A DNA stretch of 64,000 nucleotides. It comes from Sphingomonas koreensis. GTDB lineage: Bacteria > Pseudomonadota > Alphaproteobacteria > Sphingomonadales > Sphingomonadaceae. The notes below the pieces were generated by a model, which was not told the DNA's origin, did not search any database, and worked only from the letters and a program-made list of their open reading frames with translations. Shown piece after piece: positions 1-64,000 of the stretch (position 1 is its first letter; every line of letters begins with the position of its first letter). Location of the stretch: assembly GCF_002797435.1 (NCBI RefSeq), contig NZ_PGEN01000001.1, positions 434,001-498,000 on the forward strand, in the 5' to 3' direction. Both the position numbers and the translations under genes were made by a program.

Positions 1-277
1 TGAAGGACCGGAACTCGGCAAGTTCAGGGCCCAGATGATGCGCGAGATAATTGGCGAAGCTGCCTTCACGCTTGCCGTTCTCGACGACCTGGGAATCGGG
101 TGCGAACAACCCTTCGGTCTTCTTGCCGTCGAGTGTCTCGATCGCGGTCTTGTAGCGCGCGAGCACGGCCTCGACCGCCGCCTTGTCGCCCGTGCGCGCG
201 GGGGTTTCCCCAGCCCAGGCGGGCGCCGCCAGAAGGCCCAGGCAGAGCGCCAGCGCGGTTGTCGGTTTCAACATCAT
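1..277 (-). CDS. NTF2-like (SnoaL/DUF4440-type) secreted protein, 3' end cut by window
   Basis: The gene reads leftward and runs off the left edge, so only about 92 N-terminal residues are seen. A signal peptide (MMLKPTTALALCLGLLAAPAWA) is followed by a helix of the type AAVEAVLARYKTAIETLDGKK and then LFAPDSQVVENGKREG. This pattern is usual at the start of SnoaL-like/NTF2-fold proteins found in sphingomonad copper clusters. The start is at tandem ATG codons (277 or 274), preceded by a good AAGGAGA site. Catalysis cannot be judged from this fragment. It probably acts in the periplasm. The family call is moderately sure and the metal role is inferred only from the neighbours. Confidence 0.7.
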   Translation of the reverse strand, partial: MMLKPTTALALCLGLLAAPAWAGETPARTGDKAAVEAVLARYKTAIETLDGKKTEGLFAPDSQVVENGKREGSFANYLAHHLGPELAEFRSF

Positions 278-414
278 TCTCTCCTTGCAGTGAACGTAGA
301 TTTCCGAGCGGGAGCGCGCGCCGACCCGAGGTTCCGTCTGGCGACAAAGGCGCACACGTGCGCCGGTGAAGTGCAGGGCAGCGATCGCCGCAGCCCCGTG
401 CCGCGAGGGTTTCC

Positions 415-702
415 TCACGCGGCGATGGTGCCGACAAGCGGGGCGAATTCAGCACCGACAAGCGGGAACAAAGCCGCCCGCTGATCGGAGGCCCCGGGCA
501 TGCCGTCCGCCATGACGCCGATTGCGAGCGCTCCCGCAACAATTGCCAGATTCGCCGTGAAAGACCCGTGATCGCCACGCGAACCTGCCGCATGGATCAT
601 CGCGAGCCATTCGCTCTCGCGCGCCGCCAGCCGCGGGTCGACCGGTACTGACGCAAGGCGCCTCATGAGATCGTCGAGATCGTCGAGATCGGTTTTCATC
701 AT
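415..702 (-). CDS. CnrY-like small single-span membrane protein (orphan copy)
   Basis: A 95-residue protein with an acidic N-terminal segment (DDLDDLMRRLASVPVDPRLA), one hydrophobic span at about residues 50-66 and a short outer tail. By eye it is a paralogue of the 93-residue protein at 10968-11249: both share DDLD, DPxRLA, an LAxIxAxG stretch and the span position. The other copy is coupled to a CnrX-like sensor, so this one may also be an anti-sigma-type partner, but no sensor or sigma factor lies next to it. The ribosome site before the tandem ATG starts (702/699) is weak. It is read away from copC, with about 128 bases between the two starts. Function is inferred, not shown. Confidence 0.6.
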   Translation of the reverse strand: MMKTDLDDLDDLMRRLASVPVDPRLAARESEWLAMIHAAGSRGDHGSFTANLAIVAGALAIGVMADGMPGASDQRAALFPLVGAEFAPLVGTIAA

Positions 703-830
703 TTCGGGTGTCCCGCCACCAAATACGCAGTGGCGCGCCTCCCCCCTCGGTAAGCGACCAATTTCAGGCCTTGCGAGGGGATGCTCCCGACCGTGCGTTT
801 CAGAAGGACAGACCCGTTTTGGAGTATTGC

Positions 831-1217
831 ATGTTCCGGATTTTTACCCTGCCCGCAGTCGCTGCGGTGACGCTCGCATTCGCCCCCGTCGCGGCGCAGG
901 CGCATCCCAAGCTGGTGTCGTCAACGCCCGCGGCCAATGCGGTGGTCGCGGCATCGAGCCGGGTTGAACTCCGGTTCAGCGAGCCCCTGATCGCGAAACT
1001 CTCGGGTGCTGAAATCGTCATGACCCGCATGCCGGGAATGGCGACCATGAAGCCGATGGCGGTTTCGGGCCTGGCCGCACAGGTCGGTCCGGACGGCAAG
1101 ACGCTGGTCGTCACCTCCATGACCCCTTTGGGCGCCGGCACCTACAAGCTGAGCTGGCATGTGGTGTCGGCGGACACGCATCGCATCCAGGGCGCTTTCG
1201 AATTCACGGTGCGCTAG
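831..1217 (+). CDS. copC: CopC periplasmic copper-binding protein
   Basis: 128 residues with a signal peptide ending AAQA, so the mature protein begins HPKLVSSTPA. That places the conserved N-terminal copper-ligand histidine first, as in CopC. The C-terminal WHVVSADTHRIQGAFEF carries the other conserved Asp/His pair. A Met-rich patch (MTRMPGMATMKPM) lies between them and could bind Cu(I). The length is normal for CopC. GGAG sits six bases before the ATG at 831; in-frame codons further upstream lack a signal peptide and were not used. Three bases separate it from the copD start, so the two are expected to be co-transcribed. It carries copper in the periplasm, probably handing it to CopD. Confidence 0.93.
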   Translation: MFRIFTLPAVAAVTLAFAPVAAQAHPKLVSSTPAANAVVAASSRVELRFSEPLIAKLSGAEIVMTRMPGMATMKPMAVSGLAAQVGPDGKTLVVTSMTPLGAGTYKLSWHVVSADTHRIQGAFEFTVR

Positions 1218-1220
1218 ACC

Positions 1221-2143
1221 GTGTCCGATTGGCTCGCGATGGGCGTCAGGTTTGCGCAATATGCGGATCTGACGCTCCTTTTTGGCATGGCACTGTTCGG
1301 TGTCCTGTCATCGCCTGAACAGCGTCAATTCCTGCCGGCACGGACGATCGCGCTTGCAGCGGCGCTCGCCGGGCTTGCACTGACAATGCTGGGCACGCTC
1401 GTGGTCGCAGCGGGCATGGCGGGTGTCACGCCGGGCAATGTCGATGCCGAAACGCTTTCGCTCGTCCTGTTCGAGACGCCGACGGGCGCCGCGGCGCTGG
1501 TGCGCGGCGGCGCGCTCGGGATTGCGTTGGGCGTCGCGCTGCTATGGCGTCGTCAGGACCGGAACTGGTATCTGGCAACCGCGCTCGTCTCGGGCGTGGC
1601 GCTCGCCACGCTCGCCTGGACTGGCCATGCCGCCGTGTCCGAGGGGCTTACGGGCGTCATTCACCGCGCATCGGATATCGTCCACCTTCTCGCCGCATCG
1701 GCATGGCTGGGGCGCTTGCCGGCCTGTTCCTGCTGCTGCTAGCGCCGGCGGACGCAATGGGTATCGACAGGCTCGACGGGGCACGGCGCGCGCTGGATGC
1801 CTTTTCGGTCACCGGCTCGGTGATCGTCGGGCTGATCGTCGTCACCGGGCTTGCCAACAGCGTGCTCATCCTGGGCTTCGATAATCTCGCGGCGCTGTTC
1901 ACGAGCCTCTGGGGACAACTCCTTCTCGTGAAGATTCTGCTCTTTGGAATCATGTTGGGTTTCGCGGCCGCCAACCGCTACCGGTTCGTGCCCGGACTGG
2001 AGCGCGCGCTGAAACTGAATGACAGCACCCGCGCCGTACAATTGCTGCGCATCAGTCTCCTGCTCGAGACGGGTGTCGCGGTCGCGATCCTCGCGCTGGT
2101 GGCGTGGCTCGGCACATTATCGCCGACCCTCACCGAGATGTAG
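1221..2143 (+). pseudogene. copD: copD copper-resistance membrane protein, split by a frameshift
   Basis: The first part (GTG start at 1221) reads as a multi-span CopD protein up to HLLAASAWLG and then turns into RLPACSCCC with a stop at 1742. The second part, in the next frame, continues GALAGLFLLLLAP and runs through four more hydrophobic spans to a stop at 2143. Together they give one CopD of about 307 residues. The break is at the GGGG run 1709-1712: one extra G would restore AWLGALAGLF. No other damage is visible. It is either a recent natural inactivation or a sequence error in a short G run. It directly follows copC. If intact, it would sit in the inner membrane and move copper with CopC. 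Confidence 0.85.
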
Positions 2144-2172
2144 CCTTGCCCCGGCGCGCGTGACCGCGCGTC

Positions 2173-2240
2173 GGTAAGGCGCCTTTACGGCGCGGTGGCA
2201 AGGCGCCGTTGCGATGCGGTGGCAGGGGGGCGTGATTTTC
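2173..2240. repeat. imperfect short tandem repeats in the copD downstream region
   Basis: About three imperfect units of 21-24 bases start with GGT and contain an AAGGCGCC-type core (2173, 2194, 2218), with the last unit degraded. The first unit is close to a palindrome (GTAAGGCGCCTTTAC). No gene is supported between 2144 and 2327. The repeats may act as a hairpin after copD or may be neutral. Confidence 0.35.
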
Positions 2241-2327
2241 GCCCGGCGATGAGCAGCGCGGTGCGTGCGCCTTTCCGGACCGGCGGCTCCGCCGACCCGC
2301 CAGACATCGCACGCACCCGGAAGGGCA

Positions 2328-2636
2328 TTACTGCATGTTCTTCATCTCATGACCTGGTGGATGCTCCATTGGCTCGGGCTTCTTGTCGGGCTTTGGCGCC
2401 GGTTTGGGCTGGAGCCGGGGCTCGGGGTCAGTCTTTGCTTCATTTCGCGACGGCTCGGTGGCATTCGCCGGCACCGCGACGTTGGCGGTAGCAGCATTGT
2501 CGATCGCGCCGTTGTTCGCGGGCTCGGGCGTCATCTGAATAACATCGTTGGCCGTGGCCGCATTGTCGGCCGGCGTACCATCGCAGCCCGCGAGCAGCAC
2601 CAGCACCCCGCCCAACCAAAGTTCAGACCTCCTCAT
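2328..2636 (-). CDS. small periplasmic lipoprotein with Met/His-rich tail
   Basis: 102 residues. The N-terminus MRRSELWLGGVLVLLAGC is a lipoprotein signal with lipobox LAGC, so the mature protein is anchored by its Cys. The body is Ala/Asn/Pro-rich and disordered-looking (ANDVIQMTPEPANNGA, then a PKPAPKPDKKPEP stretch). It ends EHPPGHEMKNMQ, which could bind copper. Start choice: ATG at 2636, with GGAGGAGA just upstream. It lies after the DUF2231 gene in the same direction with 37 bases between, so they may be co-transcribed. I know no named family for it. A copper role is inferred from the tail and the neighbours. Confidence 0.65.
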   Translation of the reverse strand: MRRSELWLGGVLVLLAGCDGTPADNAATANDVIQMTPEPANNGAIDNAATANVAVPANATEPSRNEAKTDPEPRLQPKPAPKPDKKPEPMEHPPGHEMKNMQ

Positions 2637-2673
2637 ATCATTCTCCTCCATTGATCCATGCGGCGCGCGAGCG

Positions 2674-3354
2674 TCAGAACGCCAGATGCCGGATGCCGCC
2701 GTGCATGAACGTGCCGCCAAAAAAACCCTGGACCGCGACGGCCACGGTGAGTGTGCCAAGCGTCCACCAATAGAGTTTGCGCGGCTCTGTCGGGGTACGG
2801 CGCCCCCGCATGGCCAGCCAGACGAGGAACAGCGTAGCCGCTGCGACCGCGGTTCCGAGCCACCGATGGATGGTGAGGATGAGATTGCGGTCAATGACGT
2901 AGAAGCCGCCGGCAAACCATCCGAGGATCGCGGCGGCGACTGCACCGATGGCAGCAACGACAAGCATCGCGCGGGCGGTCTGGCGCCATGCGGTGGTGCC
3001 GCGCCACCAACCGAAGAGCTCGACTGCGAAGGCGCCCACGATCATCGCGATCGGGAAATGGATGACGACGCTGTGAAGTCGGCCCAGCCAGCTGATCAGC
3101 CGTTCGCCGAAGCTCTTGTTGCGGCGGTCCTCAGCCTGGTCGCCATGGTCCATGTCCATGGCGTCCGCATTCATCCCGTCCATCGCATGGACCTGCATGC
3201 CCGGGGCGGGCGCAGCCATGGCTTCGTTCACCACCGACCCTGGCCCCGCCCCCAGCTTCTCATGGTTTTCATGGGCAAGAGCAGGCGCGGTCATCGCAAC
3301 GACGGCCAGCAGCGCCGCCGCCAGCAGCGTATATCCCGGCATAGGTGCGCGCAT
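2674..3354 (-). CDS. DUF2231 family membrane protein with Met/His-rich periplasmic segment
   Basis: 226 residues. A signal sequence ending ALA is followed by a Met/His/Asp-rich stretch (HENHEKLG..., GMQVHAMDGMNADAMDMDHG), then about four membrane spans beginning at the DUF2231-typical LHSVVIHFPIAMIVGAF (about residue 93). The last part ends FFGGTFMHGGIRHLAF. AGGGAGA lies just before the ATG. DUF2231 proteins recur in copper clusters of sphingomonads, but their biochemical role is not established. The Met/His stretch suggests binding of copper on the periplasmic side. It leads a short leftward unit with the lipoprotein gene. Confidence 0.8.
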   Translation of the reverse strand: MRAPMPGYTLLAAALLAVVAMTAPALAHENHEKLGAGPGSVVNEAMAAPAPGMQVHAMDGMNADAMDMDHGDQAEDRRNKSFGERLISWLGRLHSVVIHFPIAMIVGAFAVELFGWWRGTTAWRQTARAMLVVAAIGAVAAAILGWFAGGFYVIDRNLILTIHRWLGTAVAAATLFLVWLAMRGRRTPTEPRKLYWWTLGTLTVAVAVQGFFGGTFMHGGIRHLAF

Positions 3355-3660
3355 GGATATTCTCCCTATCGGTTATCCTAGAAACGCATAGCGGCGCCGA
3401 TGCCCTCGCACCGATCGAGCCCGCCGGTCATCGCGGTCGCGGTCGGATCCGCGCGCGAGGCGGTCCCTCTCCTCCGAAACAGTGCCCCGTTGGTCGCGGG
3501 CGTCATCAGCGGCCTGCGTATTACAGGATGAATGCGCCGCTGCTCGTAGCGGGTCTCACGATTCGCCGCGCGCAAGCGACGAGCACGCGTCCAGGCAACT
3601 GAAAGCGCGGGCGGCGCCTGGCGGCATACCGGCGATCCCGCCGATGCGAAGGAAGACGAA
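3355..3660. other. intergenic region, divergent promoters expected
   Basis: 306 bases between the divergent DUF2231 and epimerase-fusion genes. Only short overlapping frames without ribosome sites or protein-like composition are present, so I call no gene. It must hold promoters for both sides, but I see no clear -35/-10 pair or operator. Confidence 0.5.
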
Positions 3661-6252
3661 ATGGCCGACAAGGACGTGATCCTGATCACCGGCAGCTCAG
3701 GCTTCATTGCAAAGGCGGTGATCGCGAAGCTCGCCCACCGCTATGAGATCGTCGGCCTCGACCGCCCGGGACCACCCGATCCGCCCGAGCCGGCGCATGC
3801 CGTCGATTTCGACATGGCGAGCGATACCGCGGTGAGCGATGCGCTCGCCGCGGTGCGCGCGCGCTTCGGCAACCGCATCGCCTCGGTCATCCATCTGGCG
3901 GCCTATTACGACGTCTCGGGCGAGCCCAATCCGCTCTACGAAGAGATTACGGTCGAGGGCACGCGCCGGTTGATCGAGGGTCTTCAAAGCTTCGAGGTCG
4001 GGCAGTTCGTCTTCGCCAGCACGATGCTCGTGCACAAGCCGACCGAAAGGCCCGATCTCCGGATTGACGAGGATTCACCGCTCGAACCCGCCTGGGCCTA
4101 TCCCCAGTCGAAGATGGACACCGAGAACCTGCTGCACGCACGCCGCGGCGATATCCCCGTAGTGTCTCTGCGTATCGCCGGTGTCTATGACGACTTGACG
4201 CATTCGCCCTTTCTCGCCGAGCAGATCACACGCATCTTCGAGCACCGGCTGACGGCGCATCTCTACCCCGGCATGCTGTGCGCCGCACAGGCGTTCGTGC
4301 ATGTCGAGGATCTCGCAGACGCCGTTCAACGTCTTGTCGACCGGCGCGCCGCCCTGCCGCCCGACTTCTCCCTGCTCATCGGCGAAAGCGAAGCGCTGGG
4401 CTATCAGGAGATCCAGAATGTGATCGGCCAGGCGCTGCATGGCGAAGACTGGCAGACGATCCGGATTCCCAAGCTCGTCGCCATGGCCGGAGCGTGGCTG
4501 CAGAATGAGGCGATCGGCGATGGAACGTTCGTAAAGCCGTGGATGATCGAGGCGAGCGATGCGCACTATGTGCTCGATACCCGCCGTGCCGCGCGTCTGC
4601 TCGACTGGAAGCCGGCACATAGCCTGAGGCGCGCGCTCCCGGCGATGATCGACCGGCTACGCGCCAATCCCCCGGCCTGGTACAAGGCGAACGACCTCAA
4701 TCCCGCTCTGGTCGCCTCGAGCGGGGGGACTCCCGCCCCCGGCAGCCATGATCGCTCTGATCCGACCGATCCCGACCGGACCGAACCGCATGCCCAGCAC
4801 GCGGCGGAGCACCAGGGAGATCAAGGCGGGGGCGATCATATGGCGATGATGGCGCGCGACGAGAGGCGCGCGCGCTGGGCGCATTACGCCAATATCGGTC
4901 TTGGCTTCTGGCTCGCGGCGAGTCCCTTCGTGTATGACGGGACGACGTCGGCAAGCGTCTCCGGGGCCATTCGCGCGGTGACTGACGCGCGCGGTCTGCC
5001 CCCGGTCGAGTGGCGCATGGACGCGCTGATGGCCAGCGACATGGCAAGCGGGCTTGCGATCGCGCTGTTCGGGGCGCTGTCGTTATCGAAGCGCCATGCC
5101 TGGTGGGCGCAATGGGCGGTGACCTTCACCGGTCTCTGGCTGTTCTTCGCGCCGCTGGTCTTCTGGAGTCCGAGCGCCGCGCAATATCTGAATGACATGA
5201 TCGTCGGCGCGCTTGTCATCAGCTTTTCGGTGCTGGTCCCGATGATGCCGGGAATGAAGATGGCGGGCATGATGGATCCCAAGGTCATTCCACCGGGCTG
5301 GACCTATTGCCCCTCCACCGGCGCGCAGCGGCTTCCCATCGCCGTGTTTGGCTTGATCGGGCTCCTCATCTCGCGCGTGCTGACCGCCTATCAGCTGGGC
5401 CATATCGGCTATGTCTGGGAGCCGTTTTTCTCCGGTGCTGCCGGGGACCCGAGAAACGGAACCGAGGAGATCATCACCTCATCGGTCTCGATGGCGTGGC
5501 CGATCCCCGATGCCGGACTCGGGGCGATTGCCTATCTCATCGAAATCTTGATGGCCGTGATGGGCGGGCGCGACCGTTGGCGCACGATGCCGTGGATGGT
5601 CACCTTTTTCGGAATCCTCGTGGTGCCGCTGGGCGTGATCAGCATCTATTTTATCATCATCCAGCCCATCATGATCGGCACGTGGAGCACGCTTGCCCTG
5701 ATGGCGGCGCTTGCGATGCTCGTCATGATCCCCTTCGCGCTCGACGAGATCATCGCCATGGGGCAGTTTCTGGCCTGGGCGCGGTGTCGCGGCAAGCCGC
5801 TCATACGGACCTTCTTCAGGGGCGATGCAGTCGACATGGGCGCGGAAGATCACAGCGACACGCTTGCGACCCCCGCGCTGGCCTGGGCCGATGCCAAGCG
5901 CGGCGTGACCTTCCCCTGGACGCTCGGCGCATGCGTGGCGGTCGGCGTGCTGCTGATGCTCACGCGACCTATTGCCGGCACGCAGGGGGCGATGGCCAAT
6001 AGCGACCATGTCTCGGGCGCGCTTATCATCACGATCGCGATTATTGCGACCGCCGAGGTCGCACGACCGCTGCGCTTCCTCAATGTCGCGCTGGGCGCAT
6101 GGCTGATTGCCGCGCCCTTCCTGCTCGCGGGAGCAACACTCGCCGGTGGGGCTCTCAGCCTTGTTGCCGGCATGCTGGTGATCGGGCTCAGCCTGCCCCG
6201 GGGTCGCCGGAGCGTCGAGCATTATGCGGGCTGGGACAGGTTCGTGCTGTGA
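3661..6252 (+). CDS. fusion protein: NAD-dependent epimerase/SDR + SPW repeats + VKOR-like membrane domain
   Basis: 863 residues in one frame, with AAGGAAG before the ATG. Residues 1 to about 335 form an extended-SDR epimerase: the nucleotide motif is GSSGFIA (residues 11-17), and the catalytic pair is YPQSK (about 147-151). A charged His/Asp-rich linker follows (about 355-395). Then comes an SPW-type span (RWAHYANIGLGFWLAASPF, about 402), a four-span region resembling the vitamin K epoxide reductase fold but without its cysteine pairs (about 550-720), and a second SPW-like unit (RPLRFLNVALGAWLIAAPF, about 801). An internal ATG at 4840 (MAMMARDE), with purine-rich sequence before it, could let the membrane half be made alone. 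The AraC gene begins 25 bases downstream of the stop. The substrate is unknown; a redox or envelope role in metal stress is inferred. Confidence 0.8.
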   Translation: MADKDVILITGSSGFIAKAVIAKLAHRYEIVGLDRPGPPDPPEPAHAVDFDMASDTAVSDALAAVRARFGNRIASVIHLAAYYDVSGEPNPLYEEITVEGTRRLIEGLQSFEVGQFVFASTMLVHKPTERPDLRIDEDSPLEPAWAYPQSKMDTENLLHARRGDIPVVSLRIAGVYDDLTHSPFLAEQITRIFEHRLTAHLYPGMLCAAQAFVHVEDLADAVQRLVDRRAALPPDFSLLIGESEALGYQEIQNVIGQALHGEDWQTIRIPKLVAMAGAWLQNEAIGDGTFVKPWMIEASDAHYVLDTRRAARLLDWKPAHSLRRALPAMIDRLRANPPAWYKANDLNPALVASSGGTPAPGSHDRSDPTDPDRTEPHAQHAAEHQGDQGGGDHMAMMARDERRARWAHYANIGLGFWLAASPFVYDGTTSASVSGAIRAVTDARGLPPVEWRMDALMASDMASGLAIALFGALSLSKRHAWWAQWAVTFTGLWLFFAPLVFWSPSAAQYLNDMIVGALVISFSVLVPMMPGMKMAGMMDPKVIPPGWTYCPSTGAQRLPIAVFGLIGLLISRVLTAYQLGHIGYVWEPFFSGAAGDPRNGTEEIITSSVSMAWPIPDAGLGAIAYLIEILMAVMGGRDRWRTMPWMVTFFGILVVPLGVISIYFIIIQPIMIGTWSTLALMAALAMLVMIPFALDEIIAMGQFLAWARCRGKPLIRTFFRGDAVDMGAEDHSDTLATPALAWADAKRGVTFPWTLGACVAVGVLLMLTRPIAGTQGAMANSDHVSGALIITIAIIATAEVARPLRFLNVALGAWLIAAPFLLAGATLAGGALSLVAGMLVIGLSLPRGRRSVEHYAGWDRFVL

Positions 6253-6277
6253 GTGCGCGACGGTGGATACGGTCGCG

Positions 6278-7018
6278 ATGAAAACTGCCACCCCAAGCAG
6301 GACATCCACGCGAAGCTGGTCGGGCCGGCTCCATATCGGCAAGGGCTTCGCGGTGATCGACGGCAGGGTCGGCGACAACACGCCGCATCGCCATTTTGCG
6401 ATCCAGCTGAGCATCGGGCTCAACGGCGCAATCGAGGTTGTTTCGCCGGGGATGGCCGTCGTCGGGACGGCCGTGCTTATCGCGTCGGGTGCAACCCACC
6501 AGATCGGCCCGGTCGGACGATCGCTGCGCTCACTCTATGTCGAACCGCAATCCGCGTTCGGTGCGATGCTCGCCGCAACACTCGACGGGCGCGCGACCAT
6601 GCGTGCGAACTGTGATCTCGACACGCTCCTGCGTGAATGGCAGCCCGGCGATCCGCTCCCCGGCACCGGTCATGCTCCTGCCGGGGCCGCCACGCCAAGG
6701 GCAGAGCGCCTATTCGCGCTGATCGAGGACGGCGACGGGGAAGCCGGTCCAGCGCAATGGGCGACAGCCCTTTCTCTTTCGCCAAGCCGACTGCGCGCGC
6801 TCAGCGTCGAGGCCTTTGGCATGCCGCCGATACGGTTGCGCCAATGGGTGCAGCTGAAGGCGGCGGCACGCGCGATGGCACACGGTTCGACCCTAGCCCA
6901 AGCCGCGGCGGAAGCCGGCTATGCCGATCAGTCGCATTTCACCCGCCAACTCAATCGCTGGTTCGGCGTGTCGCCTGGGCGCGGGCTTGCCGGACTCGTC
7001 ATCATGGTCGACGACTGA
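6278..7018 (+). CDS. AraC-family transcriptional regulator
   Basis: About 246 residues. The N-terminal half has a cupin-like pattern (NTPHRHFAIQLSIGLNG then VVGTAVLIASGATHQIG) that could bind a small ligand or metal. The C-terminal half is an AraC double helix-turn-helix: PAQWATALSLSPSRLRAL, then GSTLAQAAAEAGYADQSHF, with the family-typical GYADQSHFTRQLNRWFGVSP. No strong ribosome site is seen before the ATG at 6278; an in-frame GTG at 6263 is an alternative. It starts 25 bases after the fusion gene and is probably in the same operon. It most likely controls this block, but its operator cannot be identified from one copy. Confidence 0.88.
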   Translation: MKTATPSRTSTRSWSGRLHIGKGFAVIDGRVGDNTPHRHFAIQLSIGLNGAIEVVSPGMAVVGTAVLIASGATHQIGPVGRSLRSLYVEPQSAFGAMLAATLDGRATMRANCDLDTLLREWQPGDPLPGTGHAPAGAATPRAERLFALIEDGDGEAGPAQWATALSLSPSRLRALSVEAFGMPPIRLRQWVQLKAAARAMAHGSTLAQAAAEAGYADQSHFTRQLNRWFGVSPGRGLAGLVIMVDD

Positions 7019-7087
7019 AAGGCGTTTCGTTCAAGACCCTCTCGAACGGCGGTTCTAGATTTCTCCCCATTCTCGACCGGGAGACGA

Positions 7088-7930
7088 ATGATGCGAACCT
7101 TGGCAGCCACGCTCTACGCGCCACTGTTTTTTCTTGGCTTTGTGGGGATGACCTGCTGGCTGCTCGCCGCGGGCCATTCCCCCTTCTGGCTGTTACCGCT
7201 GCTACTCGTCGCAATCGCGGTGTCCGGCACGCTCGAGCGGCTTATCCCATGGGACCCGGTCTGGAACAAGGATCACGGCGATACCGCGCGCGACATCACG
7301 CATGCCCTAGTCAATGAGGCTTCCAACATTGTCTCGATTCTCGCAATCCCGTTGCTAGGAGCCCTGCTACCGACAAGCGGCCTGTGGCCTTCACACTGGT
7401 CTTTCGTGGCGCAACTTGCGCTTGCGATAGGCCTTGCGGATCTCGGGATCACGCTCGCCCATTACGCGAGCCACAAGAGCGAATGGTTGTGGCGGTTGCA
7501 CGCCCCGCATCATTCGGTCGAGCGCATGTACGGCTTCAACGGCCTGATGAAGCATCCGCTCCACCAGGCCATCGAGATGCTCGCCGGGCTCTCGCCGTTG
7601 CTGCTTATGGGGCTGCCGCAGAATATCGCCTGGGCGCTCGCGGTCGCGGTCTCCATCCAGCTGATGCTGCAGCATTCGAACGTCGACATGCGCATCGGCC
7701 TACTGCGCTATGTCTGGGCGATCGCACCCGCTCACCGGTTCCACCATATCCGCTCGGCGCGTGAGGGTGATGTGAATTTCGGGCTGTTCACCTCGCTTTG
7801 GGACGTGCTGCTCGGGACAGCGCGTTTCTCCGGGCCGCCGATCCGGGCTGGAGATATCGGCATTGACGGTCGCCCCGATTATCCGCGGGGCTATGCAGCG
7901 CAACTCGCCGAACCGTTTACGGGACGATGA
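7088..7930 (+). CDS. sterol desaturase / fatty acid hydroxylase family membrane protein
   Basis: 280 residues with several membrane spans. It shows the histidine clusters of the di-iron membrane hydroxylase family in order: HYASH (about residue 125), HAPHH (about 139), then a later HRFHH (about 218). SNVDMRIG and NFGLFTSLWDVLLGT are usual in this family. GGGAGA precedes tandem ATG codons at 7088/7091. It lies about 69 bases after the AraC gene in the same direction. The substrate cannot be read from sequence; sterol, fatty-acid or carotenoid hydroxylation are family options. Sphingomonads often place such a gene near copper genes, but the link to metal is unproven. Confidence 0.82.
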   Translation: MMRTLAATLYAPLFFLGFVGMTCWLLAAGHSPFWLLPLLLVAIAVSGTLERLIPWDPVWNKDHGDTARDITHALVNEASNIVSILAIPLLGALLPTSGLWPSHWSFVAQLALAIGLADLGITLAHYASHKSEWLWRLHAPHHSVERMYGFNGLMKHPLHQAIEMLAGLSPLLLMGLPQNIAWALAVAVSIQLMLQHSNVDMRIGLLRYVWAIAPAHRFHHIRSAREGDVNFGLFTSLWDVLLGTARFSGPPIRAGDIGIDGRPDYPRGYAAQLAEPFTGR

Positions 7931-8032
7931 GTGTCGCCGGCGATCCTGTCGCGCGGTGGTTCCCATCCCGGCGCCGTTCGTCAGGCCCCTGCCGGGTTCC
8001 CCGAACCCTGCGACAGGGGAGCCCGCTACCTT

Positions 8033-10417
8033 TCATATTCTCGTTCGATTGAGGCGAAGCGCATTCGCGACCACGCTCACCGACGATAGCGCCATCGCCG
8101 CCGCCGCAATGATCGGTGAGAGCAGGATACCGAATGACGGGTAGAGCACGCCTGCGGCGATGGGCACGCCCGCCGCATTATAGATGAAGGCGAAGAACAA
8201 ATTCTGGCGAATGTTGGACATCGTCGCTTCGCTGAGACGCCGTGCCCTAACAATCCCACCCAGGTCGCCCTTCAGCAGGGTCACACCGGCACTCTCGATC
8301 GCGACATCGGTCCCCGAGCCCATCGCCACACCGACATCAGCCATCGCAAGCGCCGGAGCATCGTTGACTCCGTCGCCCGCCATCATGACCACCCGACCTT
8401 CGCGCTTCAGCCGCTCGACCACAGCGCTCTTCTGGTCCGGGAGGACTTCCGCCTCGACCGCGTCGATGCCGAGCGTCCGCGCCACGGCCTCTGCTGTCGT
8501 GCGGTTGTCTCCGGTGAGCATCACCACCTTGATGCCTTCCGCGCGCAAAGCCCGAAGCGCTTCGGGCGTGCTGTCCTTGATCGGATCGGCGATCGCAAGG
8601 ATACCGGCAGCCCGGCCATCAATGCCGACGAAGATCGCGGTCGCTCCGTCGCGGCGCAAGTCGTCGGCCTGACCTTCAAGCGGCGACACATCGATGCCCG
8701 CTTCCTTGAGAAAACTCGCGTTGCCGAGCAGGACGCGCCGGCCTTCGACAGTCCCGAGCGCGCCCTTGCCCGTTGGTGAGTCGAAATCGCTCACCTCCGG
8801 GATCGCAAGCTTTCGCTCATTTTGAGCGGCCGCGACAATGGCCAGCGCCAGCGGATGTTCAGAAGCGCGCTCCACCCCGGCGGCGAGCCGTAGCAGCTCC
8901 ACCTCTTCGATCCCGCCCGCCGCCACGATGCGCGTCACCGAGGGCCTCCCCTCGGTAAGCGTACCCGTCTTGTCGACAACGAGTGTGTCGACCTTCTCGA
9001 GCCGCTCGAGCGCTTCGGCATTCTTGATCAGAACGCCAAGGCCAGCGCCGCGCCCGACCCCGACCATGATCGACATCGGCGTGGCGAGACCAAGCGCGCA
9101 AGGGCAGGCGATGATGAGCACAGCCACTGCGGCGATCAGTCCATGCGCAAGCCGAGGGTCGGGTCCCCAGATACCCCAAGCGGCGAATGCGGCGACCGCC
9201 ACCAGCAGCACTGCGGGGACGAACCAGCCCGCAACCTGGTCGGCCAGCCGCTGAATCGGCGCGCGCGACCGCTGCGCCTCGGCGACCATCTGGACGATGC
9301 GGGCGAGCATCGTATCGCGCCCGACCTTCTCGGCGCGGATGACGAGCGCGCCACTCTGGTTGAGCGTTCCGCCGATGACCGTGTCTCCCGCCGTCTTGGA
9401 CACGGGCATGGATTCACCGGTGACCATCGACTCATCGAGCGTGGAACGGCCCTCCTCGACGGCGCCATCGACCGGAACCTTCTCGCCCGGGCGCACGCGC
9501 AGCCGATCGCCGACAGCGACGAGGTCGAGCGCGACTTCCTCGTCACCGTCATCGCCGCCGATCCGACGCGCGGTCTTGGGCGCGAGGTTGAGCAAGGCCT
9601 TGATCGCGCCCGAGGTTCGCTCTCGAGCGCGCAGTTCGAGAACCTGTCCGAGCAGCACCAACACCGTGATGACCGCCGCGGCCTCGAAATAGACGGCCAC
9701 CGTTCCGTCGGCTGCACGAAACGCGGCCGGAAAGATCGCCGGCGTGAGCGTGGCGACCATGCTATAGGCCCAGGCGACGCCCGTCCCCATGGCGATCAGG
9801 GTGAACATGTTGAGGTTGCGGGTCCTGAGCGATGCCCAGCCCCGCTCGAAGAAGGGCCAGCCTGCCCAGAGTACAACGGGTGTCGCGAGGACCAACTGAA
9901 GCCAGATCGAAATGGGAGCCGGCACAAGGTGATGGAGTGCCGGAAACAGGTGGCCACCCATTTCAAGGATCAGGACCGGGATCGCGAGCGCAAGTCCGAC
10001 ACGGAATCGTAGGGTCATATCGGTCAGCTCGGCGCTCGGGCCGGAATCGGCCGTCACCGTCTCCGGTTCGAGCGCCATGCCGCAGATCGGGCAGGCGCCA
10101 GGCTGGTCCCGCCGGATTTCCGGATGCATCGGACAGGTATAGATGGTGCCGGGCGCCGCGGGAACCGACTGCCGGGGGTTGTCGCCAAGATAGTGTCCGG
10201 GATCGGCGAGAAACTTCGCGCGGCAGCCCGAACTGCAAAAACGATAGTCGTGCCCTTCATGCGACGCATGATGCGATGTTACCGCCGGATCGACGGCCAT
10301 CCCGCAAACCGGGTCGATTGCACCTTCCACGCGGCTGTTTTCGGGAGCAACCGCCTTGCTGCCTGAGCCGCCAATATCCGGCGTGTGGCCAGAATGATCG
10401 TGCACATGATTGACCAT
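8033..10417 (-). CDS. copA: Cu(I)-exporting P1B-type ATPase with YHS and heavy-metal-binding domains
   Basis: 794 residues. The His-rich start is followed by a YHS domain ([11 protein letters not shown]38, then FCSSGC near 60-65) and a heavy-metal-binding domain (YTCPMHPEI and [10 protein letters not shown], about 93-118). Then come eight expected spans with the copper motif CPC ([11 protein letters not shown], about 437), the phosphorylation site DKTGTLTEG (about 480) and [10 protein letters not shown]. It uses ATP to push Cu(I) from cytoplasm to periplasm. GGAGGAA precedes the ATG. It stands alone, facing left; the promoter would lie in 10418-10500. The cytoplasmic metallochaperone-type HMA domain is absent and is replaced by YHS/HMBD, which is common in this subgroup. 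Confidence 0.96.
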
Positions 10418-10967
10418 GTCGTTCCTCCAGCGAGCATCGATATCGGGTCCGTCCCACCGTGCAGGTCAAGACCCCATGTCGACGATGGGACTCCCGAGGG
10501 ATTACGCACTGGCGTGCGTTATCCCTCCTATTGAAGTGCGTGAATCACCCCCGGGGACCCGGCCTCGGTTGGATGGCGGTCTGCACCGTCAGCAGCGGCG
10601 AATTCGCCACAGAAGCCGAACGCCGCCGCATCCGGGACCAATAAGAAGAACGAGCCGGGACGGCGATCCGGGCGGCCTCGCCTTCCTGGCTCGTACAATG
10701 TCTCCAGGCGGGCCCTTATCCTCGCGCGGCCACGGCCCTTCTCCGGGACTATTCGGCCACGCCGCAAGGCCCAGCTTTCTGCGGCAGGTGACACTGCAAG
10801 TCACGACATCTGCCGCCGGGCCGATGATGGGAGAGAGGCCGAGCCGATCGACCGCCCGCCCCGACTCTCACCACTCTGCCCCGCCACGCCTCCCGGCAAT
10901 GTCGGCATCGGAAAACCGAGGGATTGCACCTCCAGATGCGTAACCTTGGCAGTAGGCGGATGACAAG
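10418..10967. other. 550-base intergenic region between copper ATPase and CnrY-like gene
   Basis: I looked here for a sigma factor that could partner the CnrY/CnrX-like genes and found none in any frame. The short frames present lack ribosome sites and protein-like composition. The left end holds a dyad and a possible promoter for the ATPase. The right end must hold the promoter of the rightward cnrY-like/copAB block. Confidence 0.5.
10439..10489 (-). promoter_or_regulatory. possible promoter and dyad for the copper ATPase
   Basis: On the minus strand TTGACC (10469-10464) is followed after 19 bases by GATATC (10444-10439). A 19-base spacer is what MerR-type activated promoters such as CueR targets have. 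However, the spacer lacks a clear dyad. Just upstream lies CCCATGTCGACGATGGG (10473-10489), an inverted repeat with five-base arms around GTCGAC. No regulator gene is adjacent. The call is tentative. Confidence 0.3.
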
Positions 10968-11249
10968 ATGATCGATGATCTCGACAAAGCGCTGAACAGC
11001 TTCGCGACAGACCTCGACCCGGCACGTCTGGCACATGTCGAGGAGCAGGTGCTTGCACGCATCCGGGCGAACGGCATTGCCGGCTCTCCCCCGGGCGTCC
11101 GGACGACGGCGCTCGCCGCTATCGGCGCAATCCTGTTGGGCTTGCTTTCGAGTGGACCGGCCGAGAAGGGTGCACCCGAAGGGATGCTCGCACCATTTGG
11201 ACCATCCAGCCCGTTGGCAGCATCCGCGTTCCTCGTGACCGATGATTGA
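10968..11249 (+). CDS. CnrY-like membrane anti-sigma candidate
   Basis: 93 residues. The cytoplasmic N-terminus MIDDLDKALNSFATDLDPARL is followed by one membrane span at about residues 46-62 (TTALAAIGAILLGLLSSG) and a short periplasmic tail. In CnrYXH-type systems a small single-span protein (CnrY) binds the sigma factor inside and the sensor CnrX outside. The size, layout and coupling to a CnrX-like gene through a TGATG overlap at 11247-11251 fit that role. The sequence is close to the protein at 415-702. No sigma gene is adjacent, so the partner sigma would have to be elsewhere, or the pair works differently. Confidence 0.6.
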   Translation: MIDDLDKALNSFATDLDPARLAHVEEQVLARIRANGIAGSPPGVRTTALAAIGAILLGLLSSGPAEKGAPEGMLAPFGPSSPLAASAFLVTDD

Positions 11250-11683
11250 TGCCGCTGCGCCGCGCCATAATGCTGGCGATCATCGCCTTCTTCGCCGCCT
11301 TGGGGGGCGTTGTGACCGGGCGGCTGGTCATCCCGCATACCCAGCCGGAATCGGGATTGCATGACGTCCTGCATCAGGAGCTGGAATTCGATCCCGGACA
11401 GACAGTCCGGCTCAGGCAGATCGAACGGCGTTTCGCGCTGCGCAGGACGGCGTCGAAGCTGAAACTTCGCGCGGCCAATGCACGGCTCGCCGATGCGATC
11501 GAGACCGAGCATGGCAACGGACCACGCGTCGCGACGGCCGTCAATGCCTCGCATGTCACGATGGGCGAGCTGCAGAAAGAAGCGCTCGTCCATATCTTCG
11601 AGATGCGCCAGCTTCTCCGGCCCGATCAGATGGCCACATTCGATCGGGCGGTGACCAGAGCTCTCATCAACGACACGCGGTGA
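11249..11683 (+). CDS. CnrX-like periplasmic heavy-metal sensor
   Basis: 144 residues. One N-terminal membrane anchor (about 7-24) is followed by a helical periplasmic domain. Candidate metal ligands are H38 and H42 (LHDVLHQ), E59 (QIERRF), H115 and M119 (VHIFEM). These match the known CnrX Ni/Co ligands H42, H46, E63, H119 and M123 with a constant offset of four residues. The domain is the heavy-metal-resistance/Spy-like fold family. The start overlaps the previous stop, so translation is coupled. It lies 228 bases before the CopA gene start. It probably senses periplasmic metal and relays this through the CnrY-like partner. Whether it senses Ni/Co or Cu is not known here. Confidence 0.82.
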   Translation: MPLRRAIMLAIIAFFAALGGVVTGRLVIPHTQPESGLHDVLHQELEFDPGQTVRLRQIERRFALRRTASKLKLRAANARLADAIETEHGNGPRVATAVNASHVTMGELQKEALVHIFEMRQLLRPDQMATFDRAVTRALINDTR

Positions 11684-11911
11684 CTCAGGATCTCACCAAA
11701 TTTTCGGATGGACAATTCACCGCGCCCTTCGGCGCGTCGATACCGCCCATGCATCGAGCTCCCCGAGATGACGGACCGCCAAGCGCGACACCATCAGATC
11801 ACCAGGATGAGGTCCTACCGGCAGAAATTTTTCCGGCAGAACGAAGGCTTACCGCCCGGGGTGCGTATAATAGTCAGACAGCGCCGATCTTGCACGATTC
11901 CAAGGAGGCTC

Positions 11912-13813
11912 ATGCGACAGATACTCCATCGCCGCCAGTTGCTGCACGGCGCCGCGCTCGCGGGTAGCGGCATCGCGCTCTCCGCCTGGCTTCCCGCATG
12001 GGCCCAGAGCGTCTCGACGGGTCTGGTCCGGCCGCTCCCCACCGTCTCCGGCGGAGATATCACGCTCAAAATCGCCCGTCAGACGATGGTGATCGATGGG
12101 CGCCGCTCCGAGGCGATCGGCATCAACGGCACCGTGCCCGCGCCGCTCATCCGCCTGCGCGAGGGTCAGAATGTCCGGCTCCATGTCGTCAACGACCTTG
12201 AGGTCGATAGCTCGATCCATTGGCACGGCCTGCTGGTCCCGCCAGAAATGGACGGAGTGCCCGGTATCTCCTTTCCCGGAATCCCGCCTCGCTCGACCTT
12301 TGTCTACGAGTTTCCAGTGCGCCAGAGCGGCACCTACTGGTATCACAGTCATTCCGGATTTCAGGAACAGTTGGGGCACTACGGCCCGATTGTCATCGAT
12401 CCCGCCGGCGCCGACCCGATCCTCTCGGACCGCGAGCATGTGGTCGTGCTTTCCGACCACAGCTTCGCCTCCCCTGAAACGATCTTCCGCAAGCTGAAGC
12501 TGCAGGCGGGTTATTTCAACTATCAGAAGCAGACGCTCGCAGGTCTGCTCGCCCGCCGCGACCAGCCGATCAAGGACCGGATCGACTGGGGAAAGATGCG
12601 GATGGACCCCACCGACGTCTCCGACGTGACGGGCGCCGCCTATACCTATCTCGTCAACGGCCACGGCCCGAAGGACAATTGGACCGCGCTGTTCACGACG
12701 GGCGAGCGAGTGCGACTGCGTGTGATCAACGCCTCGGCGATGACGACCTTCAACGTACGTATTCCAGGCCTCAAAATCTCGATAGTCCAGGCCGACGGGC
12801 AGAATGTCCGGCCGGTCGAGGTCGAAGAGTTCCAGATCGGCGTCGCCGAGACCTTTGATGTGATTGTGCAGCCGACCGAGGATCGTGCCTACACGCTCGT
12901 CGGTGAGAGCGTCGACCGGTCGGGAATGGCGCGGGCGACGCTCGCACCGCGCGAAGGGATGACCGCCGACATACCGGCGCTGCGCGACCGGAGCATCGCC
13001 ACCATGAAGGACATGGGGATGGACATGCCGAACATGCCGGGAATGGAAGGCATGGACATGTCCGGCGTCGCGTCGATGCCCCGCGGCATTGACCCGACCG
13101 CGGAACAGAATGCGTCAGCGGACCTTGCCACCACGGCTGCGGCGATGCCGGCAATGCGCGGCATGAACCATTCGGGTGATATGGCGGGCATGGACCATGG
13201 GGCGATGGGGACCAAGCCGGCAGCCCAGGGCGAGATGGCGGGCATGGACATGGGTTCGATGAAAATGCGCGACTTCTCGAACGCGCCGCAGGTGCGGCGC
13301 GGTCCCGGCGTCCAGACCATTTCGCCCATGCCTTCCGATCGAACCGGCGAGCCGGGACAGGGGCTCGCCGATGTCGGTCACCGAGTACTGACCTACAAGG
13401 ATCTGATGGCGCTCGATCGCAACCCGGACGCGCGCGCGCCATCGCGTAGTCTCGACATCCACCTTACCGGCAACATGGAACGGTTCATGTGGTCGTTTGA
13501 TGGCGTGAAGATGTCGGACACTCATGAGCCGTTCCCGTTCATCGAAGGCGAACGCGTCCGCGTGAACTTGATCAACGATACGATGATGGGACACCCCATC
13601 CATCTGCACGGTCATTTCTTTGAGCTGGTCACGGGCCATGGCGACCATGCGCCGCGCAAGCACACCGTGGTCGTGCAGCCGGGCGGCAAGGTGACGTTCG
13701 ACTTCACCGCCGATGCCGTCGGCGACTGGGCGTTCCATTGCCATCTGCTGTTTCACATGACAGCCGGCATGATGCGAACCGTAAGCGTTCGCCCGAAAGG
13801 AGCGGACACATGA
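11912..13813 (+). CDS. copA: CopA-type multicopper oxidase, first copy
   Basis: 633 residues. A Tat signal (RRQLLHGAALAGSGIALSAW) sends the folded protein to the periplasm. Copper ligands appear in the usual order: HWHG (about 103), WYHSHSG (about 142), HPIHLHGHFFE near the end and HCHLLFHM (about 609). A long Met/His-rich insert (about 365-450, such as MKDMGMDMPNMPGMEG) is typical of CopA and can hold many Cu ions. AAGGAGG precedes the ATG at 11912; earlier in-frame codons lack the signal. It oxidises Cu(I) to less toxic Cu(II). Its stop overlaps the copB start as ATGA. A second copy is at 23901. Confidence 0.96.
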   Translation: MRQILHRRQLLHGAALAGSGIALSAWLPAWAQSVSTGLVRPLPTVSGGDITLKIARQTMVIDGRRSEAIGINGTVPAPLIRLREGQNVRLHVVNDLEVDSSIHWHGLLVPPEMDGVPGISFPGIPPRSTFVYEFPVRQSGTYWYHSHSGFQEQLGHYGPIVIDPAGADPILSDREHVVVLSDHSFASPETIFRKLKLQAGYFNYQKQTLAGLLARRDQPIKDRIDWGKMRMDPTDVSDVTGAAYTYLVNGHGPKDNWTALFTTGERVRLRVINASAMTTFNVRIPGLKISIVQADGQNVRPVEVEEFQIGVAETFDVIVQPTEDRAYTLVGESVDRSGMARATLAPREGMTADIPALRDRSIATMKDMGMDMPNMPGMEGMDMSGVASMPRGIDPTAEQNASADLATTAAAMPAMRGMNHSGDMAGMDHGAMGTKPAAQGEMAGMDMGSMKMRDFSNAPQVRRGPGVQTISPMPSDRTGEPGQGLADVGHRVLTYKDLMALDRNPDARAPSRSLDIHLTGNMERFMWSFDGVKMSDTHEPFPFIEGERVRVNLINDTMMGHPIHLHGHFFELVTGHGDHAPRKHTVVVQPGGKVTFDFTADAVGDWAFHCHLLFHMTAGMMRTVSVRPKGADT

Positions 13814-14967
13814 AGCCGGTGCTCATCTCGCTGGCCGCCGGCTCGGCGTTCGCGATGGTCCAACCCGCATTTGCTCAGGATCATTCGGCCCATGACGGGA
13901 TGACCATGCCCGGGATGCAGATGCCGCCTGCCCAGGCTAAGAAGAAGCCAGCCGCCAAGAAACCTGCGGCCAAAAAGCCAGCCGCAAGGAAACCGGCTCC
14001 CCGGAGCCCGGCGGCTACCCCGGCACCGCCCCCGGCAAGCCCCGTTCCGCAACAACCCGCGAGTGACATGGATCATTCGTCGATGCCTGGAATGGACAGG
14101 GCCTCGCCCGCGCCAACCGTTGCCGCCCCAGTCGTAAAAAACGGAGACGATCATTCCGGTCACGACATGGCGAAAATGCCGGGGCAATCTGCACCGGCTA
14201 TGGAGATGTCGGGCACGGGGTTGCCGGCCGGCAATGCTCCGGCGCCCAGACCGCCAACCGATCACTATGCGGATCGCAGCTTCCCGCCCCGGGACATGGA
14301 ACGCTCCCGTTCGGAAATGATGCGTGAGCAAGGCGGTCAGACCTTTCAGCAGATCCTGTTCAATCTCGCCGAATATCGCGCTCAATCCGGACGGGACGGT
14401 TACCGTTGGGAAGGCGAAGCATGGTTCGGCGGCGACATCCATCGCCTGACGGTCAAGACCGAAGGCGAAGGCGTGGTTCGCGAGGGCATCGAGAGCGCCG
14501 AAGTCCAGATTCTCTACAGCCGGGCCATCGCCCCCTTTTTCAATTTCCAAGTCGGGCTGCGGCACGATTTCCGGCCCTCCCCATCGCGCACCTACGCGGC
14601 AATCGGGTTCGAGGGTCTCGCGCCCTATATGTTCAAGGTCGATGGCGCGGCGTTCGTGTCGGACAAGGGCGACGTCCTGGGAAGACTCGGCGGCTATTAC
14701 GACCAGCGGATCACCCAGCGACTGATCCTGCAGCCGCGAGCCGAGGTCAACCTGTCCGCCCAGGACGTGCCCGAGCTTCGGCTGGGAGCCGGGGTTACCG
14801 ATGTCGAATTCGGACTTCGCCTGCGCTACGAGATCAGGCGCGAGTTTGCGCCCTATATCGGCATATCCTATGAAGCAAAGACCGGCCGCACAGCGGATTT
14901 CGCGCGAGCGGATCGCAAGGATCCTTCATCAGCCAGTCTCGTCGCCGGCATAAGGATCTGGTTTTGA
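13810..14967 (+). CDS. copB: CopB outer-membrane copper resistance protein, first copy
   Basis: 385 residues. After a signal peptide (ending AFAQ) comes a His/Met-rich periplasmic segment (DHSAHDGMTMPGMQMPP), a Lys/Ala/Pro repeat (about 44-64), more Met/His patches, then a conserved CopB barrel domain from about residue 190 (QQILFNLAEYR..., WEGEAWFGGDIHRL) to a terminal aromatic (IRIWF), as outer-membrane beta barrels have. AAAGGAG precedes the ATG and the start overlaps the copA stop. CopB binds copper at the outer membrane. The lysine-rich repeat is missing from the second copy at 25646 and is unusual for this family. Confidence 0.94.
   Translation: MKPVLISLAAGSAFAMVQPAFAQDHSAHDGMTMPGMQMPPAQAKKKPAAKKPAAKKPAARKPAPRSPAATPAPPPASPVPQQPASDMDHSSMPGMDRASPAPTVAAPVVKNGDDHSGHDMAKMPGQSAPAMEMSGTGLPAGNAPAPRPPTDHYADRSFPPRDMERSRSEMMREQGGQTFQQILFNLAEYRAQSGRDGYRWEGEAWFGGDIHRLTVKTEGEGVVREGIESAEVQILYSRAIAPFFNFQVGLRHDFRPSPSRTYAAIGFEGLAPYMFKVDGAAFVSDKGDVLGRLGGYYDQRITQRLILQPRAEVNLSAQDVPELRLGAGVTDVEFGLRLRYEIRREFAPYIGISYEAKTGRTADFARADRKDPSSASLVAGIRIWF
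13939..14001 (+). repeat. Lys-Ala-Pro coding repeat within copB
   Basis: Short near-repeats of AAG-AAG/AAA-CCN-GCN-GCN codons encode KKPAAKKPAAKKPAARKP. The resulting stretch resembles histone-H1-like tails and sits between the signal peptide and the CopB barrel. Slipped-strand changes in unit number would keep the frame if whole 15-base units change. Confidence 0.8.
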
Positions 14968-15120
14968 GCAAGCCGGCACATACGTGCCGTCCTGGCTTTC
15001 GCTCGTCGAGGCGCGCCGCGCGCGGAGTTCCTGTGCGTCAGGTGCCGGTCTGTCCTCGGCCGCGAAGCCCGCGCGGTCTGCCTCGACACCCCTCAAGGGA
15101 ATGATGGGAGAAGGACGTTG

Positions 15121-15564
15121 ATGAAGAATCCATATGCGAGTCTCGCACTGCAAACCATCGTCAGCGCCGCCGTCATGTACCTCGTCATGTTCGTGATGAT
15201 CGACAATCTGGGCAGCTTCTACAACAATCTCAACATGGTCTATATGACCCTGATGATGGTCGCTCCGATGGTGGTGCTGATGATCCTTGCGATGCGTCAC
15301 ATGTTCCCGTCCCGGATCGCCAACACCGCGTTGCTGGCCGCTTCGGTAGCGATCTTCATCGGGAGCTTCGCACTGATCCGCACCCAGACGACGATTGGTG
15401 ATCGCGCATTCCTCCGATCCATGATACCGCATCATTCGGGTGCGATCCTGATGTGCAGCGAGGCGTCGCTGAAGGACCCCGAGATCATCGCGTTGTGCGG
15501 TCGGATCATCGAGTCCCAGCATCAGGAAATCGACCAGATGAAGGCGATTCTCGCGAGGCGCTGA
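15121..15564 (+). CDS. DUF305 family membrane protein
   Basis: 147 residues. Three hydrophobic spans occupy about residues 8-85 (Met-rich, for example MVYMTLMMVAPMVVLMIL). They are followed by a DUF305-type helical segment: FLRSMIPHHSGAILMCSEASL, then IIESQHQEIDQMKAIL. Conserved HH and Met residues could bind copper. AAGGA lies before the ATG at 15121. It follows copB by about 150 bases in the same direction. DUF305 domains are found widely in copper and silver resistance clusters; the precise function is unknown. Confidence 0.85.
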   Translation: MKNPYASLALQTIVSAAVMYLVMFVMIDNLGSFYNNLNMVYMTLMMVAPMVVLMILAMRHMFPSRIANTALLAASVAIFIGSFALIRTQTTIGDRAFLRSMIPHHSGAILMCSEASLKDPEIIALCGRIIESQHQEIDQMKAILARR

Positions 15565-15775
15565 TCGGTGTCGAAGCCTGCTGACCACGAAGGGACCGAA
15601 GGTCGATGACGGGCAAATATTCGGTCCCGGAAAGCGCACCGCCCAAACCCCATTTGGGGGCGACCACGCAGCGCATCGGATATCAGCGGATGAGGCGATC
15701 GCCGGTGGGCCGCGCACCTTCGCTCACAAGCGACGAATTGCCCCGCCCCCGCCGTCAGGTCAGGCTTCCCGTCCG

Positions 15776-16135
15776 GTGAAACGGGCGCTTCATTTGATGC
15801 TCCTCCTGGGTGCCCTTGTGGGTCTCTTCGGCGTGGAAACGGCCTATGCCGTCGCCCCGCCACCGAGCGCGGCTCCGGCAGCAATGCAGAATGTGGACGC
15901 CGACTGCATGGAGATCATGCAGAAGCAATCGCCCCCTGCCCAGGCGCCATGCAAGGGAATCACCTTCGACTGCATCGCGGCGATGGGCTGTATTTTGCCG
16001 ATGCTGGCCCATGACACGCGCGTCGTTCTCGCCGTCCCGGGGCCGGCCCCCGCGCAAACCTTCTGGCCTATCGCTTCGGTTCTGATCGGGACTGATTTGC
16101 TTCCCGAACAGCATCCTCCCACCGTCCTTGGCTGA
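15776..16135 (+). CDS. small secreted Cys-rich protein, unknown function
   Basis: 119 residues from a GTG start. A signal peptide (RALHLMLLLGALVGLFGVETAYA) is followed by a region with four cysteines (DCMEIMQ, PCKGITFDCIAAMGC) and a hydrophobic tail. No strong ribosome site is visible; ATG at 15797 would shorten the signal. I do not recognise a named family, but similar small Cys proteins accompany copper genes in sphingomonads. It is placed between DUF305 and the cus-like operon. Copper binding or quality control in the periplasm is inferred only. Confidence 0.6.
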   Translation: MKRALHLMLLLGALVGLFGVETAYAVAPPPSAAPAAMQNVDADCMEIMQKQSPPAQAPCKGITFDCIAAMGCILPMLAHDTRVVLAVPGPAPAQTFWPIASVLIGTDLLPEQHPPTVLG

Positions 16136-16232
16136 TCAGCCCCGGCCGTAAGCACCGCGTCGCCGCGCTTCGCGCGCGTCCGCAGCCGTGCCGACCGGCG
16201 TTCCCGATGATCCCAATCCAAGGATGCTCGTG

Positions 16233-16517
16233 ATGATTATCCGCATTGTTCTCGCCGCGCTGGCCGCGGCAGCTGCCCTCCCGACACCAGCGCTCGCGAC
16301 AGTTGTCGAGCAGGATGGCGGCGCGGGCCACTATGAATGGCGCGCGGTCCCGCAATTCGGCCCCCGCGCGACTGGCCCCGCCCAGAAACGCGTTTGGGTA
16401 CCGGACCATGCCCGGATGGCGAAATGCGCATGCGGCACGAGGGACGCGCGTTCCACGGGCTGCATGCACCGCGGGCGTGGCGCGATGGTCACCTCTTCGT
16501 CCGATCTGGCCACCTAG
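16233..16517 (+). CDS. small secreted protein, unknown function
   Basis: 94 residues. The signal peptide MIIRIVLAALAAAAALPTPALA is followed by VVEQDGGAGHYEWRAVPQFGP and then a Cys-containing end (MAKCACGTRDARSTGCM). AAGGA sits nine bases before the ATG at 16233; ATG at 16224 is an alternative. The GHYEWR...PQFGPR pattern looks conserved rather than random, but I cannot name the family. It is the last gene before the cus-like operon and reads in the same direction, 132 bases upstream of the outer-membrane protein start. The Cys cluster suggests metal or redox contact. Confidence 0.55.
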   Translation: MIIRIVLAALAAAAALPTPALATVVEQDGGAGHYEWRAVPQFGPRATGPAQKRVWVPDHARMAKCACGTRDARSTGCMHRGRGAMVTSSSDLAT

Positions 16518-16649
16518 CCACCGGCCATGGCCGGTATCTACTGAGATGGCAGCAGGATCGCGGTATCGGCGGCACGCGCCCTGCGCCGCCGATACCAATG
16601 CGCCCACTGCTTGCCGAACCGCCCTGCCCCCTTCGACCAGGAGGATTGC

Positions 16650-17879
16650 ATGCGTTTGCTGTTCCTTGCACCGCTTTTGACGGGGCTTCCTACGCCCGCG
16701 CTCGGCGGGCCGTTGACCTACGATCAGGCGCTGGCCCAAGCGGTCGCGCAAGCACCGTCGCTTCGCGCTCGCGCGCTCGAGGTCGAGAGCCGCCAGTCGG
16801 CGGTCGGACCCGCGGGCCAACTGCCCGATCCCAAACTCGGAATCGGTCTCGACAACTATCCTGTCTCCGGGCCCCCTGCATTTAGCTATGCGGGCGACAG
16901 CATGACGATGGCGCGCCTCGGCATTAGTCAGGACGTCCCCAATCTCGGCAAAAGGCGCGCCCGCACGGGCCGCGCCCTGGCGGATGTATCCGCCGCCGAA
17001 GCAGATCGGGCAGCCGAGCAACGCCGGGTCAGGGTTGCGACCGGCCGGGCGTGGATCGATCTTGCTTTTGCGGAGCGCAGACTTGCTGCGGTCGATAGCG
17101 CGGTTGCGAGACTCGGCCGATTGACGCCGGCGGCCGTATCGGGCGTGACCTCCGGATCGGCACGGCCGGCGCAGTCGCTCGACATTCGACAGGCCATCAT
17201 CGCCCTTGAGGACCGTCGCACCGAAGTGGCGGCGGAAGTCGCCCGTGGCAGGGCCGCGCTCGCTCGCTGGACCGGGGACCCCGATCCGCACATCGTCGCG
17301 CCCCTGCCCGACTTCACCGTCAATCCGGCGGGATTGCGGGCGGCGCTCGACCGCCATCCCGGCCTGGGTGCTGCGCGGGCCCGCTCCCAGCTCGCCGAGG
17401 CAGGTGTCGGAATCGCCCGCGCCGAGAAACGACCCGACTGGGGATTTGACGTCGCCTTCCAGCGTCGCGCGCCCGCCTACGGCAACATGATCTCGATAGG
17501 CGCCACCGTCAGCTTGCCGCTATTCGCACAGAAGCGCCAGGATCCGATGATCGCCTCAAGCACCGCGGCCGCCGGCGCGGCATTCGCGGAGCAGGAAGAC
17601 GTCCGCCGAGCGCTCGCCGCCGATCTTGAGGTCGGACTCGCCGATCACCTCATGCATCACGAGCAATGGCTGCGCTCCCGCGATACGCTGGTTCCGCTGG
17701 CGCGGCGGCGGCTCGATCTCGAGATTGCGAGCTACTCCGCGAGACGCGCAGGCCTGCTCGAAGTGATCCAGGCGCATACGATGTTGATCGATGCCGAGCT
17801 CCAGATGCTCGACCGCGAAGCGACCGTCGCCCGCGACGCGACCCGGCTCATGCTTTCCTATCAAGGCGATGCCCAATGA
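16650..17879 (+). CDS. cusC: TolC-family outer-membrane factor of heavy-metal RND efflux
   Basis: 409 residues. A signal peptide (MRLLFLAPLLTGLPTPALG) is followed by two related helical halves typical of the outer-membrane efflux protein family (LTYDQALAQAVAQAPSLRA; later FDVAFQRRAP...ISIGATVSLPLF). AGGAGGA precedes the ATG at 16650. The stop overlaps the next start as ATGA. It would form the exit duct for the CusBA-like pump. It is somewhat short, as usual in the CzcC/CusC branch of alphaproteobacteria. The symbol follows the pump type, since the RND subunit looks copper/silver-like. Confidence 0.88.
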   Translation: MRLLFLAPLLTGLPTPALGGPLTYDQALAQAVAQAPSLRARALEVESRQSAVGPAGQLPDPKLGIGLDNYPVSGPPAFSYAGDSMTMARLGISQDVPNLGKRRARTGRALADVSAAEADRAAEQRRVRVATGRAWIDLAFAERRLAAVDSAVARLGRLTPAAVSGVTSGSARPAQSLDIRQAIIALEDRRTEVAAEVARGRAALARWTGDPDPHIVAPLPDFTVNPAGLRAALDRHPGLGAARARSQLAEAGVGIARAEKRPDWGFDVAFQRRAPAYGNMISIGATVSLPLFAQKRQDPMIASSTAAAGAAFAEQEDVRRALAADLEVGLADHLMHHEQWLRSRDTLVPLARRRLDLEIASYSARRAGLLEVIQAHTMLIDAELQMLDREATVARDATRLMLSYQGDAQ

Positions 17880-19339
17880 CCATCGAACTCTCGCAGCGCG
17901 CCCGGCTGGCAATCGCCGCCGCCGCCATTGCGCTTATCGCGGGCGGTGTCGGCTATGGCCTCGCCCAGCTCGGGGCACCGTGGCCGAAGACGGCTGCCGA
18001 AGACGGCCGCAAGGTTCTCTACTGGTACGATCCGATGGTCCCCAGCCAACAGTTCGACAAGCCCGGCAAGTCCCCGTTCATGGATATGCCGCTCGTCCCG
18101 AAATATGCCGACGAGGCTGGCGCGGCCCCCGGGATCAGGATCGACCCGGCGCGAACCCAGAATCTCGGCCTGCGCGCCGTCATGGTCGAGCGCGGATCGC
18201 TTGCAAACAGCCTTACCGCGACGGGCGTGATCGACTTCAACCAGCGCGATGTCACGATCGTGCAGGCGCGCGCGCCGGGGTTCGTGCAGCGGGTCTACGA
18301 TCGTGCGCCCGGCGATCGGGTTGCCGCGGGTGCTCCGCTTGCCGACCTTCTCATTCCCGAATGGGCGGGCGCGCAGACCGAATATCTCGCGGTCAGGCGG
18401 ACCGGCGACCCCGCGCTCACCCGAGCCGCGCGCCAACGGCTGGCGCTGCTGGGCATGCCGCCGGGCACGATCGCCGCGGTCGAGCGCCGCGGACAGGCCC
18501 ACGCCGTCGTGACCGTCTCGACACCGAGCGCCGGTGTCGTCCGCGCGCTGAACGTGCGTTCCGGCATGACCCTCGCCATGGGGCAAACGCTCGCAGAGGT
18601 GAACGGCCTCGCCACGGTGTGGCTCAACGCAGCCATACCCGAAGCCATGGCGACGCAACTGATGCCGGGGCAGCAGGTCAGCGCGACGCTGGCCGCCTTT
18701 CCAACCGAGCGCTTCTCCGGGCGGGTCGCGGCGATCCTACCCGACCTGCAAGCCGATAGCCGCACCCTGACCGCACGGATCGAGCTGCCCAATCGCGATG
18801 GGCGCCTGCGCCCGGGGATGTTCGCTACGGTCTCGTTCGGAGGACGCGACCGTCCCGCGCTGCTGGTGCCATCCGAAGCGGTGATCCGCACGGGCAAACG
18901 CACGCTGGTCATGCTCGTGCTGCCCGGCGGGCGTTATCAGCCCGCCGAGATCCAGGCCGGCATCGAGTCGGGTGGCCGAACCGAGATCCTCGCCGGATTG
19001 GCGGAAGGCGAGAAAGTCGCGGCTTCGGGCCAGTTCCTGCTCGACTCCGAAGCGAGCCTGTCGGCCATCAAGGCGCGACCCATGACCGCCCCTGCGGCAA
19101 TGGCGCCGCAAAGCAGTTACGAAGCGGTCGGGAGGATCGAGAAAATCGATGGCACCGGCGTCACGCTCAGTCACGGCCCCGTTCCCGCGCTTCGCTGGCC
19201 GGCCATGACGATGCGCTTCAGGCTCGGCGCCCCCGCGCTTGCCCAGGGCTACAAGGTCGGCGACCGGGTCCACTTCGCCTTCGACCAGCAGCGGGAAGGT
19301 CCGACGCTGCGGCGGATTGCACGCGAGACCGGCCGGTGA
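17876..19339 (+). CDS. cusB: RND periplasmic adaptor with C-terminal CusF-like domain
   Basis: 487 residues. An N-terminal membrane anchor is followed by a heavy-metal-binding segment ([18 protein letters not shown] then [10 protein letters not shown], about 42-75), then the membrane-fusion barrel/lipoyl/hairpin core ([10 protein letters not shown]..., [13 protein letters not shown]). The C-terminal 70 residues look like a CusF copper-binding domain ([27 protein letters not shown], about 420-455), so this protein carries its own chaperone-like domain besides the separate CusF gene. It couples CusA to CusC and delivers Cu(I)/Ag(I). It overlaps both neighbours by four bases. Confidence 0.93.
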
Positions 19340-22300
19340 TCGCGCGCATTATCCGCTGGTCCGTCGCCAACCGTTTCTTCGTCGTGCTTGGCGCGCTCGC
19401 ACTTGTCGCCGCGGGACTGGTTGCGATGCGCGCGACGCCGATCGACGCCTTGCCGGACCTTTCCGACACGCAGGTTATCATCCGCACCAGCTATCCTGGC
19501 CAAGCTCCGCAGATCGTCGAGAACCAGATCACCTATCCGCTCGCGACAACGATGCTGTCGGTCCCGGGAGCGAAGACGGTCCGGGGCTACTCCTTCTTCG
19601 GCGACAGCTTCGTCTATGTGATCTTCGAGGACGGCACCGACCTCTATTGGGCACGCAGCCGCGTGCTCGAATATCTCAATCAGGTTCAGGGACGGCTGCC
19701 CGAGAGCGCCCGCAGCGCAATCGGCCCCGATGCGACCGGGGTGGGCTGGGTCTATGAATATGCGCTGGTCGACCGGACCGGCAGACATGACCTCTCGCAG
19801 CTTCGCAGCTTGCAGGACTGGTTTCTGCGCTACGAGCTCAAGAGCCTGCCCGGCGTGGCCGAGGTGGCGAGTATCGGCGGCATGGTGAAGCAATATCAGG
19901 TCGTGCTCGATCCAGCCAAGCTTGCCGGTTTTGGCATCACCCACGCCCAGGTGATCGAAGCGATCCAGCGGGGTAACCAGGAAAGCGGGGGATCGGTGCT
20001 CGAAATGGGCGAGGCCGAATATATGGTTCGCGCCTCGGGCTACCTGAAGACACTCGACGATTTCCGGACGATCCCGATCAGAACCGCGCCGGGCGGGGTG
20101 CCGGTGACGTTGGACAATGTCGCGACGATCCAGATCGGCCCCGAGATGCGGCGCGGCATTGCCGAGCTCGATGGCGATGGGGAGGTGGCTGGCGGCGTTG
20201 TGATCCTGCGCTCGGGCGGCGACGCGCGGACGACGATCACCGCGGTCCAGGCAAAGCTGGCCGAACTTCGCAATAGCCTGCCCAAAGGTGTCGTGGTCGT
20301 CCCGACCTATGACCGCTCGCAGCTGATCGACGCAGCGATCGACAATCTATCACGCAAGCTCCTCGAGGAGTTCCTGGTCGTCGCCATCGTGTGCGCGCTG
20401 TTCCTCTGGCACATACGATCGGCGCTGGTCGCGATCGTCACCCTGCCCCTGGGGGTGCTTGCCGCATTCATCGTGATGCGGTTCCAGGGGGTCAACGCCA
20501 ATATTATGTCGCTGGGGGGCATCGCGATCGCCATCGGGGCTATGGTCGATGCAGCGGTTGTGATGGTCGAGAATGCGCACAAGCGGATCGAACACTGGGA
20601 GCATGACCATCCGAACGAACGGCTCGAGGGCACGGCCCGCTGGACCGTCATCACCCAAGCCGCGATCGAGGTTGGACCGGCCCTCTTCTTCAGCCTGCTG
20701 ATCATCACCTTGTCGTTCGTGCCGGTGTTCACGCTCCAGGCGCAGGAAGGCCGGCTGTTCGCGCCGCTCGCCTTCACCAAGACCTACACCATGGCCGCCG
20801 CCGCGATCCTGTCGATAACCTTGGTGCCCATACTGATGGGATGGCTGATCCGGGGGCGGATCCGGTCGGAACAGGCCAATCCGATCAACCGCGTGCTCAC
20901 GGCCGCCTATCGTCCCGTCATCGACTGGGTGCTCAAATGGCCGAAAACGACACTGCTGCTCGCGGCGCTTGTCTTTGCGACCACAGCCTGGCCGGCGTCC
21001 AGGCTGGGTGGCGAGTTTCTGCCAGCCATGAACGAAGGCGACCTGCTCTACATGCCCTCGGCGTTGCCCGGGGTGTCAGCTGCCAAGTCTGCCGAATTGC
21101 TCCAGCAAACCGACCGCATGATCAAGACGGTGCCCGAGGTTCAAAGCGTGTTCGGCAAGACAGGCCGCGCCGAGAGCGCGACAGACCCGGCTCCGCTCGA
21201 GATGTTCGAAACAACCATCCGGTTCAAGCCGCGCGATCAATGGCGACCGGGCATGACGCCGGAGAAGTTGATCGAGGAACTCGACCGTACGGTGAAGGTG
21301 CCGGGACTCGCCAATATCTGGGTGCCGCCGATCCGCAATCGTATCGACATGCTCGCAACCGGGATCAAGAGTCCGATCGGCATCAAGGTCTCGGGCGCTG
21401 ATCTGGGCGCTCTGGACCAGGTCGCGCGCAATATCGAAGGCGTAGCGAAGTCCGTTCCCGGCGTGAGCTCGGCGCTTGCCGAGCGGCTGAGCGGCGGGCG
21501 TTATGTCGATATCGACATCGACCGTGCGGCCGCCGGACGCTACGGACTCAACATCGCCGATGTGCAAAGCATCATCTCGGGCGCGATCGGCGGCGAAAAT
21601 ATCGGACAGACCGTCGAGGGCCGGGCGCGCTATCCGATCAATGTCCGCTATCCCCGCGAACTGCGTGACAGCATCGGCGGTCTACAGAGACTTCCGGTGC
21701 TGACGCCCTCGGGCCAGCAGATCACACTCGGCGGCCTTGCGCGCATCGAGGTCGCCGACGGCCCGCCGATGCTCAAGAGCGAGAATGGCCGCCCCTCGAC
21801 CTGGGTCTATGTCGATGTCCGCGGGCGCGACCTCGCTTCGGTTGTCTCCGACTTGCGGGCTGCGATCGGTCGGCAGGTCAAACTGTCACCTGGGGTCAGC
21901 ATCGCCTATTCGGGTCAGTTCGAGTATCTCCAGCGCGCGGTCGATCGCCTCGAACTGGTCGTTCCCGCCACCCTCGCGATCATCTTCTTGCTGCTGTACC
22001 TGATTTTCCGGCGCCTCGGCGAGGCGGCATTGATCATGGGAACGTTGCCGTTCGCGCTGACCGGCGGCTTCTGGATCCTCTATATGCTCGGCTATCATCA
22101 TTCAGTCGCGACCGGGGTCGGGTTCATCGCACTCGCCGGGGTCGCTGCCGAATTCGGCGTGGTGATGTTGATCTACCTTCGTCACGCGCTCGACGAGCAG
22201 GGACCCGAAGCATCGAGTGGCGATATCGCGGCCGCAATCCGCAGCGGCGCCTTGCTCCGCGTCCGTCCCAAGGCGATGACCGTCGCGGTGATCGTTGCCG

Positions 22301-22482
22301 GCCTGTTGCCGATCCTGATCGGTGCGGGCGCCGGCTCCGAAGTCATGAGCCGGATTGCTGCACCGATGATCGGCGGCATGGTGACCGCGCCGTTGCTCTC
22401 GATGTTGGTCATTCCCGCCGCTTATCTGCTGATGCAGGACAGAACCGCAAAACAAGTTCGACCCGAAGGAGAGTTGGCATGA
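19336..22482 (+). CDS. cusA: CusA-type heavy-metal RND efflux pump
   Basis: 1048 residues, normal for the HME-RND family, starting with a GTG that overlaps the cusB stop. Two sets of membrane spans flank two large periplasmic loops. The HME signature in span 4 is [19 protein letters not shown], the form seen in monovalent (Cu/Ag) pumps. The porter domain begins [18 protein letters not shown]. It uses the proton gradient to move Cu(I)/Ag(I) from the periplasm out through CusC. It sits in a tightly overlapping operon cusC-B-A-F. Confidence 0.95.
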
Positions 22483-22841
22483 AAATGACACCGTCTATCG
22501 CTGCGTGCCTTGCACTCGCGGTGACCCTCGCCGCCTGCGGCAAGCAGGAGCAAAAGACCGTTCCCGCAGACAAGGCGGCGTCCGCGCCGACCCCCGGGGC
22601 CGCGGCCGCCGCGATCATGCTTGGCAAGGGCGTCGGCACGGTCACAGCTCTCAATGCACAGACAGGCAAAATCACGCTCGATCATGGCGAAATCCCCGAA
22701 CTGCAATGGCCACCGATGGAGATGGAATTTGCCGCCGACCCCAAGCTGCTCGCCGGTTTCAAGGCCGACGACAAGGTGGAGTTCGAGATGAGCTGGGACG
22801 GCCGAAGCGGAACGATCACGAAGGTCGCCAAGGTGCCTTGA
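22479..22841 (+). CDS. cusF: CusF-like copper-binding lipoprotein
   Basis: 120 residues. The N-terminus [20 protein letters not shown] ends in a lipobox, so it is probably membrane anchored, unlike soluble E. coli CusF. The domain reads [20 protein letters not shown], then [11 protein letters not shown]. It carries the CusF copper ligands in their usual arrangement: His in LDHG, the cation-pi Trp in QWPP and Met residues in PMEM. GAAGGAGA lies upstream and the ATG overlaps the cusA stop. It carries Cu(I)/Ag(I) to CusB. Confidence 0.92.
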
Positions 22842-23195
22842 GACGTCGCCATGCTCAGGATTGGAATTGCGGAAGCTCGCACGCCGGCAGGCGTGGGAGG
22901 TGCGTGCCGCATGAAAGCCGCCGCCGCAAATCCTGCGTGCCGGCCGCACAGCAACGCGCGCCGTTCGCCTACGGAACACGGGGCCCGGAATGATCCGCAC
23001 CGGAAAAATCGAGGACGCAACGGGCCGGTCATGAGGGGTGCCGTCGGCGCCCGCGTATAGCATGAGAGGAAGGGCCGACCGCATGCTGCCGTCGATGCCC
23101 AGACGACAGGCGATGAACAAGGTCGAACAGTTTCTTCCAACTCCTGCCGCAGAGCAGCACCCTGGCCCCGCCTTCCCTGTTACGGGTATGCGGGC
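22842..23195. other. intergenic region after cusF
   Basis: 354 bases. Short frames exist (for example 22851-23060) but have no signal sequence, conserved motif or ribosome site, so no gene is called. No clear terminator with a T run is seen. Confidence 0.5.
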
Positions 23196-23522
23196 ATGAC
23201 GCGGCTGATCGCATCGCTGTTTGTCGCGCTCGCGCTGCTGGTTTCGCCGCTGGCGATGCCGAACGCCGCGGCCATGGCGCAGATGGCAACCTGTTCCTCA
23301 ACGGGAGGTGAGAGCAGCTGCCCGGACATGGATGACAGGGAAACACCCTGCACGTCGGCCGCCTGCGTCAGCGTCTGTGTGCCTTTCTGCTTCTTGCCGG
23401 TCGCAAACGGCCGGCAGCTTCACCTGGCTGCCGCGAAAGTCACCAGCGGGTCGCCTGCCAGGCTGACCGGCATCACACCCGACGCCGAGGTCCGACCTCC
23501 ACGCAATATCTCCGAGATGTGA
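23196..23522 (+). CDS. small secreted Cys-rich protein, unknown function
   Basis: 108 residues. A signal peptide (TRLIASLFVALALLVSPLAMPNAAA) is followed by a Cys-rich centre with six cysteines (TCSSTGGESSCPDMDD, TPCTSAACVSVCVPFC) and a polar tail. The family is not recognised. It resembles in style the small protein at 15776 but is not an obvious paralogue. It reads toward the second copAB block. A role in copper binding or disulfide-linked sensing in the periplasm is only inferred from composition and place. Confidence 0.55.
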   Translation: MTRLIASLFVALALLVSPLAMPNAAAMAQMATCSSTGGESSCPDMDDRETPCTSAACVSVCVPFCFLPVANGRQLHLAAAKVTSGSPARLTGITPDAEVRPPRNISEM

Positions 23523-23550
23523 ACCATCACCATTTTTTCGGAGTATTATC

Positions 23551-23787
23551 ATGAATATCTATTGGATCGCGGCCGCTTTGACGGTTGCAACACCCGCTGC
23601 TGCGCAAGTCGCTGACACCACCCATGCAGGGCACAACATGCCTGCGCCGGCCGACAAGGCGATGCCCGCGCATGCCGCAATGATGGCCAACGGCAAGATG
23701 AAGCCCGACGCCGACATGATGGAGCGTTGCAAGAAGATGCACGCCGCCATGCCCGCGAAGCCCGGCGCCACCCCCGACAAGAAGTAA
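23551..23787 (+). CDS. small secreted Met/His-rich protein
   Basis: 78 residues. A short signal peptide (NIYWIAAALTVATPAAA) is followed by a Met/His-rich mature part (HAGHNMPAP, MPAHAAMMANGKMKPD, MMERCKKMHAAM). This composition is like small copper-binding proteins of the CopK/CueP type but with no clear homology. GGAG lies about eight bases before the ATG. A strong terminator follows seven bases after the stop, which supports a real transcription unit ending here. Confidence 0.7.
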   Translation: MNIYWIAAALTVATPAAAQVADTTHAGHNMPAPADKAMPAHAAMMANGKMKPDADMMERCKKMHAAMPAKPGATPDKK

Positions 23788-23793
23788 CAAGAG

Positions 23794-23832
23794 CCCCCGG
23801 GGCGGCGCATCCATCGCCCCGGGGGACTTTTT
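23794..23832 (+). terminator. Rho-independent terminator
   Basis: A perfect 11-bp stem (CCCCCGGGGCG / CGCCCCGGGGG, 23794-23804 with 23815-23825) with a ten-base loop is followed by AC and five T. It lies directly after the Met/His-rich gene and before the second copA. Confidence 0.92.
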
Positions 23833-23900
23833 CCAAAAAAGATACGGCGCGGCCCGCCCCTTGGCGGCGCCCTTGCGACGCCGTGCAAAAGGACATCGAC

Positions 23901-25649
23901 ATGACACAATTGCTGGAACGGCGGATGCTGCTCCGCGCCGGTGCGCTCGGCGCAGCCGGAGTCTCGCTCTCGAGCCTCTTCCCGGCCTGGGCGCAAAGCG
24001 GCAGCCCCGGCATCCTTTCGACCCTCCCGACGCTGACTGGCGAAGATATTCATCTGAAGATCGCGCGCAGCCGCTACCTGGTCGGCGGTCGCGCGGGCCG
24101 TGCGATCACTCTCAACGGCGTGCTCCCCGCCCCGCTCGTCCGGCTTCGCGAGGGACAGAATGTCCGTCTGCATGTCGAAAACACCCTCGACGAGGAGACC
24201 TCGATCCACTGGCATGGGCTGATCCTGCCCTTCCAGATGGATGGGGTGCCGGGAGTCAGCTTCCCCGGGATCAAGGCCCGCTCGCTGTTCACCTATGAAT
24301 TCCCGGTCAAGCAGAGCGGCACCTATTGGTATCACAGCCATTCGGGATTGCAGGAACAACTCGGCCATTATGGCCCGATCGTGATCGACCCCGCAGGCGC
24401 CGATCCGATCGGTTACGACCGCGAGCATGTCATCGTGCTGTCGGACTGGACCTTTCTCGATCCGCACCAGCTGTTCAACAAGCTCAAGCAGGAAGGCGGC
24501 TATTTCAACCGCCAGAAGCAGACGCTGGCGGGCATGATCGCGGGCGGTCCCGGCGAAAGGCTTTCTCCGTCGGAGCGCGCCAAATGGGGCAAGATGCGGA
24601 TGGATCCCGCCGACATCGCCGACGTGTCGGCGACGACCTATACCTATCTGATCAACGGCCATGGCCCGCAGGAGAATTGGACCGGGCTGTTCCGCCCCGG
24701 CGAACGCGTCCGGCTGCGCATCATCAACGCGTCGTCGATGTCGATCTTCAACATCCGCATCCCCGGGCTCAAGCTCACGGTGGTCGGCGCGGACGGGCAG
24801 AATGTCCGGCCAGTGGAGGTCGACGAGTTCCAGATCGGAACCGCCGAAACCTATGATGTCATCGTCCGGCCAGACGAGGACAAGGCCTATAGCGTCGTCG
24901 CCGAATCGCTCGACCGGTCGGGTATGGGCTGCGCGACCTTGGCGCCGCGCCCTGGCATGGTGGCTGCGATCCCGCCGCTACGCGAACGCCCGACGCTGAC
25001 CATGAAGGACATGGGCATGGGCGGCATGGATCATGGCGCACATGGTGCGGCGGCGGGTGGCGCCGCAGGGGCGATGGACCATGGCGCGATGAGCATGCGC
25101 GACAAGTCGAAGGTCCCCGAAAGCGTGACGGTCGGTGTCGGCGTCGATGCGATCGCCTTTTCGCCCGTCGACCGCACGGGCGACCCCGGCATCGGGCTCG
25201 ACAATGTGGGTCACAAGGTCCTCACCTATCGCGACCTCATCTCGCTCACTCCCAATCCCGATCCGCGCCCGCCGGCGCGAACGATCGAGATCCATCTGAC
25301 GGGCAACATGGAACGTTTCATGTGGTCGTTCGACGGCAAGAAATATAGCGACGGGGTCGAGCCGATCCGCTTCGAGCGGAACGAGCGGGCGCGCATCACG
25401 CTGATCAATCACACGATGATGACGCACCCGATCCACCTTCATGGGCATTTTTTCGAAGTCGTGAATGGGCATACCGGGCGGCAACCGCTCAAGCACACGA
25501 TCAACGTGTTGCCCGGGGGCAAGGCGAGTTTCGATCTGACCGCCGATGCGCCAGGCGACTGGGCCTTTCACTGCCATCTGTTGCTGCACATGCACGCGGG
25601 GATGTTCCGCGTCGTCACCGTCCGTCCGCACGCGGGAGAAGGCGCATGA
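23901..25649 (+). CDS. copA: CopA-type multicopper oxidase, second copy
   Basis: 582 residues. The Tat signal ERRMLLRAGALGAAGVSLSS is followed by the same copper sites as the first copy: HWHG (about 103), WYHSHSG, HPIHLHGHFFEV and HCHLLLHMH (about 557). Its Met/His insert is shorter (MKDMGMGGMDHGAHG, about 368-400), so it probably holds less copper. AAAAGGA lies before the ATG at 23901. Its stop overlaps the second copB start. The two copies are clearly related along their length but differ throughout, so the duplication is not recent. Confidence 0.95.
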   Translation: MTQLLERRMLLRAGALGAAGVSLSSLFPAWAQSGSPGILSTLPTLTGEDIHLKIARSRYLVGGRAGRAITLNGVLPAPLVRLREGQNVRLHVENTLDEETSIHWHGLILPFQMDGVPGVSFPGIKARSLFTYEFPVKQSGTYWYHSHSGLQEQLGHYGPIVIDPAGADPIGYDREHVIVLSDWTFLDPHQLFNKLKQEGGYFNRQKQTLAGMIAGGPGERLSPSERAKWGKMRMDPADIADVSATTYTYLINGHGPQENWTGLFRPGERVRLRIINASSMSIFNIRIPGLKLTVVGADGQNVRPVEVDEFQIGTAETYDVIVRPDEDKAYSVVAESLDRSGMGCATLAPRPGMVAAIPPLRERPTLTMKDMGMGGMDHGAHGAAAGGAAGAMDHGAMSMRDKSKVPESVTVGVGVDAIAFSPVDRTGDPGIGLDNVGHKVLTYRDLISLTPNPDPRPPARTIEIHLTGNMERFMWSFDGKKYSDGVEPIRFERNERARITLINHTMMTHPIHLHGHFFEVVNGHTGRQPLKHTINVLPGGKASFDLTADAPGDWAFHCHLLLHMHAGMFRVVTVRPHAGEGA

Positions 25650-26626
25650 AATATCTTGCCGTCCTGATGCTTGCCGCCTTGCCCGCGCCGGCTCTCTCCG
25701 CCCAGGAAGTCGACCATAGCGGGCATGCCAAACCGGTCGACAACATGTCGCCAACCACCGATCCGCATGCGGGGCATTCGACGTCCGCCGCTGACGACGG
25801 CCACGTTGGACATCCGATGCCGACCACCAACGATCCTCATGCCGGTCACGCCATGCCGGGGCAGAGGTCCGACCCACCCGTGGCCGGCCCGTCAGCGGCG
25901 GCGCGAGGCGGCCCCGCCCATGCCACCGACGCCTTCTACGGTGAGGAGGAGATGGTGCGGTCACGGCGCCTGCTGATCAAGGAGAATGGCGCGCTCAACG
26001 CGGGGCAGATTCTGATCGACCAGCTCGAAACCACCATCGGCAAGGGAACCGAAACATATAGCTGGGATGCGCAGCTCTGGTACGGTGGCGACATCAACCG
26101 CCTGTGGCTCAAGACCGAGGGCGAAGGCCGCTTCGACGGGCGCGGTCCCGACGATGTCGAAGTCCAGGCGCTCTACAGCCGCGCGCTCGATCCCTGGTTC
26201 AATCTCCAAGTCGGTGTACGGCGCGACTTTCGCGCCGGTCCCGAGCGGACCTATGCGGTGGTCGGTATCCAAGGGCTCGCCCCCTATTGGTTCGAGGTCG
26301 ATGGCTCGCTCTTTCTGTCCGACAAGGGCGAGGTCAGCGCGCGCTTCGAGGCCGAATATGACCAGCGCATCACCCAAAGCTTGATCCTGCAACCGAGCGT
26401 CGAATTCGAGCTCTCGGCGCAGGACATCCCCGAACTTGGCATCGGTTCGGGGTTGAGCTCGGCCGAAGCGGGCCTGCGGCTGCGCTACCAGATCGTCCCC
26501 GAGTTCGCGCCCTATATTGGCGTCACCTATGAGCGCGCTTTCGGCAACACCGCCGATTTCACCCGCGCGGCCGGCGGAAAGGCCGGCGGTTGGAATTTCC
26601 TCGTCGGCCTGCGCAGCTGGTTCTGA
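25646..26626 (+). CDS. copB: CopB outer-membrane copper resistance protein, second copy
   Basis: 326 residues. A signal peptide is followed by a His/Met-rich segment with repeated DPHAGH and DDGHVGH units (about 22-75), then the CopB barrel (AQLWYGGDINRLWLKTEGEG, FEVDGSLFLSDKGEVSARF), ending in the aromatic residue of SWF. It lacks the lysine-rich repeat of the first copy. It overlaps the copA stop by four bases and is followed 19 bases later by the DUF411 gene. Confidence 0.94.
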   Translation: MKYLAVLMLAALPAPALSAQEVDHSGHAKPVDNMSPTTDPHAGHSTSAADDGHVGHPMPTTNDPHAGHAMPGQRSDPPVAGPSAAARGGPAHATDAFYGEEEMVRSRRLLIKENGALNAGQILIDQLETTIGKGTETYSWDAQLWYGGDINRLWLKTEGEGRFDGRGPDDVEVQALYSRALDPWFNLQVGVRRDFRAGPERTYAVVGIQGLAPYWFEVDGSLFLSDKGEVSARFEAEYDQRITQSLILQPSVEFELSAQDIPELGIGSGLSSAEAGLRLRYQIVPEFAPYIGVTYERAFGNTADFTRAAGGKAGGWNFLVGLRSWF

Positions 26627-26645
26627 TCAAAGAAGGAGAGTATCG

Positions 26646-27098
26646 ATGAAACACAAAGTCACACTCCGCATCGCGCTCGCCGGCGCTTTCCTGCTCGCCG
26701 CACCGGCCAACGCCTTCGCCGCAGGCGATCTGATCGTACACCGCGACCCCGGCTGCGGCTGCTGTGGGGTCTGGGCGAAACAAATCGCGCAGCAGCTCGG
26801 GCGCAAGGCGACGATCTCGGACAATCCGAACCGGGCTGCGCTGGTGCAGCGGCTCGGCGTTCCGCCCGCGCTCGGATCGTGCCATACCGCGATCATCGAC
26901 GGTGCAGTCATCGAGGGCCACATTCCCGCCGCCGATATCAAGCGCTTCCTTGCCGCGCGTCCGAAGGGGATGAAGGGCATTGCAGTCGGCGGCATGCCGC
27001 TCGGGTCGCCGGGGATGGAGGTACCGGGCCGCCGGCCTCACCCATATTCGGTTATGGCGTTCGGTCTGGGCAAACAGGCGCTGTTTGCAAAGCACTAA
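26646..27098 (+). CDS. DUF411 family periplasmic copper protein (CopG-like)
   Basis: 150 residues. A signal peptide ending AFA is followed by a thioredoxin-like DUF411 domain. It has HRDPGCGCCGVWAKQI (about residues 30-46), GSCHTAIIDG, EGHIPAADIKRFL and GMPLGSPGME, all family-typical. GAAGGAGA precedes the ATG. CopG-type proteins bind copper clusters through the CxxCC cysteines and are proposed to handle Cu redox in the periplasm. It is the last gene of copA-copB-DUF411. Confidence 0.92.
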   Translation: MKHKVTLRIALAGAFLLAAPANAFAAGDLIVHRDPGCGCCGVWAKQIAQQLGRKATISDNPNRAALVQRLGVPPALGSCHTAIIDGAVIEGHIPAADIKRFLAARPKGMKGIAVGGMPLGSPGMEVPGRRPHPYSVMAFGLGKQALFAKH

Positions 27099-27108
27099 CA
27101 ACAACGCA

Positions 27109-27135
27109 CCGGGGCGGCATGAAAAGTCGCCCCGG
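27109..27135 (+). terminator. hairpin after the copAB-DUF411 operon
   Basis: An 8-bp perfect stem CCGGGGCG/CGCCCCGG with an 11-base loop lies 10 bases after the DUF411 stop. There is no T run after it, so it may be a weak or Rho-assisted terminator or an mRNA-stabilising hairpin. Confidence 0.5.
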
Positions 27136-27185
27136 CACTCATCCGAGATATGGCGGACGGGAAATAAGACGGCCCGGCTCGCATC

Positions 27186-27203
27186 GGGGGTATACCGTCC
27201 CCC
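27186..27203. promoter_or_regulatory. G/C-tract dyad resembling the DmeR/RcnR-type operator core
   Basis: GGGGGTATACCGTCCCCC has five-base arms and contains GGGGGTATA. The site before dmeR has GGGGGGTAT on the minus strand. No gene starts here; it lies between the ends of the DUF411 gene and dmeF in a 325-base gap (27099-27423) in which I see no gene. It may be a remnant or chance. Confidence 0.25.
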
Positions 27204-27279
27204 TCGCGCGCTCCTGCGTAGAAGTCAGGGCGTTAGTAGGCGATTTCTCTAATCAATGGGGCGGGCCGCCAGTTTTGAC

Positions 27280-27303
27280 AGCCGCCTCGGCAAATCGGCG
27301 GCT
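27280..27303 (-). terminator. possible terminator hairpin of dmeRF
   Basis: A 7-bp stem AGCCGCC/GGCGGCT with a ten-base loop lies about 120 bases after the dmeF stop. No T run follows on either strand, so its function as a terminator is uncertain. Confidence 0.25.
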
Positions 27304-27423
27304 ATCTTGCGTTGCTGATGGGGTCGCGCCTTTTCCAGCTTCGGCACTCTGGCTTGGTACGCCCACATGCTCGGCACCAGCCGGTCCGGCCATCGAACGA
27401 GCAGACTTCAACACAGGGCGATT

Positions 27424-28368
27424 TCACCGGATTTCAACCGTAAGATGGGCGAGTTCGTGCACGGGGCGCAAGCGCTGGCGGATCATCTGCTGATCGACGC
27501 CGGGTCTTCCCACGACGCTTACGATGCCAGCATGTGCCTCAGGTCCGATGCGCCAGACGTGAAGATCAGTGATGCGAGCACCGTCAGCACCATTCAGCAA
27601 TTCACGAACCTCGGCCGCGACATGCTCATCGGTCGTGTCGAGGAGCACTGATGCCGTATCGCGCATGAGCAACCACGACCATCGCGCGATAACGACTGCA
27701 CCGACGATACCCATGACCGGGTCGAGCCATACCCAGCCGAGATAACGACCGGCAAGAAGCGCGGCGATAGCCAGCACGGAGGTGAGCGCATCTGCGAGAA
27801 CGTGGGCATAGGCGGACCGCAGATTATTATCTTGGCTCTTCACTCCCGATCCATGGACGTGATCATGATGATTGTGATGACCGTGCGAATGCCCATGCCC
27901 GTGTGAGTGGCCGCCGGACAACAGGAATGCGCTGACGATATTCACGCCCAACCCGACGATGGCGATCACCGTCGCTTCGCTGAAGGCGACGCGGATCGGT
28001 TGGTAAAGCCGCAGGATGGATTCGGTCCCGATGCCTAGCGCGACAAGCCCCAGCACCAACGCCGATGCGAACCCGGCAAGATCGCCGACCTTGCCAGTAC
28101 CAAAGCTGTAACGCCGGTCGGTCGCGTGGCGCTTGGCATAGGCGTACGCTACTGCGGCCACGCCCAACGCACCTGCGTGCGTCGCCATATGGAAGCCATC
28201 GGCGAGCAGGGCCATAGAGCCGGTCAGATAACCGGCTACGATCTCTCCGACCATCATCACACTGGTGAGCGCGACAACCCACAGCGTGCGCCGCGCATTA
28301 TCGTCATGCGAAGAACCCAGGAACACATGGTCGTGTGCGAGAGCATCAAATTCGAGTTGAGTTCCCAC
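27424..28368 (-). CDS. dmeF: DmeF-type cation diffusion facilitator (Co/Ni efflux)
   Basis: 314 residues with six expected spans. Span 2 reads LLADGFHMATHAGAL, with His where many CDF zinc transporters have Asp, and span 5 has HVLADALTSVLA (HxxxD). A very His-rich cytoplasmic loop lies at about residues 152-172. The C-terminal domain has the CDF metal-sensing fold (VLLDTTDEHVAAEVRELL, ITDLHVWRIG). A GTG start at 28368 follows seven bases after the dmeR stop, with AGGA upstream. Pairing with an RcnR-type sensor bearing the Co/Ni ligand set supports cobalt/nickel export. Confidence 0.92.
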   Translation of the reverse strand: MGTQLEFDALAHDHVFLGSSHDDNARRTLWVVALTSVMMVGEIVAGYLTGSMALLADGFHMATHAGALGVAAVAYAYAKRHATDRRYSFGTGKVGDLAGFASALVLGLVALGIGTESILRLYQPIRVAFSEATVIAIVGLGVNIVSAFLLSGGHSHGHGHSHGHHNHHDHVHGSGVKSQDNNLRSAYAHVLADALTSVLAIAALLAGRYLGWVWLDPVMGIVGAVVIARWSWLLMRDTASVLLDTTDEHVAAEVRELLNGADGARITDLHVWRIGPEAHAGIVSVVGRPGVDQQMIRQRLRPVHELAHLTVEIR

Positions 28369-28375
28369 TATTATC

Positions 28376-28651
28376 CTACTTCACGTATCGACGGATGACC
28401 GTCATCAGTTCGTCCGCGCCCTTTGCTCGCTCAGCGTCCGACAGGCCCGCTTTGGCGACATGCTCCTGAAGATGGTCGATGACGATTTCATCGAGCAATC
28501 CGTTCACCGCTCCGCGCACGGCGGCGACGAGGTGGAGGATGTCGGCGCAATTGGCATCGCGTTCGAGCCCGCGCTCCACGGCGGAAACCTGCCCCGCAAT
28601 GCGCTTTACGCGTGCAAGCAAATCGCCCTTCTGTTCGGTTAGATGTCCCAT
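28376..28651 (-). CDS. dmeR: DmeR: RcnR/FrmR-family Co/Ni-sensing repressor
   Basis: 91 residues, the usual all-helical FrmR/RcnR/CsoR size. Ligand positions H3, C35, H60 and H64 are all present, the same residues and numbers as in the Ni/Co sensor RcnR. CsoR copper sensors would show Cys-His-Cys instead. The apo form should bind G/C-tract operators and release on Co or Ni binding. The ATG at 28651 directly abuts the likely operator. It is co-transcribed with dmeF downstream. Confidence 0.92.
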   Translation of the reverse strand: MGHLTEQKGDLLARVKRIAGQVSAVERGLERDANCADILHLVAAVRGAVNGLLDEIVIDHLQEHVAKAGLSDAERAKGADELMTVIRRYVK

Positions 28652-28670
28652 AGGATACCCCCCTAGCCTA
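28651..28670 (-). promoter_or_regulatory. likely DmeR operator overlapping the dmeR ribosome site
   Basis: TAGG-ATACCCCCCTAG-CCTA is an inverted repeat (TAGG/CCTA) around a six-C tract. The core matches the TATACCCCCCTA type reported for rhizobial dmeR operators. On the coding strand the G6 tract is the only Shine-Dalgarno-like element before the ATG, so bound repressor would also mask the ribosome site region at the DNA level. Confidence 0.75.
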
Positions 28671-28706
28671 TATCGGAGAGCATGCCTATTGAGATTGCCC
28701 TCGTCA

Positions 28707-28728
28707 AGCGGGCATCAAAGTGCCCGCT
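28707..28728. repeat. perfect inverted repeat
   Basis: AGCGGGCA / TGCCCGCT with a six-base loop TCAAAG. It lies between the dmeR promoter and the tRNA fragment. No T run follows on either strand. It could be a recombination or transfer structure at the element end, or an old terminator. Confidence 0.4.
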
Positions 28729-28947
28729 CGGCTATCCACCCCATGGATGAGACAGGTTCTAGAATTATCTGGGGCTGCCTGAATGCCACCGTGAGGGCGC
28801 GAAGCCGACTCCACATGATGTGGGTGAGTTTGTGACGTAGGCCGTCGTAGGGTATGATCAAATGCAGTTGCCCACAGTTCATACGAATAGTTCACGGATG
28901 CATCTAGGTTACTGACATTGCTAATAAAAAATGGTTTAACGCGGCGC

Positions 28948-28992
28948 CTCTTAATCAGCGGGTCCTAGGTTCGAGCCCTAGTGCGTCCACCA
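28948..28992 (+). tRNA. 3' fragment of tRNA-Lys(CTT); probable attachment site
   Basis: The 45 bases read exactly as a tRNA 3' part: anticodon loop CTCTTAA, 3' anticodon stem TCAGC, variable GGGTC, T arm CTAGG-TTCGAGC-CCTAG, acceptor TGCGTCC, discriminator A and encoded CCA. Anticodon CTT gives Lys. The bases 5' of the loop (GGCGC) cannot pair with TCAGC, and no D arm or 5' acceptor is present, so it is not a functional tRNA. Such fragments are left when an integrase inserts an element into a tRNA gene. Given the + orientation, the element should lie to the left. Confidence 0.88.
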
Positions 28993-29115
28993 TTTTCGCA
29001 AATTAAAACAGTTACTTAATGAAGGTCTGGTGCGGCAGCGCGGACCAGCGCGATTTCCCTTCTAGCCGCTCTAGCGGCTCATGGCAGCGCTACACCCCCG
29101 GCAGCAAGTGGGTGG

Positions 29116-29463
29116 TTAGCTGCCGTTGTCCGTGGGCGGTCTTCGAGTTGCCGCGCGTCCCAATCTGCCGAGCACATAGCCTGCGACGGCACCAATACTC
29201 GGCCAGAGCGGTCCGAACACAAATTCTAGTGCGCTGGTAGAACGCAGGCTCTCGGGGTGCTGCGCCTGCCATATCCAGACGTACACAAACGCGACGATGG
29301 GGATTGCCAGCAGCATCAAGCAACCAGACCGCTCGCGCGACGCAATCATGCCGATAGCAAGTCCGGCAAGCGCTCCTAATACCAGCATGGCTTCGATAGT
29401 CATGACATCAACGAAGAGCGTCATGTCCGCAACGGGGTCGTTTGCAGTAGTTTGAGACAGCAC
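29116..29463 (-). CDS. small membrane protein, unknown function
   Basis: Up to 115 residues with about three hydrophobic spans (MLVLGALAGLAIGMIASRE, GCLMLLAIPIVAFVYVWIW, FGPLWPSIGAVAGYVLGRL) and a basic end. The start could be ATG at 29463 or in-frame ATGs at 29424 and 29403; no clear ribosome site decides. No family recognised. It is the first supported gene right of the tRNA fragment. Confidence 0.55.
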   Translation of the reverse strand: MLSQTTANDPVADMTLFVDVMTIEAMLVLGALAGLAIGMIASRERSGCLMLLAIPIVAFVYVWIWQAQHPESLRSTSALEFVFGPLWPSIGAVAGYVLGRLGRAATRRPPTDNGS

Positions 29464-29988
29464 CCCACGCCCGGGGGCGCAGGGTGCTGGGAGCGTCAGG
29501 CGTCGGAAGAAGGCTCCTGCCCCGCTGCTGGTCCCGATGTTCTAGTAGTGTGAGAGGTCGGTGGCCTCAACCCTCGGGGCGGCAGGATATGGAGAACCTC
29601 GGCGCTATCTGAATACGAGCGCCCAAATCTCGCCCTAGTCCTCCTTTTCTGGCTGCTGCAATTCATCTCGACCGCGCTGATCGATGGCTGGATGGCAGTG
29701 ATCGCCTGGACCCATCGCTGAGCGCGAGGCGCAGCGGCTTGGCGACATTGCCAGAGGGGGATTTCACTATGGCCAATAAGATGCGTGCGACAATCTTCAT
29801 CGAGCCGGTCGGCGTGGTCGAGAAGCTGGGCTCGGCCGTGCACGGCTGGGAGGCGATCGGCGGCGGACTTCGGCGGCGATTGGACAATTTCGTGGGGTAG
29901 GCCGCAGCGGTAATCCGCGCGATTCCCACTACGCTGGACCGCCAGAGGCTTCGCCAAACTGTCATATGGTGCGGTTACCGGCCGCGGC
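29464..29988. other. 525-base low-coding region, possible gene remnants
   Basis: No full gene is supported. A 43-codon frame at 29769-29900 (MANKMRATIFIEPVGVV..., preceded by AGAGGGGG) and a hydrophobic frame ending at about 29721 (LALVLLFWLLQF) look protein-like but are very short. They may be remnants of phage or plasmid genes or small real genes. This is consistent with a boundary zone beside the tRNA fragment. Confidence 0.35.
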
Positions 29989-30513
29989 GTGGCACGAACC
30001 AGTCCTGTGGCGAACGATGACGCGCGCGACTGGGTCGCCATCCGGCGCGCGGTGGCGCGCTATGTCCAGCATCGCGCCGGGCGTGGCGACGTCGCGGACG
30101 ATATTGCCCAGGAGGTGCTCGCGCGGCTGATGCAGCTCGCCGAGACCGAGCAGATCGGCAGCATCATGGCGCTTGCCTTCCGCATCGCCGACAATCTGCT
30201 GATCGATACCTATCGCCGCGAACGTCGCTTCGACAGCGACCTCGATGCCGAATGGCAAAGCGATGCGCCGTCGCCCGATCGGGTGCTCGATTCGCGCGCG
30301 GCGATGATCGTGTTTCAACGCTGCCTGCGGGCGATGCCGCCGCTGCGCCGTGAGGTGCTGGTGCGCCGCCGCCTGCATCAACAAGGGTGCCGCGAGATTG
30401 CCGATGCGCTTTCCCTGACGCCCAAGGCGGTCGAAAAACATATTACCCGCGGGCTGGCCGATCTGCGGCGGGCGATGACCCGAGCCGGGGTCGAGATCGG
30501 GGAACTACCATGA
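29989..30513 (+). CDS. fecI: FecI-like ECF sigma factor
   Basis: 174 residues from GTG at 29989 (GTG at 30007 is an alternative). Region 2 reads RAGRGDVADDIAQEVLARLM and AFRIADNLLIDTYRRERR. Region 4 reads MPPLRREVLVRRRLHQQGCREIADAL then SLTPKAVEKHITRGLADLRRAM. This is the FecI branch of ECF sigma factors. It is followed by a FecR gene through an ATGA overlap and by a receptor with an STN domain. This is the classic surface-signalling order, so it likely drives the receptor gene when the receptor is occupied. Confidence 0.92.
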   Translation: MARTSPVANDDARDWVAIRRAVARYVQHRAGRGDVADDIAQEVLARLMQLAETEQIGSIMALAFRIADNLLIDTYRRERRFDSDLDAEWQSDAPSPDRVLDSRAAMIVFQRCLRAMPPLRREVLVRRRLHQQGCREIADALSLTPKAVEKHITRGLADLRRAMTRAGVEIGELP

Positions 30514-31466
30514 TCGCCGCTGATCTTCGCGCGATCGACGAGGCCGCTGCGTTGTGGGTACAGCGTATGGCGCTGCCGGTACAGGACAGCACCACCGCCG
30601 CCGCGTTCGATCGCTGGATCCTCGATGATCCGCGCCATGTCGACAGCTATGCGCGGATGGCGCAGCTATGGCAGTCGGACGGGCTGCGCCGGGCGCTGGC
30701 AGCGAATGATTCGCCCGATGCAGCCGGCATCGCGCCGCGCCTGCCAGGCGCCGCGCATCGGCTATGGCGGCGCGCGGCGCTGATGATCCCGGCGGTCGCG
30801 GCAGCGGTGCTGCTACTGATCGTCGCGCCGCCGCTGCTCCGTGATCCACTGCGCTATGCCGCCCCGGCGGGGGAGATGCGCGCGGTGACGCTACCAGATC
30901 GCTCGCGCGTGCGGCTGGCACCGGGCGCGCAAATCGCGGTGCGGATCACCCCCTGGTCGCGCGACGTGACGCTCGAACGCGGCCAGGCCTTTTTCGACAT
31001 CGCGCATGAACGTGTACGTGGCTTCGCGGTCGATGCCGGAACCGCACGGGTCAGCGTGCTCGGCACCGCATTCGACATCGACCGGCTGGACGGCGAGGCG
31101 GTCGTGCGCGTCTATCGCGGGACGGTCAGCGTCGGGGCCGGCGCGGGGCGGCAATGGCAGCTGTCGGCCGGCTCGGGCATCGCGCTGCGCGGCGGCAACG
31201 CGATCACGATCGACGGCATCACCGGATCGCATCCCGACTGGGCCGATGGCTGGTTCGACGCCAGCAACACTCCGATCCGCCAGCTGATCGCGCACCTCAA
31301 TCGCGGCGCGGCGGTACCGGCGCGGCTGGCCGATCCCATGCTGGGTGAGTTGCAGGTGACCGGGCGCTTCCGCCTGTCCGATCCCGAAGACGCGCTGGCG
31401 GCAGTGGCGGCGATCCATGACCTCAAGCTGCACCGCGATGCGCACGGTCTGGTATTGTCGCGATGA
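30510..31466 (+). CDS. fecR: FecR-like anti-sigma/sigma regulator
   Basis: 318 residues. The N-terminal cytoplasmic DUF4880-type segment (DEAAALWVQRMALPVQD..., FDRWILDDPRHVDSYARM) is followed by one membrane span at about residues 88-108 (ALMIPAVAAAVLLLIVAPPLL) and a periplasmic FecR domain (GEMRAVTLPDRSRVRLAPGA, VSVLGTAFDIDRLDGEAVVR, VYRGTVSV). The C-terminal part (DASNTPIRQLIAHLNRGAAVP) resembles a secretin/STN-like fold. It passes the receptor signal to the sigma factor. The start overlaps the fecI stop. Confidence 0.92.
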   Translation: MIAADLRAIDEAAALWVQRMALPVQDSTTAAAFDRWILDDPRHVDSYARMAQLWQSDGLRRALAANDSPDAAGIAPRLPGAAHRLWRRAALMIPAVAAAVLLLIVAPPLLRDPLRYAAPAGEMRAVTLPDRSRVRLAPGAQIAVRITPWSRDVTLERGQAFFDIAHERVRGFAVDAGTARVSVLGTAFDIDRLDGEAVVRVYRGTVSVGAGAGRQWQLSAGSGIALRGGNAITIDGITGSHPDWADGWFDASNTPIRQLIAHLNRGAAVPARLADPMLGELQVTGRFRLSDPEDALAAVAAIHDLKLHRDAHGLVLSR

Positions 31467-31505
31467 CTCGCGACCATGTCACAAAAGCGGAAAATCTTCG
31501 TCATC

Positions 31506-31522
31506 TTATTGTAATATAATAA
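31506..31522. promoter_or_regulatory. A/T-rich near-palindrome upstream of the receptor
   Basis: TTATTGTAATATAATAA, with TTATT/AATAA arms, is the most A/T-rich spot around and lies about 67 bases before the receptor start. It could be the receptor promoter or a regulator site. No match to a known box can be claimed from one copy. Confidence 0.3.
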
Positions 31523-31588
31523 TTTTGTCGGGTTTTCGGTCTGTCTCCGTCCCTCGGGCATCTCGGTTGCAATACCAAAGGGGGGTTC

Positions 31589-34500
31589 ATGTTTTCGAAA
31601 TTCCGTAACGGCGCCGGCCTGTCGGCGCTGGCGCTGGCGTGCGCGGTCACGGCGGGCATCGTCCAGCCGACGACGGCGCGCGCGGCCGAACGCAGCTTCA
31701 GCTTCGCGATTCCCGCACAGGATCTGGCGAGCGCGGTGCGCGCCTTCTCGCGCACCACCGCGATCCAGATCGCAGCCTCGCCCGAGGCGCTGCGCGGGCG
31801 CCGCAGCCGGCCGATCCAGGGCATGATGTCGGCGGAACAGGCGCTGAAGCGGATGCTCGACGACACAGGGCTGGAGGCAGTCCGCCAGGGCAGCGGTTTC
31901 GTGCTGCGTCCGGGCCGCGCGCCCACACCCGCGGCGGCGGCGGTCGCCGCACGCGCGCCCAGCGCACCGATCGCCGCCCCGGTAGCGGAGGCGGCGCCGG
32001 ATGAAGTGATCATCACCGGCTATATCGAGGCGGTGCAGCGCTCGCTCGACAAGAAGCGCAAGACCGATGTCGTGTCGGATACGGTCAGCGCCGATGACAT
32101 GGGCAAGCTGCCGGCAAACAATGTCGCCGAATCGTTGGCGCGGATGCCCGGCGTCAACGCGGTGCGCGATGCGACGACCGGCGAAGGCGATCGCGTCACG
32201 GTGCGCGGCCTGTCGACCGAGCTCAACAACTATTCGATCAACGGCGTGCGGTTGGGCGGCGCCGGATCGCGTGACGATGTCTTCTATCGCGGCGTACGGT
32301 TGAGCGTTCTGCCGCCCGACGGGATCAAGGAAATCACCGTCTTCAAGTCATTGACCCCCGATCGCGACGGCGATGCGCTCGGCGGGTCGATCGATATCTC
32401 GACCCCCACCGCGTTCGATCAGGCAGCAACCTATTTCCGCCTGTCGGGCGAGGGGTCGCTGCTCGACAAGTTCGATCATCCGTTGTCGGGCCAGATCTCG
32501 GGCGCGGCATCGCGCCAGTTCAGCGACAATTTCGGCATATTCGTCGCCGCCAGCTGGAGCCGACGCAAGTCGCAGTTCGAACAGAATGGCGTCGATGGCG
32601 ACAACCAGCCCGACCGCTGGTACGCCGACAGCGAAACGCTGGGCTGGGACCCCAACCGCTTCGTGATGCGCGGCATGGATCTGGGCGTGGGCGAAACCGA
32701 TGTCCGCCGCTGGGGGGTCAACGGCAGCGCCGACCTGCGCTCCGACAATCACGACCTGCATCTGCGCGGGCAGTATAACCAATATCGCAAGAAGCAGTTT
32801 CTCAACCGCCTGAACTTCCGCAACGACGTCAGCCGCAACTCCACCCGGCTGGTTCAGGTGAATCCCGATGACGGGTCGCTGGTCCAGCCCGATGCCACTA
32901 TCGTGGGCTATGACGCGAAGCTCGGGCGCATCTACGGCTACACCACCGCGCAGATCGTCGATCGCGACCGCGACGGACGCATCACCGACGCCGACCGGTC
33001 GTCGCGCTCCTTTTACAGCCTGTTTGGCAGCTCGGGTACCTGGGATCCGCAGGGGTTCCGCCTTCGCCGCTTCTGGGAGGCGAAGAACGAAACCGGCAGC
33101 CTGGCCTCGGCCAATGTCGGCGGCGTATCGCGCTTCGGCACGGTCCGCATCGACTATGACGTCTCCTATTCGCAGTCGGAGGACAATCTCGACGACGGCT
33201 ATGAGATGGAATTCCGCAGCGACAAATATGGCTGGCTCGGCAATCGCGGTGTGTTGTTCAGCAGTGCGGAGGATGTCCGCTTCCCCAAATGGCTGCTGAA
33301 CGATGCGGGCATGGCGGCAATCCAAAACCCTGCCGAATATGGGTTCAGTGGCCTGGAAGGCGAAGTCGGCGGCAGCAGCGAAAAGCTGTGGCAGGCGCAG
33401 ATGAACGTCGAATGGCGCCCCGAAACCGGGCTGCTCGAATCGCTCAAGGCGGGCGGCAAGTTCTACAATTCGCGCCGCCGCACCTATCAAGGGTCGTTCC
33501 TAGATCTCAATGCCAATGGCACGCTTGCCAGCTTCTCGGCTTTTCACGGGCCTGAAGTGAACAGCCTGTTCGGCGGCGCCTATTCGGGGCTGTACCGGCT
33601 GGGCACCACTATTGAAAATGAAGCGATGCTGGCCGAGCTGCAACGCGCCGAGCGCGGCGAAAGTTCGGTGTTCGACGGCTTCGCGGTCGATCCCGCCAAC
33701 GCCACCTTGTCGGACGAGGATAGCTTCCGCTTCGAGGAGCGGGTCATTTCCGGCTATGCCATGGCGACCGCGCGGCTGGGCGATGTCCGCGTCATCGGCG
33801 GCGTGCGGATGGAGGCGACGCGCAACACGATCGAGGCGTGGAATGTCGATCCGGTGCGCGGCACCCGCTTTGCCAATGACCGGTCGAGCTTCGTCAACTG
33901 GCTGCCCTCGGTCCATGTCATCTACGACCTCGACCGCAAGACCAAGCTGCGCGGAGCGCTGTGGACCAGCTTTGCCCGGCCCGACATCGCGCGGATGAGC
34001 TCGGCGCGCAATTACAGCTATGATCAGGATCCCGATGGCGACGGCGTGGTCAACCCGCTCAACCAATGGGTGCTGATCGGCATCGAACAGGGCAATCCCA
34101 ACCTGAAGCCGCTGCGATCGACCAATTTCGACATTTCATTCGAACATTATGCCGGTCGCGGCGGCGCCTATTCGGCGGGGCTGTTCTACAAGAAGATCGA
34201 GAACTTCCTGTTCCGTTCCTCCTCCAGCAACATCCGCGACGGAACCACGGGCGAGAATACCGATCCCACCGGTGTCCTGGTGTCGATGCCCAACAACGGC
34301 AAGTCGGCCGAGGTCTACGGCATCGAACTCAACGCGCAGCAGTTGCTCCACTGGCTGCCCGGCGTGTTCGGATCGCTCGGCATCGGCGGCAATCTGACGC
34401 TTCAGCGGTCCAAGGCCGTAACGGGCCTGTCCTGGCACCCCGCGGGGTACAAGCTGCCGCTGATGGAGACGCCCGAAACCATCGCCAATGTCCAGCTGTT

Positions 34501-34783
34501 CTGGGAGCGCAAGGGCTGGGAAATCTATGGCGCCTGGAATTACCAGTCCAAGATCCTGTCGGGCATCCAGGATTTCGGCAACGACCCTTATCAGCAGGGC
34601 TATGAATTCATCGACCTGACGCTGCGCCGGACCTTCCTCAAGAAATCCTCGGTCCAGCTTCAGGTCCGCAACCTGCTCGACGGGCACACCTATTGGCAGA
34701 CGGTGTCGTCGAGCCAGGGGGCAAGCCGCGCCTATATCAAGAATGGCCGGACGATCTCGCTCGGCATCAACCTGATCCTGTGA
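31589..34783 (+). CDS. TonB-dependent receptor with N-terminal STN signalling domain
   Basis: 1064 residues. A signal peptide (ending ARA) is followed by an STN domain (FSFAIPAQDLASAVRAFSRT, then GMMSAEQALKRMLDDTGLE, about 37-105) and a Pro/Ala linker. The plug follows (IEAVQRSLDKKRKTDVV, MGKLPANNVAESLARMPGV), then a long barrel ending INLIL. AAAGGGGGG precedes the ATG. The STN domain contacts FecR, so this is a transducer receptor for the FecI/FecR pair just upstream. It belongs to the large sphingomonad group often used for sugars, peptides or phosphate esters. The downstream phosphatase suggests a phosphorylated substrate. Confidence 0.93.
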   Translation: MFSKFRNGAGLSALALACAVTAGIVQPTTARAAERSFSFAIPAQDLASAVRAFSRTTAIQIAASPEALRGRRSRPIQGMMSAEQALKRMLDDTGLEAVRQGSGFVLRPGRAPTPAAAAVAARAPSAPIAAPVAEAAPDEVIITGYIEAVQRSLDKKRKTDVVSDTVSADDMGKLPANNVAESLARMPGVNAVRDATTGEGDRVTVRGLSTELNNYSINGVRLGGAGSRDDVFYRGVRLSVLPPDGIKEITVFKSLTPDRDGDALGGSIDISTPTAFDQAATYFRLSGEGSLLDKFDHPLSGQISGAASRQFSDNFGIFVAASWSRRKSQFEQNGVDGDNQPDRWYADSETLGWDPNRFVMRGMDLGVGETDVRRWGVNGSADLRSDNHDLHLRGQYNQYRKKQFLNRLNFRNDVSRNSTRLVQVNPDDGSLVQPDATIVGYDAKLGRIYGYTTAQIVDRDRDGRITDADRSSRSFYSLFGSSGTWDPQGFRLRRFWEAKNETGSLASANVGGVSRFGTVRIDYDVSYSQSEDNLDDGYEMEFRSDKYGWLGNRGVLFSSAEDVRFPKWLLNDAGMAAIQNPAEYGFSGLEGEVGGSSEKLWQAQMNVEWRPETGLLESLKAGGKFYNSRRRTYQGSFLDLNANGTLASFSAFHGPEVNSLFGGAYSGLYRLGTTIENEAMLAELQRAERGESSVFDGFAVDPANATLSDEDSFRFEERVISGYAMATARLGDVRVIGGVRMEATRNTIEAWNVDPVRGTRFANDRSSFVNWLPSVHVIYDLDRKTKLRGALWTSFARPDIARMSSARNYSYDQDPDGDGVVNPLNQWVLIGIEQGNPNLKPLRSTNFDISFEHYAGRGGAYSAGLFYKKIENFLFRSSSSNIRDGTTGENTDPTGVLVSMPNNGKSAEVYGIELNAQQLLHWLPGVFGSLGIGGNLTLQRSKAVTGLSWHPAGYKLPLMETPETIANVQLFWERKGWEIYGAWNYQSKILSGIQDFGNDPYQQGYEFIDLTLRRTFLKKSSVQLQVRNLLDGHTYWQTVSSSQGASRAYIKNGRTISLGINLIL

Positions 34784-34794
34784 TGGAGCATCCG

Positions 34795-36051
34795 ATGCGA
34801 CCGATCCTCGCCCTCGCACTCTGTTCGCTTGCGCTGCCGACCCTGTCGGCAGCGCAGGAAGCGCCCCCGGCGCTGGCCCCGGCCAGCGTCGCGCCCGAAC
34901 GCATCATCCTCAACCTCACCGCGCGCCCGGCGACCGAAATGGCGGTCACCTGGCGCAGCGCCCCGGGATCGGCAGGGGTGGTCCAGTTCGCCCGCGCCAC
35001 CGCCGGGCCGGATTTCGTCAAGGCGCCGCAGCAGATCGCGGCGACCACTGACGACGCGACGCTCGACGTGCAGGAACAGGCCGGGTTCCGCGCCGCCTAC
35101 CATTCGGCGGTGATGACCGGGCTGGAACCGGACAGCGTCTATGCCTATCGCGTCGGCGATGGCCGCAACTGGTCCGAATGGTTCCAGTTCCGCACCGCCG
35201 CCGCGACGCCGCGCCCGTTCCGCTTCATCTATATGGGCGACATGCAGAATGCGATCCTGGCGGAAGCGTCGCGCACCTTGCGTATGGCATTCCGCCAGGC
35301 CGGCGACGCGGCGTTCGTCATCCATGCCGGCGATCTGGTCAACCGCCACGCCGCCGACCGCGAATGGGGCGAATGGTTCGCCGCTGGCGGGTTCCTCTAT
35401 GCCCAAACACCGCAAATGCCGACGCCGGGCAATCATGAATATGTAAAGGATCCCGCCGCGCGCGCCGGATCGTCGCTGACCGGTCAGTGGCGGCGTCAGT
35501 TCACCCTGCCCGACAATGGTCCGACGGCGGTGCCGGAGGGGACGGAGACCAACTGGTACACCGATTATCAGGGATTGCGGCTCATATCGGTCGATGCACC
35601 GCAACTCGACCGCAACGAGGCGGGGCGCGCGGCGACCATCGCCTGGCTCGACGGGCTGCTCGCGCGCAATCCCAATCGCTGGACGGTGATCTTCCTCCAC
35701 TTCCCGCTCTTTTCGAGCGATCCCGATCGCGACAATCCCAAGGTGCGCACTGCGCTCAAGCCGCTGATCGACAAGTATAAGGTCGATCTGGTGCTGCAGG
35801 GGCACGACCATGGCTATGCACGCGGCGCGGTCGGCCCGCACGGACCGGCGGCGGACGATCGCGGCTCCACCTATGTCGTCGCGGTCGCCGGGCCGAAAAT
35901 GTATGAGGTCGGCAAGCTCGACTGGGCGCGCAAGACCGCATCGCGCACGCAAAGCTATCAGGTGATCGACGTCACCCCGACCCAGCTCAGCTACCGCGCC
36001 TATACCGCCACCGGCGAACCGCTCGACAGCGTGACGCTGCGCAAACGCTGA
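34795..36051 (+). CDS. secreted purple-acid-phosphatase-like metallophosphoesterase
   Basis: 418 residues. A signal peptide (MRPILALALCSLALPTLSAAQ) is followed by an N-terminal fibronectin-like domain typical of purple acid phosphatases (ERIILNLTARPATEMAVTW, about 33-130). The metallophosphoesterase core has GDMQN (about 148), HAGDLV, TPGNHEY, FLHFPLF and LQGHDHGYARG. These supply the two-metal ligands. GGAG lies six bases before the ATG at 34795, 11 bases after the receptor stop, so the two genes are an operon. It would release phosphate outside the inner membrane from an ester brought in by the receptor. Confidence 0.9.
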   Translation: MRPILALALCSLALPTLSAAQEAPPALAPASVAPERIILNLTARPATEMAVTWRSAPGSAGVVQFARATAGPDFVKAPQQIAATTDDATLDVQEQAGFRAAYHSAVMTGLEPDSVYAYRVGDGRNWSEWFQFRTAAATPRPFRFIYMGDMQNAILAEASRTLRMAFRQAGDAAFVIHAGDLVNRHAADREWGEWFAAGGFLYAQTPQMPTPGNHEYVKDPAARAGSSLTGQWRRQFTLPDNGPTAVPEGTETNWYTDYQGLRLISVDAPQLDRNEAGRAATIAWLDGLLARNPNRWTVIFLHFPLFSSDPDRDNPKVRTALKPLIDKYKVDLVLQGHDHGYARGAVGPHGPAADDRGSTYVVAVAGPKMYEVGKLDWARKTASRTQSYQVIDVTPTQLSYRAYTATGEPLDSVTLRKR

Positions 36052-36217
36052 CCCTGCGCGGCGGCTCCTTGGTATTAGAGCACGGAACTACGTTTGTGCC
36101 GGCGATCCTCTGAATGGCACCAACGCACTATTCACACGGTAAGCACTATCAGCACGTCGATGCATTCGAGCACAGCCTTCCGCGCGGTGGCGGAGAATCC
36201 CATTTATAGGTTCATGC

Positions 36218-38149
36218 CTAGAAGTCGGCCGCCAGGAAGAGCAGGGCCCGTCGCTTGTCGGTCAGCCCGTAACTATTGCTGCCGACGATGTTCCACGCGA
36301 AGGTGTTCGTCACGTTGGCGACTTGGAAGCGCAGCGTCGCAGGCGCAGTGCCGATCTTGAACCGGTAGCGCAGACCCAGATCGATCAGCGTGTAGCCCGG
36401 CACGAACACCAAATTGTCGCGCGAGGCGGCGCGGCGACCGAAGTTCGCGATCGCGCCGTCGATGGAAAAACCTGGTAAGAAGCCGGGTCGCCATTCGGCA
36501 TTGGCACGCAGCACACGCGCCGGCTGGTTGAGCGGGATCTCGCCGACGCGGCCCAACTCAACCCCTTGCCCGGTCACGCGCGGCCGCATGAGCACTGCGC
36601 CCGCGATCAGGCTGACACTGTCGATCGGACTTCCCGCCAGGCTGATTTCCGCCCCCTTATGCCGGACGTCGCCAAGGATGGCGAAGATGTTGGCTTCGTC
36701 GGTGTTGAAGTACGGCTTGCGGACGTCGAATACCCCAGCGACCAGCTTCATCCGCTTGTTGAGCGTCCAGCGAATGCCTGCGTCGGCCTGGCTCGTCCGG
36801 ATCGCCGGCAGCGCCTCGTTGCGGTTGGCGGCGTTGATCGGCGCGATCCCGCTCTCCTCGAGGCCGCGCGTATAGCCGACATAGAGCGCGATTCCGTCCG
36901 AGAGAAAGCCTGCCGCGGCGACATTGAACAGCCATGGCCGGTCGCGTCGCTCGGCATTCGGCGCTGCGCCGGACAGATCGACGGTCTTGCGATAGTCGGT
37001 TCGTTGCACGCCGAGGCTGAGCTCACCGACGTTGCGCCAGCGCCCTTCGTAGGCGACACCGAAGGTCGCTTGCCGCACCCGGTCCTGCGTCTGCTCCCCA
37101 AACAGGAACGATGCGGGCTCGGCCACCGGCACCGGATCGCCGAGCCGCCGCGGGCCGAAATCCAGCGCCGCCGCGCCACCGCCATAGCGGCTGTCGAGCT
37201 GGCGTGCGCGCACCGATGCGTGCAGCGTGTGGAGCCGGGGACCTTCTCTGAAGCTCCGGCTTACCCGAAGCTCGCCGCTTGTCGAAGCATAACGCTGTCC
37301 AGGATCCGCGATGACCTGTTCGGTCGTGATGCCGTCGCCGGTGGTGCCGACGAACAGCTCGGCGAAGTTCTGCAGGTTCTCGGCCGAGGAGCGGAAGACA
37401 CCCCCCGAAACTGCCCAGCTCTCGCCGATCCGCGCCTTGAGAATCGTGCCGACGTTGATGCTGCGGCTGTCCCGGATGGCCCATTTCTGGCCGAAATAGC
37501 GTCGTCGTGGCGCCGGCGGCGGCTCGAAGGCGCCGGCCGCGATGATGGTCGGCGCGACCTGCTCGTCTCTGCCGATCGACATCGACCAGAAAGGGATGAT
37601 CTCGACACCGTCGCTCGGACGCCAGCGCGGGATGACGGCGAAGCGGCTATAGTGCGCATCCGATCCGTCATAATATTCCTCATGCGCATAGGAGGCGCTC
37701 AGGGCGACGCCAAGCTGCCGCCCAAGAATCGGCAATTGCGCATCAACTTCGATCGACGGCGCGCCATAGGCGAGGCTTCCCGCCAGAACACTCACCAGCC
37801 GCTTGTCGCCAACGGGGCGCAGGCGATAGTCGACGATGCCGGTCGGCGCCGGAAACGGGTAGCCCTGCGCGCTCAGACCGACGCGAATGGTCGAGCCCTC
37901 CACCAGGCGCTGCGAGATCACGCCCTGGCGGTCGATATAGACGCCTTCGAGCCGCACATTGCCGGCGGTCACTGGCGAGAAGCCGCGGACCTGGCTTGGC
38001 GAGTAAAGCCCAATGCTCTCGTTGCCGACCGACGATCCGAACGCGTCCTCGGCCTCCGTCACCGCATTGTCATTCGCGCGTTGGGCCACGGCAGGCGCGG
38101 CGATCGCGATCGCGCCGCAGGAAGCAAAGACCGCGTAGCTCAGCCGCAC
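36218..38149 (-). CDS. short TonB-dependent-receptor-like outer membrane protein
   Basis: 643 residues from a GTG at 38149 whose codon sits beside the stop of the upstream permease, with a strong GGAGGGGAGG before it. After a signal peptide (ending AVAQ) it has a plug-like region (LYSPSQVRGFSPVTAGNVRLEG, VYIDRQGVISQRL) and a barrel with terminal AADF. It lacks a clear TonB box and is shorter than most receptors. It is the last gene of the leftward unit receptor-ATPase-permease-permease-receptor. Ligand unknown; zinc or a metal chelate is inferred from the upstream Zur-like site. Confidence 0.8.
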   Translation of the reverse strand: MRLSYAVFASCGAIAIAAPAVAQRANDNAVTEAEDAFGSSVGNESIGLYSPSQVRGFSPVTAGNVRLEGVYIDRQGVISQRLVEGSTIRVGLSAQGYPFPAPTGIVDYRLRPVGDKRLVSVLAGSLAYGAPSIEVDAQLPILGRQLGVALSASYAHEEYYDGSDAHYSRFAVIPRWRPSDGVEIIPFWSMSIGRDEQVAPTIIAAGAFEPPPAPRRRYFGQKWAIRDSRSINVGTILKARIGESWAVSGGVFRSSAENLQNFAELFVGTTGDGITTEQVIADPGQRYASTSGELRVSRSFREGPRLHTLHASVRARQLDSRYGGGAAALDFGPRRLGDPVPVAEPASFLFGEQTQDRVRQATFGVAYEGRWRNVGELSLGVQRTDYRKTVDLSGAAPNAERRDRPWLFNVAAAGFLSDGIALYVGYTRGLEESGIAPINAANRNEALPAIRTSQADAGIRWTLNKRMKLVAGVFDVRKPYFNTDEANIFAILGDVRHKGAEISLAGSPIDSVSLIAGAVLMRPRVTGQGVELGRVGEIPLNQPARVLRANAEWRPGFLPGFSIDGAIANFGRRAASRDNLVFVPGYTLIDLGLRYRFKIGTAPATLRFQVANVTNTFAWNIVGSNSYGLTDKRRALLFLAADF

Positions 38150-38150
38150 A

Positions 38151-39434
38151 TCAGGTCCCTCCCCTCCGCGCTTCGGCGCAGAGCGTGTCCGCGAATTTCG
38201 GCGCAAGGGCAAAATCCGCCTTCCCGAAGGGGCGATCGCGGAAGAGATAGCCGTAGTAGAAGGTCCGGATGCGCTTGTGGAACGCGCGAATGCAATCCTG
38301 GTAGGCGAGTTGCCCCGACAGATCGGTGTCGGCGAGCCGCGTGAGCAGCGCCTGCACGCCAACCGAGGGCAGCACCCAGCCAAACGCCCGGCCGGCGGCA
38401 TCGCGCGCCTCGAGACCTTCGCGATACGCACGGACCTGCTCTGCCACGCTCTCGTCGCCATTCTGGTGGAAGGCGAGATACCATTTATAGTGGAACGCGT
38501 GGCCGAGCGGCGCTGAATCGGCCCATTCGGGATGCTTGGCGTAGAAGCGCCGCATCGTATCGTTGCGCGGAATATCCCAGGCGCGGTTCACTGCCTCGCG
38601 CTGAGCGAGCGCGATTTCGGCACCCTGGTTCACCGGGATCGCCTGGTTGATCGCGACGTTGGCAAGCGTTGGGACGATGAGCACCAGCACCAGCCAGGCC
38701 GCTGCCAGTGTCGCCGCGTTGGCGACCGAACTCCAGCGCAGCCGCCCCACCAGAACGGCGAGCCCGATCCAGAACAGGAGATAGGCGGCGATCATCGCCA
38801 GCACGATCACCATCGTGCTCGCAGCGACGCCCTCCATCGCGGCCGCGAACACGAAGGGCACACCGAGTACCAGCCAGAGCAGCGCGAAGCGAAGCAGCGT
38901 CCTGCGACGCCACAGCGCCCGACCTCCTTTAGGCAGCGCCTCGAGCGCACGCTGTCGTCCCGCCTCGCGCTCGCCTGATACGAGATCGTGGAACAGCGCG
39001 ATGACGAACAGCGGCGCCAGGAACACCAGCACGAAGGCGAAGTCGAATCGGCCCGGCAGCGCCAGCTCGGGATTGAAGGTATCGCCGTCGTAGATCTGTG
39101 CCTCCAGACCCAGCGCGCGGACGCGCAGGATGTAGGGCGAGACGTCGCGCATGCCCAGCGCCGCGAAGGCGAGCGGCGCAGGCGCGTCCCAGGTCGGATG
39201 GAAACTGTAATAGGCAGCGCTGCCGGCGTCCTTGGACTTGTCGACCCAGGCGGCGATCGCATTGATGTCCTCCGCCTGAGCGGCTGGGATGGCGGCAATC
39301 GCGGCGCGCTGACGCGCCACCTCGGTCATCCCTGCCGCCAGTGCAGCTATCGAGAGCAGGCCGAGTAACGCGAGCGCGACGACGCTGAGCCGCTGCCGGA
39401 ACAGCAGGCGGAGTTCGTGGGCAATAAGGGTCAT
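38151..39434 (-). CDS. DUF3526 ABC-2-type permease, second of pair
   Basis: 427 residues. The first span near the N-terminus (LSVVALALLGLLSIAALAAGM) is followed by a large periplasmic loop, then a cluster of spans (FAFVLVFLAPLFVIALFHDLVSGEREAGRQRALEAL is the family-typical turn). A further long loop carries GHAFHYKWYLAFHQ, and the protein ends in a soluble tail. It is a sister of the permease just upstream. Its start overlaps that gene's stop. With the ATPase it should form an exporter, or a release/remodelling complex like other ABC-2 permeases. The substrate is unknown. Confidence 0.85.
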   Translation of the reverse strand: MTLIAHELRLLFRQRLSVVALALLGLLSIAALAAGMTEVARQRAAIAAIPAAQAEDINAIAAWVDKSKDAGSAAYYSFHPTWDAPAPLAFAALGMRDVSPYILRVRALGLEAQIYDGDTFNPELALPGRFDFAFVLVFLAPLFVIALFHDLVSGEREAGRQRALEALPKGGRALWRRRTLLRFALLWLVLGVPFVFAAAMEGVAASTMVIVLAMIAAYLLFWIGLAVLVGRLRWSSVANAATLAAAWLVLVLIVPTLANVAINQAIPVNQGAEIALAQREAVNRAWDIPRNDTMRRFYAKHPEWADSAPLGHAFHYKWYLAFHQNGDESVAEQVRAYREGLEARDAAGRAFGWVLPSVGVQALLTRLADTDLSGQLAYQDCIRAFHKRIRTFYYGYLFRDRPFGKADFALAPKFADTLCAEARRGGT

Positions 39435-40870
39435 CGGCGGGCTCCCAGGCGACGGGTGGCGATCAGGAGCAGCAGGGCTGCCGCAGCCAGCCAGGCCAGA
39501 ATGATCGTGAGGCTCGGCAAGGCGCCCCGCGCGAGGTCGGCACCCCGCGGCGCTTTGAACGCGAAGTCCGGCATCGCAGTCCAGTTGCGGGCCTCAACAC
39601 GCTTGCGGCGGTCGGCACCGGCATCCTGCGCGGTATCGTCCGCATAGCTGACATTGTCCGCCTGCAGCTTGTTGAGCCGCTGAACCAGGTCGTAGCGATA
39701 AGCTTCAGCTTGTTCGAGAAACCGCCGGTGCCCGGAGAAGTCGGTGCCTGCCGCGGCCATCGAAAGCGACCGGATCGCAATGGCTGGACTGAGCAGGCCC
39801 GCCGTTTCGACCACTGAGTTCTGCCGCTCCTGCGCCGCGTAGCTCTCGCCGGCGTAACGGTCGAACAGCTCGGACGTCATCCGCTCGCCTTCCAGGCCAA
39901 GGATGCCCTTGTAGTTGACGGGCAGGTCCTCGACCCGCGTGACGCCGTAGCGGTCGAGCACCGATTGCTTGAATTCCGCGAAGTGCGGATCGTCCGGATT
40001 GTGGCTGTCGCCCATCTTCCTCAAGTCGCGGGCGATCGCGATGTCGGTCTGTAGCCGGTTCTGGAGCGGGATTGCCGCATTGGCCACGTCGGGCGCGGCG
40101 CGTGGCAGAAGCACCACCACGACGGCCCACAGCGCCACCAGCGCGAGCAGCGCATCGCGGCTGCGACGGACCAGTGCCGACACGAGCAGGATCACGACCA
40201 CCCACAATGCCAGATAGGCGAAATAGCCAGTCGCGATGGTCAGCATCGGCAATGCGAGCGCGCCGGGCTGGCCGGCAATGAGCACGAAGCCGATCATCGC
40301 CGGCAAGCCGGCCAGCATTGCCACCGCGCCCAGCGCTACGAGCTTGCCGCGAACCACCTGCCCGCGCCCCACTCCCTGCAGCATCAGGAGGCGCAGCGTT
40401 CCGCGCTCGGTCTCCCGCGCGAGCGCGCCATAGCCGAGGAAGATCAGCAGCAGCGGTGCCACCACCTGCAGCACGAAGGCCGGAGTCAGTTGGCCGAAGC
40501 GGACCAGCAGGGAACTCTGCCGAACGTCGCCGAAGTTGGCCGTGTTCTGCCGGTGCCCTTCCAGGAACATACTGTTTCCGGTGAAGGCATCGACGCCGGG
40601 ATCGAACGCCGCAAGCGGCCCCAGCGGCCGGAAGATGAAGGTGCCGTAATGGACCACGCGATGGGGATGCCGGTCCGGCTGAGCGTCGAACGCCGCGTCC
40701 GCTGCATGCGCATGCCGGGCGCGCAACTCAGCGATGCCGCGCTGGTGCGACCAGCTACTGGCCACGGCAACCAGCGTCAGCAGCACGAGCAGAACGAACG
40801 CGATCATGGCGACACGGTTGCGCGTCATCAGACGAAGCTCGTCGCGCGCGATAAGGCGGGTCGCGCTCAT
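39431..40870 (-). CDS. DUF3526 ABC-2-type permease, first of pair
   Basis: 479 residues. The first span (VAMIAFVLLVLLTLVAVASSW) is followed by a His-containing periplasmic loop (RHAHAADAAFDAQPDRHPHR, about 51-70), then VVAPLLLIFLGYGALARETERGTLRLLM, where the usual ABC-2 signature occurs. More spans follow, then a second loop and a final span (LPSLTIILAWLAAAALLLLI). It overlaps the ATPase stop and the next permease start by four bases each. DUF3526 permease pairs occur with one ATPase and a receptor in several alphaproteobacteria, but no transported substrate is established. Confidence 0.87.
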   Translation of the reverse strand: MSATRLIARDELRLMTRNRVAMIAFVLLVLLTLVAVASSWSHQRGIAELRARHAHAADAAFDAQPDRHPHRVVHYGTFIFRPLGPLAAFDPGVDAFTGNSMFLEGHRQNTANFGDVRQSSLLVRFGQLTPAFVLQVVAPLLLIFLGYGALARETERGTLRLLMLQGVGRGQVVRGKLVALGAVAMLAGLPAMIGFVLIAGQPGALALPMLTIATGYFAYLALWVVVILLVSALVRRSRDALLALVALWAVVVVLLPRAAPDVANAAIPLQNRLQTDIAIARDLRKMGDSHNPDDPHFAEFKQSVLDRYGVTRVEDLPVNYKGILGLEGERMTSELFDRYAGESYAAQERQNSVVETAGLLSPAIAIRSLSMAAAGTDFSGHRRFLEQAEAYRYDLVQRLNKLQADNVSYADDTAQDAGADRRKRVEARNWTAMPDFAFKAPRGADLARGALPSLTIILAWLAAAALLLLIATRRLGARR

Positions 40871-41604
40871 GCTGCCAGCGGCTCCCCGCCGACCTGGAAG
40901 CGGGCATGAAGCGCACGCACATCGAACCGTTCGGGACCGCTGGCCGCGACCTCATCGGTGACACGCCCGTTCTCGAGAAAAGCGATCCGGTCGGCTACGT
41001 CGGCGGCGGAGAGCAAGTCATGCGTCACCATCAGCACCGCGGTGCCGCGATCGCGCACCTGCGCAACCAGCGCGTTGAAGTCCGCAGTCGCCCGCGGATC
41101 GAGGCCGGACGTGGGCTCGTCGAGCAACAGCACCGGCACCCGGCGCAGCAGCGCGACCGCGATCGCCACCTTCTGTCGCATACCCTTCGAGAAGCCACCG
41201 AGCCGCTGATCCCACGCTTCCTCCTGCAGACCCGCCGCTGCGAACGCCTCGGTGATGTCGCGCCGCGCATGCTGCTCGCCCGAAAGCGCGAGCAAATATT
41301 CGGCATTTTCCGTGGCGCTCAGATGCTCATAAAGCGCAACATTTTCGGGCAGATAGGCGATGCGACGGCGCGCGCCATCCGGATCGCTCCCGGGATCGAC
41401 GCCGCACACAAGGATCGTGCCCGATTGCGCCCGCACGAAGCCGAGCAGCGCTGCAAGCGTGGTCGACTTGCCTGCGCCATTGCCGCCGAGCAGCGCGGTA
41501 ATGCTGCCCGCCGGAACGGAAAGCGTGAGGCCGCGCAGAACCTCCTGCGCGCCATAAGCGAGGGACACATCCTGCAGCAGGACGGACGCTTGATCTTGCG
41601 GCAT
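40867..41604 (-). CDS. ABC transporter ATP-binding protein
   Basis: 245 residues. Walker A is LLGGNGAGKST, signature FSKGMRQKVAIA, Walker B VLLLDEPTSGLDP and the switch His is in VTHDL. GGAG lies six bases before the second of two ATG codons (41604); the first ATG (41607) is only three bases from it. It overlaps the next permease by four bases. It powers the two DUF3526 permeases. It follows the receptor gene at 41657 with 52 bases between, so one transcript from the Zur-like site is likely. Confidence 0.93.
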   Translation of the reverse strand: MPQDQASVLLQDVSLAYGAQEVLRGLTLSVPAGSITALLGGNGAGKSTTLAALLGFVRAQSGTILVCGVDPGSDPDGARRRIAYLPENVALYEHLSATENAEYLLALSGEQHARRDITEAFAAAGLQEEAWDQRLGGFSKGMRQKVAIAVALLRRVPVLLLDEPTSGLDPRATADFNALVAQVRDRGTAVLMVTHDLLSAADVADRIAFLENGRVTDEVAASGPERFDVRALHARFQVGGEPLAA

Positions 41605-41656
41605 CATGATCTCCAAATCAGGTTCGCTGGAAAAGGGCTGCTCACTCGCGCCTTCG

Positions 41657-43777
41657 TCAAAGCCGCAGCTTCAAGGTGGCGAGCGCAGTGCGGGGCGCCC
41701 CCGGCAGAACCCACAGCCGGGCATAGGAATTGACGAAATAGGTTTCGTCGAAGAGGTTGCTGACGACCACGGATGCTTCGACCTTGTCGGTCAGCGCATA
41801 GGATCCGAACAGACGCACGGTGGTGTAGGCGGGAAGCTCAAACGTCGTTCCCACCTCGCCAAGGCGAGAGCTCACATGCAGGGCCGCAACGCCGATCTTC
41901 AGGTCGCGCTCAGCGACGTTGAAGCGGCGCGACATCTGGGCGCTGAGCGTGTGCTTGGGCACATTGAGCAATCGGTCGCCGGGGCTGATCGCGACTCCGT
42001 TGGCGTTGCGCGTGCCCGAAACGACCTCCGCGTCGAGATAGGTATATGAGAACAGCCCGTCGATCGCCCCAGGCAAGCGCCCCGCCAGCTCGAACTCGAA
42101 GCCCTGGCTCCGCGCCTCGCCGACTGCGATCGAGAAGCCGGGATTGGCGATGTCGCTCGTCAGGATATTGCCTTTGGTCAGCCTGAACAGCGAAGCCGTT
42201 CCCGTCAGCCCCGCTACGCTCAGCTTGGCGCCGAGCTCGATGGAGCGCGATGTCTCCGGATCGAACGTGTCACCAGACACGCTGGCGCCCGTGTTCGGGC
42301 GGAAGCCCTCGCCATAGGCAGCGTAGAGGCTGAGGGGTTCAGCGACATGCCAGACCATGCCGGCCTGGGGGCTGATGCGCGATTCCGACTGGCGGGCGAC
42401 CGTCCCGTTCAGGCGATTGGTGATCGACTGCTTGAACGCATCGTAACGTGCGCCGACCCGTATCTCGAGGCGTTCGCCGATCCGGATCTGATCTTGGACA
42501 TAGGCGCCCCAGGATCTTTGCTCGATCGTCCGATCGTTGATCGGGTTCAGCGTCGGCGTGGGATAGCGGCCATAGACGGGATCGAAGATATCGATCTCGA
42601 AGCCCTGCTGAGCAGTGGGATTGGTCGACAGCAACGGCGCACGATAGCCGCGGACCAGCAAGTCGGTGTCGAATTCGTCACGGTCCGCGCCGACGATCAC
42701 GCGGTGCAGACCCAGCGGCCCCTCGAAGCGGCCGCTAAGCTCGGCACGATAGACGCGGTGGTTGCCGTCATAGTCGCGGTATCGCACCTCGCGCGTCAAA
42801 GTGCGGCCGTCCACGAAGAGACGCTGACGCGAGGCCGCGAGTTCAGCATCTGCAGAGGTCCCCTTGAGCTCGGTATCGCGCAAGCCGACGCCCACCAGCA
42901 GGCTCCAGTCCGCGGAGAAATCGTGCTGGAGCGAAACCTGGTGCCCCAACGCCATCGCCTTGTTCGGCCCCAGATTGGGTTCACCGAGGAACCGGTTCCT
43001 CGGGATCAGCTTCAGATTGTCGCCGAGCGCGAAGACGCCCCGGTCGAGCGGGATTTCCTGTCGGGTCGCCTCCAGTTCGTAGACCAGGCTGGTGTTCGGT
43101 CCGAAGCGAAACGAAACGGAGGGGAATATGCCGTAGCGCTTGGACTTGATGGTGTCTCGAAAACTGTCCGCCGCCTCGTAGAAGCCGACCAGTCGCACCG
43201 CTGCGAAACCCGTCGCGGGCAGGTTCACGTCAGCCTCGACCCGGCGGAAGGCGAAACTGCCATATGTCCCTTCAAGCTTGCCGGCGAGCGTATCCGTCGG
43301 CCGCTTGGTCACGAGATTGATGCTGCCGCCCGGCTCGCCGCGACCGAACAGGGCCGCGTTGGGGCCCTTCAGAATCTCGATCCGCTCGATGCCCGAGACG
43401 TCGCGCGGCCCGGCGAAACCACGCCCGGCGTTGAAGCCGTTGACGAGATAGCCGCTGGGGTTGTTCTCGTCGCCGACCAGCCCGCGGATCGCGAAGCTCT
43501 CCCAGAGCCCGCCGAAATTGTTCTGCCGGGCGACCGAGGAAGAGAGGTCCAGCGCATCGGCGAGCCGCGTAATCTGCGCCTCCTCCAAGCGCTCCTCGTT
43601 CAGGAGCGTGATGGACTGCGGAATGTCTGCCACCGGCACGAGCCCTCGATAGGCCTGCCGCTGGCCTGTAACGAGGACATCACCGTCTTGAGGCACGCTC
43701 GCCTCTTGCCCCGCGGCGCCGCTGGGGGCGAGAATGATGGCAATCCCCAGAGAGATACGACCCGCAAAACTTCCCAT
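41657..43777 (-). CDS. TonB-dependent receptor, metal/siderophore type
   Basis: 706 residues. A signal peptide (ending GAAGQ) is followed by the plug (PVADIPQSITLLNEERLEEAQ, then IERIEILKGPNAALFGRGEPGG, the motif typical of siderophore-type receptors), then a barrel ending ALATLKLRL. The ATG at 43777 is preceded by GGAAG. The Zur-like site A (43817-43832) lies 40 bases upstream, where it would cover the promoter. It is first in a leftward operon with the DUF3526 transporter. It probably takes up a metal chelate; whether zinc or iron is not shown by sequence. Confidence 0.9.
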   Translation of the reverse strand: MGSFAGRISLGIAIILAPSGAAGQEASVPQDGDVLVTGQRQAYRGLVPVADIPQSITLLNEERLEEAQITRLADALDLSSSVARQNNFGGLWESFAIRGLVGDENNPSGYLVNGFNAGRGFAGPRDVSGIERIEILKGPNAALFGRGEPGGSINLVTKRPTDTLAGKLEGTYGSFAFRRVEADVNLPATGFAAVRLVGFYEAADSFRDTIKSKRYGIFPSVSFRFGPNTSLVYELEATRQEIPLDRGVFALGDNLKLIPRNRFLGEPNLGPNKAMALGHQVSLQHDFSADWSLLVGVGLRDTELKGTSADAELAASRQRLFVDGRTLTREVRYRDYDGNHRVYRAELSGRFEGPLGLHRVIVGADRDEFDTDLLVRGYRAPLLSTNPTAQQGFEIDIFDPVYGRYPTPTLNPINDRTIEQRSWGAYVQDQIRIGERLEIRVGARYDAFKQSITNRLNGTVARQSESRISPQAGMVWHVAEPLSLYAAYGEGFRPNTGASVSGDTFDPETSRSIELGAKLSVAGLTGTASLFRLTKGNILTSDIANPGFSIAVGEARSQGFEFELAGRLPGAIDGLFSYTYLDAEVVSGTRNANGVAISPGDRLLNVPKHTLSAQMSRRFNVAERDLKIGVAALHVSSRLGEVGTTFELPAYTTVRLFGSYALTDKVEASVVVSNLFDETYFVNSYARLWVLPGAPRTALATLKLRL

Positions 43778-43816
43778 CCTACTTCCGTCCCCCCGCGGTA
43801 CCCGCCGTGCGCAGTT

Positions 43817-43832
43817 AATGATATACCGTATC
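43817..43832 (+). promoter_or_regulatory. Zur-like operator A
   Basis: AATGATATACCGTATC. It shares 15 of 16 positions with site B (read on the minus strand), is close to site D, and shares the ATGATATA half with site C. It lies 40 bases before the receptor-ABC operon. Assignment to Zur rests on the nearby regulator gene. Confidence 0.65.
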
Positions 43833-44004
43833 CCGTCAAGTCCGTTTCCATGTTCGTGACTGCGCAGTGACTGGGTAGCCGCGTTCCAGGCCAGCGCCCG
43901 CCGAACACTACGGGCAAGGGTCAGCCGCGGCCGGATCAGAGCCTCGACTATCGTTCGCCGCCGCCTGTCGATGCGATCCGCAAGCAGCGATAACATCATT
44001 GACG

Positions 44005-44023
44005 AATGATACGCTATATCATT
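44005..44023 (-). promoter_or_regulatory. Zur-like operator B
   Basis: AATGATA-CGCTA-TATCATT is a perfect inverted repeat with seven-base arms, 34 bases before the inferred TTG start of the rightward receptor. The ATG at 44006 falls inside this site, which is one reason it was not chosen as start. Confidence 0.7.
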
Positions 44024-44056
44024 ACCCACGCGCCAAACGCGAGCAGGGGAAATCAA

Positions 44057-46237
44057 TTGCGCAAACGCCTTGGCATCAATTCTGGATCGAACCGGCGGGC
44101 AGCTGGAGCGACCTCGCTTTCCGCCCTGGCCCTCCCTCTACTGCTGCTGCCGCTTCCGGCGTTCGGGCAGGAGGCGCCGACGGAAGAAGTCATCGTCACC
44201 GGCGTCGCCGACCGGCAGCTGCTGCTCGATGCCAAGACGGAGACGGGCAGCCGGCTTGGCCTCACCGCGCGCGAAACGCCGGCGATCGTCGACATCCTGT
44301 CGGAGCGGCAGATTCGGGAATTCGGCGCCCGCACCAATGTCGAAGCACTTAACCGCGCGCCCGGCGTCACATCTTCTCTGCCAGCAACCAGCCCGGGCGC
44401 GCCGACGATGCGGGGCTTCACGTCGAGCGCGGTCGGGCTGCTCTATAACGGTATCCGGGTTACGACGCCGCTCATCTACACCCGCGCAAGCGACAGCTTC
44501 CTTTATGAGAGGATCGAGATCCTGAAGGGGCCGGCGTCGGTCCTCTACGGCGAGGGCGCGCTCGCGGGCGCGATCAACCTCGTTCCCAAGAAAGCGAAGC
44601 TCGGTGCCACCGATGGCTCGCTGCTGGCGAGCTACGGCAGCTTCGAGTCCCTGCGACTTGGCGGAGACGTGAATGCGGCGCTCGGTGATCAAGCGGCCAT
44701 CCGTGCCGTCGCAGCCTATGGCCGCACAGGCGGCTATGTCGATGACAGCGATTCCCGCTTTTTTGCCGCCAGCATGTCGACCCTCCTCAAGCCCGTGGAG
44801 ACGCTGACGATCGAACTCGCGGTCGACTACAGCGAGGATAGCTACGAGACGGCCGATCTCGGCACGCCTCTGGTCCCCCGGGCGATCGCCCGCGATCCGT
44901 CTACGGTCGCGACCGGGCCCGGCGGCCTGGTGATCGACAAGTCGCTGCGCGACACCAACTTCAACGTGACCGATGCGGTGCTCGATTCCGACACGCTCTG
45001 GTTGCGCTCGCGTGCGACCTGGCAGCTCAACGACGCACTCACCTTCACCAACGACCTCACCAGGTATCAATCGGACCGCCAGTTCATCAATGCCGAGGCA
45101 TATAGCTTCAATCCGACGAGCGGGTTGATCGACCGCACCACGGGCATCGTTACGCACGACATCCACCATTGGATCGAGCGACCGGCGCTCAGCGGAGACG
45201 TCACAATCGGCGGCATGCGCAATCGCTTCGCTTTAGGCGCCGAGTTCAGCGAGCTGCGCTTCGCCACCCGGCGCTATTTCGCCACCACGACCTCGGTCGA
45301 TCCGTTCAACCCGGTGCGCGGGCGCTTTCCGGGGGGAACGAGCACACTCCCGCCGGTCAACCAGCGATCGACCGTCGTGGTCCAGTCGGTATTTGGTGAG
45401 AATGCGCTGAACCTGACACCCAAATGGCTGATCGTTGCAGGCGGACGTCACGACTGGATCAAGCTCGATCGGCGCCTCACCGGCAGCGCGCCGTTCGATC
45501 GTCGCTACCGCGCCCTCTCCTGGCGCGTCGGCACGGTCTATGACCTGCTGCCGAAAACCCAGCTGTTCGCGCAGTACAGCCGGGCGATTGCGCCGGTCGG
45601 CAATCTGCTGTCGCTCTCGCTCGTCAACTCCCGGTTCGATCTCACCAAGGGCCGCTCGGTCGAAGCTGGCGTCAAGAGCAGCTTCTGGGGCGATCGCGTC
45701 GACCTGACCCTGGCCGCCTATCATCTGGTTCAGGACGACATCATCACGCGCGATCCCGCCAACCCCGCGCTCAGCGTGCAGGGCGGCCGGCAATCCTCGC
45801 GTGGTGTCGAGCTCTCGCTCTCGGCGGCGGTCACGCGCCAGCTGCGCGTCGACGCGAACTGGACGCGGCTCGACGCACGGTTCGATACGCTGATCGAGGC
45901 CGGCGGCGTCAATCGTGCCGGAAACACACCGCCACGAATTCCCGAAACGGTCGCCAACCTGTTCGCCTTCTACAGCTTCAAGGATATTCCGCTCACCGTG
46001 AGCGCCGGCCTGCGCCATGCCGGGCGCTTCTTCACCGACAACGCCAATACGATTCGTGCCAAAGGCTACACCACGGTCGATGCGGCGATCGGTTACAAGT
46101 TCGGCGCCGGTGAGCTTTCGCTGCGCGGCCGCAATCTCACCGATGCCTTCTACGTCGACTATTCCGACGTCTCGAACAGCCAGTTCCAGGTCGCTGCCCC
46201 GCGCAGCGTCGAGCTCAGCCTGCTGGCTCGCTTCTGA
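44057..46237 (+). CDS. TonB-dependent receptor, metal/siderophore type
   Basis: 726 residues if started at TTG 44057, which has AGGGG eight bases upstream and gives a normal signal peptide (RKRLGINSGSNRRAAGATSL... ending AFGQ). An in-frame ATG at 44006 would add residues and overlap the operator. The plug reads TPAIVDILSERQIREFGA and YERIEILKGPASVLYGEGA. The barrel ends SLLARF. It is transcribed divergently from the other receptor, both with Zur-like sites. It is probably a metal-chelate uptake receptor. It is followed by an ABC-gene remnant. Confidence 0.88.
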   Translation: MRKRLGINSGSNRRAAGATSLSALALPLLLLPLPAFGQEAPTEEVIVTGVADRQLLLDAKTETGSRLGLTARETPAIVDILSERQIREFGARTNVEALNRAPGVTSSLPATSPGAPTMRGFTSSAVGLLYNGIRVTTPLIYTRASDSFLYERIEILKGPASVLYGEGALAGAINLVPKKAKLGATDGSLLASYGSFESLRLGGDVNAALGDQAAIRAVAAYGRTGGYVDDSDSRFFAASMSTLLKPVETLTIELAVDYSEDSYETADLGTPLVPRAIARDPSTVATGPGGLVIDKSLRDTNFNVTDAVLDSDTLWLRSRATWQLNDALTFTNDLTRYQSDRQFINAEAYSFNPTSGLIDRTTGIVTHDIHHWIERPALSGDVTIGGMRNRFALGAEFSELRFATRRYFATTTSVDPFNPVRGRFPGGTSTLPPVNQRSTVVVQSVFGENALNLTPKWLIVAGGRHDWIKLDRRLTGSAPFDRRYRALSWRVGTVYDLLPKTQLFAQYSRAIAPVGNLLSLSLVNSRFDLTKGRSVEAGVKSSFWGDRVDLTLAAYHLVQDDIITRDPANPALSVQGGRQSSRGVELSLSAAVTRQLRVDANWTRLDARFDTLIEAGGVNRAGNTPPRIPETVANLFAFYSFKDIPLTVSAGLRHAGRFFTDNANTIRAKGYTTVDAAIGYKFGAGELSLRGRNLTDAFYVDYSDVSNSQFQVAAPRSVELSLLARF

Positions 46238-46251
46238 AGGAGGAGATGGTC

Positions 46252-46374
46252 ATGCCCGCGCTGGACCTGGACGCCGTTTCCATCGCGTTCAACGGCCACC
46301 GCGCCGTCGATAGGCCTTTGAGGACGCGGCCTGGCCCTGACGCTGTTCAGCTCCGCGCGGTCGCCTCGGCATAA
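46252..46374 (+). pseudogene. truncated start of an ABC ATPase gene
   Basis: A strong site (AAGGAGGAGA) and ATG at 46252 start MPALDLDAVSIAFNGHRAVDRP. This is the usual first beta strand of an ABC ATPase (compare DLDAVSIxFxGxRAVD), but before Walker A the frame passes into the sequence opposite the superoxide dismutase 3' end and stops at 46374. It therefore seems that an ABC gene once followed the receptor and was lost by a deletion ending near 46320. It may still be translated to a 40-residue peptide. Confidence 0.6.
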
Positions 46375-47060
46375 CGGCGCGACACTTCACGCCAGTTCAC
46401 GACCTGCCACCACGCGTCGAGATAGTCGGCGCGGCGGTTGCGGTGCTTGAGATAGTAAGCGTGCTCCCACACGTCGTTGCCAAGGACCGGCGTGCCCCTG
46501 ACCTCTGCAACGTCCATCAGCGGGTTGTCCTGATTGGGCGTGGAAGTGATGAGCAGCTTGCCCTCGGGCGTGACCACCAGCCAGACCCAGCCCGAGCCGA
46601 AACGCCCTATGCCCGCTGCCTTGAATGAAGCCTTCATCGCTTCCATCGAGCCGAACTGCGCGTCGATCGCCCCCGCGAGCTCGCGCGAGGGGGTGCCGCC
46701 CATCTTCGGCGGGGCCATGATCGACCAGAAGAAGCTGTGATTCCAATGACCGCCGCCATTGTTGCGGATCGCAGCGGGCATTGAGCCGGCCTTGGCCAGC
46801 AGTTCCGCGAGCGAGAGGTCTTTCAGTTCGGCATCGCCAGCAACAGCCTTGCTGAGTGCATCGACATAAGCCTGATGATGCCTGCCGTGATGGAGCTTCA
46901 TCGTCTCCGCATCGATCACCGGCTCCAGCGCTTCGGGGGCGTAGGGCAGCGGCGCAAGCGTGAAGATCCCACGCGCAACGGGTGCGGCTGGCGTTGATTG
47001 GGCGAGCCCTTGGGGCGCCGCCAATACCGCCATCAGCGTGAGGACCGTAATCAACCTCAT
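46347..47060 (-). CDS. secreted Fe/Mn superoxide dismutase
   Basis: 237 residues. A signal peptide (MRLITVLTLMAVLAAPQGLAQ) precedes an Fe/Mn-SOD: LPYAPEALEPVIDAETMKLHHGRHHQAY, then NNGGGHWNHSFFW, GSGWVWLV, and DVWEHAYYLKHRNRRADYL. All four metal ligands (three His, one Asp) are present. GAGGAGA fits the ATG at 47060 better than the one at 47066. Secreted Fe/Mn-SODs are less usual than Cu/Zn-SODs in the periplasm. Site C between this gene and merC suggests it is made in zinc shortage as a zinc-free replacement. Confidence 0.93.
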   Translation of the reverse strand: MRLITVLTLMAVLAAPQGLAQSTPAAPVARGIFTLAPLPYAPEALEPVIDAETMKLHHGRHHQAYVDALSKAVAGDAELKDLSLAELLAKAGSMPAAIRNNGGGHWNHSFFWSIMAPPKMGGTPSRELAGAIDAQFGSMEAMKASFKAAGIGRFGSGWVWLVVTPEGKLLITSTPNQDNPLMDVAEVRGTPVLGNDVWEHAYYLKHRNRRADYLDAWWQVVNWREVSRRYAEATARS

Positions 47061-47102
47061 TCCCATCTCTCCTCGCGATAGGATCCACCCGCTTGACAAG
47101 CA

Positions 47103-47118
47103 GGTAACATTATATCAT
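47103..47118 (-). promoter_or_regulatory. Zur-like operator C
   Basis: Read on the minus strand: ATGATATAATGTTACC. It shares ATGATATA with sites A and B and diverges in the other half (GTTACC). It lies 43 bases from the SOD start and 56 bases from the merC start, placed to control both directions. Confidence 0.55.
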
Positions 47119-47173
47119 CTCGCGCGCTTAACAGGACGAGCGGGGGATTGTCCAGCTTCCCGAGGAGCGAAAG

Positions 47174-47551
47174 GTGACGACGATCCGCATGCGACAGCAA
47201 TGGCTCGATGGGCTTGCCATCGGCGCTTCTTCCCTGTGCCTGATCCATTGCCTGTTTCTCCCCTTGGCGCTGATATTGCTGCCCGCGCTCGGCGCGTTCC
47301 TGGCGCTTCCGGAAACCTTTCATTTCTGGGGTTTGGTCGTCGCCGTTCCGACCAGCGCGCTGGCGATCGGCATGGGCTATGCGCACCACCGGCTGCTACT
47401 CCCCGCGGTGCTCGCCGTCAGCGGCATCCTGTTCCTGGGCGCCGCCGAATTGCTGTTTCATGGAACGCGGATCGAGACGCTCCTCGCGGTGCTCGGCTCG
47501 GTCCAACTGGCTGTCGCTCACGCCGTCAACCTACGTGCGGCACAGCACTAG
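47174..47551 (+). CDS. MerC-domain membrane protein
   Basis: 125 residues with four hydrophobic spans. The start has the MerC motif ASSLCLIHCLFLPLALILLPALG with the Cys-x3-Cys pair in the first span. GAGGAG precedes a GTG start at 47174. MerC was first known as a mercury-uptake protein, but MerC-domain proteins also occur next to zur genes, which suggests zinc transport. The zur-like gene starts 13 bases after its stop, so they form an operon. Confidence 0.88.
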   Translation: MTTIRMRQQWLDGLAIGASSLCLIHCLFLPLALILLPALGAFLALPETFHFWGLVVAVPTSALAIGMGYAHHRLLLPAVLAVSGILFLGAAELLFHGTRIETLLAVLGSVQLAVAHAVNLRAAQH

Positions 47552-47564
47552 GCCGCGCCAGGCG

Positions 47565-48011
47565 ATGATCACTCCCGCCGCGCCGGCGATCGCTTCCCCT
47601 TTTCCTGCCGGAGCGCGATTGCAGGATCGGGTTCTGTGGTTGCTACAACAATATGACCGGCCGCTTGGCGCCTATCAGCTGGCGCAGAAACTGACCGCGG
47701 CGAGCGGCTATCCGCACCACCCCAACTCCGTCTACCGTGTGCTCCAGAACCTGATGCAGGAGGGACGGGTGCTGCCGGTCGCCACGACAAATGGCTGGCT
47801 GGCGAAGCGGCTTGCCGGGCCGGCACCGGTGTTCGTTTTGCTGTGCAAGGAATGCGGTAACGCATTGCAGCTGCCGGCGACGGACCTTGAGGACGACCTC
47901 GTCGGAAGTCTCGCAGCCCGCCGATTCCTGCCCAGGCAGGTTTATCTCGAAGTGCTGGGACGCTGCCGCTCCTGCGACGCACATCGCTCCGCAGACATTG
48001 AGTCGGATTGA
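47565..48011 (+). CDS. zur: Fur-family regulator, probably Zur
   Basis: 148 residues. The winged-helix part (QDRVLWLLQQYDRPLGAYQL, YPHHPNSVYRVLQNLMQEGR) is followed by a Zur-style segment (NGWLA then FVLLCKECG). Two cysteine pairs, C94/C97 and C134/C137, form the structural zinc site seen in Fur-family proteins. Its placement with merC, ZnuD and SOD and the four related palindromes support zinc sensing over iron. Site C lies before merC, so the regulator probably controls its own operon. Confidence 0.85.
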   Translation: MITPAAPAIASPFPAGARLQDRVLWLLQQYDRPLGAYQLAQKLTAASGYPHHPNSVYRVLQNLMQEGRVLPVATTNGWLAKRLAGPAPVFVLLCKECGNALQLPATDLEDDLVGSLAARRFLPRQVYLEVLGRCRSCDAHRSADIESD

Positions 48012-48038
48012 CCTACGGATCCGGCGTTCTGAGCCAGG

Positions 48039-50165
48039 TCAGCGCGCGCCCATCTCGTCAAGCAACCGCGATGCGCCATCAACCTTTTCCATCGTCCACA
48101 GCATGTAGCGGCCATCGACATGGATCGAACGGGTGATCGCGGGATCGAACCACCAGTCGGAGATGATCCCTTCGATCGTACCGTCGAACACCAGCCCCGC
48201 AAATTCGCCGCGCGCGTTGAGCGTCGCCGAGCCCGAATTGCCGTTGGTGATATCCACGGTCCCGAGGAAATTGACTGGCAGCGTACCGAGCTCGGGCGCG
48301 GTATAACGACCATAGTCCTTGGCCCTGATCAGATCGACGGTGCGCTCGGGTGCGTTGAAGGGGTCGCGACCGGTCTGCTTCTCCACAATCCCTTCGGCGG
48401 TGGTGAAGGCGGACCATGCCATGCCGTCGCGCTTCTTCGCCGTCACCTTGCCATAGGTGAAGCGGAGCGAACCGTTGGCATCCGGATAGAGCGTCTCGCC
48501 TTGCGTCGCCGCATAGGCGATACGTGCATCCATATAGGCCGAGCGCGCGGCCTGGAGATCGCCGGCACGGGCATCGCTTGCCGCCTCGCGTGCTGCGACA
48601 TCAGGATAGGCGGCGACCGCGAGCCGCACGAACGGATCGGTCGAGCGATCGAATGCGTCGGCCGGCATGTCCAGCAGTGCGAGCCGATCGTTTGTCGTAC
48701 CGAGCTTGGTGTCCCGATAGAGCGTATCGACTCCGATCTTCTCCAGCGCCGCATCGAACCCGGCATTGCGCGCGGCCGGGGGCAGCTTGCGATATTCGGC
48801 GAGTGCCTTTTCGAACAGCGCGCGATCGACTGCCGGATCGAAACGGCGCTCAACTTGTGTCAGCGCCTCCTGCACAGCACGGCGGTCACGATCCTGGAAG
48901 CCGCTCTTGCGCTCGGCATCGGGCTTGGCGCGCTCGAGCGCCCAGCGATAGGCGCGCATCGCCGACGCATAGAGCTGCCCGCGATCGAGCAGGGCGCGGC
49001 GCAGCCCGTCGATATTCGCCGCATTCGCCTCTTGGGTCAGCCGATCGAGGTCGGCGATCGCGTCACCCCATCGCTGCTGCCGCGCGGGGCCGGCGTTGAT
49101 CCAGTCGCGGAACGCCCGCTCGTCCGTTTCCTTGCGCTCGATCAGCCGGATCGTTTCGGCGCCTGCGAGCTGGCCAAGGATCTTCTTCTTGTAGTTGTCA
49201 GCGCCCTTCAGGATCGAGGCGTAACGGATTGCCAGATCCGGCTTGCCCGTCGTCGTGGCGTTGATCGCATCCGAATAGTCGGACAGCAGCCGCTGCTGCA
49301 GCGGATAGAAGCTCTCGAAATAGAAACGCGTCTCGGCCGCGGTGCGATGACGCTCGGTGGTGCCGGGGAACCCAGCGACCATCACGAAATCGCCTTCCTT
49401 CAACCCCTGCTTGGCAATCGGCAGCCACGCCTTGGGGCGGAACGGCACATTGTTCTTCGAAAAGGGCGCCGATGATCCGTCGGGTGCGACATAGGCGCGG
49501 TAGAAGCCGAAGTCGCCGGTGTGGCGCGGCCATTGCCAATTGTCGATCTCACCGCCGAAATTGCCGATCCCGCCTGCGGGCGCATAGACCAGCCGAACGT
49601 CCTGGATCTCGAGCTGCTGCTGGAGGAAATATTGCCGCCCGCCAAAATAGGCGCGCACATCGCAGCGGCGGTTGGCCTGCTTCTCGCACGTCGCGATCAG
49701 CGCCTTGCGGTTGGCCTCGAGACGATCATAGCGTGCCGGCCCGGTCAGCTTCGCCGCACCGCGCAGCACCTCCTTCGTCACATCGCGCAGATCCTCGATC
49801 ACATAGACCCGGCTGCCGGGCGCCGCGGGCAGCTCATCGCCGAGCGAAGCCGCGAGGAACCCGTCGTGCAGATAATTGTGTTGGGGGCTCGAATTATACT
49901 GGATCGATCCATAGACGCAGTGGTGGTTGGTCGCGATCAGCCCCTGCGGGCTGACGAACGCCGCCGAGCAGCCGCCGAGCGACACGATAGCGTTGAGCGG
50001 AGCGCGGTTGGGGTCGCCGAGCAGCTTCGGATCGAGCTCGAGCCCTGCCGCGCGCATCTTGTCGCCGATCGCCTCGGTCTGGCTCGGCAGCCACATGCCC
50101 TCATCGGCGGAGGCGGGAGCTGCGAGCAGAAACAGGAGCGAGAGAAGACGGAAACGCTGAAGCAC
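48039..50165 (-). CDS. S46 family dipeptidyl-peptidase (DPP7/DPP11-like)
   Basis: 708 residues from GTG at 50165 with GAGGAA upstream. A signal peptide (ending APASA) is followed by DEGMWLPSQ. The catalytic His is in GLIATNHHCVYG (about 78-89) and the catalytic Ser in ITNGNSGSATLNARGEFAGL near the C-terminus. Both are typical of S46 serine peptidases. They release dipeptides from peptide N-termini in the periplasm. It lies after the dipeptidase gene in the same direction with a 70-base gap that holds its own short dyad. Confidence 0.92.
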   Translation of the reverse strand: MLQRFRLLSLLFLLAAPASADEGMWLPSQTEAIGDKMRAAGLELDPKLLGDPNRAPLNAIVSLGGCSAAFVSPQGLIATNHHCVYGSIQYNSSPQHNYLHDGFLAASLGDELPAAPGSRVYVIEDLRDVTKEVLRGAAKLTGPARYDRLEANRKALIATCEKQANRRCDVRAYFGGRQYFLQQQLEIQDVRLVYAPAGGIGNFGGEIDNWQWPRHTGDFGFYRAYVAPDGSSAPFSKNNVPFRPKAWLPIAKQGLKEGDFVMVAGFPGTTERHRTAAETRFYFESFYPLQQRLLSDYSDAINATTTGKPDLAIRYASILKGADNYKKKILGQLAGAETIRLIERKETDERAFRDWINAGPARQQRWGDAIADLDRLTQEANAANIDGLRRALLDRGQLYASAMRAYRWALERAKPDAERKSGFQDRDRRAVQEALTQVERRFDPAVDRALFEKALAEYRKLPPAARNAGFDAALEKIGVDTLYRDTKLGTTNDRLALLDMPADAFDRSTDPFVRLAVAAYPDVAAREAASDARAGDLQAARSAYMDARIAYAATQGETLYPDANGSLRFTYGKVTAKKRDGMAWSAFTTAEGIVEKQTGRDPFNAPERTVDLIRAKDYGRYTAPELGTLPVNFLGTVDITNGNSGSATLNARGEFAGLVFDGTIEGIISDWWFDPAITRSIHVDGRYMLWTMEKVDGASRLLDEMGAR

Positions 50166-50183
50166 GGCAATTCCTCGAAGATA

Positions 50184-50196
50184 CAATGTCACATTG
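50184..50196. promoter_or_regulatory. short dyad before the S46 peptidase gene
   Basis: CAATG-TCA-CATTG, preceded by GATA. The stretch GATACAATGTCACA resembles GATATAATGTTACC of site C (11 of 14), so a weak Zur-type site is possible. Confidence 0.3.
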
Positions 50197-50235
50197 CTGG
50201 TAACGCGCGATACGAACGAGTGCAAGCGTGGCCGC

Positions 50236-51486
50236 TCAGCCGGGATCGTTCGCGTCGATCGGGGGCAGGCCCGCCGTGTCGCGCGCCACCGCTTCGACGC
50301 GCTCAATCACGCGCAGGATATTGCCCTGCGCGAGCTTGGCGAGGTCGGTGTCGCTCCAGCCGCGCCGGGCGAGCTCGGCGAACAGCAAGGGATAGCTGTC
50401 CACACCCTTCATCCCCACCGGTCCGGTCCCGCTGATCCCATCATAGTCGGCGCCGAGCCCGACATGATCGTGGCCGGCGACGCGCGCGATATGCTCGACA
50501 TGGTCGGCGACGGTGCGCACATCGACGCGCGGCTCGGGATGCTCGCGCTCCCAGGCCACGAGCGCCGGAGTCGAACGCGGCCCCGCTGGGGTTGCCGGCA
50601 GGCCGCTCGCCTTGACGAAGGCGGTGCGCGCATTGTCCCACTCGTTCCACGCCGTGGACAGGAAGGCGGGGTAGAAGTTCACCATCACCACCCCGCCATT
50701 CTCCGCGATCCCCCGCAGCAGCGTGTCGGGGATATTACGCGGCCTGTCGGCGACCGCGCGCGCCGAAGAATGCGACGCGATCACCGGCGCCTTGGTCGCG
50801 GCGAGCACCGCAGCCATCGTCGCGTCGGACACATGGCTGATATCCACGATCATCCCGATGCGGTTCATCTCGGCGACGACCTGCCGTCCGAACGGCGACA
50901 GACCGCCCGACCGCGGCATATCGGTCGCGGAATCCGCCCAGCTCAGGCTCTTGCCGTGAGTCAGCGTCATGTAAAGTACGCCAAGCTCGCGAAACTGGCG
51001 CAGCACCGACAAACGCCCGCCGAACTGGTGCCCGCCCTCGATCCCCAGCAGCGACGCGATCCGTCCTTCGCTCTTTGCCTTTCGGACATCGGCGGCGGTT
51101 TCCGCCATCGTGAAGACCCGCGGATTCGCCGCAACGACGCGTTGCACAATGTCGATCTGGTCCAGCGTCGCCTGGACCGCCTCCGGGCCGGTGACGTCGG
51201 CGGGAATGTAGAGCGACCAGAACTGGCCGCCGACATGCCCCTTGCGCAGGCGAGGAATGTCGGTCTGCAGCGGCTTTTCGAGGTTCGCCGTATCGCGGGT
51301 GAGATCGACCGCCTCGACCTTGCCCTCATAGGCCTTGCGCAGCTCCCAGGCGAGGTCGTTGTGACCGTCGATCACCGGCGCGACCGACAGCACCCGGTCA
51401 ACGCGCGCAGCGATGGCGGCATCGGGTGGCGGCGCAGCCTGCGCAGTGGCCAGGAGGAACGGAAGGATTGGGAGCAGTGACGGCAT
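50236..51486 (-). CDS. secreted membrane-dipeptidase family (M19) zinc dipeptidase
   Basis: 416 residues with a signal peptide (MPSLLPILPFLLATAQA). Zinc ligands of the renal-dipeptidase family are visible: DGHNDLAWELR (HxD, about 40), GIEGGHQFGG (Glu), DISHVSD and ASHSSARAV (His). HVGLGADYDGI carries the downstream Asp. AGGAAG precedes the ATG at 51486. It cleaves dipeptides, so with the S46 enzyme it could complete peptide breakdown in the periplasm. It starts 13 bases after the PhoX-like gene stop, so the two are co-transcribed. Confidence 0.92.
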   Translation of the reverse strand: MPSLLPILPFLLATAQAAPPPDAAIAARVDRVLSVAPVIDGHNDLAWELRKAYEGKVEAVDLTRDTANLEKPLQTDIPRLRKGHVGGQFWSLYIPADVTGPEAVQATLDQIDIVQRVVAANPRVFTMAETAADVRKAKSEGRIASLLGIEGGHQFGGRLSVLRQFRELGVLYMTLTHGKSLSWADSATDMPRSGGLSPFGRQVVAEMNRIGMIVDISHVSDATMAAVLAATKAPVIASHSSARAVADRPRNIPDTLLRGIAENGGVVMVNFYPAFLSTAWNEWDNARTAFVKASGLPATPAGPRSTPALVAWEREHPEPRVDVRTVADHVEHIARVAGHDHVGLGADYDGISGTGPVGMKGVDSYPLLFAELARRGWSDTDLAKLAQGNILRVIERVEAVARDTAGLPPIDANDPG

Positions 51487-51499
51487 CGCGAGCTTCCTG

Positions 51500-52855
51500 T
51501 CAGAGCCGCCGCCACGGACCGCTGATCGCCAGCGTCGTCGCGGGGCTGTAGAGGTTGACGAACAGCGTCGAACCATCGGGCGAGAAACAGGCGCCGGCAA
51601 GCTCGGTCTGCAACCGGCACCGCCCGACCGGATAGAGACGGCCATCCGGCGTCACCCCGCGCAGATGATTGTCGACCACATCCGTATACTGGTCCTCGCA
51701 CACGATCAGATGGCCATTCGGTCCGACCGTCAGATTGTCGCCGAAGTTGAACATTGCCGGGTCGGTCGATTCGACGAACAGCTGTAGCATCCCGGGCGCG
51801 TCCACTTCGCCAGGTTGGCCTTCGCGCGGTGAAGGCCGGTAGCGCATCACCTGCCCCAGCCCCGCCGCGCCACCCGAGGTGCAGCAGAAATAGCCTTCGC
51901 CAATTCCCCAGTGGATACCCTCGCCGCGCGCGAACCGTGCCGCGCCGGCCTTGTACCCGCGCAGACGCAGATCGTCGTCCGGCGCTTCCACGCCATCAAG
52001 GTCGATCCAGCACGCCGCCTTCCATGCGCCCGGGGTGACGTCGCTGCCCAGCTTGTTCGAGGTGTCGCCGCGTTCGGGTCGATCGCGCAGCCCCAGCGCC
52101 TGCAACCGGCCGCCGCGCGCCAGCTGCCCACGATGATCGGGCAGGAAGCGGTAGAGCAGCCCGTCCTCGCGATCCTCGGTCAAATAGACGATGCCGGTGC
52201 GCGGATCGACCGCCGCAGCTTCGTGATTGAAGCGGCCCATCGCCTTGAGCGGCACCGGATCGACCAGTCCGCGATGCCGCGCTGGCACCTCGAACACCCA
52301 GCCATGATCGCGCGCCACGCCCGCCCCGGCCCGGGTCACATCCTCCTCGCAGCTCAGCCAGCTGCCCCAGGGCGTGGTACCGCCTGCGCAGTTGCGGATC
52401 GTGCCGGCAAGGCTGAGATACTGGCGCTCGACCTTGCCGCTCGCGAGATCATAGACGATCGTGCTCGTGCCGCCAGGCAAGGGCCGACCGGCGGTATCGC
52501 GATCATAGGCGGGCGCACGCGCAGCGTCAGTGCGCGCGAATGGCCCGTCGCCATGATGCCGGGCCTGCAACTCGTGATTGCGGACCAGCGCGACCCGGCG
52601 GCGACCGAGCGGTATGCAGCCCATACCGTCCGCGCGGTCGCCAACGGTGAACCCGTCGTCCATCCGGTCACCGAAGCGGGAGATGACCTTGTAGTGGAAG
52701 CCATCGGGCAAATCGAGCAGACCGGCTGGATCGGCACGCAGCGGTCCGTAGCCGGGTGCAGTCGCCGCAGCGTCGGCTGGCACGCGCGCCAGCGCAGCGA
52801 AAGCGGCGCCGGCGAGTCCGGCGGTGAAGGTCCGGCGATCGATTGTGGAGAACAC
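51500..52855 (-). CDS. PhoX/DUF839 family secreted phosphatase-like protein
   Basis: 451 residues with GTG start at 52855 (GGGAG upstream). A Tat-like signal DRRTFTAGLAGAAFAALA is followed by the DUF839 fold: FHYKVISRFGDRMDDG, RNCAGGTTPWGSWLSCEEDV, MGRFNHEAAAVDPRTG, VYLTEDREDGLLYRFLP and WGIGEGYFCCTSGGAAG. These are typical of the PhoX group, which uses Fe and Ca rather than zinc. An ATG at 52918 lies inside site D and was not used. First gene of the leftward phosphatase-peptidase unit. Confidence 0.87.
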   Translation of the reverse strand: MFSTIDRRTFTAGLAGAAFAALARVPADAAATAPGYGPLRADPAGLLDLPDGFHYKVISRFGDRMDDGFTVGDRADGMGCIPLGRRRVALVRNHELQARHHGDGPFARTDAARAPAYDRDTAGRPLPGGTSTIVYDLASGKVERQYLSLAGTIRNCAGGTTPWGSWLSCEEDVTRAGAGVARDHGWVFEVPARHRGLVDPVPLKAMGRFNHEAAAVDPRTGIVYLTEDREDGLLYRFLPDHRGQLARGGRLQALGLRDRPERGDTSNKLGSDVTPGAWKAACWIDLDGVEAPDDDLRLRGYKAGAARFARGEGIHWGIGEGYFCCTSGGAAGLGQVMRYRPSPREGQPGEVDAPGMLQLFVESTDPAMFNFGDNLTVGPNGHLIVCEDQYTDVVDNHLRGVTPDGRLYPVGRCRLQTELAGACFSPDGSTLFVNLYSPATTLAISGPWRRL

Positions 52856-52903
52856 GTCGTCACACTCCCGAGGGGTTTCGCTTGCATCCCGCGTCGAGTG
52901 AGG

Positions 52904-52921
52904 GATATGATGTACCATATC
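52904..52921 (+). promoter_or_regulatory. Zur-like operator D
   Basis: GATATGATGTACCATATC is nearly palindromic (GATATG/CATATC). The core ATGATGTACCATATC matches site A at 13 of 15 positions. It lies between the PhoX-like gene (left) and the small protein that heads the ABC-DUF3299-ZnuD operon (right), and 18 bases before that start. Confidence 0.65.
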
Positions 52922-52938
52922 TCGCTGGAGACCAGCCC

Positions 52939-53226
52939 ATGCGCAAGTTCATTCTGCTCGCCGGAACCGCTCTCACGCTTTCAGCCGCGCCGGCTTCGGC
53001 CTGCGATCTGGAGCTGATGGGCGGACCACAACGCTTCAACGCCTTTGCCGCCTACGCCAGCCACGGATCGCCCGCGGTGACGATCGAGGTGGCGCAGCCC
53101 CAGGCAGACTCGCCTAACGCGTCGGAACCCGAACCGGAAGCAGCGTCCAGACAGGCCGAGGTACCTGCAGAGAGCGAGTCAAGCGATGCGCCAAGCGGGC
53201 CGGCATCGTACATGACCCTGCCGTAA
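52939..53226 (+). CDS. small secreted protein, unknown function
   Basis: 95 residues. The signal peptide MRKFILLAGTALTLSAAPASA is followed by CDLELMGGPQRFNAFAAYAS, then an acidic Pro/Glu/Ser-rich tail (ASEPEPEAASRQAEVPAESE). The Cys right after the signal could be free or, with a poor lipobox, lipid-modified. No family recognised. TGGAG lies eight bases before the ATG. It is first in the operon that runs to ZnuD, directly after site D, so it may be a zinc-starvation-induced protein. Confidence 0.7.
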   Translation: MRKFILLAGTALTLSAAPASACDLELMGGPQRFNAFAAYASHGSPAVTIEVAQPQADSPNASEPEPEAASRQAEVPAESESSDAPSGPASYMTLP

Positions 53227-53246
53227 GACGAACGCGCGACCTCTAG

Positions 53247-53903
53247 ATGCCCCGAGTATTGGAAATCAGTAGCCTGACCTTTCGCTATGGCGGACAGGCG
53301 GTGGTGGATGGCTTCGACCTCGTCCAGGAGCCGGGCGACCATCGCGTGCTGCTCGGGCCATCGGGGTCGGGCAAGACCACGCTGATCAACCTGATCGCCG
53401 GGCTGCTGACGCCGCAGAGCGGCCGCATCATGATCGATGGCGAGTCGATCGGCGACCTGCCCGCAGCGAAGCGCGACGATCTGCGCCGGCGCAAGATCGG
53501 CGTGGTGTTCCAGACGCTGCGGCTGGTCGCCGCACTCGACGTAACCGCCAACCTCATGCTCGCTCAGCGCCTCGCTGGGCAGCGGCCCGATCGAGGTGAA
53601 ATCCAGGCATTGCTCGCCGCACTGGACCTGACGCACCGCGCGCACGCCCGGCCGCGCGAGCTTAGCCAGGGTGAGGCGCAGCGCGCGGCGATCGCGCGCG
53701 GTCTGGTGGCCCACCCCAAGCTGCTCATTGCCGATGAACCAACCTCCGCGCTCGACGACTGCAATGCCGAACGCGTCGCGCAGCTGCTGATCGAAACCGC
53801 CAACACCCATGGCTCGACCCTGCTGGTCGCCACGCATGACGCGCGGATCAAGGCGTTCATCCCTGACGCGGTGACGCTGGCCCCGGTGCGCGAGGCCGAC
53901 TGA
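53247..53903 (+). CDS. LolD/MacB-type ABC ATPase
   Basis: 218 residues. Walker A is LLGPSGSGKTTL, signature ELSQGEAQRAAIARGL, Walker B LLIADEPTSAL and the switch His is in ATHDAR. The size and motifs match ATPases that partner FtsX-type permeases. The ribosome site is weak. Its stop overlaps the permease ATG as TGATG. Together with the permease and the DUF3299 protein, the order resembles the zinc-regulated zrg-type loci predicted in other proteobacteria. Confidence 0.92.
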   Translation: MPRVLEISSLTFRYGGQAVVDGFDLVQEPGDHRVLLGPSGSGKTTLINLIAGLLTPQSGRIMIDGESIGDLPAAKRDDLRRRKIGVVFQTLRLVAALDVTANLMLAQRLAGQRPDRGEIQALLAALDLTHRAHARPRELSQGEAQRAAIARGLVAHPKLLIADEPTSALDDCNAERVAQLLIETANTHGSTLLVATHDARIKAFIPDAVTLAPVREAD

Positions 53904-55186
53904 TGTTCAGCCTTGCCCTCGCCTATATGCGCGATCGCGCGCTCACCACCTTGCTCAATGTCGTGCTGCTTGGCCTCGCAGTCGCGACGCTCGCGATCCT
54001 GCTCCTGTTCTCGACCCAGCTCACCGACCGGCTCGAGCGCGACGCGCAGGGCATCGACCTGGTGGTCGGAGCCAAGGGCTCACCGCTGCAGCTGATCCTG
54101 TCCAGCATCTATCAGCTCGATACTCCGACCGGCAATATTCCGCTGGACAGTGTTGCACTGCTCCGCCGCGATCCCTCGATCGCGCGCGTGATCCCGCTGG
54201 CGATGGGCGACAGCTTCCGCGGCTATCGCATCGTCGGTACCGAACCCGGCTATCTCGACCTTTATGGCGCGAAGCTCGCGCAGGGGCGCGTCTTCGCCAA
54301 GTCGGGCGACGCGGTGCTCGGCGCGACCGCCGCGCGCGAGCTTGGCGCCGGGGTCGGCCAGCGCTTTGTCGGCAGCCACGGGTTCGGCTCGGGCGAAGGC
54401 GTCACCGGCCATGACGAGCATCCCTTCACCACCGTCGGCATCCTCGCGCCGACCGGCACCGTGGTCGATCGGCTGATCCTCACACCGGTCGAGAGCGTCT
54501 GGGATGTGCATGGCATCGGTCACGAGCACCATGAGGGCGAGGCAAAAGAGGGCGAGGCGCATGAGCACGAGCATGACGGCCATGAGAAGGCCCATGAGCA
54601 TGAGGAACCCGCGCTGATCGGCGCGGCCGGAACGCTCGAGCCCGAGGTCACCGCCCTGCTCGTCAGCTACCGCTCAGCCCTGGCTGCGGTTCGCGTGCCA
54701 AGCTTCGTCAACCGCCAGACCAATATGCAGGCTGCCGTTCCTGCGCAGGAGACCGCGCGGCTGCTCACCCTTTTCGGCGCCGGCATCGAGGGCGCGCGGA
54801 TCTTCGCCTGGCTGCTTGCAGCGACCGGGGGTCTCGCGATCTTCGTCGCCTTGCTCAATGCTGCCCGCGCGCGCGAAGGCGATCTGGCGTTGTTGCGCGT
54901 CATGGGCGCGACGCGAGCGTCAGTGTTCGGAACGATCCTGCTTGAGGGGCTGCTGACCGCCGCAGCCGGCGCGCTGCTCGGACTGGCGGCCGCGCATCTC
55001 GCGCTGGCCGTCGCGCGCGCGCTGTTCGATCCGCTTGCGGAAATCGGCCTCGATCCCTGGCGGGTCCATCCGGGTGAACTGGCGATCGTCGCCGGAGTAC
55101 TGACAATCGGCCTCGTCGCCGCGCTGGTCCCCGCGCTCCGCGTGTTCCGCGTCGATCTCGCCCGCACGCTCGCGCGGGCCCAATAG
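53903..55186 (+). CDS. FtsX-type permease with His-rich periplasmic insert
   Basis: 427 residues. One span is near the N-terminus (LLNVVLLGLAVATLAILLLF), followed by a large periplasmic domain and three C-terminal spans (IFAWLLAATGGLAIFVALLNAA, VFGTILLEGLLTAAAGALLG, LAIVAGVLTIGLVAALVPAL). The periplasmic part contains a dense His/Glu/Asp stretch at about residues 210-234 (GHEHHEGEAKEGEAHEHE), a probable zinc-binding loop not needed for lipoprotein release. FtsX permeases do not usually import ions; with the ATPase it may move or reshape an envelope component for zinc uptake. Confidence 0.9.
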   Translation: MFSLALAYMRDRALTTLLNVVLLGLAVATLAILLLFSTQLTDRLERDAQGIDLVVGAKGSPLQLILSSIYQLDTPTGNIPLDSVALLRRDPSIARVIPLAMGDSFRGYRIVGTEPGYLDLYGAKLAQGRVFAKSGDAVLGATAARELGAGVGQRFVGSHGFGSGEGVTGHDEHPFTTVGILAPTGTVVDRLILTPVESVWDVHGIGHEHHEGEAKEGEAHEHEHDGHEKAHEHEEPALIGAAGTLEPEVTALLVSYRSALAAVRVPSFVNRQTNMQAAVPAQETARLLTLFGAGIEGARIFAWLLAATGGLAIFVALLNAARAREGDLALLRVMGATRASVFGTILLEGLLTAAAGALLGLAAAHLALAVARALFDPLAEIGLDPWRVHPGELAIVAGVLTIGLVAALVPALRVFRVDLARTLARAQ

Positions 55187-55189
55187 GAT

Positions 55190-55690
55190 ATGCAGATGAT
55201 GAAGGCTCCGATCGTTGCGGCGCTGGTCCTCTCGCTTCTGAGCGTGCCTGCCGCCGCGCAGCTCATCGGCGGCGGTCCAAAGCAGGACGTCAAGGACATC
55301 TGGAAGCCCGCCGCGACGCCGCAGGGCGGCACCTCATGGAGGTTGCTGGAGAGCACCAAGGAGACGCAGCGCGTCGCCAGCGGCGTGATCTACTCCAAGC
55401 CGGTCTTCCCGCCAGGCGTGAAGGCGCTCAACGGCAAGCAGATCAAGGTGGCAGGCTGGATGATGCCGCTCGACAAGGCGGCGCGCCAGAAACGGTTCGT
55501 GCTGCTTGCCTATCCGCCGGGCTGCCCGTTCCATTTCCACGCCATGCCCAACCAGTTCATCGAGGTACTGGCGCCGGCCGGCGTGCCGCTCAACGAGCGT
55601 GACCCGATGGTGATTGCAGGCACGCTCCAGCTCACCGGCCAGGACGAGAGCGGCATCTTCTACCGCCTGGTCAACGCGAAGAAGCTTTGA
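55190..55690 (+). CDS. DUF3299 periplasmic protein
   Basis: 166 residues. A signal peptide (ending AAAQ) is followed by the DUF3299 domain: NGKQIKVAGWMMPLDKAARQ and FVLLAYPPGCPFHFHAMPNQFIEV with a Cys/His/Met cluster that could bind metal. It ends with a conserved strand (GIFYRLVNAKKL). It starts three bases after the permease stop. DUF3299 proteins occur in zinc-regulated clusters beside ABC/FtsX genes; their precise role is unknown. Confidence 0.87.
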   Translation: MQMMKAPIVAALVLSLLSVPAAAQLIGGGPKQDVKDIWKPAATPQGGTSWRLLESTKETQRVASGVIYSKPVFPPGVKALNGKQIKVAGWMMPLDKAARQKRFVLLAYPPGCPFHFHAMPNQFIEVLAPAGVPLNERDPMVIAGTLQLTGQDESGIFYRLVNAKKL

Positions 55691-55728
55691 GCGGTTCGGG
55701 CAGCAGGCCGATACGGCGAGGCCCTGGA

Positions 55729-56097
55729 ATGGGCGCGCGACAGGCGGGCCCATATTCGCTCATCCTTTGGGTAGCCGCGCTGGCGCTCGTGTGGCTGAGT
55801 CTTGCTGCGCCGCCGCCCTTTCATGATGCGCATGCGGGCAAGGCCGGATCACTATCGCCAATCACATCGGCCGCCTCGCTTCCCACTGATCCATCACCTG
55901 CGGACCCGTCCTCTGGCTGCCCCCTCTGCCGCGAGGCGGAAGATACGGGGCCCCTTCTGCTGCCGGCCCCGATCTCCTTCAACCACGCGCCACTTGTTTC
56001 GTTCGACGTCTATCTACCGCACCGGCTGCGGGTCCGGTTCTCGACGCAGCCGCGCCCCTGGCAGAGCCGCGCGCCGCCACTCGACCTCCACGCCTGA
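55729..56097 (+). CDS. DUF2946-like small membrane/secreted protein
   Basis: 122 residues. One N-terminal hydrophobic segment (YSLILWVAALALVWLSLA) is followed by HDAHAGKAG, a CxxC motif (SGCPLCREAED) and the closing pattern QSRAPPLDLHA seen in DUF2946 proteins. The ATG at 55729 follows the DUF3299 stop by 38 bases; an in-frame TTG at 55687 overlapping that stop is a less likely start. It lies directly before ZnuD. The His and Cys residues suggest metal contact. Function unknown. Confidence 0.65.
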   Translation: MGARQAGPYSLILWVAALALVWLSLAAPPPFHDAHAGKAGSLSPITSAASLPTDPSPADPSSGCPLCREAEDTGPLLLPAPISFNHAPLVSFDVYLPHRLRVRFSTQPRPWQSRAPPLDLHA

Positions 56098-56169
56098 GCC
56101 GGAGCCCAGAAGATCGCGTCGGCCACGCGATCGCGCTCCGCACGACACAAGGTTCCTGGAGTTCATATC

Positions 56170-58320
56170 ATGCGTTACATCTACCTGCTCGGCGCAGCGA
56201 CGCTTGCGCTCACCCCGTCCGCCTTCGCGCAGACCGCGAGCGCGCCCTCCCCCGCCAAATCTGCACAAACCGCCGACGAGGAAATCGTCATCACCGCCCC
56301 TTTCCGGCAAGCGGAGGACGATCTGCTGCAAGGCACTTCGGTGGTGACCGGCGAAGCGCTGCAGCGCGACCTGCGCCCGACGATCGGCGAGACGCTGGCA
56401 CGCCAGCCGGGCGTGTCCGCGACCTCCTTCGGCCCGAGCGCGTCACGTCCGATCCTGCGCGGCTTTCAGGGAGAGCGCATCCGCGTGCTGACCGACGGCA
56501 TCGGCGCGATCGACGTGTCGAACACATCGGTCGATCACGCCGTCGTCATCGATCCGCTGCTGGCCGAACGCGTCGAGGTGCTGCGCGGTCCCTCGGCGTT
56601 GCTGTTCGGCTCGTCGGCGATCGGCGGCGTCGTCAACGTGATCGACACCCGCATTCCGCGCAGCGTGCCCGAGAAGGGCTACCGGGTGAACGCGATCGGC
56701 ACCTATGGCTCCGCCGCGAACGAGCGCTCGATCGGCGGTGCGGCCGATGTCGCGCTCGGCGGCAAGCTCGTGCTGCATGCCGATGGATCCTACACCAAGA
56801 CCGACGACCTCGAGATTCCCGGCCATGTCCTGTCCGGTCCCGCCCGCGCACAGGCGCTGGCAACCGCCGCGCAGCCTCAGCCCGCGCCGGATCCCGACGC
56901 GGAGGAGCCGATCGACTTCGCCGCCAACGCGGCGCTGCGCGGCCGGCTGCCCAATTCGGCGAGCGAGACCTGGACCGCCGGCGTCGGCGCGTCGATCATC
57001 ACCGACACCGGCAGCCTCGGCGTGTCGTACAGCCACTATGACAGCCTCTATGGAGTTCCCGTGCGCTATGCGACGGAACTGGGCCAGGAGCAGGAAGCCC
57101 CCCGGCTCGATATCGCGCAGGACCGCTTCGACCTGCGCGGCGAAGTGGAAACCGGCGGCGGCTTCCTCGAGCGCATTCGCGCACGCGCGGGCTATGCCAG
57201 CTATCGCCACTTCGAACTCGAGGACACCGGAGAGATCGCGACGCGCTTCTACAACAAGGGGCTGGAGGGCCGGCTCGAGCTGGTGCAGGCCGAGCATGAC
57301 GGCTGGCGTGGCGTGTCGGGCGTGCAGTATTTCAATCGCCGCTTCGACGTGCAAGGCGAGGAAGCGTTCCTGCCGAAGAACCGGACGGGGCAGTTCGGCG
57401 TCTTCACGCTCCAGCAGATCGACCTCGGCCAGTTCCGTGCCGAAGGCGGACCGCGCTACGAACGCACCCAGCTGACCGCCGATACCCTGGCCGACGATCT
57501 ACGCTTCTTCTCGGGTAAGCGCAGTTTCGACGCGGTGTCGGGCTCGGTCGGCGCTTCGCTCGGCGTTGCGCCGGGGGTTCGCATCGGCCTCAACCTCTCG
57601 CGTACCGAGCGGGCGCCCTCTGGCGAGGAGCTCTTCGCCAATGGCGCGCACGCCGGAACGCAGGCCTATGAACTCGGCAACCCCGATTTCCAGCTCGAAA
57701 AGTCGTGGGGCATCGAAGCCACGGTCCACGCCAATGGCGACGGCTTCCACTTCGACGCCTCGGCCTATTACAATTGGTTCTCCAACTATATCTTCGAGAG
57801 CCAGGTCGCCCAGAGCGTCTGCCAGGCGGCCGCGGATCCCAGCGGCCGGGAAGTCGAGTTCCCCTGCTTCCAGTTCCAGCAGGCCGATGCCCGCTACTAC
57901 GGGTTAGAGGCGGACGCGTCGGTGCGGCTGGCCCGTATCGGCGGCTATGCCGTGAACCTCGACCTGCTCGGCGACTATGTTCACGCCAATGTCGTCGATC
58001 GGGGGCCGGTGCCGCGCATTCCGCCGCTTCGCCTGCTGGGCGGGCTCGAGCTGCAGTCCGACAGGCTCACCGCGCGCGCGGAGGTCGAGCATGTGTTCGA
58101 ACAGGACCGCATCGCCGCGTTCGAAACACCGACCAGCGACTATACGCTGGTCAACGCATCGATCGCGTTCAGGCCGTGGGGCAAGGACAGCAAGACGAGC
58201 ATCCTGCTCAGCGCCAACAACATCTTCGATGTCGAGGCGCGCCGTCACACGAGCTTCCTCAAGGACTTCGCGCCGCTCGCCGGGCGCGATTTCCGCGCGA
58301 GCCTGCGCATCGGCTTCTAG
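56170..58320 (+). CDS. znuD: ZnuD-like TonB-dependent zinc receptor
   Basis: 716 residues. A signal peptide (ending AFAQ) is followed by the plug TIGETLARQPGVSATSFGPS, RPILRGFQGERIRVLTDGIG, NTSVDHAVVIDPLLAERVEV, LRGPSALLFGSSAIGGVVN. This run is highly typical of the ZnuD group of zinc receptors. The barrel ends in RASLRIGF. A longer polar loop (about 235-250, PDPDAEEPIDF) could act in zinc capture. GGAG lies nine bases before the ATG. It is the last gene of the rightward operon from site D, which fits zinc control. Confidence 0.92.
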   Translation: MRYIYLLGAATLALTPSAFAQTASAPSPAKSAQTADEEIVITAPFRQAEDDLLQGTSVVTGEALQRDLRPTIGETLARQPGVSATSFGPSASRPILRGFQGERIRVLTDGIGAIDVSNTSVDHAVVIDPLLAERVEVLRGPSALLFGSSAIGGVVNVIDTRIPRSVPEKGYRVNAIGTYGSAANERSIGGAADVALGGKLVLHADGSYTKTDDLEIPGHVLSGPARAQALATAAQPQPAPDPDAEEPIDFAANAALRGRLPNSASETWTAGVGASIITDTGSLGVSYSHYDSLYGVPVRYATELGQEQEAPRLDIAQDRFDLRGEVETGGGFLERIRARAGYASYRHFELEDTGEIATRFYNKGLEGRLELVQAEHDGWRGVSGVQYFNRRFDVQGEEAFLPKNRTGQFGVFTLQQIDLGQFRAEGGPRYERTQLTADTLADDLRFFSGKRSFDAVSGSVGASLGVAPGVRIGLNLSRTERAPSGEELFANGAHAGTQAYELGNPDFQLEKSWGIEATVHANGDGFHFDASAYYNWFSNYIFESQVAQSVCQAAADPSGREVEFPCFQFQQADARYYGLEADASVRLARIGGYAVNLDLLGDYVHANVVDRGPVPRIPPLRLLGGLELQSDRLTARAEVEHVFEQDRIAAFETPTSDYTLVNASIAFRPWGKDSKTSILLSANNIFDVEARRHTSFLKDFAPLAGRDFRASLRIGF

Positions 58321-58570
58321 GAAATGGGGTCGGGAGCGCCGGTTCGCGCCGGCGCCCCGATCAACCGCCCTCCTCTGGTCCCGATCGCGGCAATGATCCG
58401 GGAACGCGCTGCCGAAGCGCCCGGTTGGCACGAGGCCAATCGTGCGATTGTTGTACAGTCACGATGGCCCGTGGAATATCCGCTCGATGCCACTGGTCAC
58501 ATCGGACGATCGAAGGGGCCGAGGTTCGAGCTCCGGCGCCTCATCAGACTTTCCACAGACCCGGCACGAC

Positions 58571-60475
58571 CTATAGTTGCAGCCCCTCGCCTCGACGGAA
58601 TTGGGCGCAACAATCATCGCCGCCTCGATGCTTACCCACATCTTCCATGGATCGGGGCAAGTCGAACGGCAGCTTGCCGCGGGGTTTGGCAACGCCTTGC
58701 ACGACGTCGAGCAATGCAGCGTCACTCGCGCCGAATGTAACCAGCAGGGCTCGGCTATGCGGGAGCAGCGCGGTCAGGATCGCCGGCCGGTCCATTTCGA
58801 CCGCGACGATCACCGGGACATGACGTGCCGCGGCGGCGATCGTCTTCGTGTCCGCGTCGTCGGGCCGGAAATCCAGCCGGCCCTCATGCTGGCGGGATCC
58901 GAAGAAATGATGCGGATGCAGCGTCTCGAACGGCGTCGCCGTCCGCACCAGCGCGGCGTCGGCCTCTTCCGGTTTGCCCACGACCTGGAACCCGGCCGCG
59001 CGTGCCGCATCGGCATCCACGCCGTGGAGCCAGAGCCTGGCGCCGCGGCGAAGCGGCAGCAGCGCGCCCTGATTTCGCAGCAGCACTTGCCCTGCACGCT
59101 GGGCAGCATCCGCCTGCGCACGCACGCCGGGATCGCCGAGCACCGCCTCGGCCCTTGCGGGATCGACGAACGGATTCTCGAACAGGCCGAGTTCGAACTT
59201 GAGCCGCAGGATGCGCCGCACCGATGCGTCGATCCGGGCCGCATCGACCTTCCCCTCGCGCATCACGGCCAGGATCGGTGCTGGATCATCGACTCCGCCG
59301 AACTGGTCGAGACCGGCCTCGAGTCCCTTGGCGAAGCGTTCCGTCACGCTCAGATGTTCGACGCCCCACGGCATTCCGATCGAGCCCGGAAGCTGCGGAT
59401 TGCTCGCGTCGGGAGCGGTGCAGGCCGCATCGCAATCGCGCGTGATCGCCCAGTCGGAGATGATCAGGCCGCCATATCCCTTTTCGCGCCGCAATAGGTC
59501 GTTCAGCAGCTGCTTGCTGAAGCCCGCCCCGACCGGCTCGAGTGCCGCGCCCTTCAGCCTGGGTCCGCGCACGATGACATAGGTCGGCATCACCCCCGCG
59601 GATCGGACTGCAAAGGCCCCGTCGAACGCCGCAACATGCTTCTCGAACTCGGCATCCGTCATGCTGACGGCACGGCCATAGAAATTGTGACCGTCATGAC
59701 CTTCGGGCGCCGCGCCATAGCCGACCCAGTGCTTGACCACGGTCGCGACGCCATCGCGCGTGACGCCGGACGGCCCGCCCTGGAACCCCTCGACATAGGC
59801 ACCGGCGAGCCGCGAGACGGTCGCCGGATCCGATCCGAAGGTCGCGGTGATGCGCGGCCAGCGCGGCTCCGATCCGATATCGGCTTGGGGCGACAGCGCC
59901 ATATGGATACCCACCGCGCGATATTCGCGCCGCGCCGCCTCGCCGAACCGGCGCACCAGCGCCGGATCGCCGATCGCCGCGAACGCCAGCGTCTCGGGCC
60001 ATTGCGAGAAGCCGCCGCCATGGGTGCTCGCCCCAGCCGTCGCATGGAAATGATGGCGCGGGTCGGTGCTGATCGTCGCCGGAATGCCAAGGCGCGTCGC
60101 CTCGGCGAGCTTTTGCACCGCATTGTTCTGTTCGGCGAACTGCGCCGGCGGCATGACCAGCCGGGTGATGAAGCTGGAGACATGCTGGTCGGCGATCATC
60201 GCCCTCGCCTTGTCAAGGTCGTAGCCGCTCGTCGAAGCCCCGATCGCCGATCCGTGCCCGGGCAGCGTGCCGTGCAGCAGTTGCCCGGCCTTCTCCTCCG
60301 GCGTCATCCGCGCGAGCAGGTCGTCCACCCGCGCATCGACGGGCAGCGCGGGATTCTCATACGGGTCCATCACCCCGTTGCGATTGAGATCGCGATAGGC
60401 CGCCAGTTCCGGGGGCGCAGCGCCCGACAGGGCCAGCATCAGGCCTGCTACTGCACCTCTCGTCAGCTTCGTCAT
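58571..60475 (-). CDS. glycoside hydrolase family 3 protein (beta-glucosidase-like)
   Basis: 634 residues. A signal peptide is followed by YRDLNRNGVMDPYENPALPV and ARVDDLLARMTPEEKAGQLL, the usual GH3 opening. The catalytic nucleophile is the Asp of GLIISDWA, and the substrate motif KHWVGYGAAPEGHDGHN is present. A C-terminal domain follows (GQVLLRNQGALLPL, GKLPFDLP), but it ends SMEDVGKHRGGDDCC rather than with the usual PLFPFGHGL strand, so the very C-terminus is divergent or frame-damaged. AAGGAAG lies before the ATG. It acts on beta-glycosides outside the cytoplasm. Confidence 0.9.
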   Translation of the reverse strand: MTKLTRGAVAGLMLALSGAAPPELAAYRDLNRNGVMDPYENPALPVDARVDDLLARMTPEEKAGQLLHGTLPGHGSAIGASTSGYDLDKARAMIADQHVSSFITRLVMPPAQFAEQNNAVQKLAEATRLGIPATISTDPRHHFHATAGASTHGGGFSQWPETLAFAAIGDPALVRRFGEAARREYRAVGIHMALSPQADIGSEPRWPRITATFGSDPATVSRLAGAYVEGFQGGPSGVTRDGVATVVKHWVGYGAAPEGHDGHNFYGRAVSMTDAEFEKHVAAFDGAFAVRSAGVMPTYVIVRGPRLKGAALEPVGAGFSKQLLNDLLRREKGYGGLIISDWAITRDCDAACTAPDASNPQLPGSIGMPWGVEHLSVTERFAKGLEAGLDQFGGVDDPAPILAVMREGKVDAARIDASVRRILRLKFELGLFENPFVDPARAEAVLGDPGVRAQADAAQRAGQVLLRNQGALLPLRRGARLWLHGVDADAARAAGFQVVGKPEEADAALVRTATPFETLHPHHFFGSRQHEGRLDFRPDDADTKTIAAAARHVPVIVAVEMDRPAILTALLPHSRALLVTFGASDAALLDVVQGVAKPRGKLPFDLPRSMEDVGKHRGGDDCCAQFRRGEGLQL

Positions 60476-60522
60476 CCGCTTCGTCTTCCTTCTCGCCGAA
60501 CGGGCAGCGGCGTGCCGCGCTT

Positions 60523-60552
60523 AAAAAGGCGGCGCTCCGTTGCGGGAGCGCC
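60523..60552 (-). terminator. Rho-independent terminator of the TonB receptor gene
   Basis: On the minus strand GGCGCTCC/GGAGCGCC (8-bp stem, six-base loop) is followed by GCC and five T. It lies 50 bases after the receptor stop and before the GH3 start, separating the two leftward genes. Confidence 0.88.
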
Positions 60553-60602
60553 GTCAGGAAAAGGCAGTCAATGCTGGAGGATAGTTGACTGCGGTGGAGG
60601 GG

Positions 60603-62990
60603 TCAGAACTTCACGCCAAAGGTCGCGCCGAAGTATCGGCTCGAGTCCTTGTTGTAGGTTCCGACGAGATCGTACGGGTTGGCGGCGGTCGCCAGCAGCG
60701 AGTTGTGACCGATGCTCGTCAGATAATTCTCGTCGAACAGGTTCTTGACGAACAGGGTCAGGCTGTAGCGGTCGTCGATCGTCTTGATGCCGATGCTGGC
60801 ATCGACCAGCACATAGGCGGGCTGCCAGAGCAGCGGATCCTGCTCCACCGCGAACTGCTGCGCGCTCGTATAGTTGATCGAGAACTGGCCGAAGGCGCCC
60901 AGGCTGGAGCTGATGTCCGTCTCGTAGCGCGGCGAAACGCTGACGCGCCATTCGGGGCTGGCGGCGAGCGGCTTGCCGCGCAGGTTCTGCTGCGGCGTTG
61001 CGCCGGCTGCAGTGCGATAGCAGACGTTGATCGGCGTCCCGGTCATCACCGGCGCGGCTGCCTGCAGCTGAAGCGGGCAGTTCAGGCCGTCGATGTCGAT
61101 CGTCGATTTGGCATAGGTCACCGCGGCGTTCACGGTGAAGCCGTCGGTCGGGCGCATTGTCGCCTCGATTTCGAAGCCCTTCGTCTGCGACTTGCCGGCA
61201 TTGGTCGAGACGAACTGCACGACGCCCGTCACCGGATCCGAGCGGTTCGCCTGGACCTGAAGGTTGGTGTAATCGGCCAGGAAGGCGGCAGCGGAAATGC
61301 TGAACGAACCATCCGAGGTGCGGCCCTTGAAGCCAAGCTCGTAGGCGTTCACCCATTCGGGCTCGAGCGCCTTCTGGTTGGCGAGATCGGCCGAGATTTC
61401 CATCTCGTAGCCCAGGCCCTTGTAGCCGCGCGTATAGGTCGCATAGGCCTGTGCGTTGCGGTTGAACTCATATTGCAGGCCCGCCTTGCCGGTCACCGCG
61501 GTGTCGCTGGCGCGGAACTGGCCGCTGACCGGAGGATTGGCCGGGAAGATCACGTCCCCGGTCTGGATCGGGGCAATGCGGAAGCCGCGGTTGAAGCCCT
61601 TCTCATGCTGGACGCGGAGACCGCCGATCACCTTGAGGCCACCGGCGATATTGTAGTCGAACTGGCCGAAAGCGGCGATGCTGTCCTGCGACAGACGGAT
61701 CTCGCTCGCCGACGACTGGTAGATGATGTTGGCGGCGGCACAGGGCTGGCCGATCACGCCTGCGGTGCAGCGCGCGCGGCGGCGGTCGAACGGCCGCTCG
61801 ATATAGCTGTGCATGTAGAACACGCCGGCGACATAGTTGAATGCGTTGCTGCCGTTGTTCGCGATGCGCAGTTCCTGGCTCAGCCCCTGGATGTCGGCGA
61901 CGCCGTGGTTCTGGTTCCACCAGGAATAGGCCGCTCCCGCTCCGGCGAACACCGGCACCGGCGCGTTGATCCGGTCGATCGGCTGGTTGACGTCCAGATG
62001 GTATTTCTGGAACGCGGTGATCGAGGTGATGGTCGCCGCGCCCAGATCCCAGTCGGCCTGAAGCGAATAGGTCTGCTGGCTGGTGTTGGCGTAGGTGTCG
62101 CTGTCCTCGTTGATCGTACGGTTGCTGCGCGACGCCTGGATCGGGCCGACAAGGCTCTGGAGCACCGGATTGACGATGCTGACCATCGTCGATCCGCAGC
62201 ATACCGCATCCGTCTTGCGGTATTCGGCGCTCAGCAGGAAGTTGAGCGTCTCGGTCGCGTCCCATTCGAGCTTGCCGCGCACGCCCCAGCCGCTCGATCC
62301 GTTGACCCAGCGATTGGTCCCGATGTTGCGGGTGATGCCGCGCACGTCATTGTAGTAGCCGGTGACGCGCGCTCGCAGCGTGCTCGACAACGGGCCCGAG
62401 ACGGTGCCGCGTGCGCGGTACTCGCCATGCTCGGCGATCGTGAAGTCGCCGCTGGCGGTGAGGTCGCGCGCGGGCCGCGCGGTGGTCACGCTGATCACGC
62501 CGGCCGATGCGTTCTTGCCGAACAGCGTCCCCTGCGGTCCGCGCAGGATCTCGACCCGCTCGATATCGGCAAGGTCGGAGAAACCCTGCGCCTGACGCAC
62601 GGCGACGACGCCGTCGACCACGGTGGAGACCGAGGATTCGGTTCCCTGGCCAAACAGCGAAGTACCGATCCCGCGGATGCGGAAGCTGGTGTTGGTCGGG
62701 TTGGCGCCCTGCTGGAAGCTCAATGACGGCACCGCCTGGACCAGCGAGTTCGTATCCGAAATCTGACGGTCGGCAAGCGCGTCGCCGGTAACCGCGGTCA
62801 CCGCCAGCGGCACGTCGAGCAGGCGCTCGGCGCGCTTCTGCGCGGTCACGATGATCTCGCCGGTATCCTCGGGAGCAGGCGCCTCGGCCTGCGGCTCCGC
62901 AGGGCCCTCCTGCGCATGTGCAGGCACCGCCAGCGAGACAGCGAGCGCAAAGGCGGACGCAACGACATGGAACTGGACTGAACGATTCAT
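60603..62990 (-). CDS. TonB-dependent receptor, sphingomonad-type
   Basis: 795 residues. A signal peptide (ending AHAQ) is followed by an acidic linker and a TonB-box-like GEIIVTAQKRAERLLDVP, the common opening of the sphingomonad receptor group. The plug reads SFRIRGIGTSLFGQGTESS, RVEILRGPQGTLFGKNASAG. The barrel ends FGATFGVKF. GGGGAGG lies before the ATG. It has its own terminator. It precedes the GH3 gene in the same direction, so a sugar-containing ligand is possible but not shown. Confidence 0.93.
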   Translation of the reverse strand: MNRSVQFHVVASAFALAVSLAVPAHAQEGPAEPQAEAPAPEDTGEIIVTAQKRAERLLDVPLAVTAVTGDALADRQISDTNSLVQAVPSLSFQQGANPTNTSFRIRGIGTSLFGQGTESSVSTVVDGVVAVRQAQGFSDLADIERVEILRGPQGTLFGKNASAGVISVTTARPARDLTASGDFTIAEHGEYRARGTVSGPLSSTLRARVTGYYNDVRGITRNIGTNRWVNGSSGWGVRGKLEWDATETLNFLLSAEYRKTDAVCCGSTMVSIVNPVLQSLVGPIQASRSNRTINEDSDTYANTSQQTYSLQADWDLGAATITSITAFQKYHLDVNQPIDRINAPVPVFAGAGAAYSWWNQNHGVADIQGLSQELRIANNGSNAFNYVAGVFYMHSYIERPFDRRRARCTAGVIGQPCAAANIIYQSSASEIRLSQDSIAAFGQFDYNIAGGLKVIGGLRVQHEKGFNRGFRIAPIQTGDVIFPANPPVSGQFRASDTAVTGKAGLQYEFNRNAQAYATYTRGYKGLGYEMEISADLANQKALEPEWVNAYELGFKGRTSDGSFSISAAAFLADYTNLQVQANRSDPVTGVVQFVSTNAGKSQTKGFEIEATMRPTDGFTVNAAVTYAKSTIDIDGLNCPLQLQAAAPVMTGTPINVCYRTAAGATPQQNLRGKPLAASPEWRVSVSPRYETDISSSLGAFGQFSINYTSAQQFAVEQDPLLWQPAYVLVDASIGIKTIDDRYSLTLFVKNLFDENYLTSIGHNSLLATAANPYDLVGTYNKDSSRYFGATFGVKF

Positions 62991-63145
62991 ACAACCTCCC
63001 CAAAATTATAGCTTTTGTGTGGCTCTGCCGGCCCTGGACGGAAGGCGAATCACTGCCCTGTCGTCCGCTTGTTTAACGCTAAACTGATCGGTGACGGGAA
63101 CGTTGTCAAGCGGCAATGGACATGGCGATGTTCCCTGGGTTCCGG

Positions 63146-64000
63146 TTAGCCGCGAACGACGCAGCGAAAGCCGATATGCGTGGTGGTCGAATCCACCGGC
63201 TGCGGGTGGCGGGCAGCAGGCCGGTAGCGCTGGCAGTAATTCTCAGCGCACAGATGCGATCCGCCCTTCAGCACCTTGCGCGGGATGCGTATCCGGGGCG
63301 TGAAGGGGTCGTAGCTGTCACGCTCGCGCCCGCCGCGCGGATTGGGAATGGCGCAACAGGCCCCGGCCTGTTTCTTGACCGGCTTGCGGTCCGCCGCGCC
63401 CGGCACCGCGAACCAGTCCGACGTCCACTCCCAGACATTCCCGATCATGTCGTACAGGCCATAGCCGTTCGACGGATAGTGCCGTACAGGCGAGGTCCGC
63501 TCATACCCGTCGAGCAGCGTGTTGGCGTAGGGGAAGCGCCCCTGCCAGTAATTCGCCAGCATCGCGCCGCCGGGCGCGAGCTCGTCCCCCCAGGCATAGT
63601 CGCTGTCGGCGCCGCCGCGCGCGGCGAACTCCCATTCCGCCTCGGTCGGAAGCGACTTGCGCGCCCAGCGCGCATAGGCCTCCGCGTCCGCATAGGCGAC
63701 ATGGACCACCGGGTGATCGTCCAGCCCCTCGATCGAACTGTCCGGCCCCAGCGGGTGCCGCCAGTCCGCACCGGCCCGAAGCGTCCACCATTGCGAGAAA
63801 TCATCCATGTCGACCGGGCCGGCGGTCTTTTCGAACACCATTGAACCGGCCAGCGCCAGCGCCGGATCCAGCCCGGGATAATCGGCCGGATCCGGCGCAA
63901 TCTCGGCGAAGGTGAGGTGCCCGGTCGCATCCACGAAGCGGGCGAATTGCGCATTGGTCACCGGCGTCTCGTCGATCCAGAACGGATCGACCCGCACCGT
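63146..64000 (-). CDS. formylglycine-generating enzyme (SUMF1) family, 5' end outside window
   Basis: The gene reads leftward and its start lies beyond the right edge; about 284 C-terminal residues are seen. The FGE-sulfatase domain is clear: FWIDETPVTNAQFARFVDAT, LPTEAEWEFAARGG, YGLYDMIGNVWEWTSDWF and KGGSHLCAENYCQRYRPAAR. Both active-site cysteines of true FGEs are present in the last motif, so it can probably oxidise a sulfatase Cys to formylglycine in a copper-dependent way. A sulfatase partner is not seen in the window. Confidence 0.92.
   Translation of the reverse strand, partial: TVRVDPFWIDETPVTNAQFARFVDATGHLTFAEIAPDPADYPGLDPALALAGSMVFEKTAGPVDMDDFSQWWTLRAGADWRHPLGPDSSIEGLDDHPVVHVAYADAEAYARWARKSLPTEAEWEFAARGGADSDYAWGDELAPGGAMLANYWQGRFPYANTLLDGYERTSPVRHYPSNGYGLYDMIGNVWEWTSDWFAVPGAADRKPVKKQAGACCAIPNPRGGRERDSYDPFTPRIRIPRKVLKGGSHLCAENYCQRYRPAARHPQPVDSTTTHIGFRCVVRG

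Follow-up and report, generated by a model that had tools for sequence, protein, structure and literature searches.

Genes of a zinc-acquisition-like island

We found an island of genes resembling a zinc-acquisition set, similar to the Zur regulon of Caulobacter crescentus, in the window analysed here, a stretch of 64,000 nucleotides from Sphingomonas koreensis. Its genes, with coordinates in the window, are as follows.

36218-38461, TonB barrel protein, after the permeases
38151-39434 and 39431-40870, minus strand, two DUF3526/ABC-2 permeases, ZnuGHI-like
40867-41616, minus strand, ABC ATPase, ZnuGHI-like (the set spans 38151-41616)
41657-43777, minus strand, TonB-dependent receptor, first gene of the ZnuK/ZnuGHI-like set
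44057-46237, plus strand, second TonB-dependent receptor (TTG start at 44057 inferred)
46347-47060, minus strand, Fe/Mn superoxide dismutase (SOD), N-terminus signal-peptide-like by eye
47174-47551, plus strand, merC2, MerC-family membrane protein (PF03203), immediately 5' of zur2
47565-48011, plus strand, zur2, divergent Fur-family protein of 148 aa without a sensory zinc site
48039-50165, minus strand, S46 peptidase, N-terminus signal-peptide-like by eye
50236-51486, minus strand, M19 membrane dipeptidase (start at 51486 inferred from the N-terminus)
51500-52858, minus strand, PhoX-family protein
52939-53226, plus strand, small exported-looking protein, which opens the ABC/ZnuD set
53247-53903, 53903-55186 and 55190-55690, plus strand, ABC ATPase, MacB/FtsX permease and DUF3299 protein
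56170-58320, plus strand, ZnuD-like TonB-dependent receptor

The first receptor, the ABC ATPase and the two ABC-2 permeases lie by a predicted Zur box and form a set that is like ZnuK-ZnuGHI of Caulobacter (PMC4176598) in domains and gene order. The second permease scores below the ABC-2 cut-off, but carries DUF3526. Against NF038289 the ZnuD-like receptor reaches 413 bits (cut-off 950), the best among its listed NCBIfam matches. The Zrg zinc uptake system of Vibrio combines an ATPase, an FtsX-like permease and a DUF3299 protein in a zinc context, gene types that the ATPase-FtsX-DUF3299 set of the window also has. A tRNA gene marking the island border was not found within the 64-kb window.

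Predicted Zur boxes

Five palindromes in the window look like Zur operators and fit the Sphingomonadaceae Zur operator motif. Scores are those of a position weight matrix (PWM) trained on other genomes only.

43817-43835, predicted Zur box 1 (AATGATATACCGTATCCCG), 12.5 bits, about 40 nt upstream of the receptor start at 43777 (minus strand)
44005-44023, predicted Zur box 2 (AATGATACGCTATATCATT), 25.2 bits, 7-bp perfect arms, about 33 nt upstream of the second receptor (TTG start inferred)
47101-47119, predicted Zur box 3 (CAGGTAACATTATATCATC), 20.2 bits, divergent gap between SOD (minus) and merC2-zur2 (plus)
50177-50195, predicted Zur box 5 (GAAGATACAATGTCACATT), 22.4 bits, about 11 nt upstream of the S46 peptidase gene (minus; start at 50165 inferred)
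52901-52921, predicted Zur box 4 (GATATGATGTACCATATC as core), 10.6 bits, divergent gap between PhoX (minus) and the ABC/ZnuD gene set (plus)

The motif was learned de novo; its training set was 40 merC promoters from other family genomes, and it reads ATGTTAYA-N-TRTAACAT, with the half-site ATG[TA][TGA]A. These 40 plus-strand merC rows are a subset of the plus-strand rows and are partly close kin, two being identical at the site, and the EM mixing estimate was limited to 0.99; the unused merC rows include G032, G060, G132 and G193, whose GATA-type sites had already been seen. Six places in the window score at least 10 bits: the four sites of a preliminary description, all within the top five places of the 64-kb scan, the box at 50177 and a stray place at 31508. 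PWMs with permuted half-sites (500) gave a mean of 0.51 such places, and 0.4% of them reached five; three places score at least 15 bits with the real motif, a number reached by none of the 500. The best score in Markov-1 simulations of 64 kb (30 runs) was 8.0 on average and 19.7 at most. Boxes 1 and 4 are weak, about level with the stray place (10.6 bits). Boxes 4 and 5 are kept in Sphingomonas suaedae, and as a predicted operator box 4 is backed mainly by this conservation. The lineage motif is thus present as an inverted repeat in zinc-gene promoters, two of them conserved.

The preliminary description had placed four Zur box-like palindromes in intergenic gaps near gene starts, where they are indeed present, the starts being partly inferred. 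The string that they were said to share as such or in close variants, ATGATATAnCGTATC, is exact at 43818-43832 and 44008-44022, but differs by two mismatches at site 4 and by three at site 3. The statement that the window contains no equally good copy elsewhere has to be withdrawn, since box 5 had been missed and scores above three of the four sites; the count of four is too low for the window and also for the genome. With up to three mismatches, the string matches 98 places genome-wide versus 43 for the backwards control, and therefore discriminates poorly by itself; with up to two, it finds three window places and one upstream of another merC. Palindrome counting in 54 loci from Zur searches found no common Zur-like operator, four of these loci (three distinct places) being within one mismatch of the patterns tried.

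Zur2, a divergent Zur paralog

The protein encoded by zur2 belongs to a rare subfamily, which comprises 14 proteins (P0001-P0014) in a set of 5.8 billion; we drew its limit where the scores drop from 114 to 92 bits and Pfam FUR annotation sets in. Matches at the Zur2 level occur in three of 295 genomes of the genus. With a 4-row Zur2 model, the Zur2 of genome G311 scores 77.7 bits and does not stand apart from the highest-scoring other Zur at 79.7 bits; a 13-row model separates the two. Counts of Zur2 for family members beyond the genus are therefore minimum values. Two scans of genome contigs did not find Zur2, and none of the 15 records from a plasmid search exceeded 32.5% identity. The window protein lies below curated cut-offs, with 12.6 versus 23.1 bits for PF01475 and 32 versus 167 bits for NCBIfam Zur.

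The predicted model of Zur2 has the winged-helix and dimerisation fold of the Fur family, with Zur structures as its best matches and, among the matches listed, only titles of Fur-family or other winged-helix chains. AlphaFold places it in a DNA-bound-like conformation, which may be borrowed because 38 of the 50 alignment rows are other Zur-like proteins. Residues were counted in 12 of the 14 subfamily members (the window protein and P0002-P0012; the short P0013 and P0014 gave none). All 12 have the structural Cys4 zinc site with its two CxxC motifs, as do 38/38 other proteins in alignment A4; in E. coli Zur this site is critical for dimerisation (PMC4219657). The base-reading Tyr and Arg (Tyr37 and Arg58 of the window protein) are likewise invariant. 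Zur2 has a signature of its own, formed by W78, N54 and S55 (12/12 each) and H52 (10/12).

The sensory zinc site, which is His77, Cys88, His96 and Glu111 in E. coli and has the sphingomonad form HPxCxHDC, is missing from Zur2. E. coli Zur (4mtd; PMC4219657) possesses these site-B ligands together with Thr25 and Arg28, all of which are changed in the window protein, and the DNA-backbone contacts of Thr25 and Arg28 are mostly lost in the Zur2 alignment columns. Sensor loss is not unique to Zur2, as the profile search found the sensory residues almost absent in P0053, P0066, P0077 and P0093 too. Alignment A4 contains 38 of the 95 other hits; P0025 and these four are among the 57 omitted, so that its column of other proteins leans to canonical Zur. 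The suggestion that 47565-48011 encodes a Zur-like regulator agrees with the predicted Fur-family fold and the Cys4 site, but a role of this protein as the zinc sensor controlling the set is not supported: its sensory ligands are absent and a canonical Zur is encoded elsewhere in the chromosome.

Canonical Zur and a proposed circuit

This canonical Zur lies at C1:1618762-1619241, in another merC-zur pair outside the window. The merC-derived motif also marks further promoters of this chromosome, those of merC, zur, znuD and efflux-operon genes. A canonical Zur is likewise encoded in each of the four Zur2 genomes that were examined, and a Zur box scoring at least 16.5 bits precedes the gene set containing zur2 in every one of them. 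We consider it probable that the palindromes are operators of the canonical, zinc-sensing Zur; Zur2 would be a starvation-induced paralog which modulates the same promoters. Of the regulon proposed earlier, boxes that fit the family operator and zinc-acquisition-like neighbours are supported, the window protein as zinc sensor is not.

With enough zinc, dimers of canonical Zur would keep the island silent. Upon a drop in zinc, Zur would leave at least five promoters and release, in presumed operons, genes for transport (the receptor with the ZnuGHI-like ABC-2 system, the second receptor, the ABC-FtsX-DUF3299-ZnuD set and MerC) and for products with a possible part in freeing or sparing zinc (the S46 and M19 peptidases, PhoX and Fe/Mn-SOD), together with Zur2. 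Because its gene stands behind a Zur box, Zur2 is expected mainly in starvation, when it would build up and then modulate these promoters. Zinc-blind Zur2, induced through the Zur box of its own operon, could feed back on the canonical regulon as an anti-repressor or as a zinc-independent repressor and give rise to a switch or a damped response, a proposal to which we give somewhat less than an even chance. That Zur2 is specifically a starvation-induced feedback repressor is doubtful, and a role as sensor of another signal is similarly uncertain.

The anti-repressor role in its strict form, in which starvation-made Zur2 enters mixed dimers with canonical Zur that are unable to close on DNA and positive feedback makes derepression sharper and longer, appears rather unlikely. 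Retention of the Cys4 site, loss of the sensory site and of most backbone contacts, and the presence of canonical Zur and of a box before the zur2 set in each of the four genomes would suit it. However, the invariant Tyr and Arg suggest that selection on DNA binding continues, and mixed dimers are uncertain because Zur2 is only about 20-30% identical to canonical Zur. Zur2 might also be a decaying copy without a role, leaving the island to canonical Zur alone, as its rarity and its score below the PF01475 cut-off could indicate. We regard this as improbable in view of the conserved signature, the grouping of 13 Zur2 rows on the tree (node support 84) and the link of zur2 to merC or ABC-FtsX-DUF3299 genes, which is retained in four genomes.

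About equally improbable are two parallel regulons, with Zur2 alone running the island and merC3 through GATA-N5-TATC and canonical Zur running the GTTA-N5-TAAC genes. The sites of this genome are suggestively split: GTTA-type matches with up to one mismatch number three and precede merC1-zur1, a znuD and an efflux-type operon, whereas perfect GATA-type matches are confined to two places, in the island and before merC3. Such a division is nevertheless made unlikely by the pattern search across the family and by the motif of the merC promoters. Although Zur2 is rare, 215 of 397 family genomes have GATA-type palindromes with up to one mismatch, some of which are the recurrent string ATAATATATATTATCAT, apparently not a Zur box. 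At least six GATA-type sites stand directly before merC by eye (G032, G054, G060, G132, G188 and G193), and none of these six genomes is among the 127 that match the first Zur2 alignment at E <= 1e-14. The boxes beside Zur2 in G212 (TATGTTATAACATCACACA) and G311 (AATGATATACCATCACATT) are not purely of the GATA type. In the 40 merC promoters, GATA, GTTA, GTGA and mixed half-sites fall under a single motif; such half-sites stand before merC in other family genomes, and the idea of a new motif is likewise not supported. Sites of another regulator such as Fur, or chance AT-rich promoter sequence, are very improbable: boxes 1 and 4 are weak and the earlier string is only about twofold over its control, but the independent training set, the permutation control, conservation and the target genes all oppose this.

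Comparison with Caulobacter and implications

In Caulobacter, the regulon study (PMC4176598) describes the Zur operator as an inverted repeat of GTTA and TAAC with N5 spacing, and a regulon of TonB receptors, one of them beside an ABC-2 ATPase and two permeases; the DUF2946-czr efflux operon carries a Zur site. These features, from the N5-spaced repeat to the efflux operon with its site, are common to both organisms. The study reports sodA as down in the zur mutant and lists no Zur site for it, whereas the Sphingomonas SOD has a predicted one. Judged from its sequence, the Sphingomonas regulon is of the Caulobacter kind. In comparison with the targets given there, it adds a second, sensor-less Zur and new predicted targets, namely MerC, the S46 peptidase, PhoX, the exported-looking Fe/Mn-SOD and the ABC-FtsX-DUF3299-ZnuD set. 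A literature search found no Zur study in Sphingomonas among the matches listed, and for Zur with PhoX and zinc only papers unrelated by title.

For Sphingomonas, our analysis thus defines a predicted zinc regulon that is explicit enough to be tested and in which S46 peptidases, PhoX, MerC and an SOD of exported appearance are linked with zinc starvation. It also raises the general question whether a Fur-family protein without a sensory metal site can be kept by selection to regulate its parent regulator. If Zur2 feeds back on the canonical regulon as proposed, it would represent a new regulatory class, the zinc-blind Zur paralog.

Zur-like sites in the window and a family motif

The preliminary description had proposed that four related palindromes sharing one string, or close variants of it, mark a Zur regulon. 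All four were found in the window sequence; the shared string itself is exact at two sites, with two mismatches at the site near 52901 and three at that near 47101. We then used merC, found in nearly every genome of the family (196 of 199), as an independent source of the motif. Our own palindromic EM search on 40 merC promoter regions, all from other genomes, reached ATGTTACA-N-TGTAACAT at widths 17, 19, 21 and 23, with half-sites varying as ATG[T/A][T/G/A]A and an estimated share of promoter sequences with a site of 0.99, the upper limit of the EM estimate. Width 18 gave a related but weaker form, and width 20 a different palindrome, A.CGAAAGG..CCTTTCG.T.

Matches to the merC-derived motif (C1, the single contig of the genome, is 4,398,689 bases long, and the window covers C1:434001-498000; loci outside the window were chosen by pattern search and then scored)
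Window 44005: 25.2 bits
Window 50177: 22.4 bits
Window 47101: 20.2 bits
Window 43817: 12.5 bits
Window 52901: 10.6 bits
Window 31508: 10.6 bits
C1:4073925, before the third merC: 25.2 bits
C1:1619669, before merC1-zur1: 23.4 bits
C1:624384, before an efflux-type operon: 21.5 bits
C1:3175103, before a second efflux-type operon: 15.4 bits
Before two further ZnuD-like genes: 19.4 and 16.0 bits

The six window places at or above 10 bits compare with a mean of 0.51 for 500 permuted half-site motifs, of which 0.4% reached five such places and none gave three places at or above 15 bits. The seventh-best place scores 6.5 bits and the rest lower; in Markov-1 simulations (n = 30) the maximum scores averaged 8.0 bits, the largest being 19.7. 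Genome-wide, the GTTA pattern with up to three mismatches was not enriched (312 versus 294 in the control), and only the best places stand out from the background. The place at 31508-31526 (ATTGTAATATAATAATTTT) is AT-rich and may be a chance match; a TonB receptor ORF of 1064 aa starts about 60 nt downstream of it.

The place at 50177-50195, a fifth site in addition to the four palindromes, lies about 11 nt upstream of the inferred GTG start, at 50165, of an S46 peptidase gene. An island in S. suaedae matches that of the window, with PhoX, M19, S46, ABC ATPase, FtsX, DUF3299 and ZnuD at 82-88% identity and merC (63%) and zur2 (48%) at lower identity; no SOD counterpart was found in the searched stretches of that genome. 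Its motif matches lie before S46 (21.3 bits) and in the PhoX/ABC gap (11.5 bits), and alignments with the window retain the cores TGTGACATT[G/A]TATC and GGGATATGATGTA...TATCTC. Because the flanks are also partly alike, these footprints are supportive, not decisive.

Efflux-type operons and other palindromes

Pfam identifies OEP and HlyD-type proteins in one of the two efflux-type operons, and an OEP-like ORF was seen by eye in the other. The small leading protein of one operon matches DUF2946 weakly (15.4 bits, cut-off 23.7), and that of the other gave no DUF2946 match; the first gene of the Caulobacter czr operon, CC2720, is described as encoding a DUF2946 protein (PMC4176598). A Zur-like box lies upstream of each operon here (L071 1501-1517, C1:624384; L032 7104-7190, C1:3175103-3175186), an arrangement shared with Caulobacter, in which Zur activates czrCBA. 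A second, weaker Zur-like place (9.5 bits) occurs at one of the two operons.

Two other palindromic strings were observed. The palindrome-like ATAATATATATTATCAT recurs in many genera of the family (for example at loci L131, L133 and L138), where no link to Zur was seen. A short palindrome around ATGCTATAGCAT at C1:518338 (L033 5339-5353) stands just before an aldehyde dehydrogenase-like start identified by eye, with a MarR-like ORF, also seen by eye, about 1.5 kb away.

Two Zur proteins in one genome

PF01475 matches the genome in four places: a Fur-like protein (132 bits), the protein at C1:1618804 (43.5 bits) and, both below the cut-off, a protein that looks PadR-like (16.2 bits) and the window protein Zur2 (12.5 bits). 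The C1:1618804 protein is the canonical Zur: it carries the HPxCxHDC motif and its gene lies behind its own merC. This motif is present in 51 of the 53 script-extracted Zur-like ORFs of the Zur-search loci, the two exceptions being Zur2 of Sphingomonas sp. BGYR3 and the second Zur of genome G184. The latter (L204) is divergent, with HPHEHD in place of HPxCxHDC, and is possibly an intermediate in sensor loss.

Zur2 is rare. A first protein search gave four matches, including the 99% cluster to which Zur2 itself belongs, and a profile search gave 109, of which 14 were assigned to Zur2 by our own cut. None of these 14 carries a Pfam FUR annotation, and the four with a named organism belong to Sphingomonas or Sandaracinobacter. 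Zur2-level scores occur in 3 of 295 genus genomes (203.8, 190.8 and 164.5 bits, the next being 100.2), and genome G212 (107.4 bits) adds at least one among 397 family genomes. In the tree, 13 Zur2 rows form one node (SH-aLRT 84), drawn open and with several long branches. Four other proteins (P0053, P0066, P0077, P0093) form a separate Zur-like group on its own branch, with almost no His/Cys in the sensory-site region (AYAARR...CRRCGRAVEK).

We aligned 12 Zur2 sequences and 38 Zur-like proteins, assigning residue equivalences ourselves to the E. coli Zur numbering of PMC4219657; Tyr37, Tyr57, Arg58 and four Cys are invariant throughout. The equivalents of Thr25 (1/12 versus 38/38), Arg28 (1/12 versus 35/38), Cys88 (0/12 versus 21/38) and Glu111 (0/12, with Gln in 11, versus 23/38) are largely or wholly lost from Zur2, whereas Trp78 (12/12 versus 0/38) and His52 (10/12 versus 0/38) are specific to it. 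In E. coli Zur, C88S is described as abolishing DNA binding and repression (PMC4219657). Between the recognition helix and CxxC, His and Cys together number two or more in 2 of 12 Zur2 versus 89 of 95 other profile-search matches. The AlphaFold model of Zur2 (pLDDT 93.2) finds its best structural match in zinc- and DNA-bound E. coli Zur; since most rows of the underlying alignment are other Zur proteins, this likeness is no proof of zinc-free closure.

In all four genomes examined, Zur2 adjoins merC or ABC-FtsX-DUF3299 genes, and a predicted Zur box precedes the zur2-bearing gene set (window 20.2, BGYR3 25.0, G212 23.1, S. suaedae 16.5 bits). The S. suaedae operon is proposed from gene order: the box is followed by a methyltransferase-like ORF overlapping merC, by merC and by zur2. 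BGYR3 and G212 additionally carry a divergent COG0523 (cobW) gene. A tyrosine integrase (PF00589; L126 8088-9377) adjoins the BGYR3 set, which suggests a mobile zinc island. All four genomes also encode the canonical Zur (93% identical to that of this genome in S. suaedae, 81% in BGYR3, 58% in G212), and Zur2 is therefore an addition to Zur and no substitute.

Implications for zinc regulation

Among the papers listed from openly searchable literature, none described a Zur regulon in a sphingomonad, although one may have been predicted computationally for Sphingomonadales, for example in RegPrecise; no sensor-less Zur paralog is evident among the papers listed on Zur paralogs and dominant negatives. 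Given the general properties of their families, PhoX and Fe/Mn-SOD may spare zinc by taking the place of zinc enzymes. The motif and its targets offer good support for the canonical Zur as the predicted repressor of the window island, and from gene position and residue losses we infer that Zur2 may act as a starvation-induced modulator.
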